Shown: positions 1 to 54,064 of the stretch, in pieces | Layout of the letters: each line of letters starts with the position of its first letter | Numbering within the stretch: the stretch's first letter is position 1 | From: a bacterium | GTDB lineage: Bacteria; Chloroflexota; Dormibacteria; Aeolococcales; Bog-877 | NCBI GenBank assembly: GCA_021801645.1 | Contig: JAJYXT010000021.1 | Span: forward strand, 1-54,064 | DNA length: 54,064 nt | Direction of reading: 5' to 3' | Notes under the pieces: model-generated | The model's input: the letters and a program-made list of their open reading frames with translations, nothing else | Told to the model about the DNA's origin: nothing | Databases searched by the model: none | Program-made: the position numbers and the translations under genes

Positions 1-306
1 TTGGGCGACAGCGTCGCCCTCATCACCGACGGCCGGTTCAGCGGCGCCACCCACGGCCTGATGGTGGGACACGTCGCGCCCGAGGCGGAGGTGGGCGGGC
101 CGATCTCCCTGCTTCAGGACGGCGACCCGGTGACCATCGACGTGGAACAGCGCTCCCTCTCAGCGGGTGTCCCGGAGGAGGAATGGGAGAGGCGGCGGGG
201 CCTATGGCAGGCAAAGAGGAGGCGGCTCGGAGGCGCCTTCGACCGCTATCAGCTGCTGGTGGGGTCGGCCGCTCGGGGAGCGGTGCTGGAGCTACCGGGA
301 GGCTGA
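1..306 (+). CDS. ilvD: Dihydroxy-acid dehydratase, C-terminal part
   Basis: The reading frame is open from the first base and ends at TGA 304-306, so only the last ~101 residues of the enzyme are present. The stretch [19 protein letters not shown] is the strongly conserved C-terminal signature of the IlvD/Edd dehydratase family. The full enzyme dehydrates 2,3-dihydroxy-3-methylbutanoate and -pentanoate to 2-oxo acids in valine, leucine and isoleucine synthesis and carries an Fe-S cluster, whose ligands would lie outside this window. The related 6-phosphogluconate dehydratase is possible, but [11 protein letters not shown] followed by an ExxWERRR-type segment is typical of IlvD. The next gene starts 35 bases downstream from its own promoter. 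Confidence 0.9.
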
Positions 307-320
307 CCCTTGCCGCGCGG

Positions 321-329
321 TGCTATAAT
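321..329 (+). promoter_or_regulatory. Extended -10 promoter (TGCTATAAT) for padR
   Basis: A perfect consensus TATAAT lies at 324-329 and is preceded by TG at 321-322, giving an extended -10 element. No convincing -35 box is seen at the usual distance. The ATG of the PadR gene is at 342, 12 bases after the -10 box, so the transcript would have a leader of only about five bases. Confidence 0.7.
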
Positions 330-341
330 GCGCCGCGCACT

Positions 342-1040
342 ATGGCTGAGCGCATTACTACTGCTGACATCGGCGCTCTGGGCGTGCTGGCAATCCTCAC
401 GGAGGCGCCCAACCACCCGTACGGGGTCGCCCAGCAGCTTCGGATGCGCTATCGCACCGAGGCCGAGGGCCACACCCCGCGGTCCATCTACCGCGCCATC
501 GAGCGGCTGGCGAAGGAGGGGCTGATCGAGGTCGAGGAGACCCAGCGGGAGGGTCACCGCCCCGAGCGCACCGTTTACCGCAGCACCGACGAGGGCCGAA
601 GCCACCTCCGCTACCAGCTGACCGAGTTCCTCTCCGACCCCGAACGCGGGCCGGCCGCCTTTGAGGCGGCGGTGGCCCGCATGGGTTACCTCAGCGAGCC
701 TGAGGCGGCGACGGCGCTGCGGGTTCGGCTGGCGGCGCTGAACGGCCTGGTGGCCCAGCTGGGCGCGGTCCAGAGCTCGCTGCGGGAGCAGGTCCATCTG
801 CCGCGGATAGTCCAGCTGGAGGTGGAGTGGCGGTTGCGCCTGCTCAAGGCTGAGCAGGGCTTCACCGCCGACACGCTGTCCGCCCTGGAGTCGGGGGAGC
901 TGGACGTCGGGGAGGAGTGGCTCACCTGGCTCGCACGGGTTGGGGCCAAGCTCCCCGACCTCACGGGAATGAGCCGCGACGAGGTGCCGCTGGTGATGCG
1001 CCCCAGGGCAGTTCATGTGGAGGAAACCCATGGCCAATGA
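342..1040 (+). CDS. PadR-family transcriptional regulator
   Basis: This 232-residue protein has an N-terminal winged helix of the PadR type (LGVLAILTEAPNHPYGVAQQL, then SIYRAIERLAKEGLIEVEE, residues ~8-65). A basic wing follows, and then a helical C-terminal dimerisation region of the Vir_act_alpha_C kind. PadR proteins are usually ligand-responsive repressors of nearby detoxification or efflux genes. Here the next two genes encode an ABC exporter, and the padR end overlaps the exporter ATPase start by 11 bases, so the regulator very probably controls its own operon. ATG 342 was chosen because a consensus -10 box precedes it and PadR similarity begins there. An upstream in-frame extension would run into ilvD. 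Confidence 0.85.
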   Translation: MAERITTADIGALGVLAILTEAPNHPYGVAQQLRMRYRTEAEGHTPRSIYRAIERLAKEGLIEVEETQREGHRPERTVYRSTDEGRSHLRYQLTEFLSDPERGPAAFEAAVARMGYLSEPEAATALRVRLAALNGLVAQLGAVQSSLREQVHLPRIVQLEVEWRLRLLKAEQGFTADTLSALESGELDVGEEWLTWLARVGAKLPDLTGMSRDEVPLVMRPRAVHVEETHGQ

Positions 1041-2001
1041 AGTGGCCGCCATCGCCACCTCGGAGCTGCGCCGGACCTTCAAGGGGCGGCGGGGGGTACT
1101 GGAGGCGGTGGCCGGAATCGACCTCGAGGTTCATCACGGCGAGATCTTCGGCTTCCTCGGCCCCAACGGGGCCGGCAAGACCACCACGCTGCGGATGCTC
1201 GCCACCCTCCTCCCCCCCACTTCAGGGGAGGCCCAGGTCGCCGGGGAGGACCTCCTCCGCCACCCCGAACGAGTTCGGCGCAAGATCGGCTACGTGGGAC
1301 AGGTGGGGGGGGCCAGCCCGGACGTGACCGGCCGCTCGGAGCTGGTCTTCGAGGCCCGTCTGTACGGCGCCGACCCGGCCACGGCCAGGGCCAGGGCCGA
1401 GGAGCTGATAACCGCCCTGGACCTCGAGGTCTGCGCTGACCGCAAGGTCAAGACGTACTCCGGAGGCCAGCGGCGCCGCCTCGACATGGGAATCGGGTTG
1501 GTGCACCGTCCGGAGCTCCTCTTCCTCGACGAGCCCACCACCGGACTGGATCCCCAGAGCCGGGCCCGGATGTGGGAGGAGGTGACCAGGCTGCGGGAGG
1601 CGGGCACCACCGTCTTCCTCACCACCCACTACCTGGAGGAGGCGGATGCGCTCTGCGACCGCCTCGCCATCATCGACCACGGTCGGATCGTGGCCCGGGG
1701 GACCCCGGATCAGCTGAAGAGGGAGGTGGCCGGGGACGTCATCACCTTCAGCGTCCGAGGCGAGGTGGCGGCGGCGCTGGAGCTGGTGCGCCCCCAGCCC
1801 TGGGTGAAGGAGGCCTCCGCCGACGGTGAGATGGTGCGCCTCTATGTGGATCGGGGTGAGACCGCCGCCCCCAACCTGCTGCGGCTGCTGGACTCTCAGG
1901 GGCTGGAGCTCCTCACACTGAGCCTCTCGCGGCCCAGCCTCGACGACGTCTTCCTGCGCCAGACCGGACGCTCCCTGCGGGAGACCGGCCCGGCGGCCTG
2001 A
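1030..2001 (+). CDS. ABC transporter ATP-binding protein, DrrA type
   Basis: The 323-residue ATPase shows all nucleotide-binding motifs: Walker A GPNGAGKTT (residues ~45-53), signature YSGGQRRRLD, Walker B LLFLDEPTTGLD, and H-loop TTHYLEEAD. A C-terminal extension of ~90 residues ends in SRPSLDDVFLRQTGRSL, typical of the daunorubicin-resistance DrrA subfamily. It would power an exporter with the permease that follows 22 bases downstream. The start at ATG 1030 is preceded by GGAGG (1019-1023) at six bases; an earlier ATG at 1015 lacks such a site. The substrate cannot be told from sequence; the PadR gene upstream suggests a toxic or lipophilic compound. Confidence 0.9.
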   Translation: MANEVAAIATSELRRTFKGRRGVLEAVAGIDLEVHHGEIFGFLGPNGAGKTTTLRMLATLLPPTSGEAQVAGEDLLRHPERVRRKIGYVGQVGGASPDVTGRSELVFEARLYGADPATARARAEELITALDLEVCADRKVKTYSGGQRRRLDMGIGLVHRPELLFLDEPTTGLDPQSRARMWEEVTRLREAGTTVFLTTHYLEEADALCDRLAIIDHGRIVARGTPDQLKREVAGDVITFSVRGEVAAALELVRPQPWVKEASADGEMVRLYVDRGETAAPNLLRLLDSQGLELLTLSLSRPSLDDVFLRQTGRSLRETGPAA

Positions 2002-2023
2002 GCAGCTGAGGAATGGAGTTCAG

Positions 2024-2785
2024 ATGAAGCTTGCTGCCGACACCTGGCTGGTCTTCCAGCGCTACTTCTCGATCTTCATCCGCAACCCCGCCTGGGTGGT
2101 GGTGGGGATCGTCCAGCCTGCCCTCTACCTCCTGCTCTTCGCCCCCCTCCTCAAGTCGGTGGCCGGCCTCTCGGGCTTCCCTCCCGGCGGTGCCTACAAC
2201 GTCTTCGTCCCCGGCCTTCTGGTCCAGCTGGGGCTGTTCGGCGCCTCTGGCGTCGGCTTCAACCTGATCGCCGAACTGCGGGAGGGGGTGGTGGAGAGGC
2301 TGCGGGTCACCCCGGTGAGCCGTCTGGCCCTGCTGCTGGGGAAGGCTCTGCGCGACACCCTGACCATCCTCATCCAGTCGGCGATCCTGATCGCCCTCGC
2401 CTTCCCCTTCGGGCTCAAGCTCCAGCCTCTGGGGCTGGTGGTGGTTCTGGGCCTGGTGGGATTGATCGGGCTCCTCTTCGCCTCGATCTCCTACTGGGTG
2501 GCGCTCGTGCTCCGCGACGAGAACTCCTTCGCCCCGGTGATCTTCACCGCAGCCCTGCCCCTGCTGCTCCTCTCCGGGGTGCTGCTGCCCATGAGCCTGG
2601 CTCCCTCCTGGCTGCAGACGCTCTCCACCATCAACCCGCTCTCCCACGCGGTGACCGCGGCTCGGGCCCTCTTCCTGGGCCATGTGGCCACCGCCGACGT
2701 GGCCCAGGGGGTGGCGATCGTGGCCGTTCTCGCGGTGCTGGCGGTGGCGGGGGCGGCCCGGGCCTTCGGCAGGGCCATCGCCTGA
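2024..2785 (+). CDS. ABC-2 type transporter permease, DrrB type
   Basis: This 253-residue membrane protein has an N-terminal amphipathic segment followed by about six hydrophobic helices, the layout of ABC-2 permeases. It shows the family pattern around FGASGVGFNLIAELREGVVERLRVTP and a late hydrophobic block ending in TINPLSHAVTAARALFLG. With the ATPase at 1030-2001 it forms the classical two-gene exporter (ATPase then permease). It ends three bases before the stop codon of the convergent gene on the other strand. The transported compound is unknown. Confidence 0.88.
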   Translation: MKLAADTWLVFQRYFSIFIRNPAWVVVGIVQPALYLLLFAPLLKSVAGLSGFPPGGAYNVFVPGLLVQLGLFGASGVGFNLIAELREGVVERLRVTPVSRLALLLGKALRDTLTILIQSAILIALAFPFGLKLQPLGLVVVLGLVGLIGLLFASISYWVALVLRDENSFAPVIFTAALPLLLLSGVLLPMSLAPSWLQTLSTINPLSHAVTAARALFLGHVATADVAQGVAIVAVLAVLAVAGAARAFGRAIA

Positions 2786-2788
2786 ACC

Positions 2789-3697
2789 TCAGGCGACTCG
2801 CTGGAATCCCTGGGGCACCGGCCCCCGCCAGGCGTCCGGATGGAGGATCTTGGCCAGGATCTCGATTCCGTCGATCACCCGCGGCCCGGGGCGGTTGAAG
2901 TACCAGGATCCATCCACGGCGTACACCTGGCCGGCGGCCACGGCTGGGAGATCCTTCCAGAAGGGCTGGGACCGCAGTGTGGCCAGCTGCCCGGCGGCCC
3001 CTTCCAGACGGTACCCGCAGGGCATGCAGAGCAGAACCTCGGGAGCTGCGGCGCGAAGCTCGTCCGGGCTCAGGCGGCGGCTGCGCTCGCCGGCCACCCC
3101 GAGGACGTCCATCCCCCCGGCCACCGCCACCTGGTCCGGCACCCAGTGGCCCGCCAGCATGAGCGGGTCGACCCACTCCAGGCAGGCGACCCGGGGCCGC
3201 TCCCTGCCCGCCACGGCACCGCGGACGGCGTCCACCCGGGCCCACAGCCCCCGCACCAGCTCGGCGGCCCGCTCCTTGGTCCCGGTGGCGGCCCCCACCT
3301 CCAGGATCGAGCGAAGCACCCCGGCAAGGGTGGTGGGTTCAAGCGAGAGGACGGTGGGGTGGCCAGGTAGAAGTCGGGCCGCCTCCAGCACCTGGGGATA
3401 GGCCACGGCGCAGACCTCGCAGAGCTCCTGGGTGAGGATGAGGTCGGGCCGAGCCCGGGCCAGCTCCTCCTGCCGGACCCGGTAGAGGCTGCTGCCCTGG
3501 TGGACCGCCTCGCGTACGTGGCGGTCGATGTCCCCCGGGGCTCCGCCCTGCTCCGGAAGGGTGGCCTCGGTCAAGATCGGTTTGAACTCGGCCTGCGGCG
3601 GGAAGTCGCACTCGTGGGTCACTCCCACCAGGCTCTGCCCCAGCCCGAGGGCGAAGCAGATCTCGGTGGCGCTGGGGAGGAGTGAGACGATGCGCAC
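2789..3697 (-). CDS. Cobalamin/metal-type periplasmic-binding-fold protein lacking a signal peptide
   Basis: The 302-residue protein begins VRIVSLLPSATEICFALGLG, continues with VGVTHECDFP, and has TQELCEVCAVA near residue 110. These are marks of the TroA/BtuF-like family usually annotated as cobalamin-binding protein. Unlike transported binding proteins, it has neither a signal peptide nor a lipobox, so it is predicted to stay in the cytoplasm. GTG 3697 was chosen because family similarity starts there; it lies five bases after the stop of the upstream AAA ATPase gene, with a GGAGAG site inside that gene. No cognate permease or ATPase is nearby. The ligand is inferred from the family only. 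Confidence 0.75.
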   Translation of the reverse strand: MRIVSLLPSATEICFALGLGQSLVGVTHECDFPPQAEFKPILTEATLPEQGGAPGDIDRHVREAVHQGSSLYRVRQEELARARPDLILTQELCEVCAVAYPQVLEAARLLPGHPTVLSLEPTTLAGVLRSILEVGAATGTKERAAELVRGLWARVDAVRGAVAGRERPRVACLEWVDPLMLAGHWVPDQVAVAGGMDVLGVAGERSRRLSPDELRAAAPEVLLCMPCGYRLEGAAGQLATLRSQPFWKDLPAVAAGQVYAVDGSWYFNRPGPRVIDGIEILAKILHPDAWRGPVPQGFQRVA

Positions 3698-3702
3698 CCG
3701 GT

Positions 3703-6168
3703 TCAGCTCTCCGGGGACGCTGCCCGAGACTCCTCGGCCGAGGCGGGCACCGCCTCCAGCTGGAGGACGGCCACACCCTTGCGCTGGGCCCACTCCACCA
3801 CCCGCCGCTCGTGGGAGAAGATCACCACCTGGGAGGTCTCGCAGAGCTCGAGCAGGGTGTCGAGCAGGGCGAAGCAGCGGTGGTCGTCCGAATTGACCGT
3901 GGGATCGTCGAAGAAGAGGGGTAGCGCCTCGCCCCGGGGCGATAGCGCCTGGGCCAGGACCATTCGCAGGCAGACGTAGATCTGTTCCTGAGTGCCCTGG
4001 GAGAGGTTCTCCACCGGGATCTGCCGCTCCGAGTTGGCCGCGGCGACATGCATGGAGAGGTCGGCGGGATCAACCCAGGCCCGCTGGTAGCGGCGGTGGG
4101 TCAGCTTGGGCAGGCGGGATTCGAGGCCCCGGGCCAGCACCGGGGCCAGGCTGTTGTGGATCTCCCCCTCGGCCAGCTCCAGCTGCTCGACGGCCAGCTT
4201 GACCGCGTCCTCGGCGAAGGTCATCCGGGCCACCCTGGCCTCCAGCTCCTTGACCTTCTCCTCCAGCTCCACCAGGTCCCCGGCGGTCCGCAGTTCCTGC
4301 TCCAACCGCCCCTCCAGTGGGAGCCTCTCGGCGCGCAGCGCCTCCAGCTCCTTGCGGCGCTGGTCGTACTCAAGGCGGAGCTCGGAGCTGGGGCGCCCGG
4401 TCTTGGGGATCAGCCCCTGGCGCATCATGCCCCCGACCTCCGCGCGCAGCTCCTCCGCCCGGGTGACCAGGGCCCGCAGGTCCCGGCCGTTGAGCCGTTC
4501 GTCCCGGCGGACCTGGAGCTCAGAGCGCCGGCGGGCCGCCTCCACGGCGGCCCCCACCTCGCGGGCCATCTCCACCAGCCTCTCGGCCGCCTTGAAGGGG
4601 TCGGGCTCGTCCACCCCTGCCGCGGCAGCCCGCTGCTGGAGCTGCTCTCTGGCTCGATCCCTGGTCGATGTCCAGGAGGCCAACTGGCGCAGCGCATCCT
4701 GGAGCGGCGGCAGCTCCCGGGCGACCTGTCGCATCTGCTCGGCCGTGAGGTGGCCGATACCCAGCTCGGCGACGCGGGTGCGGGCCTTGGCTCGCTGCGC
4801 CAGCACCTCCTCCTGAGCGGCCACCGCCTTCAACACCTCGGGGTCCTGGCTGCGTTTGGCTCTGCGCATCTCCGCCACCGAGGCGAAGCCCCCGACGGCC
4901 AGCAGCCGCCGAAGCCGGCGCTGCAGGAAAAGGAAAGCGCTGAAGGCCACCACCATCACCAGCAGCCCGCCCACGAAGAGCTCCACGGAGAAGGAGTCGA
5001 CCTTGGCGCTGACGGCGTTCCAGATCAGCAGGACGCCGGCCACCCCACCCAGGGTGGCGATGAGGTCAGAGGACCAGCGGTGCAGAGCCACCGCCCTTCG
5101 ATCCAGCAGCTCCAGCCGGGCCGCCCCCCCTGCCTGGGCCGGGAGCGGAGGTACCGGCCGCTCCAGCGCCTCCGCCAGGAAGTTCAGCTCGGAGACGGAG
5201 AGCCGGTCGGCCAGGACCGCCTGCGACGGGTCCTTGGGAGTGTGCTCGGCCACCTTGGCCTCCGCCTCCACCAGCTGAGTGGCCAGCTGGGACGCGCCCT
5301 CCGCCGCCTCCCGGATGGCGTTGGCGTTGGCCGGAACTTCGGCCTCGGGGAGCTGGGAGAGCGAGCTGTCGATCTCCTCGATGGCGATGAGATCCTGGTC
5401 CAGCTCGGCGAGCTCGGCAGCCTTCCAGGTGCCCTCGGCCGCGGCCGCGGCCTGCGAGGCTGCCGCCTCCTTGGCCCGCAGGTCGTCTCGGGAGGTAAGC
5501 TCCTCGGCCAGTCGGGAGCGGGCCTCCCGCGCCCGGCCGAGAAGGCCCTTGGTTTCGTCCAGCTCGCGGACGGCCTGATCGAGGGGCCGGTTGGTGCTGC
5601 GGTCGGTGCGCAGATGCTCCTGGCGCCAGGCGCGCAGAGCCTCGATCGCGGCCGAGACGGTGGAGCCGGCGCCGGAGGTGGCGGCGGCCCGCTGCAGGTC
5701 GGACTGCAAGGAGCTGGCGCTGATGTCCAGGATCTGGTCCTGAGCCACCGTGGAGACCGCCAGGAAGGCGTCCCTGCCCATCCCCAAAGGCACGGCCACA
5801 TCCACGTTCCTGCCCCGCCGGAAGTGGTCGGTGACGTCGCCTCCCCGGATGAGGTCCTCCACCACGCAGCTGTCGGGCTGGTCCAGGTCCCGCACGAAGC
5901 GGTACCGTCCCCCGCTCATCTCCACCTCGGCCTGGACGGAGAAGCTCTTGCCCTTCCAGGGCCGGAACCGGCGCAGCACCTGCTCGGTGCCCTTGGGCAT
6001 CCGGCCCCGACTGGGGAGCTCCACCCCGGCCAGCGCCACCCGCAGGGCGGTGTGCAGGGTGCTCTTCCCCGACTCGTTGGGCCCCACGATCACCGTGAGC
6101 TTGGGGTCGAGGTTGTAGCGCCCGCGCAGCGCCCCGAAGCGCTCGAGAGTCACCGAGATGACCCTCAC
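3703..6168 (-). CDS. Rad50/SbcC-like AAA ATPase with internal membrane hairpin (YhaN-like)
   Basis: This is an 821-residue SMC/Rad50-like ATPase. Walker A is GPNESGKST (residues 29-37). Long charged coiled-coil stretches follow (~195-330 and ~420-720), and the C-terminal lobe carries a signature-like SQGTQEQIYVCLRM and Walker B LFFDDPTVNSD. Two hydrophobic segments (~368-386 and ~396-416) sit in the middle of the coiled coil. This matches the YhaN family, which pairs with a YhaO metallophosphoesterase. The YhaO-like gene lies just upstream in the same orientation (stop 6200, this start 6168). The pair resembles Mre11-Rad50/SbcCD and probably processes DNA ends; the membrane hairpin suggests tethering to the membrane. 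Function is inferred from the family. Confidence 0.82.
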   Translation of the reverse strand: MRVISVTLERFGALRGRYNLDPKLTVIVGPNESGKSTLHTALRVALAGVELPSRGRMPKGTEQVLRRFRPWKGKSFSVQAEVEMSGGRYRFVRDLDQPDSCVVEDLIRGGDVTDHFRRGRNVDVAVPLGMGRDAFLAVSTVAQDQILDISASSLQSDLQRAAATSGAGSTVSAAIEALRAWRQEHLRTDRSTNRPLDQAVRELDETKGLLGRAREARSRLAEELTSRDDLRAKEAAASQAAAAAEGTWKAAELAELDQDLIAIEEIDSSLSQLPEAEVPANANAIREAAEGASQLATQLVEAEAKVAEHTPKDPSQAVLADRLSVSELNFLAEALERPVPPLPAQAGGAARLELLDRRAVALHRWSSDLIATLGGVAGVLLIWNAVSAKVDSFSVELFVGGLLVMVVAFSAFLFLQRRLRRLLAVGGFASVAEMRRAKRSQDPEVLKAVAAQEEVLAQRAKARTRVAELGIGHLTAEQMRQVARELPPLQDALRQLASWTSTRDRAREQLQQRAAAAGVDEPDPFKAAERLVEMAREVGAAVEAARRRSELQVRRDERLNGRDLRALVTRAEELRAEVGGMMRQGLIPKTGRPSSELRLEYDQRRKELEALRAERLPLEGRLEQELRTAGDLVELEEKVKELEARVARMTFAEDAVKLAVEQLELAEGEIHNSLAPVLARGLESRLPKLTHRRYQRAWVDPADLSMHVAAANSERQIPVENLSQGTQEQIYVCLRMVLAQALSPRGEALPLFFDDPTVNSDDHRCFALLDTLLELCETSQVVIFSHERRVVEWAQRKGVAVLQLEAVPASAEESRAASPES

Positions 6169-6199
6169 CCCTCGTTCCTCGTCTGGCCCAGCGTTCCTC

Positions 6200-7291
6200 T
6201 CACAGCAGCCTCGGCTCCTCGCCTCGAAGAGCGTCCAGGCCGGCGGCCAGGGCGGCCTGGACCAGCGGGCTCTCGAAGTCCGCGCGGGCCATCAGGCCGC
6301 GGACGAACTGTCCCCGGGCGTCCGGCGCCTGGCTGAGCGACTCCAGGTCGAGCGCCGGGCGGGCGTCCATCACCAGCTCCACGCAGCGATCGCCGCGCCG
6401 GAGCCGGTCCAGAAGCTCGGTGGTGCCCATGCGGATTCCGGGGGCGAGGTCTCCGACCACCCGGAGGCGGACCCCCCGGTCCTGCCCCTCCGGGACGGCC
6501 TCCTCGAGCTTCTCCACGAGGGCATCCGAGTGCTGGCAGCCGCTGACGTCCACCTCCCTCTCCTCCAGGGTGAAGGTGGCGACGCGGCGCCACTCCACCG
6601 TGGGGTGGGAAGGCGCCAGGTCGACCAGCACCGGACCGCGCTCACCCGCCTCCCCGAAGGTGAGCGGCTCGGGGTTGCCGGGATACACCAGCCGCTGGGT
6701 CTGGCGGGGGGTGTGGAAGTGGCCGAGCAGGCCGAAGGCGAACCCCGCGCGCCCCAGCTCCTCCTCCGAGAAGGGGGCGTGGTCCTCCTTCCCCGAATCC
6801 TGAAGCGGCATCTGGCCGCGCTCCGACCCGTGGAAGAGGGCGATTGCCCGCGCGCCCCGCCCAGCCCGGACCCCCGAGAGGAGGTCCGGTGTCCCCTTGG
6901 GCTGGTGGTGAGCGATACCGAAGATGCGCACCCCGGACACCTCCTCGGCTGTGAAGCTGGCGCTGGAGAAGACGGTGACGTTCTCCGGCCAGGCCATGGT
7001 GGCGTAGAGGGAGCCCTTATGCCAGTAGTCGTGGTTTCCGGGCGCGATCAGGACGGGGCACTGAAGCCGAGCCAGCTGCTGCCGGAGGAACTCCGCGGTG
7101 TCCTGCCGGACACGCTCGTCCTCGTACAGGTCGCCGGCGATGGTGACGGCGTCCACCTTCTCCTGCACGGCCAGGTCGATCGACCGCTGGAAGGCGGCCC
7201 GGATCCCCTCCCGGCGGCGGCGGGAAACCGCCGCCCCCAGCCCGGCAAAGGCGGCGTCAAGGTGGACATCCGCCAGGTGGAGAACTCTCAT
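6200..7291 (-). CDS. Metallophosphoesterase, DNA repair exonuclease (SbcD/YhaO-like)
   Basis: The 363-residue protein has the complete calcineurin-like phosphoesterase motif series: LADVH (start), AGDLYE, GNHDYW, LFHGSE and GHFHTPR. These coordinate two metal ions. It is the nuclease partner expected for the Rad50-like ATPase immediately downstream, so the two form a YhaO/YhaN or SbcD/SbcC-like pair. A C-terminal domain rich in charged residues follows the nuclease core. ATG 7291 is preferred because MRVLHLADVHLD is the usual N-terminus; the frame extends further upstream without similarity. The gene diverges from the small gene at 7366, leaving 74 bases for both promoters. Confidence 0.88.
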   Translation of the reverse strand: MRVLHLADVHLDAAFAGLGAAVSRRRREGIRAAFQRSIDLAVQEKVDAVTIAGDLYEDERVRQDTAEFLRQQLARLQCPVLIAPGNHDYWHKGSLYATMAWPENVTVFSSASFTAEEVSGVRIFGIAHHQPKGTPDLLSGVRAGRGARAIALFHGSERGQMPLQDSGKEDHAPFSEEELGRAGFAFGLLGHFHTPRQTQRLVYPGNPEPLTFGEAGERGPVLVDLAPSHPTVEWRRVATFTLEEREVDVSGCQHSDALVEKLEEAVPEGQDRGVRLRVVGDLAPGIRMGTTELLDRLRRGDRCVELVMDARPALDLESLSQAPDARGQFVRGLMARADFESPLVQAALAAGLDALRGEEPRLL

Positions 7292-7353
7292 CCTCCGCAA
7301 TATGCAGCACCGGGGCCTCCTCGTGGGGGCCGACGGGCCTTTCTCCGGACAAC

Positions 7354-7359
7354 TAAACT
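7354..7359 (+). promoter_or_regulatory. Candidate -10 box (TAAACT), leaderless start at 7366
   Basis: TAAACT at 7354-7359 lies six bases before ATG 7366, the spacing expected for a transcript that begins at or next to the start codon. No clear -35 box is seen. It would drive the small protein gene and the ABC exporter genes behind it. Confidence 0.4.
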
Positions 7360-7365
7360 CAGGAC

Positions 7366-7590
7366 ATGGCTCCCATACTGCCACCGGGCCCGGTGGCGGA
7401 GGCCCAGCGGGTGGTGTTGCGCAAGATTAACCGGCGAGCCCCCCAGTTCATCAGCAACCTGGTCAGGTCGCGGCTGGTCGGCCACCAGGTCGAGGTGGGC
7501 CAGAAGATCCTGGTTTTTCAGGTGGCTTTCACTGAGCCCAAGGGGCTGGTGGAGGTCACCGCCCAGACCGCCATCGAGTTCATCAGCTGA
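7366..7590 (+). CDS. Small protein of unknown function (74 aa)
   Basis: I do not recognise this 74-residue protein. It has a basic, proline-rich N-terminus (residues 1-35, with RKINRRAPQ) followed by a hydrophobic, probably beta-rich second half. It has no membrane segment or cysteine. It ends five bases before the start of an ABC ATPase gene and so is almost certainly co-transcribed with the exporter genes 7596-9258. The start at ATG 7366 has no Shine-Dalgarno site but is preceded by a -10-like box at leaderless distance. Its job may concern the exporter; this rests on position alone. Confidence 0.55.
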   Translation: MAPILPPGPVAEAQRVVLRKINRRAPQFISNLVRSRLVGHQVEVGQKILVFQVAFTEPKGLVEVTAQTAIEFIS

Positions 7591-7595
7591 CGGCG

Positions 7596-8504
7596 ATGGC
7601 CGCCCTGGCCCTGGAGGCGGAGGGGGTCCTCCGCCGCTACCGCAACGGACGGGGGGTGGGACCGGTCAGCCTGCAGCTGGGAACCGGCGATGTCCTGGCC
7701 CTCCTGGGACCCAACGGCAGCGGCAAGACCACCCTGCTGCGATGCCTGGCCACCCGCAGCCGGGCCCGGGGTGGCGAGGTCCGGTGGTTCGGCGACCCCG
7801 ACCCGGCCCGTGCCCGCCCCCGGCTGGCCGTGGTCTTCGACGCCACCGCCCATGTGGACGAGGTGAGCGGCGAGGAGAACCTGCGCTTCTTCGCCAGGGC
7901 GCGGAGGGCTCCGATGGCACCGGGGCTCCTGGCGGAGGCCGGGCTGGCCGAGGTTGGAGCCGAGCAGGTCTCCAACTACTCGTACGGCATGCGCCGGCGG
8001 CTGCTGATCGCTGAGGCGCTGATCGGGGACCCCGCCCTCCTGGTGCTGGACGAGCCCACCCTGGGGCTGGACGTGGAGGGGAGGCGCTGGTTGGGAACGG
8101 TGCTCCACGAGAGGCAGCGGAGGGGTTTGTCCACCCTGCTCGGCACCAACGACACCTCCTTCGTGGAGGAGGTCGCCACCCGAGTGGGGTTCCTCGTGGA
8201 CGGCCGCCTGGTGGCCGACTCCCCGCTGGCGGAGCTGCTGGCCTCGGTGGGAGGGCTGCGCGAGGTTAGCCTGCGCTTCCGGGGCAGTGTGGACCTGGAG
8301 CGGCTCAGGGCCGTGGCCGGGGTACACCACGTGGTCGCCTCCCCCGACGGTGCCCTGGTGCTGGCGGCCCGCCGGGACGGGCTGGTGGCGGACCTCCTCG
8401 GTGCGGTCGGGGAGCTGGACCGTCTGCTGGTCGACCTCTCGATCCGTGAGCCGGGCCTTAGGGAGTGCTTCCTGCAGCTGACCGGAAGGCCGCTGGATGG
8501 CTGA
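7596..8504 (+). CDS. ABC transporter ATP-binding protein with non-canonical signature
   Basis: The 302-residue ATPase has Walker A GPNGSGKTT (~residues 38-46) and Walker B LLVLDEPTLGLD. Its signature reads SYGMRRR instead of SGGQ, and the H-loop region reads TNDTSFVEE, with no histidine at the usual place. The fold and the C-terminal ~80-residue extension match exporters of the DrrA/CcmA group. It pairs with the membrane protein gene that overlaps its end by eight bases. The altered signature and H-loop suggest modified ATP turnover or a distinct subfamily, though signatures of the YGM kind are not rare in ABC-2 ATPases. Substrate unknown. Confidence 0.83.
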   Translation: MAALALEAEGVLRRYRNGRGVGPVSLQLGTGDVLALLGPNGSGKTTLLRCLATRSRARGGEVRWFGDPDPARARPRLAVVFDATAHVDEVSGEENLRFFARARRAPMAPGLLAEAGLAEVGAEQVSNYSYGMRRRLLIAEALIGDPALLVLDEPTLGLDVEGRRWLGTVLHERQRRGLSTLLGTNDTSFVEEVATRVGFLVDGRLVADSPLAELLASVGGLREVSLRFRGSVDLERLRAVAGVHHVVASPDGALVLAARRDGLVADLLGAVGELDRLLVDLSIREPGLRECFLQLTGRPLDG

Positions 8505-9258
8505 GGGCGCGGCGGTCTGCCCCATCGGGCAAGTACGGCACGCCGGCCCAGGTGGGCTCTGGTGGCTGGAGCTCCGGGCTTCGGTGAGGCGCCGGCGCGC
8601 CCTGGTCATCAAGCTGGTCTTCCCCCTGGTCCTGGCGGTACCCCTGGCCCTGACCGGGGCACCCCAGTTTTTCGCCGCCATGCTGCTCACCGTGCTCATC
8701 GCCATGGTGGGGACGGTGGGCACCGGGGTCAGCCTGACCAGGGCCAGAGGGGCGGGCTGGCTGGACCGGCTGGCCGTCCTGCCGCTGGGCGGGTGGCGGG
8801 TCGGACTGGAGCTCTTCCTGGCCGGGTGGGTGGTGGACTGCCTGCAGGCCACCCTCCTGATCCTGGTGCTGGAGGCCGCGCAGCGGCCGGACCCGCTCAC
8901 CCTTCTGAGCACCTGGCTGCTAAGCCTGGCCACCCTGGCCTTCTCCGGAGCGCTGGGCCTGGCGGTGGCCACCCTCACCGACAACCCCGGGGAGGCGATG
9001 CTGGTCCTGGCTGTGGTGCTGGCGCCGATGCTGTTCCTCTCCGGGCTCTTCACAGGCGTTCCGGCGTCGGGGCCGCGCTACTGGGTGGCCCAGCTGCTCC
9101 CCTTCAGCTACCTGCAGAACGCCTTCCAGCTGGTGCTCCACGGCAATCCGCCGTACGGCAGTGACCCCCAGTTCCTGCTGGCCGCGGTGGTCTTCCTCCT
9201 GGTGGGCGCGGGCGCGGCGGCGCTCCTGGGAGGGCCCCTGCTGGCCAGAGGCTCATGA
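8497..9258 (+). CDS. ABC-2 type transporter permease
   Basis: A 253-residue polytopic protein with six hydrophobic segments (beginning at ALVIKLVFPLVLAVPLALTG and ending at FLLAAVVFLLVGAGAAALL). The pattern FLSGLFTGVPASGPRYWVAQLLPFSYLQNA is typical of ABC-2 exporters. The ATG at 8497 overlaps the ATPase gene by eight bases, implying translational coupling. Together with 7596-8504 it forms a second exporter in the window, unrelated in detail to the DrrAB pair at 1030-2785. The exported compound is unknown. Confidence 0.83.
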   Translation: MAEGAAVCPIGQVRHAGPGGLWWLELRASVRRRRALVIKLVFPLVLAVPLALTGAPQFFAAMLLTVLIAMVGTVGTGVSLTRARGAGWLDRLAVLPLGGWRVGLELFLAGWVVDCLQATLLILVLEAAQRPDPLTLLSTWLLSLATLAFSGALGLAVATLTDNPGEAMLVLAVVLAPMLFLSGLFTGVPASGPRYWVAQLLPFSYLQNAFQLVLHGNPPYGSDPQFLLAAVVFLLVGAGAAALLGGPLLARGS

Positions 9259-9465
9259 GCACCTTCGGGCTGCCATCCGGACGATGCCGAGCCGGGCCAG
9301 GAGGGCAGTGACGTCCCCCGGCTCCCCCGCCAGCTCCTAGCGCTGCCGGTGCCGAATGCCGCCAAACGCCTCCCACCCGCTCTCCGGCGGCCAATGTTCG
9401 GAGCCACTCACTGCCCAGGGAGCGGTCGCGCCTGGGTGTGCTTCTCACCTAGGCAACCTGCGGGC

Positions 9466-9495
9466 TTGACAGGTAAGACATTACTTACCTATAGT
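9466..9495 (+). promoter_or_regulatory. Sigma-A type promoter with embedded dyad operator
   Basis: TTGACA (9466-9471, perfect -35) and TATAGT (9490-9495) are separated by 18 bases, and ATG 9502 follows six bases after the -10 box, so the message is probably leaderless. Between the boxes lies a perfect inverted repeat, AGGTAAG (9471-9477) and CTTACCT (9484-9490), six bases apart. A protein bound there would block RNA polymerase. The likely binder is the ArsR-family regulator encoded second in the operon. Confidence 0.8.
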
Positions 9496-9501
9496 CGGGC
9501 T

Positions 9502-9882
9502 ATGAACCTCTCCCACATCCAGTTGATCTCACTTCCGGTCAGTGACCAGGACCGAGCCCGGGACTTCTATGTGAACGTGCTGGGCTTCGACCTGGTCCGG
9601 GACAACCCAATGGGGCCTGACAGCCGATGGGTGCAGGTCGCCCCGAAGGGCGCAGAGACGGCGATCACGTTGGTCACCTGGTTCCCCACCATGCCGCCCG
9701 GGTCCACGAAGGGGATAGTCCTGGAGTCCACCGACCTCGACGCCGACGTGGCCGAGCTCATGGCCAAGGGCGTGGCCATCGAGGGCGGTATCCAAGAGCA
9801 ACCGTGGGGGAGGTTCGTCACCTTCGACGACCCCGACGGCAACGGGATCGTGCTCCAAGAATCGGCCAGCGGTGCCCCGTGA
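9502..9882 (+). CDS. VOC family (glyoxalase/bleomycin-resistance fold) protein
   Basis: This 126-residue protein begins MNLSHIQLISLPVSDQDRARDFYVNVLGF and ends with DPDGNGIVLQE, the two hallmark halves of the vicinal-oxygen-chelate fold. Metal-ligand candidates are His5 and the late Glu of VLQE. The longer in-frame start at 9349 is rejected because the similarity and a good promoter both place the start at ATG 9502. It is the first gene of an operon with an ArsR regulator (overlap or 1-base gap) and an SRPBCC protein. Related operons are thought to handle small reactive or xenobiotic molecules; the substrate here cannot be inferred. Confidence 0.85.
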   Translation: MNLSHIQLISLPVSDQDRARDFYVNVLGFDLVRDNPMGPDSRWVQVAPKGAETAITLVTWFPTMPPGSTKGIVLESTDLDADVAELMAKGVAIEGGIQEQPWGRFVTFDDPDGNGIVLQESASGAP

Positions 9883-10195
9883 AATGCCGGGCGGCGACGT
9901 CTTCTTGGCCATCGCCAGCCCGGTCCGGCGAGCCCTGCTCGACACGCTGAGACAAGGGCCGGCGCCGGTTCGCGACCTGGCCGCCGACTTCTCGATCAGC
10001 CGTCCCGCCGTGTCCCAGCATCTTCGTGTCTTGAGACTGGCCGATCTGGTCAGCGAGAGCCAGGTCGGGCGGGAGCACCAATACCGGCTGAACCCCGAAC
10101 CGCTCCAGGACGTTCGCGCATGGGTGACCAGCTACGAGCGGTTCTGGAAGGAACGGCTGATCGGGTTGCGCGACCTGCTGGACAGCGGGAGGTGA
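9872..10195 (+). CDS. ArsR-family winged-helix regulator
   Basis: A 107-residue winged-helix protein with FLAIASPVRRALLDTLRQGP and the recognition region FSISRPAVSQHLRVLRLADLV, typical of the SdpR-like ArsR branch. It lacks the cysteine metal-binding motif of ArsR/SmtB sensors and so probably does not sense arsenic. The start is GTG 9872, overlapping the end of the VOC gene, or ATG 9884, one base after its stop. The stop overlaps the GTG of the SRPBCC gene. Autoregulation through the dyad in the operon promoter (9471-9490) is the natural expectation. Confidence 0.85.
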   Translation: MPREMPGGDVFLAIASPVRRALLDTLRQGPAPVRDLAADFSISRPAVSQHLRVLRLADLVSESQVGREHQYRLNPEPLQDVRAWVTSYERFWKERLIGLRDLLDSGR

Positions 10196-10620
10196 CCTTC
10201 GCCTCAATCCGCACCGACGCTTTCCTCCCCCACCCGCCGGAGAAGGTGTGGCGGGCGCTGACCGACCGCGAATTGCTGGGCGCGTGGCTGATGCCCAACG
10301 ACTTCCAGGCGCGGGTGGGACATCGTTTCACCTTCCACACCGACGCCGTACCGGCTCAGGGATTCGACGGCCAGGTGCACTGCGAGGTGCTCATCCTGGA
10401 ACCGCCGCAGCGCCTGCGGATCAGTTGGCGAGCCGGAAAGATCGACACCACGGTCACCTGGCAGCTGGTACCCGAGGGCAGCGGTACGCGCCTTTTCCTG
10501 ACCCACGACGGCTTCGATCCCAGCGACCCCGAGCAGGAGGCGACGCGCCGGCTGCTGGGCGGCGGCTGGCAGGGTCACCTCGCCCGCCGGCTGGAGCAGA
10601 CTCTCGTGGGCCTCGGCTGA
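10192..10620 (+). CDS. SRPBCC (AHSA1-like) ligand-binding domain protein
   Basis: The 142-residue protein has the START/SRPBCC pattern of the AHSA1 group: HPPEKVWRALTDRELLGAWLMP near the N-terminus and GGGWQGHLARRLEQTL at the C-terminal helix. GTG 10192 overlaps the ArsR stop (GTGA), so it is translationally coupled. ArsR-SRPBCC neighbours are common in actinobacteria, and the SRPBCC protein is presumed to bind or transform the small hydrophobic compound sensed by the regulator. The function of this one is unknown. Confidence 0.82.
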   Translation: MTFASIRTDAFLPHPPEKVWRALTDRELLGAWLMPNDFQARVGHRFTFHTDAVPAQGFDGQVHCEVLILEPPQRLRISWRAGKIDTTVTWQLVPEGSGTRLFLTHDGFDPSDPEQEATRRLLGGGWQGHLARRLEQTLVGLG

Positions 10621-10929
10621 ATCATCAGGTGAAGGCGGGCGCCTCTCGCCCCGGTGGCGGGGCTAGCCGGCGCCCTTTCCTTGGTTCACCCGGTGCCCTC
10701 GGAGTCTGAGGGACGCGGATGCTCGTGAACAGAATGGAAGCATCCCAGCCCGAGCGCCGACGAACGACCATAATTGCCAGCGCCGTGGGACGGATGCGAG
10801 CGTCAAGGTGGCCGAGTGAACATCCCTGGCTGGATCGCCCACTCCCGAGCGGGCCGGCCCCGCCGATCGCCGATCTCTTTTTTGCCCTCTCTCAGACTGC
10901 TACTTGGAGTCGGTGGGAGGACACGCCAA
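10621..10929. other. Intergenic region before the hydrolase gene
   Basis: Besides the terminator at its left end, I see no convincing gene here. A CATAAT (10769-10774) resembles a -10 box but has no -35 partner, and a run of six T at 10878-10883 follows a weak GATC-repeat hairpin. In-frame upstream extensions of the hydrolase through this region have no protein-like character. Confidence 0.5.
10637..10682 (+). terminator. Rho-independent terminator of the VOC-ArsR-SRPBCC operon
   Basis: GGGCGCC (10637-10643) pairs with GGCGCCC (10669-10675). An inner stem GCCCC (10648-10652)/GGGGC (10659-10663) lies inside, and TTTCCTT follows. It lies 17 bases after the SRPBCC stop codon. Confidence 0.6.
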
Positions 10930-11925
10930 ATGGCTGAGAGCGCACCCGGCGGACACGGCTTTGAAGTCAGCTGGGAGCTCGGAGCCACCACCGTCCACGG
11001 CACCGTGGAGCTCCCCCAGGGGTCCGGGCCGTTCCCGGCCGTCGTGCTGGTGGCCGGAAGCGGCCCGACGGACCGCGACTGGAACTCCCCCCTCCTGCCC
11101 GGGTCGAACGGCAGTGGAGCCCTGCTTGCCCGGGCGCTGACCGGAGCCGGCTACGCCACCCTGCGCTACGACAAACGAGCATCAGGGCCTCACGTCCGGG
11201 AGACCCTCCCTCACCTGATCGGATCGGTGACCATGCAGAGCCACGTGGACGAGCTGGCCGGTGCGGTGAGGTCGCTCGCGTCCCAGCCCGCCGTGCGCCG
11301 GGAGCGGGTGTTCGGCCTCGGCCACAGCGAGGGCACGCTCCACGTCCTCAACTACCAGATGGGGGCGCCGGAGATCCCCTTCGCCGGCCTGGTGCTGGCC
11401 GGCCCGCCGGGGCGGCCGGTGGGTGTGGTGGCGCGCTCCCAGCTGGCCGCCCAGGCCGCCTCCGTCCCAGACGGCTCCCACCTCCTCGCCCTGTATGACG
11501 CCGCGGTGGCCCGCTTCCTGGCCGGCGAACCGGCCGCCCCCGATCCCGCTCTTCCGGAGAGCGTGCGTGCCCTGATCGCCTCGCTGGAGAATCCCGTCAA
11601 CCTGCCGTTCTCCCGGGAGCTTTGGACCGCGGACGCGGCTCCCCTCCTGGCAACGGTGGAAGTCCCGGTGCTTGTCCTCATCGGCCAGAAGGACATTCAG
11701 GTGGACTGGCGGGCCGATGGGGACCCGCTCCAGAGGGCCGCCGCCGGTCGTGGGGCGGTCGACTTCGCCTTCCCCGAGGCGGCCAATCACCTCCTCAAGC
11801 AGGAGACGCGACCGCGGGAGGAGCTGGCTGCGCCGGAGGTAGCGGCGGCCTACAACTCCGAGGATGCGCGGCTTGACCCAGAGACCGTGGACACCATCCT
11901 GGGTTGGCTCGCAGCCCACATCTAG
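10930..11925 (+). CDS. Alpha/beta hydrolase
   Basis: The 331-residue protein is an alpha/beta hydrolase of the dienelactone-hydrolase/YqkD-like type. The oxyanion-region strand is VVLVAGSGPTDRDWN, the nucleophile elbow is GHSEG, the acid is in the VPVLVLIGQKDIQVDW segment, and the catalytic histidine is probably in EAANHLLK. It has no signal peptide. ATG 10930 is preceded by GGGAGGA at a spacing of about eight bases, which decides the start over longer in-frame options. It stands alone and converges on the transketolase gene. Substrate (an ester or peptide) unknown. Confidence 0.82.
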   Translation: MAESAPGGHGFEVSWELGATTVHGTVELPQGSGPFPAVVLVAGSGPTDRDWNSPLLPGSNGSGALLARALTGAGYATLRYDKRASGPHVRETLPHLIGSVTMQSHVDELAGAVRSLASQPAVRRERVFGLGHSEGTLHVLNYQMGAPEIPFAGLVLAGPPGRPVGVVARSQLAAQAASVPDGSHLLALYDAAVARFLAGEPAAPDPALPESVRALIASLENPVNLPFSRELWTADAAPLLATVEVPVLVLIGQKDIQVDWRADGDPLQRAAAGRGAVDFAFPEAANHLLKQETRPREELAAPEVAAAYNSEDARLDPETVDTILGWLAAHI

Positions 11926-12021
11926 GCGGCGGCTCGGCTGCGGGCCTGTTGTTGGCGGCAGCTCAGGGCGCCGGACTCACCGTTCTGGCTCGGACTGGGC
12001 GGATCGACGCGGGGGGGACGG

Positions 12022-14439
12022 TCAGCCGCCCCGGGCGGCCTCCAGCAGCTGGGTGAGGCGGCGCAGCCGCGCCCCGCGCTCCTCGGAGAAGCGCTGCAGC
12101 GCCTCCAGGATGTGGGCGGCGTCCAGATGGGCCTCCTCCATCACCTCCTCCACGGTCCCGCCGGTGCGCCACCGGCGGTCCCAGTCCGGAGACAGCGAGT
12201 ACTCCTCGAAGAGCGGGTGATCCGCCCAGTCCCGCATCATCCTCAGCGAACCGTTGGTGATGGCCATGGTGTCCAGCAGGTCTCCCAGGCCGAGCACCGA
12301 GGCCCGGTACTCCGGGGATTGCAGGCGGAAGAGCTGGGGGCTGATCGCCGCCACCACCTTGACGTTCACCCCCAGGCGGTCGAGCTCAGGCAGCAGCCCG
12401 ACCAGGGTGGCGGTGGTCACCGTCCCCCGGACCAGCACCACCCCTCCCCTGGGCATTCCCGGTCGGTAGTCGCGGATGAGGTAGGCCCCCCGCGCCGCCT
12501 CCAGGTGGGAGGGCATCCCGAGCCGCTCCCGATCCGGGATCTCCACGGCCGGGCGGGTGAGGTGCAGCGCCACCACCGGGGCGGACGCCGCCAGGGCGGC
12601 GGCCAGCACCGCGGGCACCTCGTTGTACTCCCAGGGGTGGAGGTCGATCACCTGACCCTCGGGGAACATCTGGGTGACCCCGGGCTCGTAGATGCCGAAG
12701 TGGGTGCGCGAGTCCTCGGCGGTCTCCGGGCCAGAGTGCCCGGCCACCCAGAGGAGCTTGCCGACCCGGAGCTCGCAGTCCTGGGCCAGCTGGCTGAAGA
12801 GCCGGATCGGCCCGTATTTGAGATAGGAGAAGGAGCCGTACGTGGAGCACGCCCCCCAGAAGCCGTCGAACTGGGAGAAGGGGTCGGCGGCGAGATTCAC
12901 CGTCGCCAGCCCGGCCACCAGCCCGGCGTTGCCGAACTCGGTGATCTCGGTGGGCAGCAGCGCCCCTCTGGGGTTGGACTCGCGTTCATACCAGCCGGCA
13001 CCGGGAAGGTCCCCGAACCCGGCCGCGAAGCCGGCAAGGTTGGTGGACTCCGCCAGGTCGGCGGAGGCGGCCACAAAGAGGGGGCGCCCGTGCTCACGGA
13101 GCGCCAGGGAGTTGACGTAGGCTCCCCAGGCCCCCAGCGCGGCGCGGTTGGGGGCCCTCTCCCCCGGCTTCTTCCAGAGGGAGGCCGGGTACTCCCGGAC
13201 GTCGAAGATGCGGCGGTCGGCGAAGACCTCGGCCCCGCCGACAGGGGCTGTGCCCTCGATCCGCTCCGGGACCTGCTCTCCCAGGCTCACCAGCCGGTCC
13301 GACAGCCATTCCACCAGCCCCCGGTCCCTCCGCAGCACAGACAGGGCCACCTCGAGGTTGGTCCGGGCCTGCTCCCGCTGCGCCAAGTGGTCGGCCGGTG
13401 CCGGCTCGCCGGCACCTTGGTATTCGACCCCGTACTTCTCCATGAACCGCGCCCGCACCTCCCAGAACTGGGGGGCGTTCATCGGCCAGGGGGTGCCGTG
13501 GCTGGCGGCATCGTACTTCCCGTATCCCCGGCCCTTGCGGGTCTTGAACCAGGCCGCCGTGGGACGCCCCTCGGGGTTCTCGCCCCGGGCGGCCTGAAGC
13601 AGGCACGATGTGACCCCATCCCACTCCGAACCACCCTCCGTGCCCACCACCCTCCAGCCGTAAGGCGCGAACCAGTCGGAGGGGGTGCCGCTCACCACGC
13701 TGGAGAGTGGCCTGGGGTCGATGCCGAAGTCGTTCCAGTCGATCAGGAAGACGAGGTTGCCCAGGCCGAGGCCGAAGGCGGTGGCCCGCGCCTCATGGCT
13801 CCCTCCGGGCGTGAGGCCGCCCTCGCCCTCCACCGCGAAGACCTTCACCTCCCCGGCGCCGGCCAGCCTGAGGGCCAGCGCCTCGCCAGCTGCGGGGGCG
13901 GTACCGTGGCCGGAGGGACCGGTGTTGAACTTGAGGAAGAGGGTGCGCCCGGACATCTCGGCGTGGCCCGGAAGACCTCCCCGGTGCCGGAGATCCAACA
14001 GCTGTTCCCAGGTGAGGGCCCAGCGCCCCCCGTCCGGGAACTCGAACCGGGGGTCCATGGTCATGCGATGGCGCTCCCGCAGCCCCTCGTTGAGGACCGC
14101 CAGGGTGGCGTACACCAGCGGCACGGTGTGGCCCGCCGAGAGCACGAAGCGGTCAGAGTACCGGAGCCAGGGCCGGCGCAGGTCCCAGCGCATGGCCCCA
14201 CTCAGCAGCAGTCCCAGGAGCAGGTGGACCTTGGACCGCGAACCACCGGGGTGTCCGCTCTGGCGGTAGTTGAGCGAGAGGTCGATCAGCTCGTCAACGA
14301 GATCCTTCAGGACCTCGTACCGGGGGTACTCCGTCCGCGCGGCATCCAGGAGAGCATCTGGGCCCGGGGCTAGTGAGAGCTCCCCGGCCCCCTCGACAAG
14401 GGGCCTGGCCCCGACTCCCCCGGGATCGCCAGCTGCCAT
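12022..14439 (-). CDS. Divergent transketolase-family thiamine diphosphate enzyme
   Basis: This 805-residue protein has transketolase architecture. The N-terminal ThDP domain has SGHPGGSRSKVH and RYSDRFVLSAGH. The ThDP motif appears as VEGEGGLTPGG, with GEG where GDG is usual, and the partner Asn is in LIDWNDFGID. A pyrimidine-binding domain has TEITEFGNAGLVAGLA, and a C-terminal domain follows. It is ~140 residues longer than typical transketolases. ATG 14439 is preceded by GGAGGAGG at eight bases; the frame runs further upstream without similarity. It probably transfers two-carbon units between sugar phosphates, but DSRTHFGIYEP in place of the usual GPTHQP segment leaves the substrate open. 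Confidence 0.75.
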   Translation of the reverse strand: MAAGDPGGVGARPLVEGAGELSLAPGPDALLDAARTEYPRYEVLKDLVDELIDLSLNYRQSGHPGGSRSKVHLLLGLLLSGAMRWDLRRPWLRYSDRFVLSAGHTVPLVYATLAVLNEGLRERHRMTMDPRFEFPDGGRWALTWEQLLDLRHRGGLPGHAEMSGRTLFLKFNTGPSGHGTAPAAGEALALRLAGAGEVKVFAVEGEGGLTPGGSHEARATAFGLGLGNLVFLIDWNDFGIDPRPLSSVVSGTPSDWFAPYGWRVVGTEGGSEWDGVTSCLLQAARGENPEGRPTAAWFKTRKGRGYGKYDAASHGTPWPMNAPQFWEVRARFMEKYGVEYQGAGEPAPADHLAQREQARTNLEVALSVLRRDRGLVEWLSDRLVSLGEQVPERIEGTAPVGGAEVFADRRIFDVREYPASLWKKPGERAPNRAALGAWGAYVNSLALREHGRPLFVAASADLAESTNLAGFAAGFGDLPGAGWYERESNPRGALLPTEITEFGNAGLVAGLATVNLAADPFSQFDGFWGACSTYGSFSYLKYGPIRLFSQLAQDCELRVGKLLWVAGHSGPETAEDSRTHFGIYEPGVTQMFPEGQVIDLHPWEYNEVPAVLAAALAASAPVVALHLTRPAVEIPDRERLGMPSHLEAARGAYLIRDYRPGMPRGGVVLVRGTVTTATLVGLLPELDRLGVNVKVVAAISPQLFRLQSPEYRASVLGLGDLLDTMAITNGSLRMMRDWADHPLFEEYSLSPDWDRRWRTGGTVEEVMEEAHLDAAHILEALQRFSEERGARLRRLTQLLEAARGG

Positions 14440-14563
14440 GGGCTGCACCTCCTCCCCCGCCACTCGCCTACCGTCCCAGGATACCGGGCAACTTGCATCC
14501 CCGAGGCCCGGCCCGGGCCGGTCCAGCTCCGGCGGTCCGCCAACCCGCCGCGGAAGGCACCCC

Positions 14564-15274
14564 TCAGTGGCAGTTGGCAGCCGTCGAGGTGAGGAAGATG
14601 AGGGCCACGGCCACCGCATTGAACGAGGCGTGGAGGGCGATCCCCGGATACAGCGAGCGGGTCCGCTCGTAGACCAGCGCCAGGGCCACCCCGGCGATGA
14701 ACAGCGAGGGCGCCAGGAGGACGATCGAGCCCCCCACCGAAAGGCTGTGGGCCACGGCGAACACCGCCGAGCTGATCACCACCGCCCAGGTCACCCCCAT
14801 CCGGGTGCGCAACCCCCCATAGATGAAGCCACGGAAGGTGATCTCCTCCACCACCGGAGCGATCACCGCGATGGCCAGCACTCCCAGGAGGGGGTCAGTG
14901 CCGAAGCCGCTGGAGATGTCGCAGCCCTGGGGGTTGCTCATCCCTCCGAGCAGTGGCGAGAGCATCGAGCTTATGACCCCAGTCAGCAGCTGCAGCGCGA
15001 CCGCCAGGGGGACCATCAGGGGAAGGACCCAGAAGGGGGGGCGCACCAGGCCGAGCCGTGACCAAACTCCGCGCATCCCGGCCCGGGCGGCGAACAGCAG
15101 TACCGCCCCTAGCATCGCCGCATAGAAGACGATGGTGGTGACGAAGTTGTAGATGGGGACGATCCGGTTCCAGCTGGGGCCGGTGAGGCTGCGGATCACG
15201 CCCGCCTGGTGAAGGCCCAGGGTGACGGCCACGACCAGGAAGGTGACGACCAGCACCGCGGCCGAGCCCACCAC
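14564..15274 (-). CDS. CPBP-family intramembrane metalloprotease (Abi/CAAX type)
   Basis: A 236-residue polytopic membrane protein with the three CPBP motifs: VVEEITFRGFIYGGLR, AVFAVAHS and HASFNAV. The glutamates and histidines should bind zinc inside the membrane. Family members cleave prenylated or other membrane proteins, or act in bacteriocin immunity. The N-terminus starts straight in a membrane helix at GTG 15274, so the true start may lie a few codons upstream, where the frame is open but lacks a good initiation codon. It lies downstream of the membrane protein gene at 15343-16014 and may share its transcript. Confidence 0.85.
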   Translation of the reverse strand: MVGSAAVLVVTFLVVAVTLGLHQAGVIRSLTGPSWNRIVPIYNFVTTIVFYAAMLGAVLLFAARAGMRGVWSRLGLVRPPFWVLPLMVPLAVALQLLTGVISSMLSPLLGGMSNPQGCDISSGFGTDPLLGVLAIAVIAPVVEEITFRGFIYGGLRTRMGVTWAVVISSAVFAVAHSLSVGGSIVLLAPSLFIAGVALALVYERTRSLYPGIALHASFNAVAVALIFLTSTAANCH

Positions 15275-15342
15275 GACTCCCCAGAAGACGTCCCGGGGCC
15301 CCCACGAGGGAATCGGGCGAGCCGCCGGCTCCCGCGCTGTGC

Positions 15343-16014
15343 TCAGAGTCCCGCCCGCCGGCGGCGCTCAGGGGGGCCGTCCGCCAGGGTGGTGGTCTGC
15401 CCAGCCGAAGGAGGCGGGGGGGGACCGGAAGAGACCCACTGGAGCGGATCCGGCCCCCGCTGTACCGCCCACGTGGGCGGCCGGGAAGGGCCGGCCCGAG
15501 TCTCCTCCGGGGGCGCGGGATGGCGGGCCAAGGGAGCGGGATTCGAAAGGGGAAGGAGTCGCCAGACCGCCGCGGCCAGGCCGGCCAGGAGGACCAGGTA
15601 GGCCACCGTGATGGGAGGCGTGGCCGCCAGGGCTCCCACCGCCAGGGCCGCCGGCAGCTGCAGCAGCACCCCGAGAAGGGCGGCGGTGCGGCCACCGGCG
15701 AGGCGGGTAGCGGGTCGGATCACCCCAAGTCCCCCGCGGACCAGCAGCAGGGCACCAATGACCCCGAGTGCCGCCCCCACCACCACGGGCAGGAAGTCCA
15801 GGGGACCCTGGGGCACCCCCGCATTGCCCATGGCTCCCAGGTCGGCGGCCAGCGCCACGACTCCCGCCAGCGCTGAGACCGCCCCCACCAGCACCAGGAC
15901 GTAGGCGAGGCGCAGTCCCCAGGTGGTGTTGACCGGGGCCGCAGGGAAGGCTTCAGCCGCCGCGGCGCCGGGAGCCGCGGAGCGTCGCTGGCGTCGCTCG
16001 ACCATGCCCATATG
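15343..16014 (-). CDS. Multi-spanning membrane protein of unknown function
   Basis: I do not recognise the family. The 223-residue protein has a basic N-terminus, about four hydrophobic helices (residues ~35-150) and a proline-rich hydrophilic tail ending in PPERRRRAGL. The start ATG 16014 has GGGAG six bases upstream; a second ATG follows two codons later. It diverges from dxs, with 117 bases between the start codons, and is followed by the CPBP protease gene, with which it may form an operon. Confidence 0.65.
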   Translation of the reverse strand, partial: HMGMVERRQRRSAAPGAAAAEAFPAAPVNTTWGLRLAYVLVLVGAVSALAGVVALAADLGAMGNAGVPQGPLDFLPVVVGAALGVIGALLLVRGGLGVIRPATRLAGGRTAALLGVLLQLPAALAVGALAATPPITVAYLVLLAGLAAAVWRLLPLSNPAPLARHPAPPEETRAGPSRPPTWAVQRGPDPLQWVSSGPPPPPSAGQTTTLADGPPERRRRAGL

Positions 16015-16117
16015 ATGCTCCCGGGGACGAGAGGACTCCGGGGGTTCGAGTTCGCATCCCCGCCGCCCTGGCCTCCGAAGGGCCACCTCCGGCGGGGGCG
16101 GTGATCTCGCCGCGGCC

Positions 16118-16123
16118 TATAAT
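16118..16123 (+). promoter_or_regulatory. Consensus -10 box (TATAAT) of dxs
   Basis: A perfect TATAAT is at 16118-16123, and ATG 16132 begins eight bases later, so dxs mRNA is predicted to be leaderless. No Shine-Dalgarno site precedes the start. No convincing -35 box is visible 16-18 bases upstream. Confidence 0.65.
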
Positions 16124-16131
16124 CCACCGCC

Positions 16132-18060
16132 ATGGCGGTCCCAGCGGCGACACCTGAGCCCGGGCCGCGGCGGCTGCTCGACCGGGTCAACTCGCCCGCC
16201 GACCTGAGGAAGCTTGGCCCCGATGAGTGCCGCCAATTGGCCCAGGAGATCCGCTCCTTCCTGGTGGAGAAGGTCTCCCGCACCGGTGGCCACCTGGGAC
16301 CCAATCTGGGGATGGTCGAGGTCACCATGGCCCTGCACCGGGTGTTCGACAGCCCCCAGGACCTTTTGGTCTTCGACACCGGCCACCAGGCCTATGTGCA
16401 CAAGATCCTGACCGGACGGCGCCGGGACTTCGACACCCTGCGCCAGGCCGGCGGCCTCTCCGGCTATCCCTCGCGGAGCGAGTCGCCGCACGACCTGGTG
16501 GAGAACAGCCACGCCTCCACCGGGCTCAGCTATGCCCTGGGCCTGGCTCAGGCCCGGCGGCGCCACGGGGTCCTGGGCAAGGTCGCGGTGGTGGTGGGGG
16601 ACGGCTCCTTGACCGGCGGGATGGCCTATGAGGCCCTCAACAACATCGGCACGCTGAGGCCGGATCTGGTCATCCTCCTCAACGACAACGGCCGCTCCTA
16701 TGCCCCCACGGTGGGTGGGCTGGCCAACCATCTGGCCCGGATCCGGCTCAACCCCCGGTACGAGGCGGCGAAGAGCGGGATCGGTGACTTCCTGAGCTCA
16801 CTTCCCGCCGTCGGAGAGCCCGCCCACGAGATGGCGCGCAGGCTGAAGACCGGGATGAAGCAGCTGGTGACCGCCCACGTCTTCTTCGAGGATCTGGGGA
16901 TCAAGTACTCCGGCCCCATCGACGGCCACGATCTGGCCGCGGTGGAGAGCGCGCTCAGGATGGCCAGCCGGCTCCCCGGCCCGGTGGTGGTCCACGTGGT
17001 GACCGACAAGGGGCGCGGCTTCACCCCCGCCGAGGAGGACCTGATCGACAAGTTCCACGGGGTGGGGGCGTTCGACGTCACCACCGGCAAGATCAAGGGC
17101 TCGGGACCGAGTTACACCGACGTCTTCGAGGAGGCTCTGCTGGAGCTGGCCCAGGAGGATCCCAGGGTGGTGGCCATCACCGCCGCCATGGCCTCCTCGA
17201 CCGGCCTGCTCAAGTTCGCCGAGCGCTACCCGGACCGCTTCTACGACGTGGGCATCGCCGAGCAGCACGCCGTCACCTTCGCCGCCGGGCTGGCGATGGG
17301 CGGGCTCCACCCGGTCGTCTGCATCTACTCCGCCTTCCTGAAGCGGGCCTTTGACCAGGTCATGTACGACGTGGGGTTGCACCGGCTGCCGGTCACCCTG
17401 GTGCTCGACCGCTCCGGGGTCACCGGGCCGGACGGGAGCTCGCATCACGGCATGTTCGATCTCAGCTACCTCCGGCTGGTGCCCAACCTGGTGGTGGCCA
17501 GCCCCAGCGACGCCACTGAGCTGGGACGTCTCCTGGCCACCGCGCTCCGCCACGATGGTCCGTTTTCCATCCGCTATCCGAGGGGCGCCGCCGGGCAGCA
17601 CGAGCTGGACATCCGCCCCCTGCCCCGCCTGAACTGGGAGGTGGTGCGCGAGGGCGGTGAGGACGTCCTCATCTGCGCCACCGGGAAGATGGTGGCGGTG
17701 GCCGAGAACAGCCTGCCCCTCCTGGAGGCCCAGGGCGTGCGGGCCACCCTGGTCAACGCCCGCTTCGTCAAACCGCTCGACCCCCGTCTGCCCGTCTGGG
17801 CCCGGGCCCACCGGGCGGTGGTCACGGTGGAGGACAACAGCGTCCGCGGAGGGCTGGGGGCAGCGGTCCTGGAGCAGCTGGCGGCAGCCGCAGTCGTCCG
17901 GCCGCTCCGCCAGGTCGGGCTTCCCGACCAGTTCCTCCCCCACGGCTCCCAGGTGGAGCTGCTCTCGGAATACGGCCTCACCGCCGAGGGGGTGGCGGGA
18001 GCCGCACTCCTGGCGCTGGAGGAAGGGGAGACAGGGGCCCGCGCCGACCTGGTCGGCTGA
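16132..18060 (+). CDS. dxs: 1-deoxy-D-xylulose-5-phosphate synthase
   Basis: The 642-residue protein matches DXS over its whole length. It has GGHLGPNLGMVEVTMALH, the FDTGHQAYVHKILTGR segment, the thiamine diphosphate motif GDGSLTGGMAYEALNN ending at NDNGRSYAP, the EQHAVTFAAGLA active-site Glu region, and DRSGVTGPDGSSHHG. It condenses pyruvate and glyceraldehyde 3-phosphate, the entry step of the non-mevalonate (MEP) isoprenoid pathway. Length is normal. ATG 16132 is set by the adjacent -10 box and by the expected N-terminus. The EamA transporter gene follows 22 bases downstream. Confidence 0.96.
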   Translation: MAVPAATPEPGPRRLLDRVNSPADLRKLGPDECRQLAQEIRSFLVEKVSRTGGHLGPNLGMVEVTMALHRVFDSPQDLLVFDTGHQAYVHKILTGRRRDFDTLRQAGGLSGYPSRSESPHDLVENSHASTGLSYALGLAQARRRHGVLGKVAVVVGDGSLTGGMAYEALNNIGTLRPDLVILLNDNGRSYAPTVGGLANHLARIRLNPRYEAAKSGIGDFLSSLPAVGEPAHEMARRLKTGMKQLVTAHVFFEDLGIKYSGPIDGHDLAAVESALRMASRLPGPVVVHVVTDKGRGFTPAEEDLIDKFHGVGAFDVTTGKIKGSGPSYTDVFEEALLELAQEDPRVVAITAAMASSTGLLKFAERYPDRFYDVGIAEQHAVTFAAGLAMGGLHPVVCIYSAFLKRAFDQVMYDVGLHRLPVTLVLDRSGVTGPDGSSHHGMFDLSYLRLVPNLVVASPSDATELGRLLATALRHDGPFSIRYPRGAAGQHELDIRPLPRLNWEVVREGGEDVLICATGKMVAVAENSLPLLEAQGVRATLVNARFVKPLDPRLPVWARAHRAVVTVEDNSVRGGLGAAVLEQLAAAAVVRPLRQVGLPDQFLPHGSQVELLSEYGLTAEGVAGAALLALEEGETGARADLVG

Positions 18061-18082
18061 GCCGGCCCCCAAAGCCGCCCCG

Positions 18083-19012
18083 GTGACCTCCCAGCGCGGC
18101 CGGGCGGTGCTGATCCTGGCGGCCAGCAACTGCCTCTGGGCGGGATCCTACGTGGCCGGCAAGGATGCCCTGGCCAACTGGCCGGTGGCCAGCCTCAACA
18201 TGCTCCGCTTCACGATCGCCGGCCTGGTGCTGGCCCCCTATCTCTGGGCCAACCGCCGGCGGCTGCCCCGCGGCCGGGGCGACCGGACCCGGCTGGCCGC
18301 CATGTGCCTTCTCGGCTTCATCGGCAACAAGGCGTTCGAGTACTGGGGGCTGAGCCTCTCCAACGCCACCGACATGGCCCTGCTCATCGCCGCCGAAGCC
18401 CTGGTCACCGTCCTCCTCAGCGTCCTCCTGCTCAAGGAGAGGGTGCGCGCGGTTCAGGCGGGCGGGCTTCTGGCTGGGGGTTTCGGAGTCTACCTGGTGG
18501 TGGTGGGCGGGCTGCGCCCGCCCTCCGCCTTCGGCGGACCGCAGGCCGTGGGCAACCTCTTGATCATCATCTCGCTGGTGATGGAGGCCGGCTTCACCAT
18601 CGTCGGCAAGACGGTCGCCGACCGCTATCCACCCTTCCTGATCACCGCCGCGGTGGTGGTTGGAAGCCTGGTCGCCTGGTGGCCCGCCGGACTCATCCAG
18701 CTGGGCAGCGCCGGATGGCCGGCCCCCACCTGGGCGGTCATCGGGGGTGGGCTCTACCTCGGGCTGATCACCACCGTGGTGGGGTACTGGGCGTGGTTCT
18801 ACGGCCTGCAGCGGGTCATGCCCGGGGCCATGGCCCCCCTCCTGTTCATCCAGCCGCTGGTGGGGACCGCCCTGGCCGTGCTGCTCCGGGGCGAACGCCC
18901 CGGTGTGGCCACGCTGCTCGGCGGCGCGATGGTCCTCATGGGTGTGTTCCTGGTGGCGGTGGAACGACATCCCAGCCCCTCCGCGCCGCCCGCGTCCGCC
19001 GGTGGCGGCTAG
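18083..19012 (+). CDS. EamA/DMT-family transporter
   Basis: A 309-residue protein with ten predicted membrane helices made of two EamA repeats. The first repeat starts at ILAASNCLWAGSYVAGKDAL and the second at NLLIIISLVMEAGFTIVGK; the typical motif LLFIQPLVGTALAVLLRGE ends the second. Members of the drug/metabolite transporter superfamily export amino acids, nucleotides or metabolites. GTG 18083 is the best start; the frame stays open far upstream inside dxs but that part is not protein-like for this family. It is probably transcribed with dxs, 22 bases upstream. Confidence 0.85.
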   Translation: MTSQRGRAVLILAASNCLWAGSYVAGKDALANWPVASLNMLRFTIAGLVLAPYLWANRRRLPRGRGDRTRLAAMCLLGFIGNKAFEYWGLSLSNATDMALLIAAEALVTVLLSVLLLKERVRAVQAGGLLAGGFGVYLVVVGGLRPPSAFGGPQAVGNLLIIISLVMEAGFTIVGKTVADRYPPFLITAAVVVGSLVAWWPAGLIQLGSAGWPAPTWAVIGGGLYLGLITTVVGYWAWFYGLQRVMPGAMAPLLFIQPLVGTALAVLLRGERPGVATLLGGAMVLMGVFLVAVERHPSPSAPPASAGGG

Positions 19013-19175
19013 CCGTGTCTGACGATTCGGTCACGGCGGTAGCGGAGCTGTGAATTGCCCCCCGGTCCCCCAGTCCGCGGCGGTACGGTGGCGGCACGCC
19101 GGCGGCCGCCTCCCATAGCGACCGCCAAGGCGGCGCTCTCTCCCTCCTTCCGTCGGCTCCCTACACCGGCGGACC

Positions 19176-19205
19176 CCGCCGCCCCGGGCCCTCCCGGGGC
19201 GGCGG
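19176..19205. terminator. Strong GC hairpin between convergent genes
   Basis: CCGCCGCCCCGGG (19176-19188) and its exact complement CCCGGGGCGGCGG (19193-19205) form a perfect 13-bp stem with a four-base loop. It lies between the EamA gene and the convergent glnA. No clear T tract follows on either strand. Confidence 0.6.
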
Positions 19206-19242
19206 CCGCGTCTTGGGGGCCGTTCAGCGAGAGCCCCCTGGC

Positions 19243-19264
19243 GCCGGGGCCGTCCGGCCCCGGC
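19243..19264 (-). terminator. GC hairpin directly after glnA
   Basis: GCCGGGGCC (19243-19251) and GGCCCCGGC (19256-19264) form a perfect 9-bp stem with a GTCC loop. It starts five bases beyond the glnA stop codon on the minus strand. There is no T tract. Confidence 0.55.
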
Positions 19265-19269
19265 CGGGA

Positions 19270-20727
<1,458 letters not shown>

Positions 20728-20861
20728 CTGGCTCCTCCATTCCCAAAGCCGCCTGCTCCCCCGACGATAGCGCCGGGAGCCGGGCTGGGCATCGTGCTAG
20801 GAACACCAAGATGCCCGGGGAGAAATCGGGAGATTGCGCCGAACCGCCCCTTGGGGGAAGC

Positions 20862-21161
20862 TCAGTCGATCTGAGGCGGGGTTACCTCCTTGGCCGCCAC
20901 CTTGGCGCGGGCCGCCTCTCGGTCCTGGAAGTACTCCCGGTTGATCTCGGTGTACTCTCCCCATTCCGGAGGGAGGTCCTCCTCGGCATAGATGGCGTCC
21001 ACCGGGCAGGGGTCGACGCAAGCCCCACAATCGATGCACTCGGCCGGGTCGATGAAGAGCATGCGGTCCTCATCGCCGCCGATGATGCAGTCCACCGGAC
21101 ACACCTCTACGCAGGACTTGTCCTTGACGTCGATGCAGGTCTCGCCGATCACGTAGGTCAT
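20862..21161 (-). CDS. fdxA: 7Fe ferredoxin (3Fe-4S/4Fe-4S)
   Basis: This 99-residue ferredoxin has Cys9, Cys17, Cys21 and Cys25 and then Cys42-x2-Cys45-x2-Cys48-x3-Cys52. The seven-residue gap between the first two cysteines, instead of two, is the mark of 7Fe ferredoxins that hold one [3Fe-4S] and one [4Fe-4S] cluster. It is a low-potential cytoplasmic electron carrier. A tail of about 45 residues follows the clusters, as in actinobacterial FdxA. It is transcribed toward glnA, 134 bases from the glnA start. A GAGGAG lies about 11 bases before ATG 21161. Confidence 0.93.
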   Translation of the reverse strand: MTYVIGETCIDVKDKSCVEVCPVDCIIGGDEDRMLFIDPAECIDCGACVDPCPVDAIYAEEDLPPEWGEYTEINREYFQDREAARAKVAAKEVTPPQID

Positions 21162-21256
21162 GTGCCCGGATACTCCTCACAATCGGTCCCAGCCGGGGGC
21201 GGCCACTGGCTCCGAAGTCGAGGATAGCAGAGGCCCCGGAGGGCCCCCCGGTCGGG

Positions 21257-21481
21257 TCAGCTGCTGGCCTGCGCTACTCCATTGGAGATGTTGGAGTACA
21301 TGTCCGTCACATGCCCTCCCAGCACTCCGACGATGACGATGAGAACCATGGCGACCAGCATCAGGATGAGCGCGTACTCAACCATCCCCTGCCCCGGGGA
21401 GCCGCTCCGAAGGTGCCCCGCCCAGCCCCGGAGACGGGCCGAGATGAGCACTTTCATCGAGCCCCGGTTGGGCTTCTGCAT
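21257..21481 (-). CDS. Flp/Fap-type pilin
   Basis: The 74-residue precursor has a basic leader (residues ~1-32), the prepilin cleavage context G-QGMVEYALIL, and one hydrophobic helix (LILMLVAMVLIVIVGVLGG). A short polar tail follows. This is the class IVb Flp pilin pattern; cleavage after the Gly before QGMVEYAL by a TadV-type peptidase is expected. ATG 21481 is chosen; a second ATG is at 21457. No tad/flp secretion genes lie in this window, so the assembly machinery must be elsewhere. A -10-like TACAGT (21489-21494, minus strand) is seven bases from the ATG. Confidence 0.82.
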   Translation of the reverse strand: MQKPNRGSMKVLISARLRGWAGHLRSGSPGQGMVEYALILMLVAMVLIVIVGVLGGHVTDMYSNISNGVAQASS

Positions 21482-21570
21482 GACCTGAACTGTACCGGGG
21501 GGCACCGACTCCCGATCCACCGTGCCCCAATCGTTACCGCTTCTGCAGGGGCCCTGTTCCAATCCGTGAT

Positions 21571-21590
21571 TCCCGCCCTCTTGGGCGGGA
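21571..21590. repeat. Perfect inverted repeat in the pilin/RDD divergent region
   Basis: TCCCGCCC (21571-21578) and GGGCGGGA (21583-21590) form a perfect 8-bp stem with a TCTT loop. It lies between the divergent pilin gene (start 21481) and the RDD gene. It ends 15 bases before a TAGAAT box (21606-21611). It may be an operator or a terminator for an antisense transcript; nothing decides between these. Confidence 0.5.
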
Positions 21591-21671
21591 TTGGGCCGAG
21601 GTGCTTAGAATCAAGTTCGCGACGCCTTGAGGCCCTGCGACCGGGATCCGAGGCGGGCCGAGAGGGAGCCA

Positions 21672-22388
21672 GTGTTGCGGCAGACCCCGGACGGCGCCGA
21701 CCGGGCCAACTCGAGCTGGGGCCATCCCCCACTTCCCCGTGGGCCCCGCTTCCTTGCCGGGTTGATCGACTTCTTCGCCCTCCTCATCCCCGAGGTGGTG
21801 GCCTACGAGCTCATCGCCGCCGGCCAGGTCAACCGCTGGTCCGCCTACTACCAGAGCCACCCGAAGGCGGGGCTGAGCGCCTCTCTGGCCAAGTACCCGG
21901 ACGTCAACGCCGCTGTGTTCCACTTCTACATCGCGATTGAGGTGCTCACCGCCGCCTACCTCATCGCCAGCTACCTCATCTGGGGGGCCACGCCGGGCAA
22001 GCTCGCCCTCGGCCTCCGGATCACGAAACTGGACGGCTCCCCCCTCAGCGTTCGGGCCGCGGTGCTCCGCTCGGTCCCCTTCTGGCTGCCCCTGTTGGTG
22101 ACCCCGATCAGCCTCCCCCTGCTCTTCTTCGAGTACGTGGGCAGCCCGATCCTGATCATCTCCCGTCCGGACCGTCGAGCCCTGGAAGACCTGCTGGCGG
22201 GCACCATGGTGGTGCGGCGGGAGCTGGCTGGCACCCCGCTCTCCCAGTTGGTGGCACCGCCCGCCCCCCGCCGTCCTCCCAGCTCACCCCCCGCGCCTCG
22301 CGGCCGACATCTCCCCGGCTGGGAGCCCGCCGCGCCGCCTCCGGAGGGCCCCGGCGGCGACAGTGGAGATGAGGAGGGCCGGTCATGA
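21672..22388 (+). CDS. RDD-family membrane protein
   Basis: The 238-residue protein starts with a hydrophilic segment, then RGPRFLAGLIDFFALLIPEVVAY, the RDD signature (Arg followed by Asp in the first helix). Three further hydrophobic segments follow, with the conserved GATPGKLALGLRI. The C-terminal ~60 residues are proline-rich. RDD proteins are small integral membrane proteins; some act in Na+/H+ exchange, but most have no known role. GTG 21672 follows GAGGGAG; a TTG at 21627 is an alternative. The end overlaps the next gene as ATGA. Confidence 0.78.
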   Translation: MLRQTPDGADRANSSWGHPPLPRGPRFLAGLIDFFALLIPEVVAYELIAAGQVNRWSAYYQSHPKAGLSASLAKYPDVNAAVFHFYIAIEVLTAAYLIASYLIWGATPGKLALGLRITKLDGSPLSVRAAVLRSVPFWLPLLVTPISLPLLFFEYVGSPILIISRPDRRALEDLLAGTMVVRRELAGTPLSQLVAPPAPRRPPSSPPAPRGRHLPGWEPAAPPPEGPGGDSGDEEGRS

Positions 22389-22999
22389 CCTACATTGAAG
22401 AGATCCGGCTCGCGGCCGCCCCGGAGAGGGTGTGGAGCCTTCTGGTGCTTGAGGGGGGCGCAGCTGAACTCCTGCCCGGTCTGCGGCGGGCGGAGGCGGG
22501 CCGGGGAACTGTGAGGGCGACGCTAGCCGGACACGCCGTGACCTACCGCGGGTATGGCCGCCAGCACATCGAGGAGCCCGGGAAGCGGGTGACCTGGACT
22601 TTGAGCGGTCGCGAGGTGCGCGGCGAGGGGAGGGCCCATGTCGAGGTCCGTGCCCGTGTCCGGGAGGCTCCGGACGGAGGGTCGGACCTCCGCCTCACCG
22701 TCCTGCTGGACGGGCGGGGGCGGATCGACGAGGCTGGCGCAGAGGCCCAGGAGCAGGCCGTCGCCCAGGGGGTGGCCCGGTTCCGCCGGGCGCTGGAGAC
22801 GAGGCTGCGCCAGGAGCATCTCGAGGAGCCACGCCCGGCTGCCCCAGCCGCACCGGCCGGCCCGCCACCTCAGCTCGAGATCCTGCCCCCGATGCAGGGG
22901 GGGGCCTCGCTGAGGGACCGCCGGCTGGCGGGGGCGCTGGCCCTGGCCACCCTGGCCGCCAGCGTCTGGGTTGCCTGGAGGTACCTGCGCAGGCGCTGA
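22385..22999 (+). CDS. SRPBCC protein with C-terminal membrane anchor (CoxG-like)
   Basis: The 204-residue protein has an SRPBCC domain (residues 1-~145, beginning MTYIEEIRLAAAPERVWSLL), then a proline/alanine-rich linker, and a single C-terminal hydrophobic helix ending in RYLRRR. The arrangement resembles CoxG-type membrane-anchored SRPBCC proteins, but no CO dehydrogenase genes are near, so that role is not supported. ATG 22385 overlaps the stop of the RDD gene (ATGA), indicating a coupled membrane pair. Function unknown. Confidence 0.7.
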   Translation: MTYIEEIRLAAAPERVWSLLVLEGGAAELLPGLRRAEAGRGTVRATLAGHAVTYRGYGRQHIEEPGKRVTWTLSGREVRGEGRAHVEVRARVREAPDGGSDLRLTVLLDGRGRIDEAGAEAQEQAVAQGVARFRRALETRLRQEHLEEPRPAAPAAPAGPPPQLEILPPMQGGASLRDRRLAGALALATLAASVWVAWRYLRRR

Positions 23000-23012
23000 G
23001 GCCCGCTTAGGG

Positions 23013-23876
23013 TCAGCCCTCCGGCTCCTTCGCTGGCCCGCTGCGGCGGCTCCTGCGCCGGCCGCCCGCGGACGGCTCCACCTCCATGTCAGCGGCGGGC
23101 ACCGCCATCACCGTTCCACTCTCGGTCATGGTCACCAGCACCTGCTCGCGAACCACGTCGACCTCGGACACCACCCCCGAGCCCTGCTCCATCTGGATCT
23201 CTTGGCCGGGGCGGGGCAGCCGGCGCTTGACCTCCACGTACTGCTCGTTCTCGTACTGGAGGCAGCACTTGAGCTTGCCGCACATGCCGTTGAGGCGAGT
23301 GGGGTTGAGGGGGAGCCCCTGCTCCTTGGCCATCTTGATGGTGACCGGCACGAACTCCTTGAGCCAGGAGGAGCAGCATAGGCGGCGTCCGCATGGGCCA
23401 TAGCCGTCCTGGATTCGCGCCTCGTCCCGGGCTCCGATCTGGCGGATCTCCACCCGGCAGCGAAGCTCGGTGGCCAGCTCCCGGGCCAGGTCCTGGTAGG
23501 CGGTCTGGCGCTCGGCGGTGAGATCGAAGAGGATGCGGCTGCCCTCGAAGTTGATCTCCGCCCGAGCCACCTTGACGGGCAGGTCGCGGCGGGCCACCAG
23601 CTCGCGAGCCGCAGACATGGCGGCCGGCAGCCTCCCGTCCATGGCCTCGCGCTGGCGCAGGTCCTCGTCCGTGGCTCTCCGGATGACCGGCTCCAGCCTT
23701 CGGGGAAGCAGCTCCGGGGCCAGCTCAGTGGCCCCCATAACGACCTCTCCGATCTCCGGGCCCCGGGCGGTCTCGGCCAGCACCCGGCAGCCCGGCGCCA
23801 GCTCCTCGTCTGGGGGAGGCGCGTAGTAGTTGAGCGGGCCGTGGCGGCGGAACTTGACCCCCACCGCAAGTGGCAT
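23013..23876 (-). CDS. ricT: PSP1/RicT-family protein
   Basis: The 287-residue protein begins MPLAVGVKFRRHGPLNYY and carries the PSP1 C-terminal domain. The conserved cysteine groups are GPCGRRLCCSSWL and NGMCGKLKCCLQYE (~residues 160-210). In Bacillus, RicT (YaaT) binds Fe-S clusters with RicA and RicF in a complex that affects RNA processing through RNase Y and developmental phosphorelay. ATG 23876 has AGGAG seven bases upstream and lies 10 bases after the holB stop, matching the holB-yaaT order of Bacillus. RicA and RicF are not in the window. The C-terminus is a basic, low-complexity tail. Confidence 0.87.
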   Translation of the reverse strand: MPLAVGVKFRRHGPLNYYAPPPDEELAPGCRVLAETARGPEIGEVVMGATELAPELLPRRLEPVIRRATDEDLRQREAMDGRLPAAMSAARELVARRDLPVKVARAEINFEGSRILFDLTAERQTAYQDLARELATELRCRVEIRQIGARDEARIQDGYGPCGRRLCCSSWLKEFVPVTIKMAKEQGLPLNPTRLNGMCGKLKCCLQYENEQYVEVKRRLPRPGQEIQMEQGSGVVSEVDVVREQVLVTMTESGTVMAVPAADMEVEPSAGGRRRSRRSGPAKEPEG

Positions 23877-23886
23877 CAGGATCTCC

Positions 23887-24966
23887 TCAAGGACGCACCC
23901 GGCCGGCAGCGGCCGCGGGTCGGGAAGCGATGGTTCCAAAGGTCAGCAGCAGGAGACGGTCCAAGACCAGTCTGGCGGTGGCCCCCTCGGCGAGGCGCGA
24001 CAGGCCCTCCACCGCCAGATCGTAGCGCCTCAGGCACTCCGGGAGCCCCAGCGCTCGCGCCCAGGCCTCGCCCCCGGCCCGGAACGCCGGGGGCCCGGGG
24101 GGCGGCTCGGCCCCGGCCGCCAGGGCGCAGCAGGTCCTGAGGAAGGCCGCCCAGGTGCGCAGCGCCGCCCAGGCCAGCTCCCGTTCCCGACCACGCTCGG
24201 CCAGCTCCCGGCTGAGCTCGAGCCAACCAGCGGACCCGAGGTTCGAGCAGCCCAGGAACGAATCCAGCAGGCCCTGGGTCCGAGAGGCAAGCTCGGGGTC
24301 CGAGGCCAGCTCCAGGGCCAGCCCGGGCCGCCCTTCGGAGATCGCGGCGGCGGTCTCGCACTCCAGCTCTGGCCGGCCCCCGGCCGCCAGCCAGGCGGCG
24401 ATGAGCGGAGCCGCGACGGGACCCACCCCGAGTTGCTGACAGCGGCTGCGCAGGGTCCCCGGAAGGTGCTCCGAGTCCGGCCGGGAGGTGGTCAGGATGA
24501 GGATCGACTCCGAGGGCGGCTCCTCCAGGAGGCGCAGCAGGCTGTTGGCCGCCGGGAGGGTGAGCCGGTCGGCGTTGGCCAGCACCGCCACCTTGGGCCC
24601 GGAGGCGTAGGCCGAGAGGCTGAGGAAGTGCTGCAGAGAGGGCCCCAGCTCTCCCTCCGGGCCCCTCAGCCGATCCACCCCCAAGCTGTCCTGCTGATCG
24701 TCCAGCCAGAAGTCGGGGTGGGCCCCGAGCCCCCCCGGCCAGCCCTCCGCCTGGAGCAGCTCCGAGGCCAGCGCCAGAGCCAGCGAGGTCTTGCCGACAC
24801 GGGCTGGACCGGATATCCAATAGGCGTGGGCGAGAGCGCCCTGGAGGAGCTGGCGCTCGAGCTGCTGCCGCTGCATGAGGTGGCCGACCACCTCGGAGAG
24901 GCGGGTGGGGGGATGGTCGGAGGGTCCCCGGTCGGCGGTGCGGGCCGAGGCCGCCGCCGGGGTCAT
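23887..24966 (-). CDS. holB: DNA polymerase III delta' subunit
   Basis: The 359-residue AAA+ protein has HAYWISGPARVGKTSLALALA (P-loop ~residues 53-61), the ADRL sensor-type segment, LLEEPPSESILILTT and the SRC motif (LRSRCQQL). These mark the clamp-loader subunit delta'. It would help load the sliding clamp at replication forks. The zinc module with three or four cysteines normally between the P-loop and HPD is absent: the region reads directly into GLGAHPDFWLD with no cysteine. ATG 24966 overlaps the purK stop (ATGA). ricT follows. Confidence 0.85.
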   Translation of the reverse strand: MTPAAASARTADRGPSDHPPTRLSEVVGHLMQRQQLERQLLQGALAHAYWISGPARVGKTSLALALASELLQAEGWPGGLGAHPDFWLDDQQDSLGVDRLRGPEGELGPSLQHFLSLSAYASGPKVAVLANADRLTLPAANSLLRLLEEPPSESILILTTSRPDSEHLPGTLRSRCQQLGVGPVAAPLIAAWLAAGGRPELECETAAAISEGRPGLALELASDPELASRTQGLLDSFLGCSNLGSAGWLELSRELAERGRERELAWAALRTWAAFLRTCCALAAGAEPPPGPPAFRAGGEAWARALGLPECLRRYDLAVEGLSRLAEGATARLVLDRLLLLTFGTIASRPAAAAGRVRP

Positions 24967-26075
24967 CCGGCGGTGGCCGCCGGCGGAACCCGGATTCCCG
25001 GTAGCTGCCCCAGGGCCAGCACCCCTCCCCAATCCGGAGCCGGGCTGACGGTGACGTGCCCCAGCTTGCGGCCCGCCCGGGGCTCCTTGCCATACAGATG
25101 GAGGTGACTTCCCGGCACCTCCAGGACGCTCGGGGTCGGGGGCAGCTCGCCGAGGATGTTGAGCATCACAGAGCGGCCACGGGCGGAGGTCCCCCCCAGC
25201 GGCCACCCCAGGCCGGCCCGGAGGTGGTTCTCGAACTGAGAGGTGACGGCCCCCTCGATGGTCCAGTGCCCGGAGTTGTGCACCCGCGGCGCGATCTCGT
25301 TGGCCACCAACTCCGCCTCCTGGTCGAAGAGCTCGATGGCGATCACCCCGACGTACTCCAGATCCTCCATGACCGCGGCGCAGAGCTCCTCCGCGCGCCG
25401 CTGCAGGGCGGCCCCGACCCGCGGCGCCGGGGCGATGGAGAGCCGCAGCACGGAACCCTCATGGTGGTTCTCCGTGAGGGGATAGAAGGCCAGCTCACCC
25501 GTGCTCGAGCGCACCCCCACGATGGAGAGCTCGCGGCTGAACCGCTGCTCCTGCTCCAGGATGGAGGGGACGGACTGGACGGCCTCCAGGGCGGAGCGCA
25601 GCGAGTCCAGGCCGTCCACCGTGACCTGGCCGTGGCCGTCATAGCCCAGGGTCCTGGTCTTGAGCCGGGCGGGTGGCGGCACCGCTTCCAGCGCCGGCAG
25701 CAGATCCGCGGGGCCAGAGACCGGGTGGTATGGGGCGCTGGGGATCCCCAGCCGGGCGAATATCTCCTTCTCGCGCAGCCGGTCCTGGGCCACCGCCAGG
25801 GCCCTCGGAGGGGGGAAGACGGGGCACCAGCGGGCCAGCTCCGCGGCTGACTGTTCCGGCACCGACTCGAACTCGAAGGTCACCAGGTCGCTGCCCTCCG
25901 CCAGCTCGCGGAGCCGCGCGGGGTCGTCGTAGGCGCCGAGAAGCTGGGATCCCACCTGGCCCGCCGAGGAGTCGGGCTGGGGCTCGAGGAAGGTGAAGCT
26001 CAGTCCGAGCGGCTTACCGGCCAGGGCCAGCATCCGCCCCAGCTGCCCACCCCCCAGGCAGCCCACCCGCACCAC
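24963..26075 (-). CDS. purK: N5-carboxyaminoimidazole ribonucleotide synthase
   Basis: The 370-residue ATP-grasp enzyme begins with VGCLGGGQLGRMLALAG, the typical PurK N-terminus. It contains VTFEFESVP, LKTRTLGYDGHGQ and the metal-binding EIAPRVHNSGHWTIEG. It converts aminoimidazole ribonucleotide, bicarbonate and ATP to N5-CAIR in purine synthesis. The start is a GTG at 26075, three bases after the purE stop, so purE and purK are coupled and their products act in succession. The stop overlaps the holB start. Confidence 0.95.
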   Translation of the reverse strand: MVRVGCLGGGQLGRMLALAGKPLGLSFTFLEPQPDSSAGQVGSQLLGAYDDPARLRELAEGSDLVTFEFESVPEQSAAELARWCPVFPPPRALAVAQDRLREKEIFARLGIPSAPYHPVSGPADLLPALEAVPPPARLKTRTLGYDGHGQVTVDGLDSLRSALEAVQSVPSILEQEQRFSRELSIVGVRSSTGELAFYPLTENHHEGSVLRLSIAPAPRVGAALQRRAEELCAAVMEDLEYVGVIAIELFDQEAELVANEIAPRVHNSGHWTIEGAVTSQFENHLRAGLGWPLGGTSARGRSVMLNILGELPPTPSVLEVPGSHLHLYGKEPRAGRKLGHVTVSPAPDWGGVLALGQLPGIRVPPAATAG

Positions 26076-26078
26076 CTG

Positions 26079-26654
26079 CTAGCCCGCCTGCCGGGGGTCG
26101 CCGGTGGCGAGCACCTCCTCGGTCTGATGGCGGCGGTACTCCAGGAGCCTTGACCTGATCCCGGCGTCCGAGAGGGCCAGGACGGCGGCCGCCAGCAGCG
26201 CCGCGTTGACGGCGCCAGCCCTTCCCACCGCCAGCGTTCCCACCGGGATCCCGGCGGGCATCTGGACGATGGCCAGGAGGGAATCCAGCCCACCCAGCGA
26301 CTTCGTCTCCACGGGCACCCCCAGAACCGGCAGGTGCGTGCCGGCGGCCAGCATCCCCGGGAGGTGGGCGGCCCCCCCGGCGCCGGCGATCAGCACCCGG
26401 AGGCCCCTCCCCTGAGCTTCGGCGGCGTACCGGCTGAGCAGGTCGGGAGTACGGTGGGCGGACACCACCCGCACCTCATGGGGAACTCCGAGACGATCCA
26501 GAGTCTCCGAGGCATGGCGCATGGTCTCCCAATCGGAGCGGGACCCCATCACCACCCCCACAACGGGCGCGGCGCCAGCCTCGGGGTCGCGCTCCACGTC
26601 CACGGGGATAGGGTAGCGGGGAGGGCTAGCTGGCCCGGCGGGCGCCGCTGGCAT
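26079..26654 (-). CDS. purE: N5-carboxyaminoimidazole ribonucleotide mutase
   Basis: PurE is recognised by [12 protein letters not shown] (N-terminal phosphate loop), [11 protein letters not shown] with the catalytic His, [15 protein letters not shown], and the [27 protein letters not shown] region, written here with its key residues. It isomerises N5-CAIR to CAIR. ATG 26654 gives 191 residues and overlaps the upstream acyltransferase gene by 29 bases; a GTG at 26603 would give the more usual ~174 residues and skip a Pro/Ala-rich head. Neither has a strong ribosome site. purK follows directly. Confidence 0.92.
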
Positions 26655-27411
26655 CAAGCGGGACCGCCTCCTCGGCGGCCAGCTCCTGGCCGGTCAGCGC
26701 CTGGATCGAGGCCATGATTCCCTCGGTGGCAGATCGCAGGCCCGCCGGGCCGGGCACTGGCCGCTCCTGGGCGTTGCGAAACATCGGCTTGCCGAAGCGG
26801 ACCTCAAGCTGGCTGCGGCGCGGCCAGTGGTATCCCGCCGGCAGTGCGGCGAAGGTGCCGACGATTCCCACCGGGACCACCGGGACTCCGGCCGCCGCCG
26901 CCAGGTGGGCGATCCCCCGCTTGCCCCGGTGCAGGCGGCCGTCGTGGCTCCGGCCCCCCTCCGGGAACACCACCAGGTTCCAGCCCTCCTGGAGCAGCCG
27001 GCGGACCAGCTTGACGGACTGGCGCGGTGGGCGCTCCCGCTCGACCGCGATGGCCCCCACCGCCAGCGCCACCAGCGCCCCCTTCCAGGGCTCGTCGAAG
27101 AAGTAGTCGGCGGCCGCCGCCACGAGGGTCCGGCGCCGCAGCCGCGGCGGCAGGGCCAGCAGGATGGCCGGGGTGTCCAGATGGCTGGAGTGGTTGGCGG
27201 CCAAGAGGAAGGGGGGCCGCAGCCCGCGCAGGTTCTCCAGCCCGCGCACCCGGGGATGGCCGTAGTGGTGAACCACCGGCCCGATGACGAAGTTGAGCAG
27301 GGCTCCCCGGACCGCTCGAGCGGCCGGGCTGCGCGCCCAGGGCAGGTCGCGGTCGCGGCGGTACGCTCGGCGCCAGGGCCTGGGCCGCTCCCCTTGCTCC
27401 AAAATCCGCAT
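26626..27411 (-). CDS. 1-acyl-sn-glycerol-3-phosphate acyltransferase-like protein
   Basis: The 261-residue protein has the PlsC motifs: block I NHSSHLDT (HX4D catalytic pair), block [13 protein letters not shown], and block [10 protein letters not shown]. It should acylate lysophosphatidic acid or a related glycerolipid at the membrane. ATG 27411 abuts GGGGAG. A -10-like TATACT on this strand (27468-27473) has a TTG five bases after it (27462), which could be an alternative leaderless start adding 17 residues. It sits between an SDR gene and purE in a same-strand run that begins with pgsA. Confidence 0.85.
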
Positions 27412-27500
27412 CTCCCCGCAGGGCCGCCGCCTCGCCGTCCGGGCCCCGACCAGGCCGGCCAACTTTGAGTATAGGCCGGGAGGCGCTTCACCGCCCCGGC

Positions 27501-28484
27501 TCAGAGCAGCTTCTGGGAGCGGTACCAGTCGAAGGTCTGGCGGAGAAGGTCCTCGGCTGAGGTGTAGGTGAGGCCGAGCTCCCGCGCCGCCTCGGCGCCG
27601 TCGTAGGCATGGCCGTGTAGAAGGGTCCGCACCATCTCGCCGCACACCGGCGGCCGGCGGCCGGTCATGGAGACCAGCCGCCCCACCGCCACCGCCCCCC
27701 CGACAGCCAGCCGCGGTGGCAGGAAGCGGAGCCGGTGGTGCACCCCAGTGATGCGGCCCGCCAGCTCCAGCAGGTCCTCGATCTGCATCGTGAACGAATT
27801 GAGCAGGTAGCGCCGACCCGGGCGAGCCCGCTCAGCCGCCAGCCGGTGGGCGGCGACGCAGTCCCCGACCGCCAGGAGGCTCACCCGGGTCCGGACCATC
27901 CAGCGCAGCCGGCCCTGGGCGTAGCGGATGAGGAAGCGAGCCGTCCCCCCGGTGCGGCCGGGTCCCTGGACCGAGGAGGGATTCAGGCAGATGACCTCCA
28001 CCCCGAGCTCCCGCCCCAGCTCCAGGACCCGGCGCTCGGCGAGGTACTTGGAGCGCTCGTAGGTGGAGAGGAACCATCCACGGTGCTCCGACTCCTCGGT
28101 GGCAACCACCCCGGCCGGCTCCCCGATGGTGGCGGCGGAGGAGGTGTAGACCACCCGACGCACGCCCACGGCCGCGGCCGCCTGGACCAGGTTGGCCGAC
28201 CCGCGCAGGTTGACCTCGAAGAGTCGGCCCGGATCTCGGGGACACAGGCTGTTCAACCCGCCCAGGTGGTAGGCGAGGGAACACCCGTCCAGGGCCCGGC
28301 GCAGGCTCGCGGGATCGAGCAGGTCGGCGGGCACCGGAATCCCGCCCAGTCGGGCGACTGTGGCCTCTCCCCCGGGCGACCGGAAGGTCCCGCGGGACGT
28401 GACCCCCGCGGCCACGAGGTCGGCCAGCAGGGCCGAACCGAGGAAACCGGTGGCCCCGACCACCGCCACCGTGCCGGAGCTCAT
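27501..28484 (-). CDS. NAD(P)-dependent extended SDR (epimerase/dehydratase family)
   Basis: The 327-residue protein has the Rossmann motif VVGATGFLG (residues ~8-16), the catalytic Tyr and Lys in STYERSKYLAE with a preceding Ser in VYTSSAATIG, and the nucleotide-proximal LNPSSVQGPG. It belongs to the dihydroflavonol-4-reductase/hopanoid-associated sugar epimerase-like branch of extended SDRs. ATG 28484 overlaps the pgsA stop as ATGA, so the two are coupled. Its place between phospholipid genes suggests a role in lipid or terpenoid head-group metabolism; the substrate is not known. Confidence 0.82.
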   Translation of the reverse strand: MSSGTVAVVGATGFLGSALLADLVAAGVTSRGTFRSPGGEATVARLGGIPVPADLLDPASLRRALDGCSLAYHLGGLNSLCPRDPGRLFEVNLRGSANLVQAAAAVGVRRVVYTSSAATIGEPAGVVATEESEHRGWFLSTYERSKYLAERRVLELGRELGVEVICLNPSSVQGPGRTGGTARFLIRYAQGRLRWMVRTRVSLLAVGDCVAAHRLAAERARPGRRYLLNSFTMQIEDLLELAGRITGVHHRLRFLPPRLAVGGAVAVGRLVSMTGRRPPVCGEMVRTLLHGHAYDGAEAARELGLTYTSAEDLLRQTFDWYRSQKLL

Positions 28485-29098
28485 CGGGATGCCCCGGTGT
28501 GGCCGGTGGCCACCCCGGAGAAGCGGCGGAGGTAGTCGGCGGCGGAGAGAAGGGTGAGAGCCACCGCCAGCCACATCAGCCACTGGTAGAGGGGCAGGGG
28601 GCCGAGGGCAGGGCCAAGGGCATACAGGGACGCGGCCACCGCCACGAACTGCATCGTGGCCTTGAGCCGACCCAGTTGGGACGCGACCACCACCACCCCG
28701 TGGGACGCCGCGGCCGCTCTCAGGCCGAGGATCAGGACCTCCCGACCCACGATGGCTGCGGCCGCCCAGGGGGAAGCCCGGTCCACCGCCACCAGCGCCA
28801 CCAGGGCGGCGGTCACCAGCAGCTTGTCGGCGGTGGTGTCGAGGAAGCTGCCGGTGGCGGTGGTGACCCGCCAGCGCCGAGCCAGGTACCCATCCAGATA
28901 GTCGGTGGCGGCGGCAACCGCGAACACCACCAGGGCCGCCAGGTAGTCGGCGGCCAGGCAGAGCGCCATCACCGCAGGAGCGGCCGCGAGGCGCAACCCG
29001 GTGGCTCCCGCCACCGCCCCGGTCTGCCAGGGGCCGCCCCGGGCCTGCGCTGCCGCACCGGTGCCGGAGGGGCTGGGTGCGGTCCCGCGGGCACCCAT
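28481..29098 (-). CDS. pgsA: CDP-alcohol phosphatidyltransferase (phosphatidylglycerophosphate synthase type)
   Basis: The 205-residue membrane enzyme carries the CDP-alcohol phosphotransferase signature: D-Y-L-D-G-Y-L-A-R, then G and two D of GSFLDTTADK. About five hydrophobic helices surround it. It probably makes phosphatidylglycerophosphate from CDP-diacylglycerol and glycerol 3-phosphate, though the signature alone does not fix the alcohol. It is distinct from the PI-phosphate synthase-like gene at 40173-40850. It heads a same-strand run (SDR, plsC-like, purE, purK, holB, ricT). Confidence 0.8.
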   Translation of the reverse strand: MGARGTAPSPSGTGAAAQARGGPWQTGAVAGATGLRLAAAPAVMALCLAADYLAALVVFAVAAATDYLDGYLARRWRVTTATGSFLDTTADKLLVTAALVALVAVDRASPWAAAAIVGREVLILGLRAAAASHGVVVVASQLGRLKATMQFVAVAASLYALGPALGPLPLYQWLMWLAVALTLLSAADYLRRFSGVATGHTGASR

Positions 29099-29112
29099 CA
29101 GCGACCCGGGCG

Positions 29113-29128
29113 CACGCGGCGCCGCGTG
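29113..29128. repeat. 16-bp perfect palindrome before pgsA
   Basis: CACGCGGCGCCGCGTG is a perfect palindrome at 29113-29128, ending 14 bases before the pgsA ATG and downstream of a candidate promoter. It could be an operator or an mRNA structure over the ribosome site. Confidence 0.5.
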
Positions 29129-29158
29129 GCTCTCGCTTGCGGCTCCACCTCGCCGCAG

Positions 29159-29187
29159 ATCGTAGCAGGGAGATGCGCGACGGTCAG
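29159..29187 (-). promoter_or_regulatory. Candidate pgsA promoter
   Basis: On the minus strand CTGACC (29187-29182) and TACGAT (29164-29159) are 17 bases apart. The -35 box overlaps the dhaM stop codon. The predicted transcript leader is about 54 bases and includes the palindrome at 29113-29128. Confidence 0.4.
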
Positions 29188-31679
29188 CGGCGGGGCTCGG
29201 CGAGCAGCTCCCGCACCGCGTCCGCGTCGGGCAGCTGAAGCGCCCTCTCGGCCAGCCGGGTGGCCTGGGCGAGGGTGGTGGCCCGGACCGCCTCCTTCAC
29301 CCCAGGCACCAGCCGCGGCGCGGCGGACAGCTCCCTCACCCCCAGCCCGATGAGCAGCTCGGTGGCCAGGGGATTCCCCGCCAGCTCACCACAGACCCCC
29401 GCCCAGCGGCGGCCGGTGGCGGCCGCCGCGGTCAGCTGGATGAGGCGGAGGACAGCCGGGTGCAGCGGGTCGGCCAGCCCCCGCAGCTCGCCGTTCCCCC
29501 GGTCGGCCGCCATGGTGTACTGGGAGAGGTCGTTGGTGCCGATGGACATGAAGTCCACCAGCTCTGCCAGCCGGTCCGCTGCCAGCGCTGCCGCGGGGAC
29601 CTCGACCATGATCCCGACCTCCAGCGGTGGTATCCCCTCCCTCCGCTCGAACGTTGGCAGCGCGGCCAGGAGCTCCAGCGCTCGGCTGACCTCGCCCACC
29701 GTCGCCACCATGGGGAACATGACCCGGACCCGGTGCTCAGCCGCCACCCGGGCCACCGCCGCCAGCTGGGTTTTCAGGAGGTCTGGCCGTGCGAGACCCA
29801 GGCGCAGGCCGCGCACCCCGAGGGCCGGATTGGCCTCGGGATCCCGGGGCAGCGAGGCCAGCGGCTTGTCCGCCCCGACATCCAGCGTGCGGATGGTGAG
29901 CGGCCGGCCCAGCAGGGCCTCGGCGATCTCACGGTACTGTTGAAACTGCGCCTCCTCGTCGGGGAGGACCGGTTGGTCCTGGAACAGGAACTCGGTTCGC
30001 AGAAGCCCCACCCCGTCAGCGCCGGCCAGGACCGCGGCCCGGGCGTCGGCCACCGACCCGATGTTGGCCGCCACCTCCACCGTCACCCCATCCCGGGTCC
30101 GAGCAGCTCGGCTCGCGGCCTCGGAGGCGGCGCGGGCGGCGTCGGCCCGCCGGGCAGCCTCCTTCCGCACGGCCGCCTGCTCCTCATCGTTCGGGTCAAG
30201 GCGGACCACTCCCCGGTCGCCGTCCACGAGCACCGTGCGGCCGGCGGGAAGCTCGAGAAGCCCCGGCCCCACCCCGACCACCGCAGGGATGCCCAGTGAC
30301 CGCGCCAGGATGGCACTGTGGGAGGTCGGGCCCCCGGCCGCGGTGGCGATCCCGAGGACGGCCGCGGGGTCCAGCTGGGCGGTGTCCGCGGGGGTCAGCT
30401 CCTCGGCCACCAGCACCCCGGTGCCTGTCGGCCTCACCTCTGAGGTCCCCAGGAGGTGGGCCAGCACCCTCCTGGCCACGCCGTCCAGGTCGGCGGCCCG
30501 GAGGCGCAGCCGGGGGTCGGCGACCCTCTCCCAGCTCGCGTGAGCGGCCCTGGCGGCCGCCTGCCAGGCGGCCTCCGCGGTCACTCCGCCGGCTGAGATC
30601 GCTTCGCGCGCGCGCCCGACGAGCTCCGGGTCGTCCAGAAAGAGCAGGTCGGCGTCCAGAATGGCGGCGGCATAGTTGCCGGATCGTCTAGCCGTCAGAT
30701 CGCGCAGCTCCCTCAGCTCCTCCCGGACGGCCTCCAGGGCCCCCTCGAGTGAGCCGAGCTCCCGCTCTGGAGGCGCTGGGACCCGGTCGTGGACCTCCAG
30801 CTCAGCCTGTTCGAGGTGAACCACCTCGCCCACCGCGGCCCCGGGAGACGCCGGCAGCCCCACCAGCGTCCCGTCGGCGGGGAGCGCCTTGGGCGCCACG
30901 GTCGCCGGCACCTGGGAGGCCTCCTCCAGGTCGTCGAAGCCGCGGCCCGCCAGCTCGCCGATGCGGCTGAGTGCCACATCCGCGTCCGCCCCGCGGGCCT
31001 CTAAGAGGAGGATCTGGGACTTCCCGACCTGCAGGGTGGCGAGGGCGTTCAGGCTGCGGGCGCTGACCGGTCCCTCACCGGTGGTCGCGTTGGTGGCCCG
31101 GACCTCCGCGTCCAGCCCTGCCAGCTGCTGGACCACCCGGGCCGCCGGCCGGGCGTGAAGTCCCATGGGAAGCTCCACCCGCACCGTCAGCTCCTGCCAA
31201 CCCGCCCTCTCCTCCGAGGGCGCCGCGGGCTGAGCAGCGGGGGAGGCGTCACCCAGCTGGGAATGCTTCCCGGCTAGCCCCGACTCCGCCTCCTGCACCA
31301 CCTGCGCGAGGTCCGCACCTCCCTGGGCGGCCACCGCAGCCGCCACCGCGCCCTCAACCAGTGGGGCCGAACTCAGCCGGACCCCCTGGCGCCTCCCATC
31401 GGGGAGCAGATCCAACGCCAGCTCGGCCGAAAGGACGGCGCTGCCCAGGTCCATGAGGACGACCACCCCCGCCGGGGACCACGCGCGTTGGATCGACTCC
31501 GCCACCCGCTCGGCGTCTGTCCCCAGAACAGCCGGGTCATCCCCCACCCCGCCCGCCGGGACCACCAACACCTCCGGTGCCATGGCCGAGGCCAGAGCGG
31601 CAGCGCTGGCCGCCAGCTGGGAGCTGTGGGAGACCAGAACCAGGCGGACGCGATCCGTGGGCGAATCAGCTGCCACCAT
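29184..31679 (-). CDS. dhaM: DhaM-HPr-Enzyme I fusion, phosphoryl donor for dihydroxyacetone kinase
   Basis: The 831-residue protein has three parts. An EIIA-mannose-like DhaM domain (~1-125) holds phospho-acceptor His18 in VSHSSQLA. An HPr domain (~160-250) has His175 in LPMGLHARPAA. A complete Enzyme I (~270-831) has phospho-His454 in GGPTSHSAILARS, IGTNDLSQYTMAADR, and the catalytic Cys in GVCGELAGNP. The phosphate path would be PEP to EI to HPr to DhaM to the DhaL-bound ADP. E. coli DhaM is fused to HPr and only a truncated EI; here EI is full length. ATG 31679 overlaps glpC by 14 bases, placing it last in the glycerol operon. Confidence 0.93.
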   Translation of the reverse strand: MVAADSPTDRVRLVLVSHSSQLAASAAALASAMAPEVLVVPAGGVGDDPAVLGTDAERVAESIQRAWSPAGVVVLMDLGSAVLSAELALDLLPDGRRQGVRLSSAPLVEGAVAAAVAAQGGADLAQVVQEAESGLAGKHSQLGDASPAAQPAAPSEERAGWQELTVRVELPMGLHARPAARVVQQLAGLDAEVRATNATTGEGPVSARSLNALATLQVGKSQILLLEARGADADVALSRIGELAGRGFDDLEEASQVPATVAPKALPADGTLVGLPASPGAAVGEVVHLEQAELEVHDRVPAPPERELGSLEGALEAVREELRELRDLTARRSGNYAAAILDADLLFLDDPELVGRAREAISAGGVTAEAAWQAAARAAHASWERVADPRLRLRAADLDGVARRVLAHLLGTSEVRPTGTGVLVAEELTPADTAQLDPAAVLGIATAAGGPTSHSAILARSLGIPAVVGVGPGLLELPAGRTVLVDGDRGVVRLDPNDEEQAAVRKEAARRADAARAASEAASRAARTRDGVTVEVAANIGSVADARAAVLAGADGVGLLRTEFLFQDQPVLPDEEAQFQQYREIAEALLGRPLTIRTLDVGADKPLASLPRDPEANPALGVRGLRLGLARPDLLKTQLAAVARVAAEHRVRVMFPMVATVGEVSRALELLAALPTFERREGIPPLEVGIMVEVPAAALAADRLAELVDFMSIGTNDLSQYTMAADRGNGELRGLADPLHPAVLRLIQLTAAAATGRRWAGVCGELAGNPLATELLIGLGVRELSAAPRLVPGVKEAVRATTLAQATRLAERALQLPDADAVRELLAEPRR

Positions 31680-32898
31680 AGGCCCGGTGGAGGATCTCGA
31701 GGGGATGGACCGAGGTGGCTCCAGTGGCCGCCGAGATCTGCCAGCGGCAGGTCTCGCTGTCGCAGGCCACGAGGTCCGGTCCCTCGGCCTGGATGTCGGC
31801 GAAGAGAGGCTCCCCCACCCTCATGGCGATCTCGTACTTCTCCCGCTTGACCCCATACGTCCCGGCGATCCCGCAACAGGAGCGATCAAGCTCCACCAGC
31901 CGCAGCCCGGGGATGAGCCGGAGGATCTCCAGCGCCGGCTTCCCTATCAACTGGTTCTGCTGCTGGCAGGGAGCGTGGTACGCCACGGTGAGCGGCACCG
32001 GCTTGAAGTCAGTTCGGAGCTCGCCCCGCTGGTGGAGTTCCAGAAGGAACTCGAAGATGTCGTAGGTGCGCGCGCTGACCGAGCGCAGCTCCGGGGAGTC
32101 CGCGCCCAGGATCTCGCGGGCCTCCCGCTTGAGCATCAGGCCGCAGCTGGTGGAGGAGGAGATCACCGGAAGGTCACCTGTGCCGTCCGGGACCAGCTGC
32201 CGTGCCAGCTTGGTCACCGCCTTGCGGGCGGCCGGGAAGAGCCCATTGGACTGCAGCGGAAGCCCGCAGCAGTCCTGCTTGGGGATGACCACCTGGAAGC
32301 CGTTGTGCTCCAGGATGGCCGTGACCTTTTGACCAACGTACGGCTCGTACCACTGCGTGCTGCAGCCATGGAAGTAGACCACGCGGCGAGCTGACCTGGT
32401 GCCCACGTGGTGCCCCACCCAGTAGGAGAAGGTGCGGGTGGTGGAGCGGGGAACCGGCGCCTTGCGGTGAATGCCGACGGTACGCTCACCAGCCCAGCGG
32501 ATCAGGGAGTTGGCCATGGCCCAGTTGAAGAGAGGAGCCACCGGACGCCCAGCCCGCCCCAGCAGCCCTGGGCGGGCCACCAGCTGGTCGCGCAAGGGGG
32601 CCCCGCGTTCCCGCTTCAGCTCTGAGCGGGCCCTGGAGTTGAGCTCGGCGATCCGGACCTCCTGCGGGCACACCCTGCTGCAGATGCCGCAGCCGGAGCA
32701 GTAGTCCACAGAGAGGTCCGGCGAGTGGCCACCGGTGCGGAAGCGCTCCGCCTGGGGGCCAACGGTCTTGGGGCCGGGGAAGAGCTCGGTGACCGCGGCC
32801 ACCGGACAGGCGGTCTCACACACGGTGCACTTGATGCACCGGTCCAGCGAGGCCCGGACCTCCGACCACGCTTCCGCCCCCCAGGCCACCTCGGTCAT
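31666..32898 (-). CDS. glpC: Anaerobic glycerol-3-phosphate dehydrogenase subunit C
   Basis: The 410-residue protein has two N-terminal 4Fe-4S motifs (CIKCTVCETACP and CSGCGICSRVCP) and two cysteine-rich CCG domains (DCCGLPLQ and RSCCGIAGTYG), the GlpC/heterodisulfide-reductase-D layout. It passes electrons from GlpAB to membrane quinone. No classical transmembrane helix is seen; association with the membrane is expected through amphipathic segments. Its ATG overlaps the glpB stop (ATGA) and its end overlaps dhaM by 14 bases. Confidence 0.92.
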   Translation of the reverse strand: MTEVAWGAEAWSEVRASLDRCIKCTVCETACPVAAVTELFPGPKTVGPQAERFRTGGHSPDLSVDYCSGCGICSRVCPQEVRIAELNSRARSELKRERGAPLRDQLVARPGLLGRAGRPVAPLFNWAMANSLIRWAGERTVGIHRKAPVPRSTTRTFSYWVGHHVGTRSARRVVYFHGCSTQWYEPYVGQKVTAILEHNGFQVVIPKQDCCGLPLQSNGLFPAARKAVTKLARQLVPDGTGDLPVISSSTSCGLMLKREAREILGADSPELRSVSARTYDIFEFLLELHQRGELRTDFKPVPLTVAYHAPCQQQNQLIGKPALEILRLIPGLRLVELDRSCCGIAGTYGVKREKYEIAMRVGEPLFADIQAEGPDLVACDSETCRWQISAATGATSVHPLEILHRAYGGS

Positions 32899-34151
32899 GC
32901 GCGTACCCCCCCGGCCAGCCGAGCGGCGCGGAAGCCGGTCGCCAGGCTGATCCCCTCACCGGATTTCTCGCGCCAGGGTTCCGCTCCGGCCAGCGTCGCC
33001 CCGGCCGCCCAGAGGTTCTCGAAGAGCGGCTCCCCGCCCGCTCCCAGGGGCCGCTGCTGGTCGTCCACCTCGACACCGAGCCGGTCCAGCGGCTGGGTCG
33101 CCAGGTACTCGACCAGCGGCTCGTCCGGCGCCCCTCCCCTGGAGACCCGGGCGCCGAACACCTCCTCGCGCAGCTCACCGTCGGAGCCGGCCGTGATCCC
33201 CCCGGTCCCGATGCCCCCCGTGGCCAGAACGAAGCTGTCGGCCGGAATCTCCACCTCCCGCGCCGCCGTCACCACCCTGACCGCCTCCAGGCGGTCGCCG
33301 CTGGCACGGTACCCCGAAGCCCGAGCCCCCAACCGCACCTCGCCTCCCAGCCTTCGCAGCGCCCGGAAGAGGTGCTGCTGGAGCCGCTGCCCCGGCTGGG
33401 AGGGTGGGGGCGTGGGAATCTCGAAGACCGGCCTACCGACCAGGTCCTGGAGCCGCTGCCAGACCTCGTGGGAGCGCTCGAGCCCCAGGACCGCGGGCAC
33501 GCCCACCAGCTCCTCCTGCTCCAGGCGGGAGCGGATCTCCCGCCCGAGCTCCGCCAGCACCGGCCTCTCCTCCAGCCGCCGCGCCAGCAGCTGGGGCCGA
33601 AGGTCCCGGGGATCCCCGAGGAGGCTCACCTCCACCGACCGGGCGCGGATCTCTGCTCCCGACGGTGGATTCGCGAGGGCCAGATTCTCCGCCAGGAGCG
33701 GTGCGTGGAAGTCCCGAAACCCCCGGAGCCCCACCACCAGGACCGACCCTCCGCCGCTGAGGTCCCCGGCCGCCATGGTCTGGGGCACCAGGCAGGTGGG
33801 GCGCAGCGCCCCGAGAGCGGTGGGTTGCAGCCGGTTGATGTGCGGGCTCCCGACGTACCCCAGTGGCGCCGACAGCTCCAGGAACCACTCTAGGCTGGCC
33901 GCCACCTCGTCCGCCTCCACCAGGCGGTAGGGATGGTCGGGCCGGGACTCCAGAAAGCCGCCCAGCTCGGCCAGCGGATCCAGAACCAGCTGCGGCCGGT
34001 AGCCAAGCACATCCATCTGCGCGGGCGCCAGCGGCAGCCCGCCCTCGCCCTCCGCCAGGACCAGGACCGAGGCCCCAGCGGCGGCCAGCCGCAGCGCCGC
34101 GACCATTCCGGCTGTCCCGGCCCCCAACACCACCGCGTCCGTCCCCATCAC
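32895..34151 (-). CDS. glpB: Anaerobic glycerol-3-phosphate dehydrogenase subunit B
   Basis: The 418-residue flavoprotein begins with the dinucleotide-binding motif VVLGAGTAGMVAALRLA (residues ~6-22) and carries GEGGLPLAPAQMDVLGY, as in GlpB. A C-terminal FAD-binding strand is in ENLWAAGATLAGAEP. It works with GlpA and GlpC to oxidise glycerol 3-phosphate to dihydroxyacetone phosphate with electron transfer to quinone. Two adjacent ATG codons (34151 and 34148) can start it. It lies 31 bases after glpA and overlaps glpC by four bases. Confidence 0.88.
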   Translation of the reverse strand: MMGTDAVVLGAGTAGMVAALRLAAAGASVLVLAEGEGGLPLAPAQMDVLGYRPQLVLDPLAELGGFLESRPDHPYRLVEADEVAASLEWFLELSAPLGYVGSPHINRLQPTALGALRPTCLVPQTMAAGDLSGGGSVLVVGLRGFRDFHAPLLAENLALANPPSGAEIRARSVEVSLLGDPRDLRPQLLARRLEERPVLAELGREIRSRLEQEELVGVPAVLGLERSHEVWQRLQDLVGRPVFEIPTPPPSQPGQRLQQHLFRALRRLGGEVRLGARASGYRASGDRLEAVRVVTAAREVEIPADSFVLATGGIGTGGITAGSDGELREEVFGARVSRGGAPDEPLVEYLATQPLDRLGVEVDDQQRPLGAGGEPLFENLWAAGATLAGAEPWREKSGEGISLATGFRAARLAGGVRA

Positions 34152-34182
34152 CCCCTCCTCCAGGGAACGCGCCGCCCTGCCG

Positions 34183-35739
34183 TCACTCTGGCAGGTGCTC
34201 CAGGTCGTAGACCCCCTCGAAGATCCAGCGGTCCAGCCGCGTCTGCCGGGCCTGGGCTCCCCAGGAGATCACCTTGACCCCCTTCCAGCGCTCCTGGACG
34301 AACTCCCGGAGCGCCGAGTTGGCCTCCGCCCGGCCGTACCGGCCCTCCTGGTGCAGCATGCCGGCCACCCGGAAGGCGCAGAAACCGCCCTGGCAGGGGC
34401 CCATACCGACCCGCAGCGCCCGGCGGATGTCATCCAGCCGCCAGCTGGGGCGCCGGGCCACGACCGTGTCCAGATCGTGCTGGGAGACCAGCTCGCACTC
34501 GCAGATCAGAGGGTCGTCGGGCGGATCGGTCTCGGCCTCCTGCTGGCGGTTGCCAATCCAGTAGAAACGGTGCGACTCGCTCCCGGGAAGGACCTCGGTG
34601 CGGGTGCGGCACTCCGCCCCCCGCCCAAGCTTGCCCACCACCACGTCCACGGTGTCCTCGGCCATGAGGCGCAGGGTGGTGAATTTGCCTCCGGCGATGG
34701 TCACCAGCCCCTCGAGCCCGTCCCGGGCCCCGTGGTCCAGCACGGTGTGGGAGCGGCTGACCTCCCGGTCGCCTGCCCCTGCGGAGCCCTCCGTCTTGGG
34801 GAGGAGGGGCCGGGAGCCCGACCAGACCCTGAGAGCCCGGCTCTCCTTGAACCCCGGCACCAGCAGCTCGCCGGCCTCGATCATCTGATGGACCTCCTCC
34901 GGACTGCATTCGGTGTCGTCCGGGTCGGCCACCGGGTGGTCGGTGGTCCCGATCACGCTCACCGTGCGCACCGGGACGATGATGTCGCCGTCGGAGGGCA
35001 TGTGGCAGCGGTTGAGGACGGCCCGGGCCAGCCGGTGGTTGATCGCCACCATGACCCCCTTGCCCGGACGCACCCCGACCTCGCAGCCGGCCAGCTGAGC
35101 CACCTGGCCGCTCCAGGCGCCGGCAGCGTTGACGACGCACCCGGCGTTGACCTGCACCTCCTCCCCGGTGCGCTGGTCCTCCATCACCGCCCCCTCGACC
35201 CGGTCGCCCTGGCGGATCACCCTGACCACCTTGTGATAGGGGAGCACCGTGGCCCCATGGGCCTGGGCCCCCCGCAGCAGCGCGGAGATCATCTTCCAGG
35301 AGTCGATGGAGCCGTCCTGAACCCGGAAGGCCCGGCGGATCTTGGGGTTGAGGCGTGGCTCGTCCCGCAGGGCCACCCCCACCGGGATCTCCTCGATCTC
35401 CATCCCAGCGGCTCCGGCCGCGGCGAGGAAGCGGTCGGCGTACTCGAGGTCGTCTTCCGGGGTGCTGACGAACAGCCCGCCGGTGTCCTCGAGGCAGTCC
35501 GCGGCGACCTGGCGAAGGATCCGGTTCTCGGCCGCGCACTCGCGGGCCGAGCCCGGGTCCTTCACCGCGTAGCGCCCCCCGGAGTGCAGCAGGCCGTGGA
35601 AGCGGCCGCTGGTTCCGGTGGCGAAGTCCTGCCGGTCCACCAGGGTGACGTGGAGACCCCGCAGCGCGGAGTCCCACGCCACCCCCGCCCCGGTGGAGCC
35701 TCCCCCGATCACCAGGACGTCGGTGTCCAACGTGTTCAT
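34183..35739 (-). CDS. glpA: Glycerol-3-phosphate dehydrogenase, GlpA-type catalytic subunit
   Basis: The 518-residue FAD enzyme begins TDVLVIGGGSTGAGVAWDSALRG, contains the DAO-domain strand TIAGGKFTTLRLMAEDT, and has a C-terminal BFD-like region with cysteines (ICECEL and GMGPCQGGFC) that can hold a [2Fe-2S] cluster. The extra cysteine region separates GlpA from aerobic GlpD, and the presence of glpB and glpC behind it supports the GlpABC complex. It oxidises glycerol 3-phosphate. It starts 22 bases after the glpK stop. Confidence 0.93.
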   Translation of the reverse strand: MNTLDTDVLVIGGGSTGAGVAWDSALRGLHVTLVDRQDFATGTSGRFHGLLHSGGRYAVKDPGSARECAAENRILRQVAADCLEDTGGLFVSTPEDDLEYADRFLAAAGAAGMEIEEIPVGVALRDEPRLNPKIRRAFRVQDGSIDSWKMISALLRGAQAHGATVLPYHKVVRVIRQGDRVEGAVMEDQRTGEEVQVNAGCVVNAAGAWSGQVAQLAGCEVGVRPGKGVMVAINHRLARAVLNRCHMPSDGDIIVPVRTVSVIGTTDHPVADPDDTECSPEEVHQMIEAGELLVPGFKESRALRVWSGSRPLLPKTEGSAGAGDREVSRSHTVLDHGARDGLEGLVTIAGGKFTTLRLMAEDTVDVVVGKLGRGAECRTRTEVLPGSESHRFYWIGNRQQEAETDPPDDPLICECELVSQHDLDTVVARRPSWRLDDIRRALRVGMGPCQGGFCAFRVAGMLHQEGRYGRAEANSALREFVQERWKGVKVISWGAQARQTRLDRWIFEGVYDLEHLPE

Positions 35740-35761
35740 CTCTAGGTTCCCGCCGGGGTCC

Positions 35762-37258
35762 TCACTCCACCCAGTCGAAGGTGCGGGTGACGGCCTTCTT
35801 CCAGAGCCGGTACTCCTTCTCTCGAAGCTCGGAGTCCATCCGGGGCTCCCAGGTCCGGTCCACTCCCCAGTTGGCCCGCAGCTCGTCCAGCTGGGTCCAG
35901 AAGCCCACCGCCAGCCCGGCGGCGTAGGCGGCGCCGAGCGAGGTGGTCTCGGCCACCTTGGGCCGGATCACCGGAACTCCCAGCACATCCGCCTGGAACT
36001 GCATCAGCAGCTCGTCGTGGACCATGCCGCCGTCCACCCGGAGGGAGGTCAGGGCGACCCCCGAGTCCTGGTTCATGGCGTCCACCACCTCGCGGGTCTG
36101 CCAGGCGGTCGCCTCCAGGACGGCCCTGGCGATGTGGCCCTTGTTGACGTAGCGGGTGAGGCCGGCGATCACGCCCCGGGCGTCGCTGCGCCAGTAGGGG
36201 GCGAAGAGGCCGGAGAAGGCGGGCACGAAGTAGACCCCGCCGTTGTCCTCCACCGTGGCGGCCAGCTTCTCGATGTCCGAGGACTGGCTGATCATCCCCA
36301 GGTTGTCCCGCAACCACTGCACCAGGGCACCGGTGATCGCGATCGAGCCCTCGAGGCAGTAGACCGCCGGCTGGTCGCCGATCTTGTAGCCGAGGGTGGT
36401 CAGAAGGCCGCTCTTGGACTGGATCGGGCTGGTGCCGGTGTTGAGCAGGAGGAAGTTCCCCGTGCCGTAGGTGTTCTTGGCCTCGCCCACGGCGTAGCAG
36501 GTCTGCCCGAAGATGGCCGCCTGCTGGTCGCCCAGGTCGCCGGCCACCGGCACCCCCGGAAGGGGCTCTTTGCAGGTGCCGTACACCTCACTTGAGGGAC
36601 GGATCTGGGGCAGCATGGCCCGGGGGACCCCGAGGATCCCGAGGATCTCGTCATCCCAGTCCAGGGTCTTGAGGTTCATCAACATGGTGCGGCTGGCGTT
36701 GGTGACGTCGGTGAGATGCAGGCCTCCGTTCACCCCGCCGGTGAGGTTCCAGATGCACCAGCTGTCGATGTTGCCGAAAACCACCTCGCCCCGCTCGGCC
36801 CTCTCCCTGACCCCGGGTACGTTGTCCAGGATCCAGCGGATCTTGGGGCCGGAGAAGTAGGTGGCCAGCGGCAGCCCCACCTTCTCCCGGAAGCGGTCCT
36901 GACCGCCATCCTTGGCCAGGTCGTTGCAGATGGTGTCGGTCCGGGTGTCCTGCCAGACGATGGCGTTGTGCACCGGCCGACCGGTGGTCTTGTCCCAGAC
37001 CACAGTGGTCTCGCGTTGGTTGGTCACCCCCACGGCGGCCAGGTCGGACGGCTGGATCCCCGCCTTGGCCAGCGCCCCGGAGATCACCTCCTTGCTGCGG
37101 GTCCAGATCTCCATCGCGTCGTGCTCGACCCACCCGGGCTTGGGGTAGATCTGCTCATGCTCCTTCTGGTCCACCGCGATCACGTTCCCGGAATGATCGA
37201 AGATCATGAACCGGGTGCTGGTGGTCCCCTGATCCAGGGCCCCCACGTACTTGGCCAT
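35762..37258 (-). CDS. glpK: Glycerol kinase
   Basis: The 498-residue FGGY kinase begins [15 protein letters not shown], with [23 protein letters not shown] and [15 protein letters not shown], and is full length. It phosphorylates glycerol with ATP to glycerol 3-phosphate for GlpABC. The loop before GDQQAA (residues ~224-240) reads [14 protein letters not shown]. Low-GC Gram-positive enzymes have a YHF[YF]G stretch there whose histidine is phosphorylated by HPr; that histidine is missing here. It lies between dhaL (54 bases) and glpA (22 bases). Confidence 0.96.
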
Positions 37259-37312
37259 TACGCCACCTCCGCTAGTTTTCCGCCGCCGCGCCCCCCGCGG
37301 CGCTCCGCCCGT

Positions 37313-37951
37313 CTAGTTGCCCTTCGCGAAAGCAGCCTCCGCCGCTTGCATCAGGAGCCAGGACGAGGTCGCCCCTGGATCCTGGTGCCCCTGACTCCGC
37401 TCTCCCAGATAGCTGGCCCTGCCCCGTCGGGCCAGGAGCGGGATCGTGGCCTCCATCCCTTGGTGGGCCGCGGCCGTGGCCCGGGCGAGCCCCTCGGCAA
37501 GGGTCACCCCCTCATCGGCCGCCGCCCGGAGCGCCTCCGCCGCCGGGAGCAGCGCGTCCACCATGGTCTTGTCCCCTGGCTCCGCCTTGCCCCGGGCCTG
37601 GACCGCCGTCACCGCCGCCAGAACCGCCTCCGCCCAGTCGGAAAGCTCGATCTCCGACTTGCCCTTGAGGCTGGAGGACAGCTGCAGGAAGACGGTGCCG
37701 TACAGCGGGCCGCTGGCCCCCCCCACGGTGGAGATGAGGGCCATGGCCACGGTCCGAAAGAGCCCGGAGATGTCCTGGTCGGTGAGTGCCTCCACCTTGG
37801 GGATTACGGCGCGCATCCCCCGGTCCATGTTGATCCCGTGGTCGGCGTCCCCGATCTCCGCGTCCAGCTGGGTCAGGAACTCCCGGTTGGCGGCGACGGC
37901 CTCCGCGAAGCCCTGCACGAAGGAGACGCACTCGGGGTAACCCGCCCCCAT
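37313..37951 (-). CDS. dhaL: Dihydroxyacetone kinase subunit L
   Basis: The 212-residue protein has the nucleotide/Mg-binding cluster LDAEIGDADHGINMDRG (residues ~29-45, three conserved aspartates), VGGASGPLYGTVFLQ, and a late DPGATSSWLLMQA. This is the ADP-binding subunit of PEP-dependent dihydroxyacetone kinase: the ADP stays bound and is rephosphorylated by DhaM. It is separate from DhaK, unlike the one-chain ATP-dependent kinases. It starts 52 bases after dhaK. Confidence 0.95.
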   Translation of the reverse strand: MGAGYPECVSFVQGFAEAVAANREFLTQLDAEIGDADHGINMDRGMRAVIPKVEALTDQDISGLFRTVAMALISTVGGASGPLYGTVFLQLSSSLKGKSEIELSDWAEAVLAAVTAVQARGKAEPGDKTMVDALLPAAEALRAAADEGVTLAEGLARATAAAHQGMEATIPLLARRGRASYLGERSQGHQDPGATSSWLLMQAAEAAFAKGN

Positions 37952-38003
37952 CTCAGCGCCCTCCCCCAGGGCTGTCCGCTCGGGCCGCCGCCGTCCCCAT
38001 CCT

Positions 38004-39005
38004 TCAGGCCCCCCAGCGCAGCCCGGGGGTGTTGACTGGCGCGTCCCAGAGCCGCACCAGCTCGTCGTCGAGCCGGAGCAGCGTGATCGAGGTGCCGGCC
38101 ATCTCCAGAGAGGTGATGTACGAGCCCACCAGATTCCGCTCGATGGTGATCCCGCGGCCCTTCAGGAAGCGGTCCAGGGCCCGGTAGACCACGTATAGCT
38201 CGATCAGGGGGGTGCCGCCCATGCCGTTGACGAACGCCAGGACCCGGTCGTTGGACTTGAAGGGGAGGTCGTCGACGATGGTGCTGGCCAGCACCTCGAC
38301 GATCTCGTCGGCGGTGGCCAGCTTGCGCCGCTCCCGACCGGGCTCTCCGTGGATCCCGATCCCGATCTCCATCTCGTCCTCGCCCAGCTCGAAGGTGGGC
38401 TTGCCCGCCGCCGGCACCGTGCAGGAGGTGAGCGCCATGCCCATCGAGCGGCCGTTGGCGTTGACCTTGCGGCAGAGCTCGGCCACCTCGCCGAGCGGGC
38501 GCCCGGCCTCGGCGGCCGCGCCGCAGATCTTCTCGGCCAGGACCGTGACGCCCACGCCGCGACGGCCCGCGGTGTAGAGGCTGTCCTGGACCGCCACGTC
38601 ATCGTTAGTCACCACCGCCTCCACCTGGATGCCATCCTCCTTGGCCAGATCCGCCGCCATCTCGAAGTTGAGGATGTCCCCGGTGTAGTTCTTGACGATG
38701 TGCAGCACCCCGGCGCCCCCGCTGACCGCCTTGGTGGCGGCCAGGATCTGGTCAGGGGTGGGAGAGGTGAACACCTCCCCGGGGCAGGCTGCGTCCAGCA
38801 TGCCGCGCCCCACGAAGCCCCCGTGCATCGGCTCGTGGCCCGAGCCCCCGCCGGAGACCACCGCCACCTTGCCCTGGACTGGGGCGTCCTTGCGCATCAC
38901 GTAGTAGGGGTCGAGAGAAACCTTGACCCGGTCGGAGTGAGCGGCGGCGATTCCTTCCAGCTCCTCCCGGACCACATCGTCGGGTCGGTTGATCAGCTTC
39001 TTCAT
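38004..39005 (-). CDS. dhaK: Dihydroxyacetone kinase subunit K
   Basis: The 333-residue protein matches DhaK along its length, with [18 protein letters not shown] (active-site His), [13 protein letters not shown] (catalytic Asp), and GIGIHGEPG, whose histidine forms a hemiaminal bond with dihydroxyacetone. It binds dihydroxyacetone for phosphoryl transfer from DhaL-ADP~P. It is the second gene of the glycerol operon, 24 bases after glpF. Confidence 0.96.
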
Positions 39006-39029
39006 TCGATCAGGCTCCTCTGCTTGGCA

Positions 39030-39986
39030 CTACGGGGTGACGTTGGGCTCTTTGGTCCCGACCTCCGACCCCTCGTGCTCGTGGTGCTTGAGCCTCGAGG
39101 CGAGGACGTCGCCGATGAAGAAGTCGTAGAGCAGGACTCCCACGACCCCGCCCACCAGCGGACCCACGATGGGGATCCAGAAGTAGTTGGAGAAGTGGAA
39201 CGCCCCCGCGCTGTAGGTCCCGGGGAAGGCCACCTTGCCCCAGCCGAAGAGCCAGGCCACGAAGCGGGGCCCGAAGTCACGGGCGGGGTTGATGGCGTAC
39301 CCGGCGTTGGGGCCGTAGGACATGCCGATGGCGCCCACCGCCGCGCCCACCAGCCAGGGGCCCATGTTGCCCGCCGGCGCCAGGTTGCGGCCGTCGGTGA
39401 TCGCCAGGACCAGGATGAGAAGGAAAGCCGTGCCCACGATCTGGTCCACCAGCGGCCCCACCACGCTGCCGTGGAAGTAGGGGGCGGGGAAGGTGGCGAA
39501 GATCGAGTAGCTGGCCAGCGCGTTGCCCGCCGACGGGACCGTCTTGGCCGCCAGGTCCCAGGCTTGGATCGCCGGACCGTAGACCATGTAGACGATGAGA
39601 GCGCCGAAGATCGCCCCCACCAGCTCCGCCCCCATGTAGGGGAGGACCTTGTTCCAGGGGAACTTGCGGCGCACCGCCAGCCCCAGGGTCACCGCCGGGT
39701 TGAGGTGGGCGCCGGTGATCCCGCCCGCCACGTAGATGCCCATCACCACCGCGAACATCCATCCGAAGGTGATGAGCAGCCAGTCGCCGCCCGCCTGGAA
39801 GATGGTGGTGGGGCTCGCCGTCCTTCCTGACCCGGGAAGGCCCGCCACGGCCACCGCCACCACGCCGTCACCAAAGGCGAGCAGCGTCAGGGTGCCGAAG
39901 AACTCGGCCATGAGCTCGCCCCAGAGGCCGCTCAGCCCGGCGAAGGACCTCCCCTCACCGTGCAGCGGCGTGTATTCCATCGCCAT
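39030..39986 (-). CDS. glpF: Glycerol uptake facilitator (aquaglyceroporin)
   Basis: The 318-residue MIP-family channel has both pore motifs, HLNPAVTLG and AINPARDFGPR, and six membrane helices. It is longer than E. coli GlpF (281 residues), with a hydrophilic N-terminus and a charged, His-rich C-terminal tail (HHEHEGSEVGTKE). The Asp after the second NPAR fits a glycerol-conducting rather than a water-only channel. ATG 39986 has AGGAGGG eight bases upstream. It is the first gene of the eight-gene glycerol/dihydroxyacetone operon. Confidence 0.94.
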   Translation of the reverse strand: MAMEYTPLHGEGRSFAGLSGLWGELMAEFFGTLTLLAFGDGVVAVAVAGLPGSGRTASPTTIFQAGGDWLLITFGWMFAVVMGIYVAGGITGAHLNPAVTLGLAVRRKFPWNKVLPYMGAELVGAIFGALIVYMVYGPAIQAWDLAAKTVPSAGNALASYSIFATFPAPYFHGSVVGPLVDQIVGTAFLLILVLAITDGRNLAPAGNMGPWLVGAAVGAIGMSYGPNAGYAINPARDFGPRFVAWLFGWGKVAFPGTYSAGAFHFSNYFWIPIVGPLVGGVVGVLLYDFFIGDVLASRLKHHEHEGSEVGTKEPNVTP

Positions 39987-40061
39987 GCCAGCATCCCTCC
40001 TCTGATCCGCTCTCGACCGCGCGCCGTGGTGGAGAATCGCCACTCACGAGTCGGCAGCGAG

Positions 40062-40091
40062 AGCGTAGACCCAGGACCAATGAATAGTCAA
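40062..40091 (-). promoter_or_regulatory. Promoter of the glycerol/dihydroxyacetone operon
   Basis: On the minus strand TTGACT (40091-40086) and TACGCT (40067-40062) are separated by 18 bases. Transcription would start near 40055, leaving a leader of about 70 bases before glpF. The -10 box is weak (three of six consensus bases), as expected for an activated or regulated promoter. Confidence 0.5.
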
Positions 40092-40105
40092 CCATGTGGG
40101 GATTA

Positions 40106-40125
40106 CACCTAGTTTCACCTAGGTG
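40106..40125. promoter_or_regulatory. Operator-like CACCTAG repeats upstream of glpF
   Basis: CACCTAG occurs at 40106-40112 and again at 40116-40122, one helical turn apart. The second copy is part of the perfect palindrome CACCTAGGTG (40116-40125). The cluster ends 15 bases upstream of the -35 box of the glycerol operon promoter, a position suited to an activator. No regulator gene is adjacent. Confidence 0.5.
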
Positions 40126-40172
40126 GAAACACCCGGTTGGTTGGCGAACCTAAGTTCGAGAGGCCCGCTGCG

Positions 40173-40850
40173 TCAGGGGGAGCTGGGAGCGGCGCCCCGG
40201 CGCCGCGGGCGGCCTGGTGAGGGCTCGGGCATCCCCTCCGCGGGGGCCGCTGGGGCCGCCTCATCCTGGGACTTACGGTACTGACGGTAGACGGCGTGGA
40301 TGCGCTGCAGGGCGGTCAGGTTGGTGGCCACCGCCAGTATCCAGAGGACCGGCACCATGAGGCCCAGGATCAGGCCCAGAGCGGTGATCACGACCCGCTC
40401 CGGACGGGCGAACCAGCCGACGTCGCAGGTGTACCCGAGTGACTGCGCCCGGGCCCGCACGTAACTGACCAGCAGGGAGCCGAAGAGCGCCGCCACGATC
40501 AGGAAAACCGGGACCTCCTGATGGAGGTGGGCGAGGAAGAGGTAGGCGAGGCCGGCGTAGAGCACCCCCTCTCCGTACCGGTCGGCGGTGCTGTCCAGGA
40601 AGGCGCCGAAGGGGTGTACCCGGCCGGACTCCCGGGCCACGGCTCCGTCGAGGATGTCGAAGGCCCCTGCCAGGAGCAGAACGATCCCCGCCCACAGCTG
40701 GAGGTCGAGGGCCGCCAGCGCCGCCGCGCCGCCGGCGATGGCCAGCCCGATCAGGGTGATGGCGTTGGGGCTCAGCCCCGCCAGCCGGCTGGCGGCGGCA
40801 AGCCGCTGGGCGGCCGCCCTAACGGAGGCCTGGAGCAGTCTGCTGAACAC
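40173..40850 (-). CDS. Phosphatidylinositol phosphate synthase-like CDP-alcohol phosphatidyltransferase
   Basis: The 225-residue membrane protein has the signature D-I-L-D-G-A-V-A-R followed by GAFLDSTADR, with five to six helices and a conserved WFARPERVVI segment, as in actinobacterial PgsA1/PIP synthase. Those enzymes join CDP-diacylglycerol to inositol 3-phosphate, the product of Ino1, which is encoded in the same operon. GTG 40850 follows AGAGGTG at about eight bases and overlaps the glycosyltransferase gene by 32 bases. The C-terminal ~30 residues are proline-rich. Head-group specificity is inferred from context. Confidence 0.82.
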   Translation of the reverse strand: MFSRLLQASVRAAAQRLAAASRLAGLSPNAITLIGLAIAGGAAALAALDLQLWAGIVLLLAGAFDILDGAVARESGRVHPFGAFLDSTADRYGEGVLYAGLAYLFLAHLHQEVPVFLIVAALFGSLLVSYVRARAQSLGYTCDVGWFARPERVVITALGLILGLMVPVLWILAVATNLTALQRIHAVYRQYRKSQDEAAPAAPAEGMPEPSPGRPRRRGAAPSSP

Positions 40851-41991
40851 TTGGTTGCACCTCTTGGGAGGGGCGCTGACGCAGCGCCCTACGGTAAACC
40901 TGAAGAACCCGGTCCGCCACCAGCGGCCAGGCGTAACGCTCAGCGGTCGCCCGGCCCCGACGCCCCATCTCCCTGCGGAGTTCCGGATGATCGAGGAGGT
41001 GGGCGAGGGCACGGGCCATCTGCCCCTCGTCCCCCTTGGGGACCAGCAGCCCTTCCTGGCCGTCGGTGAGTACTTGGCGGAACCCGTCTATCGCCGTCGC
41101 CACCACCGGGCGGCCGCTGGCCATCGCCTCCAGGAGGATCACCCCGAAGGACTCCTTGCCGGTGTTGGGGGCGCAGTAGATGTCACAGGCGGTGAGGTGG
41201 GCGGGCTTCTCCTCTTCTGGAACGAAGCCCAGGAACCGGACGTCCGGGATCCCCTCCTCCTCGACCCGGCGCTCATACCCCCGGCGCAGCGGGCCGTCCC
41301 CGATGACCACCAGCTGGCAGTCGGTGCGCACCTGGCGGAGCAGCTGGTAGGCGTCGAGAAGGGTGGACAGCCCCTTGCGCTCCTCGAGGCGGCCCAGGAA
41401 GAGGATGGTTGTGCGCCTCTGGTCGCGGATGCCGGGCTTGGGGGATACCTCGGGATGGAAGCGCTGAGGGTCGATCCCGTTGGGGATCACGGTGTAGTCA
41501 CCGGGGAAGTAGCGCGCCACGAAACGCCGCGCCGGCTCGGACACCGCGATGCAGGCGTCTAGATGGCGGAACTGCCGGCGCAGGATCGGGCGGCCGTAGT
41601 AGTAGCCGAGGTTCTGGCGGGCATAGGCGTGGAAGGTTCCCACCGCGGCGCTGGCCTGGTTCAGCCGGAGGACGGTGATCGGCAGGGCCGGCATGAGCGG
41701 CTCGTGGATGTGGAGGACGTCGAAGGCCTCCTCGGCCAGGACCGAACGGATCCGGCGGGTGAGGTGGAACGAGAGCGAGATCCTGGCCACCGAGCCGTTG
41801 GCCGGGAAGGGGATGGGCCGCCCCAGCGGGATCAGCCCCTCCACATCCAACCGTTCGCCGCCGGCAGCCGGGGCCAGCACCTTGACCAGGTGCCCGCGCC
41901 GCCGCAGCTCCTCGGCGAGGTGGCGGACATGCTCCCCGACCCCGCCGGGGCGCTGGTAGTCGTAGGGGGAGACCATCCCCACCCGGATCAC
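40819..41991 (-). CDS. PimA-like glycosyltransferase (GT-B, family GT4)
   Basis: The 390-residue glycosyltransferase starts VIRVGMVSPYDYQRPGGVGEHV, the GT-B acceptor-side glycine loop. It contains LGRPIPFPANGSVARISLS, matching PimA, and the donor-site EX7E-type segment KESFGVILLEAMASGRPVVA. In actinobacteria PimA adds mannose from GDP-mannose to phosphatidylinositol, the first step of PI-mannoside synthesis on the cytoplasmic face. GTG 41991 overlaps the stop of the upstream acyltransferase gene (GTGA). Its neighbours make and acylate the same lipid. Confidence 0.87.
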   Translation of the reverse strand: MIRVGMVSPYDYQRPGGVGEHVRHLAEELRRRGHLVKVLAPAAGGERLDVEGLIPLGRPIPFPANGSVARISLSFHLTRRIRSVLAEEAFDVLHIHEPLMPALPITVLRLNQASAAVGTFHAYARQNLGYYYGRPILRRQFRHLDACIAVSEPARRFVARYFPGDYTVIPNGIDPQRFHPEVSPKPGIRDQRRTTILFLGRLEERKGLSTLLDAYQLLRQVRTDCQLVVIGDGPLRRGYERRVEEEGIPDVRFLGFVPEEEKPAHLTACDIYCAPNTGKESFGVILLEAMASGRPVVATAIDGFRQVLTDGQEGLLVPKGDEGQMARALAHLLDHPELRREMGRRGRATAERYAWPLVADRVLQVYRRALRQRPSQEVQPSVQQTAPGLR

Positions 41992-43052
41992 GAGGCCACC
42001 TCGCGCAGCCCGGGTGGCTCTGGCTCCTCGGCCGCCATCGGGGGGCCGAAGATCGGGTTCATCACATGCCACTGATCGGGGTGGGCCCGGAGCTCCGGCT
42101 CCAGGGTGCGCAGGATGCGCCGGGCAGCCGCCTCCAGGTCAGCACCGGGCTCCTTGCCCAGGGTGACCGTGAAGGGGGCGAAGCCACGGCAGTGGTAGTT
42201 GTCCTGATCGTCGCGGGTGAGGGAGACGGGCAGCACCGCCGCCCCGGTCCGGGCGGCGATCTCCACCGCCCCCAGGGGGATCGAGGCGCGGTGTCCCAGG
42301 AACGCCATCTCCGCCCCGGTCCCCAATAGGTCGCGGTCGACGGCGATCACCACCACGCCTCCGGCACCCAGGATCCGGTAGATCTGCCGTACCGCCGCGG
42401 CCCCGGAGCGATGGACAGCCGCCTGGTCCCCACGGCGCACCGCGTCGACGTTGAGGGGCACCACCTGGCAGCCGACCCGGGCGCGGTTGCGAACCAGCCA
42501 GTTGAAGCAGCGGATGGGCCGAACCTGCTCGGCCAGGAGCGCCAGCCCGACTCCCTCGAAGTTCTCCCGGAGAGCGGCGATGGCGGCTTCCCAGGAGCCC
42601 AGGTGCAGGCTGACGATGATCACTCCGCGGCCCAGGCGGCGCGCCTCCTCCAGGAGGTGGGCGTCCTCGGTCCGCAGCCAGGGGGTCCAGGCATCGAGGG
42701 GCCGATGGCTCATCTGCAGCACGTCGATCCAGGCCTTCAGGAAGTTGCGCACGTTGGCGCGAAGGAGGCGGCGCATCTCCCGTCGGCCCAGGCCGGGGCG
42801 AACCACCGCTAGATTGGTCCTAAGCCCCTGCCAGTGGGAGGGCCAGCACAGCGTGAGAGCCGCTGACAGCGGCCCCGCGAACCAGTAGGCGACCCGCCGG
42901 TCCACGGCTCGCATCACCACCTCCGCGCTCCGCAGCCCGAGGTAGGGCAGCCAGGGCTCGTCGGGGTCGGGGCGCGGCAGGCTGGACGGCAGGCCAACCT
43001 GGCGGACCCGCCCCAGCGCGGCCCATGGGCTGGGGACCACCCGCACCTTCAT
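41988..43052 (-). CDS. LpxL/HtrB-like acyltransferase, probable PI-mannoside acyltransferase (PatA-like)
   Basis: The 354-residue protein belongs to the lysophospholipid/lipid A acyltransferase family, with the HX4E pair in SLHLGSWEAA, an AVDRDLLGTGAEMAFLG segment and HPDQWHVMNPIF at the end. An acyltransferase next to PimA corresponds to Rv2611c (PatA) in mycobacteria, which acylates the mannose of PIM. ATG 43052 overlaps the stop of the other acyltransferase gene (ATGA), and its own stop overlaps the PimA-like gene. The acceptor is inferred from gene order. Confidence 0.82.
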   Translation of the reverse strand: MKVRVVPSPWAALGRVRQVGLPSSLPRPDPDEPWLPYLGLRSAEVVMRAVDRRVAYWFAGPLSAALTLCWPSHWQGLRTNLAVVRPGLGRREMRRLLRANVRNFLKAWIDVLQMSHRPLDAWTPWLRTEDAHLLEEARRLGRGVIIVSLHLGSWEAAIAALRENFEGVGLALLAEQVRPIRCFNWLVRNRARVGCQVVPLNVDAVRRGDQAAVHRSGAAAVRQIYRILGAGGVVVIAVDRDLLGTGAEMAFLGHRASIPLGAVEIAARTGAAVLPVSLTRDDQDNYHCRGFAPFTVTLGKEPGADLEAAARRILRTLEPELRAHPDQWHVMNPIFGPPMAAEEPEPPGLREVAS

Positions 43053-44005
43053 CGTCCCCCACCGGGAACGGCCGCCGGGAGGCGGTGGAAGGCGAACCAC
43101 TGCGACGGCTCCTGTCCAATGATCCGCTCGAACGCCGAGGCGATCTGCTGGGTCAGCGCCTGGACGCGCTCTCCCGAGCTCGCGGGCGGCGGCCAGGGAA
43201 GGGGGTCGAGCAATCGCGCCTCATGCCTACCCCGCGGCCAGCGCCGGACGAATCCGGGGATGATCGGGGACTCGGTGTGCAGCGCCAGCGTGGCAGGACC
43301 CGCCGGGAAGGTGACCCTCCTCCCGAAAAAGGTAACCGCCACCCCGCTTCCAGTGTGGTCGATGTCCGCGGCCAGACAGAGGACGTCCCCGCGGCGTAGG
43401 ACGCGCAGTGCCTCCCGGCCGCTGGTCGGCCCGCTGGGGATGACCGTGACACCCACCCGCTCTCGCATGGCCCTCACGCGCCGGTCGACAGCTGGTGGGC
43501 CGAACCGGTCGGCCACAGCGAACACGGGGCGGCCGGCGGCGGCGGTCATGGCCGCACCGAGGTCCCAGTTCCCGAAGTGGGGAGTGACCACGATCGCCGT
43601 CCGGTGGGTGGCCAGAACCCGGCGCAGGGGCCCGGACTCGACCATCTCCTGCGCCTCACCGGTGGCCCGGACTAGCGACTCCAGCACCAGGAAGTCCATG
43701 ACAGTGCGCGCGTAGTTGCGGAAGGCGCGGCGGGTCAGGCGGCGGGCCTCGGAGGGGCTGCTGGCGAAGATCCGGTAGTTCTCCTCCGCCAGCCGGGAGC
43801 GCGGGCGAAGCAGCCAGTAGGCGCCCTCGCCCCCGATGTCCGCCAATCCGTAGCGGAGGGCGGTGGGCAGGGCCGAGGTTAGGGATGTGGCCGCCGCCAG
43901 AAGCAGGCCGAGGTGCTCACCCCGGCGCGCCCACTCCGAGACGGCCCGCCGCGGGGATGGCAGGAGCCGGCCGGCCCCAATCTCCCCCGCCGCCACGGTC
44001 GCCAT
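43049..44005 (-). CDS. Second LpxL/HtrB-like acyltransferase
   Basis: The 318-residue protein is a distant paralogue of the next gene, with the catalytic pair as HX4D in TPHFGNWDLG, LAADIDHTGSGVAVTFFG, and QEPSQWFAFHRL at the end. It probably acylates a glycolipid, perhaps a second position of the PI-mannoside. ATG 44005 lies 35 bases after the ino1 stop, without a strong ribosome site. It is coupled to the next acyltransferase by a four-base overlap. Confidence 0.8.
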   Translation of the reverse strand: MATVAAGEIGAGRLLPSPRRAVSEWARRGEHLGLLLAAATSLTSALPTALRYGLADIGGEGAYWLLRPRSRLAEENYRIFASSPSEARRLTRRAFRNYARTVMDFLVLESLVRATGEAQEMVESGPLRRVLATHRTAIVVTPHFGNWDLGAAMTAAAGRPVFAVADRFGPPAVDRRVRAMRERVGVTVIPSGPTSGREALRVLRRGDVLCLAADIDHTGSGVAVTFFGRRVTFPAGPATLALHTESPIIPGFVRRWPRGRHEARLLDPLPWPPPASSGERVQALTQQIASAFERIIGQEPSQWFAFHRLPAAVPGGGR

Positions 44006-44040
44006 CCGCGTGCCCCGGGCCCCGGCCCGCTCCCTGCCCT

Positions 44041-45219
44041 TTACCCGTCCGCCGGGCGGGCGGCGAGAGGCTGGGTGTCCCCCGTCGCGTCCTGGCTCGG
44101 CCGGGGAGCGTGGTCCGCCTCGGGGTCGCTGATGCACTTGGCTCCAACCCGGCCGGCGATGAAGAGCTCGGTGAGTTCGTGAGCCCGCTCGTCCGAGACC
44201 TGGAAGGGCGGTGACTTCATGAAGTACGAGGCGGGGCCCTCGAGCGCCCCGGACAGCCCCCGCTCCAGACCCAGCTTGCAGCAGCGGACGGCGTCGATGA
44301 CGATCCCGGCCGAGTTGGGGGAGTCGTGCACCTCAAGCTTCAGGTCCACCGTGAGCGGCACCTCCCCGAAGGCCTTGCCCTCCATCCGGATGTGCGCCCA
44401 CTTGCGGTCCTTCAGCCAGGGGACGTAGTCGCTGGGGCCGATGTGCACGTCCTCCCGTCCGATCTCGTGCTCCATCTGGGAGAGGACGGAGTTGGTCTTG
44501 GAGATCTTCTTGCTCACCAGCCGCTCGCGCTCCAGCATGTTGAGGAAGTCGGTGTTCCCTCCGAAGTTGAGCTGATAGGTGTGCTCCAGCTTGACCCCGC
44601 GCTCCTGGAAGAGCCGGGTCAGAACCCTGTGGATGATGGTGGAGCCCACCTGGGACTTGATGTCATCGCCGATGATCGGCAGCCCCCGCTCCTCGAAGCG
44701 CTGCCGCCAGTACTGCTCGCGGGCGATGAACACCGGCATGCAGTTGACCATGGCGCAGCCTGCCTCCAGGATCTGCTCGGTGTACCACTTGGTGGCCATC
44801 TCGGAGCCCACCGGAAGGTAGTTGACGACCACGTCGGTGCCAGTGTCCTTGAGGATCTTGACGATGTCGGCGGTCGGCCCAGGGGCCTTCTCGATCACCT
44901 CGGAGAGGTACTTGCCGAGGCCGTCGTGGGTCATCCCGCGATGCACCGGCACCCCGAGCGGCCCCACCTTGGCGAAGGCCACGGTGTTGTTCTGTCCCCG
45001 CCAGATCGCCTCTCCCAGGTCGTATCCCACCTTCTCCTTGTCGATGTCGAAGGCGGCGGAGAACTCGATGTCCCCGACGTGATACCCGCCCAGGTCCACG
45101 TGCATCAGCCCGGGAACGAACTGGGAGGGCTCGGTGTGGCGATAGAACTCCACACCCTGGACGAGGGAGGAGGCGCAGTTCCCCACGCCGATGATGGCCA
45201 CGCGGACTTTCTTGCTCAC
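44041..45219 (-). CDS. ino1: Inositol-3-phosphate synthase
   Basis: The 392-residue enzyme has the NAD-binding [18 protein letters not shown] at the N-terminus, [31 protein letters not shown] and the [12 protein letters not shown] segment, all typical of the short actinobacterial/archaeal Ino1. It converts glucose 6-phosphate to inositol 3-phosphate. It is preceded one base away by an ArsR-family gene and followed by the lipid genes that would consume its product. The last ~30 residues are a disordered tail. Confidence 0.95.
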
Positions 45220-45220
45220 C

Positions 45221-45664
45221 TCAGATCACCTCCGGAAGCGACCGCTCCACGCCATGGCGTGAGGACGGCGGATTGACGGTCTCGGCCGGGCCGAGCCTTG
45301 ATTCGGCCGGCCCCGGCTGACCATCACCGGCCAGCAGGGCCGTGAACGCGGAGAGGTTCTCCGCGATCGACGTGCGATCGAGCCGGCAGAAGACCTCGCG
45401 GCCCTCCCGGCGGGTGAGGACCAGGCCGGCACGGCGCAGGAGGCGCAGGTGCCAGGACATCCGTGGCTGGCTGATCCCGAGCAGAAGCGCCACGTCCGAG
45501 ACCCGGGCCTCCTTCACCTGCGCCAGACGCTCCACTATGTGCAACCGCGTGGGGTTGGCCAGCCCCTCGAAGTAGGTGGCGAGGTCCCCCTCCACCACGG
45601 GGGTCAGGGCCAGAGGGAGGATCTGGCGGGAGGGCCGGGACCTGTCCCCAGCGACTCTGCTCAC
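45221..45664 (-). CDS. ArsR-family regulator leading the inositol lipid operon
   Basis: The 147-residue protein has a winged helix with [17 protein letters not shown], the recognition region [21 protein letters not shown], and the wing [13 protein letters not shown]. There is no CXC metal site before the recognition helix; one Cys is in the wing. The GTG start (45664) lies within a few bases of a predicted transcription start. ino1 begins one base after its stop, so the regulator very likely controls inositol phosphate synthesis; the signal is unknown. The C-terminal ~35 residues are low-complexity. Confidence 0.83.
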
Positions 45665-45704
45665 TTAAAGACTTCTTTCATAAAGGTGCCGTTATGTATG
45701 TTAG
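45664..45704 (-). promoter_or_regulatory. Promoter and dyads of the arsR-ino1 operon
   Basis: An unusually A+T-rich stretch. On the minus strand CTAACA (45704-45699) and TATGAA (45682-45677) are 16 bases apart, and GTG 45664 is 12 bases beyond the -10 box. CTTTCATAAAG (45675-45685) is a dyad covering the -10 box, and CTTAAAG (45664-45670) lies one turn away over the start codon. Both suit autorepression. Confidence 0.5.
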
Positions 45705-45735
45705 CCATAGGGGCTGCGGGCGTCAAGGCGAGAGA

Positions 45736-47460
45736 TCAGGACCTCAGCTTCCGCTCCAAGAACTCGACTTCACGCTCCCTCTGGTCCAGCTCGGCCACCG
45801 TCCGGGACCAGGCCTCGGCCCCTGCGGAGCGGGCCGTCTCCGCCAGCTCGACCGCCCGCCGGACGGTGGCCTCCAGACGATGCAGCGCCTCACGGAGCTG
45901 CTGGCGCCACTCCGACTCCTTGCGGTCCAGCCGCTGGGAGATGTCGTAGCGCAGCCGGCCGCAGTGGCGGTCGACCGCCTCCTCCATCCGGGAGATCGCA
46001 TCTCGCTCCACGAGTCTCCGACCCAGGCGGCCGGGCGCTAGCCGGCGCAGGATGGATGCGGCCGCCTCCAGGGCCAGCTGCTGATGCTCGAGGAGCACCA
46101 ATCGCGAGCTGGCCGCTCCCATTCCCTCCCCCAGGGAGATCGGGGGAAGGTCGACCTCAAATAGTGCCGCTATCTGGGCGGAGGCCCGGGCCAGCATCTG
46201 GTTCGCCCTCTCGGTATGGCGCTCAGCGAGCGGCTCCAGCGCCCGGGCCAGCTCTCCCTCTATGCGCCCCATCCAGTCCTGGACCAGACCGGCGAGCTGC
46301 CCACCGACCTCCTCCTCCAGTTGGCGGGGTGAGCTTCGCGACGCCGCCAGCTCTCGCACCAGCGCGCCGAGCGTGCCCTGCGCGGCCGCCCGGAAATCCT
46401 CGATGGCCGGCTGGGCCACCTCCGGAAGCAGCCGGCCCACGTCGGCGTGCAGGAGGTGTTCCACCTCGATCGCAGCCCGCCGCACCTCGCCGAGCAGTAG
46501 CTCCAGTCCTCGCTCGCGCTCGCGAGCCTCCTGGCTGGAGAGACGCATCGCCGACCGCTGGAGCGCCACCAAGCGGCGTTCCTCCGACAGCGCCTCCTCG
46601 CCCAGGCTACGCATCCGCTGCAGTAGGAGCGCCGCCCGCCCGCCGGTGAGAGCAGACTCCAGGTGGGTGCGGAAGTCAGCGAAGCCGGCATCGCCCCCCC
46701 TCGCCGAGAGGGGGAAGAGGTCCGCCGGCGGGCCGTCAGTCGGGGGGCTCACCATCCGACGAACGAACTGGGCAGCCTCCCTGAGCTCGGGATCACTGAC
46801 CAGGTCCGCCTTGTTCAACACGAGGATGAGGCGCCCGACCCGCTCCCGGACCGAGCGGAGGAAGTCCAGCTCAGCGCGGCTGGCGGGACTGTCGACCGAG
46901 AAGACGAAGACGGCGGCGTCGGCCTCGGCCAGCGCCCGGTGCGCCACCTCCGTGTTGTGGTCATGGGCAGACCCGATCCCCGGGGTGTCGACCAGGACCA
47001 CCCCCTCCGCCAGGATCGGGGCCGGGTGGCGTACGACGACCCGCCGCACCTGGCGGCGATTATCCGGATTCCCCGCCTCGGTGGCGTAGTCCGAGAGATC
47101 GCCCGGCCCTAGGCGGAGGCCCTCACCGGAAGCCAGCTCGACCTCGACCTCTGGCCGTGGCCCATGCTCGACCAGGATCGGGAGAGAGGTCATGGGTACC
47201 ACTCCCACGGGCAGCACCGGCTCGCCAAGTAGCCGGTTTATGAGCGTGCTCTTGCCGCGCTTGAATTCGCCGAGTACGGCCAGGTTCAGCCGGCCGGCAC
47301 TCAGCCGCTCCCGGGCCGCGCGGAGCGCCGCCTCCCCCGCGCTGTCACCTCTGCTCGCGGCCAACTCCGCCAATCGGTCCAGGACCTGCAGAGCCCGATC
47401 TCGGGCCTGGCTCCACCCGGTGAGCGAAGACCCGGGCACCGCTTCAGGGACCGCCTCCAC
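45736..47460 (-). CDS. Dynamin-family GTPase
   Basis: The 574-residue protein has the GTPase motifs G1 GEFKRGKST (~residues 64-72), G2 threonine in VPMTSLP, G3 DTPGIGS and G4 NKADLV. A long alpha-helical region rich in Arg, Glu and Leu follows. This is the bacterial dynamin-like layout; such proteins remodel or protect membranes. GTG 47460 has AGGAGG five bases upstream and is preferred over the GTG at 47466. It lies just upstream, on the same strand, of the inositol lipid operon, with 71 bases between, and is probably expressed separately. Confidence 0.83.
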   Translation of the reverse strand: MEAVPEAVPGSSLTGWSQARDRALQVLDRLAELAASRGDSAGEAALRAARERLSAGRLNLAVLGEFKRGKSTLINRLLGEPVLPVGVVPMTSLPILVEHGPRPEVEVELASGEGLRLGPGDLSDYATEAGNPDNRRQVRRVVVRHPAPILAEGVVLVDTPGIGSAHDHNTEVAHRALAEADAAVFVFSVDSPASRAELDFLRSVRERVGRLILVLNKADLVSDPELREAAQFVRRMVSPPTDGPPADLFPLSARGGDAGFADFRTHLESALTGGRAALLLQRMRSLGEEALSEERRLVALQRSAMRLSSQEARERERGLELLLGEVRRAAIEVEHLLHADVGRLLPEVAQPAIEDFRAAAQGTLGALVRELAASRSSPRQLEEEVGGQLAGLVQDWMGRIEGELARALEPLAERHTERANQMLARASAQIAALFEVDLPPISLGEGMGAASSRLVLLEHQQLALEAAASILRRLAPGRLGRRLVERDAISRMEEAVDRHCGRLRYDISQRLDRKESEWRQQLREALHRLEATVRRAVELAETARSAGAEAWSRTVAELDQREREVEFLERKLRS

Positions 47461-47586
47461 AACCACCTCCTGCCATTCGGGAAAGAGGTAGAAGCCATCA
47501 TCCGGCGGCAGCCGGCGCAGGCGGGCCCCATCGCCGCCGCCGACTCTACCAGGTGGAGCGCGCGCACTCCCTGGACCGGGCCGCGG

Positions 47587-48630
47587 TCAACTGGCGACGA
47601 TGACCAGCTTCCCGACGGCCGCTCCGGCCTCGAGTTTGGCGAAGGCGGACGCCGCCTCGGCCAGGGGCACGGCCTCGTCGATGATGGGGTGGAGTCCGGC
47701 GGCCTCGGTGAACCGCAGGAGGGCTCGGAATTCGGCCCGGGTCCCCATGGTCGAGCCCAGAATCTGCAGCTGGCGCCAGAAGACTCGCCGCAGGTCGGCC
47801 GGCGGGTCGGCCCCTCCGGTGGCCCCGGCGACCACCACCGCGCCGCCGCGGCGCAGAGAGCGCAGGCTGGTGGCCCAGGTCGGCTCCCCCACGGACTCGA
47901 TCACCGCGTCCACCCCCTCGCCCCCGGTCAGATCCATGACCGCCGATACCGCCTCCCGGCCAGGGGCCAGGGCGTGGTGCGCCCCCCTGGCCAGAGCGGC
48001 CTTCCGTTTCTCCTCCGAGCGGCTGCTGACCAGGACCCTGAGGCCGGCTGCCAGTGCCAAAGCCTGGGCGGCCGTGGCCAGCCCGCCGCCGGCACCCTGG
48101 ATCAGAACCGTGGCACCAGGTTGCAAGCGCGCCTTGGTGAACAGCATGCGAAAGGCAGTGAGGTAGGCGGTGGGAAGGCAGGCGGCCTCCGGTGCCGAGA
48201 GGCCGGCCGGTACGGGGAAGAGGTTGGTCGCCGGTACGAGGCAGTACTCCGCCAGCGTGCCTTCGTAGGGGCCTTCGCTGAGCATGGCGAAGTGGCGGCA
48301 GGAGGTCTCGTCGGGGCCGAGACAGGCGTCGCACGATCCACAGGTGATCACCGCGTGGGCCACGGCGGAGGAGCCCAGAGGCAGCGCCTCCGGGGTGTCC
48401 GGCCCGTAAGCCTCCACCTTCCCGGCCACGTCGCAGCCGAGAATCCGCGGCAGGGTCTCGGGCGGCGCGCCCACCCCCCTAAGCGTCCATAGGTCGTGGT
48501 GGTTGAGCGAGACCGCCTGGGTGCGCAGCAGCGCCCACCCAGTGGTCGGCTCCAGCCGCGGCCGCTCCCCCACCTCGAGGTTGGCCAGCGGCTCGTCGCC
48601 GCCGACTCTGGTCGCGTAGGCGGCTAGCAT
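47587..48630 (-). CDS. Zinc-type alcohol dehydrogenase / quinone oxidoreductase (MDR superfamily)
   Basis: The 347-residue protein has the MDR N-terminal fold, a structural zinc lobe (CGSCDACLGPDETSC, ~residues 97-111) and the cofactor loop VLIQGAGGGLATAAQ. The position of the first catalytic zinc ligand reads SLNHHDLWTLRG, as in members that lack catalytic zinc, so it may be a reductase of quinones or enoyl compounds rather than a true alcohol dehydrogenase. It is followed by the dynamin-like gene and diverges from the PucR-type gene. Substrate unknown. Confidence 0.82.
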   Translation of the reverse strand: MLAAYATRVGGDEPLANLEVGERPRLEPTTGWALLRTQAVSLNHHDLWTLRGVGAPPETLPRILGCDVAGKVEAYGPDTPEALPLGSSAVAHAVITCGSCDACLGPDETSCRHFAMLSEGPYEGTLAEYCLVPATNLFPVPAGLSAPEAACLPTAYLTAFRMLFTKARLQPGATVLIQGAGGGLATAAQALALAAGLRVLVSSRSEEKRKAALARGAHHALAPGREAVSAVMDLTGGEGVDAVIESVGEPTWATSLRSLRRGGAVVVAGATGGADPPADLRRVFWRQLQILGSTMGTRAEFRALLRFTEAAGLHPIIDEAVPLAEAASAFAKLEAGAAVGKLVIVAS

Positions 48631-48745
48631 CCTCGAGCCTCAGAGCCCCACATCTCCTCCCGAGTCTAACCTGGCGATGACCGGCGCCGGCAGGGCCGAT
48701 CAGTATGCGGGCGGCGGCCCGCGCGGCATCCCCCGAAGATCGGCA

Positions 48746-48751
48746 TATGCT
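48746..48751 (+). promoter_or_regulatory. Candidate -10 box (TATGCT) of the PucR-type gene
   Basis: TATGCT is nine bases before GTG 48761, again at near-leaderless spacing. No good -35 box is seen. Confidence 0.35.
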
Positions 48752-48760
48752 GGATGGGCT

Positions 48761-50068
48761 GTGGCCGTAGCCCTGCTCCGCCCCCGCCGACCGCGCCGCA
48801 CCTACGAGGGCATGCCCTCGGTCAGCCCGGTGATCATCGACTCCCTCCGCCAGCGGATGGAGCGGGTGGCCCGGCGGATGGCGATCGAGATGGCCCGGAC
48901 GATCCCCCTCGCCGAGGGGGTGGCCGGTGGATCAGCCTTCTCCAGCGAGGTGCTGGCGGCCTGTCGAGAGGGGGTGGCCACGCTCCTCTCCCTGTGGGCC
49001 GAGTCCCGGCCGCCCTCGGGCCCCGAGCTGCAGCAGCTCTCGCGCATGGGCGGGCGGCTGGCCACCACCGGGGTGCCGTTGGACGCCATCCTGCGGGCCT
49101 ACCGAGTGGCGGCTCTGGTCATCTGGCAGCACGTGATCGAGCTGGTGCGTAATCACCCAGAGATCGATGCCCAGTCGGTTCTCACGGCGGTGGGGCCGCT
49201 CTTCGACTACCTGGACAGCATCAGCGCTGCGGTGAGCACCAGCTACCTGGAGACGCGCGAGCGCACCCGGAGGGAACAGGACCGCCAGTACGACCAATTC
49301 TTCGCCGAGGTGATCCAGGGGACGGCCGACCAGGAGGCGCTGGCTCGCGCCGCGGCCGGCGGCACCGTGCTCAGCTTCCCGTACCAAGTGGTCGTGGTGG
49401 GGGCCGAGGACACCAGCGCGGAAGCCTCCGTGGCGACCTCGTGGATGCCGCTGGGAGCCCATGTCGCCCTCTACCAGTCCGCGGTCGTGGCGCTGGTCCC
49501 GACCTCCGTCCGGATCGCCACCCTGCGGCGGTCGCTGCGCAGTGCCACCGGAGCCGAGCAGCTGCCCTGGAGGATCGCCCGGGGCCCGGTGGCCCAGAGC
49601 CTCGCGGAGGTTCCCCAGGCGGTGCGGGCCGCCCGCGATGCCCTCGCCGTGGGCGCCATTCTCCAGCCTGAGGAGGCGGTCCACGACTGGAGCCGGCTCC
49701 ACCCGTATCTTGGGTGGGTCCATGACCTCCCAGGACTGGAGGGCTTCGTGGCCGCCAGCCTCGGCCCGCTTCTGGACCGAGAGTCCCACCGGCGCCCCCC
49801 TCTGCGCCAGACGTTAGAGGTGGTCCTCTCCGCAAGCGGACTGAGTGAGGCGGCCCGGGAACTCCACGTCCACCGCCACACCCTCCTCTACCGGCTTGAG
49901 CGAATCCGCGAGCTGGTCGGGGATTGGAAGGATCCCGACGACCGCCTCCGCCTGGAGTTGGCCCTGCGCGGATACCGGATCTTGCAGGGCATGTCAGAGC
50001 CGGGAGCGGAGCCGCAAGACGGCAACCACTCCGGAGATGGCCGCGAGCGCATGGTTGAGGCCCCATGA
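48761..50068 (+). CDS. PucR/CdaR-type transcriptional regulator
   Basis: The 435-residue protein has an all-helical N-terminal domain resembling the RsbRD_N type (~residues 15-170: IDSLRQRMERVARRM and LDAILRAYRVAALVIWQ). A GGDEF-like middle region follows, and then a C-terminal PucR helix-turn-helix (LSEAARELHVHRHTLLYRLERIREL). Such regulators control purine, amino acid or aromatic catabolism in actinobacteria. GTG 48761 follows a -10-like box; ATG 48812 is the alternative start. The end overlaps a small membrane protein gene (ATGA). Target genes are unknown. Confidence 0.82.
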   Translation: MAVALLRPRRPRRTYEGMPSVSPVIIDSLRQRMERVARRMAIEMARTIPLAEGVAGGSAFSSEVLAACREGVATLLSLWAESRPPSGPELQQLSRMGGRLATTGVPLDAILRAYRVAALVIWQHVIELVRNHPEIDAQSVLTAVGPLFDYLDSISAAVSTSYLETRERTRREQDRQYDQFFAEVIQGTADQEALARAAAGGTVLSFPYQVVVVGAEDTSAEASVATSWMPLGAHVALYQSAVVALVPTSVRIATLRRSLRSATGAEQLPWRIARGPVAQSLAEVPQAVRAARDALAVGAILQPEEAVHDWSRLHPYLGWVHDLPGLEGFVAASLGPLLDRESHRRPPLRQTLEVVLSASGLSEAARELHVHRHTLLYRLERIRELVGDWKDPDDRLRLELALRGYRILQGMSEPGAEPQDGNHSGDGRERMVEAP

Positions 50069-50403
50069 GGTCACGGGCCTCCGGGGACAGGGTGCGGCTC
50101 GCCATACTCGGGTGGCTGGGCGCGCTGGACGTCGCCAATTTCGTGTGGGTACGCCGACACTCCCTATTCCAACAGTCCCCGGGCCGCGCCATCGGCGCGG
50201 TCGTCGGCCTGGGGATGTGGCTGGCGCTGGGCGGGGCCGCCAACGCCGCCCCGCGCACTGCCCTCACGAGGCGGCTGGCCCGAGCATGTGGAGCAGGCAA
50301 CATCGCCCTCTACCTCATCCATCTCCGGGTGGGAAAGGGACGGCTCAGGGCTCTGCCGGGAGCGGTGCTCGGCGCCGCCGCCCTCCTCAGCTCGCGGAAC
50401 TAG
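50065..50403 (+). CDS. Small membrane protein of unknown function (112 aa)
   Basis: The family is not recognised. The protein has about two to three hydrophobic segments (LAILGWLGALDVANFVWV, IGAVVGLGMWLALGGAA, and LPGAVLGAAALL) and an excess of Arg. ATG 50065 overlaps the stop of the PucR-type regulator gene by four bases, so the two are translated together; a role linked to that regulator is possible. Confidence 0.6.
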   Translation: MRSRASGDRVRLAILGWLGALDVANFVWVRRHSLFQQSPGRAIGAVVGLGMWLALGGAANAAPRTALTRRLARACGAGNIALYLIHLRVGKGRLRALPGAVLGAAALLSSRN

Positions 50404-50503
50404 GAGGTACGAGAGCCTGGCGACCTCCGCTTGACGGCTACTCCCCTCCGGCCTGCCGTCGAGCCGCCGCCGGCTGCGCACCACGCGGCCGGGGCGCCCG
50501 GAG

Positions 50504-50986
50504 TCACCCTCCCACGCTGGCTTGGATGGTGATCTCCGGCTGACAGACCACCTCGAAGTTGAGGGAACGGGCGATGAAACACAGGCGGTGCGCCCGGCGG
50601 TGCAGCTCCTGGGCCAGGTTGAGATCGCCCGGGGCCGCCAGCTCGACCCGGGGACGCAGGGTCACGCGCCGAAACTCTCCGCTCCCATCCATGTGTTCTG
50701 CCATCTCGCCGACAGCGTCATCCGTGTACGCGGTCACGGAGAGGCCCGAGCTGGCGCAGAGGTGGAGGTACCAGAGCATGTGGCAGGCGCTGACGGCCGA
50801 GACCAGGAGGTCCTCCGGAGAGTACCGGGTGGGGGTGCCTCGAAAGTCCGGATCAGAGGATCCCAGGATCGGCGGCCGGTTGGGCGCGCGCACCTCATGG
50901 TCCCGGCTGTACGAGGTGTAGGAAGTCGTTCCCAGGCCGGTGTTGCCGGTCCAGGTGACCGTGGCCTGGTAGTCATGGATCCGCAT
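50504..50986 (-). CDS. OsmC-family protein
   Basis: The 160-residue protein has the OsmC pattern: TRYSPEDLLVSAVSACHMLWYLHL with the first redox-type Cys, and AHRLCFIARSLN with the second. These two cysteines are the peroxidatic and resolving residues of OsmC/Ohr thiol peroxidases. The HMLWYLHLC segment fits the YhfA/OsmC-like branch rather than Ohr. It probably reduces organic hydroperoxides. It stands alone on the minus strand. Confidence 0.85.
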   Translation of the reverse strand: MRIHDYQATVTWTGNTGLGTTSYTSYSRDHEVRAPNRPPILGSSDPDFRGTPTRYSPEDLLVSAVSACHMLWYLHLCASSGLSVTAYTDDAVGEMAEHMDGSGEFRRVTLRPRVELAAPGDLNLAQELHRRAHRLCFIARSLNFEVVCQPEITIQASVGG

Positions 50987-51385
50987 GGCAGCAACCTATC
51001 AGTGCCGGCGCCGTGAATGGGGAACCTCTCCCCCTCGGCCCGCGGGTAGCTCGAGGGCCATCCCTGCAGGAGGGGCGTTCCACGGTTCCGGACGGCTCGT
51101 GAGCTGACTTCAGGAGCGGGGCACGGGGGCGGTGCCCGGCCCCTGCACGGTGTGGGTAGACGTCCGTCCACAAGTTCAGGCAGATCGCGGGGGCTCACCC
51201 CCGGAGCAGCCCGGCGGAGACTCACCTGGCACTCCGGCAGTGACGCGGGTCGCCTCCGGCAAGGGCCCGGCCACCACTCCGCACGGACCAACGATGCACC
51301 CGAGGTGTCAGCTCCGGAACCGACTATCCAATCCGAGTCGATCACCACGCTCCCGGCCACCGAGACGCGCATCTCCGCGGGGAGG
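50987..51385. other. Intergenic region, no gene called
   Basis: About 400 bases without a convincing gene, RNA or terminator. A minus-strand frame is open through most of it (starting near 51399 and running into the osmC gene), but its composition is low-complexity, rich in Pro, Arg and Ser, and matches nothing I recognise. It may hold the osmC promoter at its left end or the remains of a decayed gene. Confidence 0.4.
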
Positions 51386-52018
51386 TCACCGCGAGGCAAT
51401 AGGCTTACTGCGGGGAATCGCGACGAAGCTGATTTGCGGGTCGTGGAGAAGCGTGGGAGCCCCGTCCACTACAAGGTCCGCGCGCGCCACGGGGTCGTTC
51501 TCAGCGACGTAGGTGTCCTCGGCGGCCATCCACCGCTGCCAGAGTGGGGCGGCTCTGGCACCGTCCCGCTGAAGTCCTCGGCGCAACCGTTCCGCTCGAT
51601 CAGTGTGGATCCAAACGAGAAACGCGAGGTGCTCAGCCCACTCAAGACGCCCGGAGCTGACACCCTCGATGAGCACGGCTGGAGCGGTGGGCACCTCCAC
51701 CCATTCAGCAAGCTCGCGTCTCGCCCAGTCGTAGCGCTGGTAGCGGGCTGGACGGCTCTGGGAAAGGGGCTCGATCACCTGGCTCAGAAGCCTCGGCCCC
51801 CACTCCAGTGGGGCATCGGCCGAGGCGAAGTCGTCCGTAGGCACGACCGGAGCCCCTCCGAGCGCAATCGACAGCCTCTCGGCAAAGGTGCTCTTACCCG
51901 CTCCCCCTGGCCCGTCGACGGCCACCAGAACAGGGCGGCGCCCGGGAAGGCGCGCGATCTGAAGACCAAGTCCCTGAAAGGACCTCACCGTTGCATGAGG
52001 CAATTCGACTTCGTTCAT
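51386..52018 (-). CDS. Uridine kinase-like P-loop ATPase
   Basis: The 210-residue protein has Walker A DGPGGAGKSTFAERL (~residues 35-49), VVPTDDFASAD, and YDWARRELAEW, as in uridine kinase/phosphoribulokinase-like proteins. VVDG near the end matches the DxVxDG segment of that group. It should phosphorylate a nucleoside or similar small alcohol, but the substrate is not fixed. ATG 52018 lacks a ribosome site; a small inverted repeat GGGAA/TTCCC (52019-52033) abuts the start codon. Confidence 0.75.
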   Translation of the reverse strand: MNEVELPHATVRSFQGLGLQIARLPGRRPVLVAVDGPGGAGKSTFAERLSIALGGAPVVPTDDFASADAPLEWGPRLLSQVIEPLSQSRPARYQRYDWARRELAEWVEVPTAPAVLIEGVSSGRLEWAEHLAFLVWIHTDRAERLRRGLQRDGARAAPLWQRWMAAEDTYVAENDPVARADLVVDGAPTLLHDPQISFVAIPRSKPIASR

Positions 52019-52336
52019 GGGAAGCAGTTTCCCACCGAACCCGCTGGCAGCCTACCGTCGGGCGGTCATCCGTCCGCCCGGCAAAGCGGTCTCGGGTCAC
52101 GCCCTTCAGGCAGGGGTAGCCCGTAGCCACCGTGCCGAGGTATGCCCCACGGCCTTGCACCCTTGACCCAGCCGGGGGGGGCACGAGCGCAGACCCGCTG
52201 ACGCCACCAGCCAGGACCATCACCCCGGAAGCTTCTCCCTGCCGTGGGCCACCTCGCCGTCCACACGGGGGACCAGAGACGACCCCAGGGCTGGCCCCTC
52301 GGGGCCACTTTGCAACTCTCTCTGCAACAACCCTCC
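52019..52336. other. Intergenic region, no gene called
   Basis: No protein-like frame is seen. It contains the 5-bp inverted repeat at the start codon of the kinase gene and a hairpin CGGGCGG/CCGCCCG (52059-52080, eight-base loop). Downstream of the tRNA on the minus strand there is no obvious T-rich terminator. Confidence 0.4.
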
Positions 52337-52408
52337 TACCCGCACGGGGAGTCGAACCCCGGTTACCACCTTGAAAGGGTGATGTCCTAACCGCTAGACG
52401 ATGCGGGC
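52337..52408 (-). tRNA. tRNA-Glu (anticodon TTC)
   Basis: Read on the minus strand, the 72-base sequence folds as a tRNA. The acceptor GCCCGCA pairs with TGCGGGT (G1-U72), the D arm contains TCTAGCGGTTAGGAC, the anticodon stem-loop is ACCCTTTCAAGGT with TTC, and the T arm is CGGGG-TTCGACT-CCCCG. A discriminator A follows. The 3' CCA is not encoded. It diverges from the gltX operon, which encodes the synthetase that charges it. Confidence 0.95.
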
Positions 52409-52423
52409 CGGAATGGACTGTTG

Positions 52424-52451
52424 CCTATACTCGCAGGGTGGCCGAGACCAA
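52424..52451. promoter_or_regulatory. Overlapping divergent promoters of tRNA-Glu and the gltX operon
   Basis: The plus-strand -10 TATACT (52426-52431) lies six bases before GTG 52438. The minus-strand -10 TATAGG (52429-52424) shares its TATA core, with a TTGGTC -35 box (52451-52446) 16 bases upstream. The tRNA begins 15 bases beyond that minus-strand -10 box. Confidence 0.6.
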
Positions 52452-52704
52452 GAGCGGGCGCCGCCGGCCCGACCCCAGCAGATCGACTCCGGTGACCGAC
52501 GCCCCCAACGCCGCGGAGAGCGGTCCCGCGGCTCTGCGGGCCAGGTACCCCAACCTGGGTACGGAGGGGGTGGCGGTGAGCAGTGATGCGCGAGCCGATG
52601 TCACATTCCAAACCTCCAGGATGGAAGGGTGGCTGGTGGCGGGGGCTCTGCTCCTCGCCAGTTGCCTGGCGATGGGCATCTATCTGGTCGTCCTGCACCA
52701 TTGA
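52438..52704 (+). CDS. Small single-pass membrane protein (88 aa)
   Basis: The family is not recognised. It has a basic, proline-rich cytoplasmic part (residues 1-~60) and one C-terminal hydrophobic helix (WLVAGALLLASCLAMGIYLVVLHH). The start is a GTG six bases after a TATACT box, thus probably leaderless. Its stop overlaps the TTG start of gltX (TTGA), so gltX translation is coupled to it. Confidence 0.65.
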   Translation: MAETKSGRRRPDPSRSTPVTDAPNAAESGPAALRARYPNLGTEGVAVSSDARADVTFQTSRMEGWLVAGALLLASCLAMGIYLVVLHH

Positions 52705-54064
52705 GCGAGGGACCGGCGTCCCTGCCAACGCCCACCGCACTTCCCGGCGACCGGCGCCTGCGCTTCGCGCCAAGCCCCACCGGAGCGCTGCACATCGGCA
52801 ACGTGCGAACGGCGCTCTTCAACTACTGCCTGGCCGGTCCAGAAGGGCGCTTCCTGCTACGCATTGAGGACACCGACCGGGAGCGCTACCGCCCCGAGTC
52901 GGTCCTGGAGTACCAGGCCGATCTGCGCTGGTTGGGCCTTCTATGGGACGAAGGGCCCGACGTGGGGGGGCCGTGCGCCCCCTACGTGGAGTCCGAGCGG
53001 CTGCCCCTTTACCGGAGGGCCGCTGACCAGCTGCTGCAAGGGGGGACCGCGTACCCCTGTTTCTGCAGCCGGGAACGGCTCGAGGAGCTGAGGGCGGCGC
53101 AGCGGGCGAGCGGGCTTCCAACCCGGTATGACCGCCGCTGCCTGCACCTCAGCCCGAACGAGGTTGCTGAGCTGCGGGCTCAGGGGCGGCCTGAGGTTGT
53201 GCGGTTGCGGATGCCGGAGGGGGAATCGGTGTGGGAAGACCTGGTCCTGGGCCCTCAGCGCTTCAACAATGCCGAGATCGATGACCAGGTACTCCTGAAA
53301 TCCGACGGATACCCCACCTACCACCTCGCCCACGTGGTCGACGACCACCTGATGGGGGTGACTCACGTAGTGCGGGCGGTGGAGTGGCTCCCCTCCACCC
53401 CCAAGCACCTGGTGCTCTACCGAGCGCTGGGGTGGAGCCCGCCTGAGCTGGCCCACGTGCCCCTGGTGCTTGGCCCTGACCGCCAGAAGCTGGCCAAGCG
53501 CCACGGGGCGGCCGCGGTCTCCGAGTATCGGGAGATGGGCTACCTCCCCGAGGCATTGGTCAACTTCCTGGCGTTCCTGGGCTGGTCGCCGGGGACTGAG
53601 GAGGAGGTGTTCAGCCTCTCCGAGCTCCGCTCCAGGATGACCTTCCCGCGGCTCCAGTCCAGCCCGGCCGTCTTCGACGGGCAGCGGCTCGACTATCTGA
53701 ACGGTGTCTGGATCCGCCGGCTGAGCCCCGGCGAGCTGGGCCGGAGACTGGGGCCGTTCCTGCCTCAGGCGCGGGCGGAGCAGCTGGAGCCCATCGCGGA
53801 GATGGTGCAGGAGCGGATACGGAGGCTGGACGAGGTGCCGAGCCTGATGGCCTTCGCCTGGGCCGACCCCGAGCCGAGCGCCACCGTACTCCAGGGGTCA
53901 CTCTCGGCAAGGGCGGCTCATGACTTCCTCGAGAGCACCCTGCCGGTGTTCCAGGGCGGCCCGGATGGTCTGATGGACGCGCTCCGTGCCTTGGCCACCT
54001 CGGCAGCGGCGACCTCACCAGAAGGAGCCAAGGCAGAGGTCCGCCGGCTGATGCGGGTGGTGCG
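52701..54064 (+). CDS. gltX: Glutamyl-tRNA synthetase, C-terminus outside window
   Basis: The frame from TTG 52701 is open to the end of the window (454 residues). Class I synthetase marks are RFAPSPTGALHIGNVRTALFN (HIGH motif) and KLAKRHG (KMSKS equivalent). A probable zinc site lies in PCFCSRERL and YDRRC, and the EDTDRERY segment is typical. It charges tRNA-Glu; whether it also charges tRNA-Gln is not decidable here. The TTG start overlaps the stop of the small membrane protein gene. Typical enzymes have ~470-500 residues, so only the last part of the anticodon-binding domain is missing. Confidence 0.95.
   Translation, partial: MSEGPASLPTPTALPGDRRLRFAPSPTGALHIGNVRTALFNYCLAGPEGRFLLRIEDTDRERYRPESVLEYQADLRWLGLLWDEGPDVGGPCAPYVESERLPLYRRAADQLLQGGTAYPCFCSRERLEELRAAQRASGLPTRYDRRCLHLSPNEVAELRAQGRPEVVRLRMPEGESVWEDLVLGPQRFNNAEIDDQVLLKSDGYPTYHLAHVVDDHLMGVTHVVRAVEWLPSTPKHLVLYRALGWSPPELAHVPLVLGPDRQKLAKRHGAAAVSEYREMGYLPEALVNFLAFLGWSPGTEEEVFSLSELRSRMTFPRLQSSPAVFDGQRLDYLNGVWIRRLSPGELGRRLGPFLPQARAEQLEPIAEMVQERIRRLDEVPSLMAFAWADPEPSATVLQGSLSARAAHDFLESTLPVFQGGPDGLMDALRALATSAAATSPEGAKAEVRRLMRVV

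Follow-up and report, generated by a model that had tools for sequence, protein, structure and literature searches.

The segment at 9466-9495 of the window (the whole stretch of DNA analysed here, 54,064 nucleotides long) is probably the promoter-operator of an autorepressed VOC-ArsR-SRPBCC operon that would work in the manner of Mycobacterium tuberculosis Rv2034, be induced by a small molecule, and express ligand-binding proteins. Binding of the dyad in this segment by the operon's own ArsR-family protein, with autorepression, appears very likely from comparative evidence. With a defined operator, what was a hypothetical three-gene operon becomes a switch that can be tested. The operator, which was first footprinted with a mycobacterial regulator, is present in other phyla as well, and its half-site tracks the ArsR recognition helix. 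The features are as follows.

9466..9471, + strand: -35 hexamer TTGACA, read from the sequence; sigma-70-type match, identical in the ortholog in genome G004
9471..9490, + strand: candidate operator dyad AGGTAAG-N6-CTTACCT, sequence AGGTAAGACATTACTTACCT
9473-9488, + strand: conserved operator core GTAAG-N6-CTTAC, exact; common to G004 and other families
9490..9495, + strand: -10 hexamer TATAGT, read from the sequence; sigma-70-type match, kept in G004
9502..9882, + strand: TnmS3-like VOC gene, P0001, 126 aa, ATG start; PF00903, 4.3e-19
9884..10195, + strand: ArsR-family regulator P0002, 103 aa; PF01022, 2.8e-12; recognition helix SRPAVSQHLRVL
10192..10620, + strand: SRPBCC/AHSA1 gene, P0003, 142 aa, GTG start; PF08327, 8.6e-23

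A dyad fills the promoter spacer

The -35 and -10 hexamers are separated by 18 bp, and the dyad fills this spacer; its first A also ends the -35 hexamer, and its last T also begins the -10 hexamer. No other sigma-70-type promoter match occurs in 9200-11000 (shuffle mean 0.1). The ATG of the VOC gene, at 9502, lies 6 nt past the end of the -10 hexamer, and the VOC message is therefore probably leaderless, its start site being placed by this spacing. The three genes follow each other on the same strand nearly without gaps: the GTG start of the SRPBCC gene overlaps the ArsR stop, and an in-frame GTG at 9872 is an alternative ArsR start. Upstream, a membrane-protein frame, which we read as ABC-2 type, ends at 9258; downstream, on the same strand, is an alpha/beta-hydrolase-like frame. 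Scans found no Rfam match in 9000-11000, and no terminator. An initial annotation, made from the letters and open reading frames, had placed the dyad exactly between TTGACA and TATAGT, and the sequence confirms the coordinates 9466-9495; its VOC, ArsR and SRPBCC gene calls agree with the Pfam matches, and its description of an ArsR protein without metal-binding cysteines holds in the strongest form, P0002 having no cysteine at all.

In a window of about 71% GC, a 7-bp dyad is by itself unremarkable; there are 134 perfect 7-bp dyads with spacers of 3-12 bases, against a mean of 98 under a Markov-1 model. It is the placement that stands out. The hexamers flanking this dyad score 11/12, those of the runner-up dyad in the window 7/12, and none of 60 simulated windows held a dyad between hexamers scoring at least 10/12. 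Searched with up to three mismatches, the window yields this site alone (shuffle mean 0.40). The full dyad is exact in a single copy in the whole 2.13-Mb assembly of 100 contigs, where 14 sites match with up to three mismatches against 21 for a reversed-pattern control. The core is likewise exact at this site alone, with 3 sites at up to one mismatch against 11 for the control. We dropped a wider regulon and claim no second target in this genome, because it holds one perfect core site and the near matches fall below control counts.

The operator core is that of Rv2034

In the available part of the source, M. tuberculosis Rv2034 is shown by reporter and footprint to be an ArsR autorepressor; its footprinted palindrome, CCGTAAGT-N4-ACTTACGG, corresponds to GTAAG-N6-CTTAC, Rv2034, Rv2035 (polyketide_cyc2 domain) and Rv2036 are described as one operon, and the single cysteine of Rv2034 is required for binding and dimerisation (PMC3338718). 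The window has the same core with identical spacing, and likewise an SRPBCC-type gene after the ArsR gene. Three features of an Rv2034-like module are present, namely an ArsR winged helix, the core in the regulator's own promoter, and an SRPBCC gene directly downstream. Since Rv2034 is an autorepressor footprinted on this core, neither the core nor the regulatory principle is new. What differs from Rv2034 is the placement of the site in the -35/-10 spacer, the probably leaderless VOC gene at the head of the operon with its TnmS3-like cargo, and the missing cysteine; a counterpart of Rv2036 is also missing from the operon. Because P0002 lacks the cysteine that Rv2034 requires, we rejected strict orthology and file P0002 as working like Rv2034. 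Among the open-access matches listed for an ArsR protein with a GTAAG/CTTAC operator, Rv2034 alone was relevant, and no description of a VOC-ArsR-SRPBCC operon was found in the open-access literature, as judged by title and start of abstract.

The head gene encodes a relative of TnmS3

By sequence, the nearest solved relatives of P0001 are 5ump/5umx/5umy and 5w27/6bbx (E about 1e-43). P0001 is identical to the TnmS3 chain at 68 of 123 aligned positions (55%) over its whole length; it shares the segment WFPTMPPGS with TnmS3 of Streptomyces sp. CB03234, and both lack Glu after DPDGN. Entry titles describe TnmS3 with tiancimycin B (5w27) and with riboflavin (5umx). TnmS1-3 are tiancimycin-sequestering proteins with homologs in other bacteria, according to the accessible parts of two reviews and a research paper (PMC9854587, PMC6804068, PMC11069151). 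Predicting the structure of the VOC protein by itself gave a poor model (mean pLDDT 58.8), and structure-aligner output served for entry titles, not as fold evidence.

The VOC protein might instead be a metal-dependent enzyme that breaks down the inducer, in the way of glyoxalases, dioxygenases or thiol transferases; the Pfam family name (glyoxalase/bleomycin resistance/dioxygenase) and the presence of His5 in the window protein would allow this. We looked at the usual VOC metal-ligand positions in ten aligned sequences. Four of the ten have His at position 5 and the others R, C, D, G or S there, and the residue after DPDGN, usually Glu, is V or I in all ten; on this alignment the P0001 family does not conserve the metal-ligand positions. 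P0001 thus resembles the TnmS3 type both in full-length similarity and in the absence of a conserved VOC metal site. With TnmS3 crystallised with tiancimycin B and riboflavin and described as a sequestration protein, we consider the enzymatic alternative rather unlikely, and the comparison favours a VOC protein that is a binder. The initial annotation had read the three genes as a module with a "VOC enzyme" among its effectors. The regulatory half of that reading stands, on dyad conservation, helix type and the Rv2034 core; the enzyme label is probably wrong, because the closest solved relative is TnmS3 and the family's metal-ligand positions are not conserved.

The third protein, P0003, has its best relatives among uncharacterised AHSA1 proteins (3q63, E 5.4e-19). 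It has the SRPBCC fold family in common with self-sacrifice proteins of the CalU16/TnmB type. Its match to CalU16 is partial (E 6.2e-7, residues 14-106) and weaker than those to 3q63, 2kte and others, and the likeness, by alignment, appears to be at superfamily level. In the accessible part of the source, TnmB and TnmS proteins co-occur in the tiancimycin cluster (PMC11069151). The TnmS genes, unlike the window VOC gene, lie in an enediyne gene cluster, and the five regulators listed for it in the available text are an HxlR, two AraC and two AarF-type kinases, with no ArsR among them (PMC9464397).

The operator is kept in related operons

In a search of eight genomes of the genus, our own included, with the SRPBCC protein, a close ortholog was found in our own and in G004 alone. 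G004 has the whole operon (ArsR 91%, VOC 89%, SRPBCC 90% identical) behind the promoter TTGACA-gGTAAG-gtattg-CTTACg-TATAGT. The central six bases differ from those of the window at three positions and the outer bases at one, and the 5-bp half-sites and both hexamers are intact. The initial annotation had staked its reading beforehand on the dyad recurring upstream of orthologous operons, and it is kept there in G004 and in other families and phyla.

More distant ArsR loci were taken from 110 genomes of the class and 400 of the phylum (E up to 1e-21). Loci L050, L051, L052, L055, L056, L057, L058 and L059 have a window-type helix and a window-type site, with two tandem sites in L051 and L052, the second at the usual -10 place. 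A sister group from one large-genome family (L060-L063, L065, L069, L071) carries GTAGG-N6-CCTAC between its -35 and -10, and the site usually recurs 3' of the -10. Both hexamers score at least 5/6 in exactly the window geometry at 12 of the 16 loci with a perfect GTAAG or GTAGG dyad; L051 and L052 have no -10, and L050 and L059 have neither hexamer, their dyad lying outside a good -35/-10 pair. The SRPBCC protein used as anchor (E up to 1e-28) leads to 13 loci in 12 of the 400 genomes, ten of them with a perfect GTAAG or GTAGG dyad. L135, the same operon as L069, has a one-mismatch dyad; L141 and L142 have no such dyad and other helices.

We also searched the 400 phylum genomes with the composite TTGACANGTARGN6CYTACNTATANT. 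At up to two mismatches, 19 genomes yield 22 sites in all; a reversed control gives 2. An ArsR gene or, in one case, a P0001-related VOC gene follows 17 of them: 15 precede an ArsR gene by tblastn, L075 an ArsR-like frame missed by tblastn, counted by eye from the ORF list and absent from the tree described below, and L092 a VOC gene 52% identical to P0001. The remaining five (L079, L080, L089, L090, L093) precede neither, and four of these have two mismatches each. The fifth, L080:1501-1530 in G342, is an exact composite site that has no match to ArsR, VOC or SRPBCC next to it; the following same-strand frame encodes an 81-aa protein, and G342 also carries an ArsR-SRPBCC operon with the same operator.

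The search was extended to plasmids, where the first five of 114 matching records were examined; an SRPBCC gene lies downstream in all five. Nonomuraea gerenzanensis (NZ_LT559118.1, L130) matches the window in its three genes and their order (VOC, ArsR and SRPBCC 48, 54 and 63% identical). Its promoter, TTGTCA-GTAGG-N6-CCTAC-TATAGT, places the dyad in the same 18-bp spacer, with the ATG 7 nt past the -10. It differs from the window in having GTAGG for GTAAG, an SEHLK helix for SQHLR, and an ArsR on a different branch.

A survey anchored on the VOC family, which has matches in 49 of the 400 phylum genomes (E up to 1e-20), covered 30 of 55 matching loci, window and G004 included. The operator occurs at one of the 28 others (L102, in G416); L123, among these 28, has no upstream sequence. 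We accordingly rejected the idea of the VOC gene as a conserved partner everywhere. In G416 the VOC gene has its own promoter, TTGACA-GTAGG-N6-CCTAC-TATAAT, plus a second dyad, and the separate ArsR-SRPBCC operon of that genome has the same half-site. Because the window operon, the Nonomuraea operon and the in-trans promoter of G416 all carry the link, the VOC family is, by its promoters, tied to such a regulator in at least three arrangements.

Half-site type goes with helix type

Helix and operator were compared at 53 ArsR loci selected by protein similarity alone (L011-L041, L050-L071). Allowing one mismatch, GTAAG-N6-CTTAC is found at 13 of 13 loci with an RPA[VI]SQHL helix (9 perfect, 4 with one mismatch) and GTAGG-N6-CCTAC at 7 of 7 with RP[ST]ISEHLK (6 perfect); the remaining 33 loci have neither type of site. 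Three of the SQHL loci (L030, L034, L039) have a one-mismatch match that overlaps the start codon and lends no support to the spacer placement. Among the plasmid loci, Nonomuraea, with SEHLK, has the GTAGG half-site. Two Streptomyces and a Tsukamurella (SEHLT, SEHLS, AEHLK; L127, L128, L131) have GTCGG-N6-CCGAC one base past TTGACA, and Metabacillus (RTAVSKHL), among the same five records, has neither a GTAGG nor a GTCGG site.

In a tree of 61 ArsR proteins the half-site types cluster (13 changes against a shuffled mean of 33.7), and the loci are therefore not independent, the association being partly phylogenetic. The Nonomuraea ArsR falls in the GTAGG/GTCGG clade (99/95), not with the window ArsR; deep forks of the tree are not resolved. 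The recognition helix of Rv2034, which we take to be SRPAVSQHLK, is not found in PMC4048274.

The dyad could in principle be the operator of a repressor encoded elsewhere, with the operon ArsR a passenger. The ArsR family is large, with eight matches to P0002 in this genome, and other winged-helix families also use short dyads. Against this, half-site and neighbouring ArsR helix change together in different families and phyla, the genome has no second exact site, and Rv2034, itself an ArsR protein, binds this core according to the available part of PMC3338718. We judge a foreign repressor quite improbable.

The regulator and its inducer

P0002 scores 46.8 bits against PF01022 (cut-off 22). Membership in the SdpR family was rejected, the score against autorepressor model NF033789 being 65.1 bits with a curated cut-off of 100. 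A metal or metalloid sensor heading a metal-stress operon might be suggested by the NCBIfam subfamily model "metalloregulator ArsR/SmtB", which P0002 matches above cut-off (76.3 vs 55 bits). Yet the lack of any cysteine in P0002 led us to reject a cysteine-based metal site of the ArsR, CadC or CmtR type, and none of the three genes encodes a metal transporter or reductase. Among the listed PDB matches to P0002, the closest metal sensor is NmtR, which aligns weakly and over residues 7-70 alone. The alpha-5 Asp/His site of the SmtB type is presumably absent too, judged by eye from its motif. A metal sensor is highly improbable on these grounds. A non-metal inducer fits the absence of cysteines, and we think it reasonably likely that the inducer is a small molecule rather than a metal.

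Proposed mechanism

The abundance of perfect 7-bp dyads in this GC-rich window would allow a good promoter that merely happens to contain one, yet the simulations gave no such placement and the half-sites are kept while the central bases vary, and this conservation makes a fortuitous arrangement very unlikely, to the point that we give it next to no weight.

On the strong comparative evidence above, an ArsR dimer would bind GTAAG-N6-CTTAC; the centres of its half-sites lie 11 bp from each other, close to one turn of the helix. With the entire stretch between -35 and -10 taken up by the site, a bound dimer should keep RNA polymerase off the promoter and silence all three genes, the repressor's own included. 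A non-metal small molecule, probably hydrophobic or aromatic, would then release the repressor. Judging from the spacing, transcription would start at or next to the VOC ATG and yield a VOC message without a leader, to which the ArsR and SRPBCC genes are closely coupled. By homology, the TnmS3-like VOC protein would bind and sequester the molecule, and the SRPBCC protein would bind or modify it.

A polycyclic aromatic or anthraquinone-like ligand is a tentative suggestion that we hold with some doubt. Equally speculative is a portable drug-inducible sequestration cassette, carried by bacteria that are not necessarily drug makers, in which a polycyclic aromatic such as an anthraquinone-type antibiotic releases the VOC and SRPBCC binders. 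The VOC gene might on this proposal have joined this type of regulator more than once: at the head with an SQHL ArsR (window), at the head with an SEHLK ArsR (Nonomuraea), and in trans behind a GTAGG promoter (G416). Should the VOC protein share the drug binding of TnmS3, the operon would offer one answer to how TnmS-like resistance genes are switched on outside drug-producing clusters, and its ArsR could serve directly as a biosensor for compounds of this kind.

Operators of other ArsR groups

Nearer-relative ArsR matches in our first ArsR survey belonged mostly to other subfamilies with other dyads. ATGCC-N6-GGCAT lies upstream of QP[LVI]VSKHL ArsR loci (L013, L019, L027, L040), and GACAC-N6-GTGTC upstream of an RTAVAKHL ArsR (L068); both begin one base after a TTGACA-like hexamer. 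The comparison suggests that a 5-N6-5 operator layout is general, with half-sites that vary along with the recognition helix, and such tracking would amount to a simple specificity code. A helix-operator code for this ArsR group was not found in the open-access literature by title and start of abstract.

Locus L041, on a Phycisphaerales contig, combines the helix SRPAISRHLRAL with GTAAC-N6-GTTAC, which differs from the window operator by one base per half-site. The ArsR proteins of L030, L034 and L039, with helix VSRPAVSQHL, form a separate clade. We take these loci to be the nearest to the Rv2034 type; they lie outside the window group, at a weak fork. L034 and L039 have a reversed CTTAC-N-GTAAG beside the start codon, an arrangement that would demand another mode of reading from a dimer. 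In L075, L086 and L087, GCAAG-N6-CTTGC stands in the same spacer before an ArsR gene and then a different VOC gene; L086 and L087 have an SRPBCC match after the VOC gene, and a second dyad just downstream.

Follow-up and report, generated by a model that had tools for sequence, protein, structure and literature searches.

A single open reading frame in a Dormibacterota-like bacterium raises two questions: whether one polypeptide could carry phosphate all the way from phosphoenolpyruvate (PEP) to a soluble dihydroxyacetone (DHA) kinase, and whether that polypeptide could be the only phosphotransferase system (PTS) of its lineage. The frame lies at positions 29184–31679 (minus strand) of the 54,064-nucleotide stretch of DNA analysed here (the window), which belongs to a metagenome-assembled genome (MAG) of 2.13 Mb in 100 contigs, estimated to be 84.7% complete.

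Domain architecture of the fusion protein

The frame is free of stop codons over its entire length and encodes an 831-residue predicted multiphosphoryl transfer protein (MTP) of the type DhaM-HPr-Enzyme I (EI), as judged from Pfam, NCBIfam and an alignment to E. coli EI. On the minus strand, it starts with an EIIA-Man/DhaM domain bearing the phospho-acceptor His18 (residues 9–135, positions 31275–31655; Pfam EIIA-man at residues 13–127, E = 8e−19), followed by an HPr domain with His175 in the motif GLHARPAA (residues 163–245, positions 30945–31193; Pfam HPr at 165–243, E = 3e−14). The Enzyme I part is full length (residues 272–826). Its N-terminal portion (EI-N, residues 272–500, positions 30180–30866) comprises the HPr-binding and phospho-His454 domains, with Pfam matches to PEP-utilisers_N (274–394) and the mobile phospho-His domain (422–490), and is followed by the PEP-binding domain with the catalytic Cys763 (EI-C, residues 522–831, positions 29187–30116; Pfam match at 522–801, E = 6e−93). 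Each of the five Pfam matches exceeded its curated cut-off, and the E-values for the DhaM, HPr and EI-C domains exclude chance similarity.

At the level of whole-protein models, the MTP scored above cut-off against the NCBIfam DhaM model TIGR02364 (109 versus 98 bits) and the Enzyme I model TIGR01417 (451 versus 341.7 bits, covering model positions 1–564 of 565). Its score against the E. coli-type DhaM model PRK11377 (473 residues) fell below cut-off (309 versus 520 bits), and the match was confined to MTP residues 11–493, which identifies the additional half as the PEP-binding EI-C domain. Fold matches for the EI and DhaM domains, the latter including DhaM structures 3cr3 and 3ct6, were consistent with the sequence assignment. 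The AlphaFold model of the complete chain was of modest confidence (pLDDT 78.8, pTM 0.50), making the relative arrangement of domains, and any meeting of His454, His175 and His18 within it, unreliable.

A sequence-only reading of this locus had placed the three phospho-histidines at residues 18, 175 and 454, and all of them are present at exactly these positions. It had further described the PEP-binding half of EI as complete, catalytic Cys included, which agrees with the near-complete coverage of TIGR01417, with the alignment of the MTP to residues 3–564 of E. coli EI (2kx9/2hwg) and with the presence of Cys763. The contrast it drew with E. coli DhaM, whose EI is truncated and which needs general EI and HPr, is borne out by the 473-residue PRK11377 model and by published work (PMC3863723).

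An apparent glycerol and dihydroxyacetone operon with the MTP gene at its end

The MTP gene is apparently the last of one operon, glpF-dhaK-dhaL-glpK-glpA-glpB-glpC-MTP, with all genes on the minus strand. An aquaglyceroporin-like MIP channel (GlpF-like, 39030–40043; Pfam, and TIGR00861 above cut-off) is followed by the DHA-binding subunit DhaK (38004–39005; TIGR02363 above cut-off), in which the catalytic His region GIHGEPG is kept, and by the PTS-type ADP-binding subunit DhaL (37313–37951; TIGR02365 above cut-off). The closest solved structures to both subunits are those of E. coli (DhaK, 1oi2 and 4lrx; DhaL, 2btd and 3pnl). Then come a glycerol kinase of the FGGY family, named GlpK from its Pfam FGGY domains and operon context (35762–37258), and the three subunits of an anaerobic glycerol-3-phosphate dehydrogenase, GlpA (34183–35739; TIGR03377), GlpB (32895–34151; TIGR03378) and the Fe-S subunit GlpC (31666–32898; TIGR03379 and PRK11168), each above cut-off. 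The start of the MTP gene overlaps the stop of glpC by 14 nt (ATGGTGGCAGCTGA, 31679–31666), which suggests that the two are translationally coupled. Promoter and terminator scans across the operon gave no result.

With separate DhaK and DhaL subunits and a DhaM donor, all above cut-off for TIGR02363, TIGR02365 and TIGR02364, respectively, the DHA kinase of the window is classified by its sequence as the PTS type. The eight-gene order is kept in relatives at L005–L008 and at L148, L150 and L151, some of the latter three being cut at the ends. Where a fused locus extends far enough for dhaL to be seen, the gene nearly always lies directly before the fusion gene or elsewhere in its operon. Taken together, its domain content, its position adjoining dhaK and dhaL, and its intact phospho-histidines and EI residues mark the predicted protein as a member of the EIIA-Man multiphosphoryl transfer proteins.

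No ATP-driven DHA kinase was seen in the same genome. The sole other DAK2 protein was considered for this role and rejected as FakA-like, having an N-terminal DAK2 domain, FakA middle and C-terminal domains, and no Dak1. Likewise, no glycerol dehydrogenase that could serve as a source of DHA was recognised among the genome's matches: one iron-containing alcohol dehydrogenase exceeded its Pfam cut-off, was fitted best by other alcohol dehydrogenase models, none of them above its own cut-off, and is no clear GldA. The simplest guess is that external DHA is taken up through the channel.

Elsewhere in the window, the minus-strand genes at 40173–45219 form a run resembling actinobacterial phosphatidylinositol mannoside (PIM) synthesis, which is of interest for a Dormibacterota-like genome. 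Its members include an inositol-3-phosphate synthase and two acyltransferases, for which mycothiol_INO1 and the PIM acyltransferase model, respectively, come closest, as well as a GT4 glycosyltransferase and a CDP-alcohol transferase nearest to models of archaetidylinositol/phosphatidylinositol phosphate synthases; none of these genes reached a curated NCBIfam cut-off. Two long open frames on the plus strand, 6158–8014 (618 aa) and 51152–52126 (324 aa), had no Pfam match and are listed as candidate genes.

Integrity of the Enzyme I half and selection on the fusion

Aligned to E. coli EI, the MTP keeps Arg296, Arg332, Asp335, Lys340, Arg358, Glu431, Asn454, Asp455, Arg465 and Cys502 (E. coli numbering); in its own numbering, the PEP-binding arginines, Glu693 and Asp717 are present alongside Cys763 and the three phospho-histidines. 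We then compared 29 fused homologues, comprising the MTP of the window and proteins from Dormibacterota, other Chloroflexota, Mycobacterium, Pseudonocardia, Acidobacteria, Alkalispirochaeta and two MAGs labelled as Bacteroidota. Where covered, not one substitution occurred at the tested EI residues, the three phospho-histidines, HPr Arg17 or HPr Ser46, the only other state being a gap, mostly where the locus was cut. Inactive EI residues, which would have spoken against the sequence-only reading, were thus found neither in the E. coli alignment nor among the homologues.

Comparison with genus mates (84–94% identical) gave dN/dS values of 0.05–0.27 in each of DhaM, HPr, EI-N and EI-C, with values in the linkers, which contain few codons, lying above those of the domains. 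Purifying selection acts on each of these four domains, EI-C among them, and the low dN/dS together with the unsubstituted catalytic residues indicates that EI-C is not decaying.

A separate observation concerns HPr Ser209, the equivalent of Ser46, which is invariant in the 29 fused proteins although a search of the window's family detected no HPr kinase; across the class, only two short partial matches to HPr kinase were detected. Conservation of this serine is probably structural.

PTS content of the genome, family and class

Profile searches of the 84.7% complete MAG identified one HPr and one EI-N domain, both within the MTP, no separate ptsH or ptsI, and no EIIC of PF02378. In the window's family, HPr and EI above cut-off were found in 11 of 18 genomes, with one copy of each, always in the same place, and in frames of 804–947 residues except for one cut by a contig end. 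Extending the permease search to the class, we detected no EIIC of the PF02378 and PF03609 superfamilies in 81 genomes, while control genomes gave matches; this absence covers these two superfamilies.

The alternative that fares best is that further PTS components escaped the assembly or the profile searches, and that the MTP is one of several PTS branches. A second ptsH or ptsI could indeed be missing from a MAG at this level of completeness, and extra EI genes accompany the fusion in about 8 of about 27 fusion genomes elsewhere in the phylum. Nevertheless, the HPr/EI-bearing members of the family, several of which are 90–93% complete, all have a single copy, and the class-wide lack of both EIIC superfamilies points the same way, so we consider this alternative improbable.

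It is therefore well supported by these sequence searches that the MTP is the likely only PTS of its own genome and family, as had been proposed from the sequence on condition that the genome lacked sugar permeases; the check suggested with that proposal was a search for ptsI, ptsH and EIIBC genes, and the profile searches for HPr, EI-N and PF02378 EIIC in the genome returned the two MTP domains and nothing else. The companion claim of a PTS devoted to one soluble kinase is equally well supported by dhaK and dhaL in the operon and the lack of EIIC of the two superfamilies, the activity itself being a prediction. More broadly, in the window's family, and perhaps in most of the class, the whole PTS probably exists only for a soluble triose kinase, with no sugar permease and no HPr kinase, and in the family the relay from PEP to DhaL would be a single polypeptide.

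Fused and split arrangements

Across 301 genomes of the phylum, the DhaM domain was present in 97 and the EI-N domain in 128. Both occurred in one frame in about 27 of the 97 genomes (two tables combined by hand), comprising 25 frames of 798–920 residues, one frame truncated at a contig end and one broken frame. In about 19 of the 27, the fused protein was the only EI. Outside the phylum, fused relatives were seen in Mycobacterium, Pseudonocardia, Acidobacteria and Spirochaetes.

Other layouts occur in the same class. In family f3, a glpF-dhaK-dhaL-glpK-glpABC-dhaM operon closes with a stand-alone DhaM (L153, L157 and L160; genomes G199, G167 and G017); HPr and EI genes stand divergently beside glpF at L153 and L157, and at L160 the operon alone is visible. 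In family f4 and one f2 genome (L152, L154, L155, L156 and L158), dhaK, dhaL and EI form a row with DhaM on the opposite strand, and no HPr was detected at these five loci with the HPr of the window as query. Together with the fusion, these layouts indicate that the locus, fused or split, often brings its own relay. The f3 loci and that of the window form a natural fused/split pair. In the EI tree, the fusions of the window's family formed one clade (100/100); all fusions taken together required four changes, and the starred branches force at least two.

Proposed phosphoryl relay

In a PTS, phosphate passes from EI to HPr to EIIA. By this scheme, PEP would bind the EI-C barrel and phosphorylate His454, from which the phosphoryl group would move, within one chain or between the chains of a dimer, to His175 in the HPr domain and on to His18 in the DhaM domain. 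His18 would then phosphorylate ADP bound in DhaL, and the resulting DhaL-ATP would phosphorylate DHA held by DhaK, yielding DHAP and pyruvate overall, in keeping with the reported transfer order from DhaM through DhaL-ADP to DhaK-DHA (PMC3863723). Both DHA and glycerol could enter through the GlpF-like channel, with GlpK and GlpABC converting glycerol to the same product, DHAP, so that one operon would make all the parts required. The phosphate path and substrate are extrapolated from those DHA kinase and PTS families that have been characterised. On this basis, the MTP is very probably a complete single-chain phosphoenolpyruvate:DhaL phosphotransferase, and the only PTS of the lineage, without a role in sugar transport.

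The relay might also be wider or different: besides DhaL, the MTP would phosphorylate GlpK, a regulator or some acceptor not yet recognised, and would serve glycerol metabolism as a sensor of PEP/pyruvate. Co-encoding with glpK and glpABC would fit such a role, as would regulation of GlpK by PTS proteins in other bacteria (PMC12607858) and the invariant Ser209. Against it, the search of the family returned no HPr kinase, and dhaL adjoins the MTP gene, or shares its operon, at nearly all informative fused loci. Moreover, the 19-residue stretch of the window's GlpK that would correspond to the site of the phosphorylated His in Firmicutes contains no His. We regard a wider relay as quite improbable. 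That a weak or silent EI half leaves the MTP dependent on general EI and HPr encoded elsewhere, in the way that the general PTS feeds the short PRK11377 protein of E. coli (PMC3863723), is highly implausible, given that the profile searches detected no separate HPr or EI gene in the genome or the family and that EI-C is under purifying selection with every tested catalytic residue kept.

A single-chain relay dedicated to DhaL would have practical consequences. EI and HPr in a genome need not mean sugar transport by a PTS, and an annotation of 'PTS present' in such genomes should not be equated with PTS sugar uptake. Such a relay is a clean natural case of a PTS pared down to a soluble kinase with a single donor protein, which makes it a minimal test system for intra-chain phosphate transfer, and fused and split operon forms within one class provide a setting in which to study the origin of MTPs.

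Comparison with known systems

The DhaM-HPr-EI architecture is already known. In 2008, Comas et al. described multiphosphoryl transfer proteins of the EIIA-Man kind that are without exception associated with genes for DHA kinase, the E. coli members lacking the EI domain (PMC2405797), and the novelty implied for the fusion by the sequence-only reading is correspondingly smaller. The potentially new element is a lineage whose one and only PTS serves DHA: a literature search, whose coverage excluded subscription papers, older reviews among them, turned up no published DHA-only PTS for this lineage.

Like the proteins of Comas et al., the MTP of the window combines EIIA-Man, HPr and EI in a single chain encoded beside DHA kinase genes; it differs in its Dormibacterota-like lineage, in having glpF, glpK and glpABC in the operon and in being apparently the only PTS. 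E. coli DhaM (YcgC, PRK11377, 473 aa) has DhaM, HPr and the N-terminal EI part in the same order and the same partners, DhaK and DhaL, but lacks the PEP-binding EI-C and needs general EI and HPr, whereas EI of the window is complete. L. lactis DhaM (3ct6, 3cr3) has the same fold and contacts DhaL, yet it is a single-domain protein with HPr and EI unfused, receiving phosphate from the general PTS. Pseudomonas FruB-type proteins (EIIA-Fru-HPr-EI) likewise hold a complete PEP-to-EIIA relay in one chain (PMC2405797), but their EIIA is of another family and feeds a membrane fructose permease rather than a soluble kinase. Haloferax volcanii DhaKLM is also a PEP-dependent DHA kinase beside glycerol metabolism; there, however, DhaK, DhaL and DhaM are described as subunits and a fructose PTS is also present (PMC3863723). 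To these known systems, our analysis adds an MTP joined to a glpFK-glpABC operon, its likely status as the sole PTS across a family, and a contrast of fused and split forms within one class.
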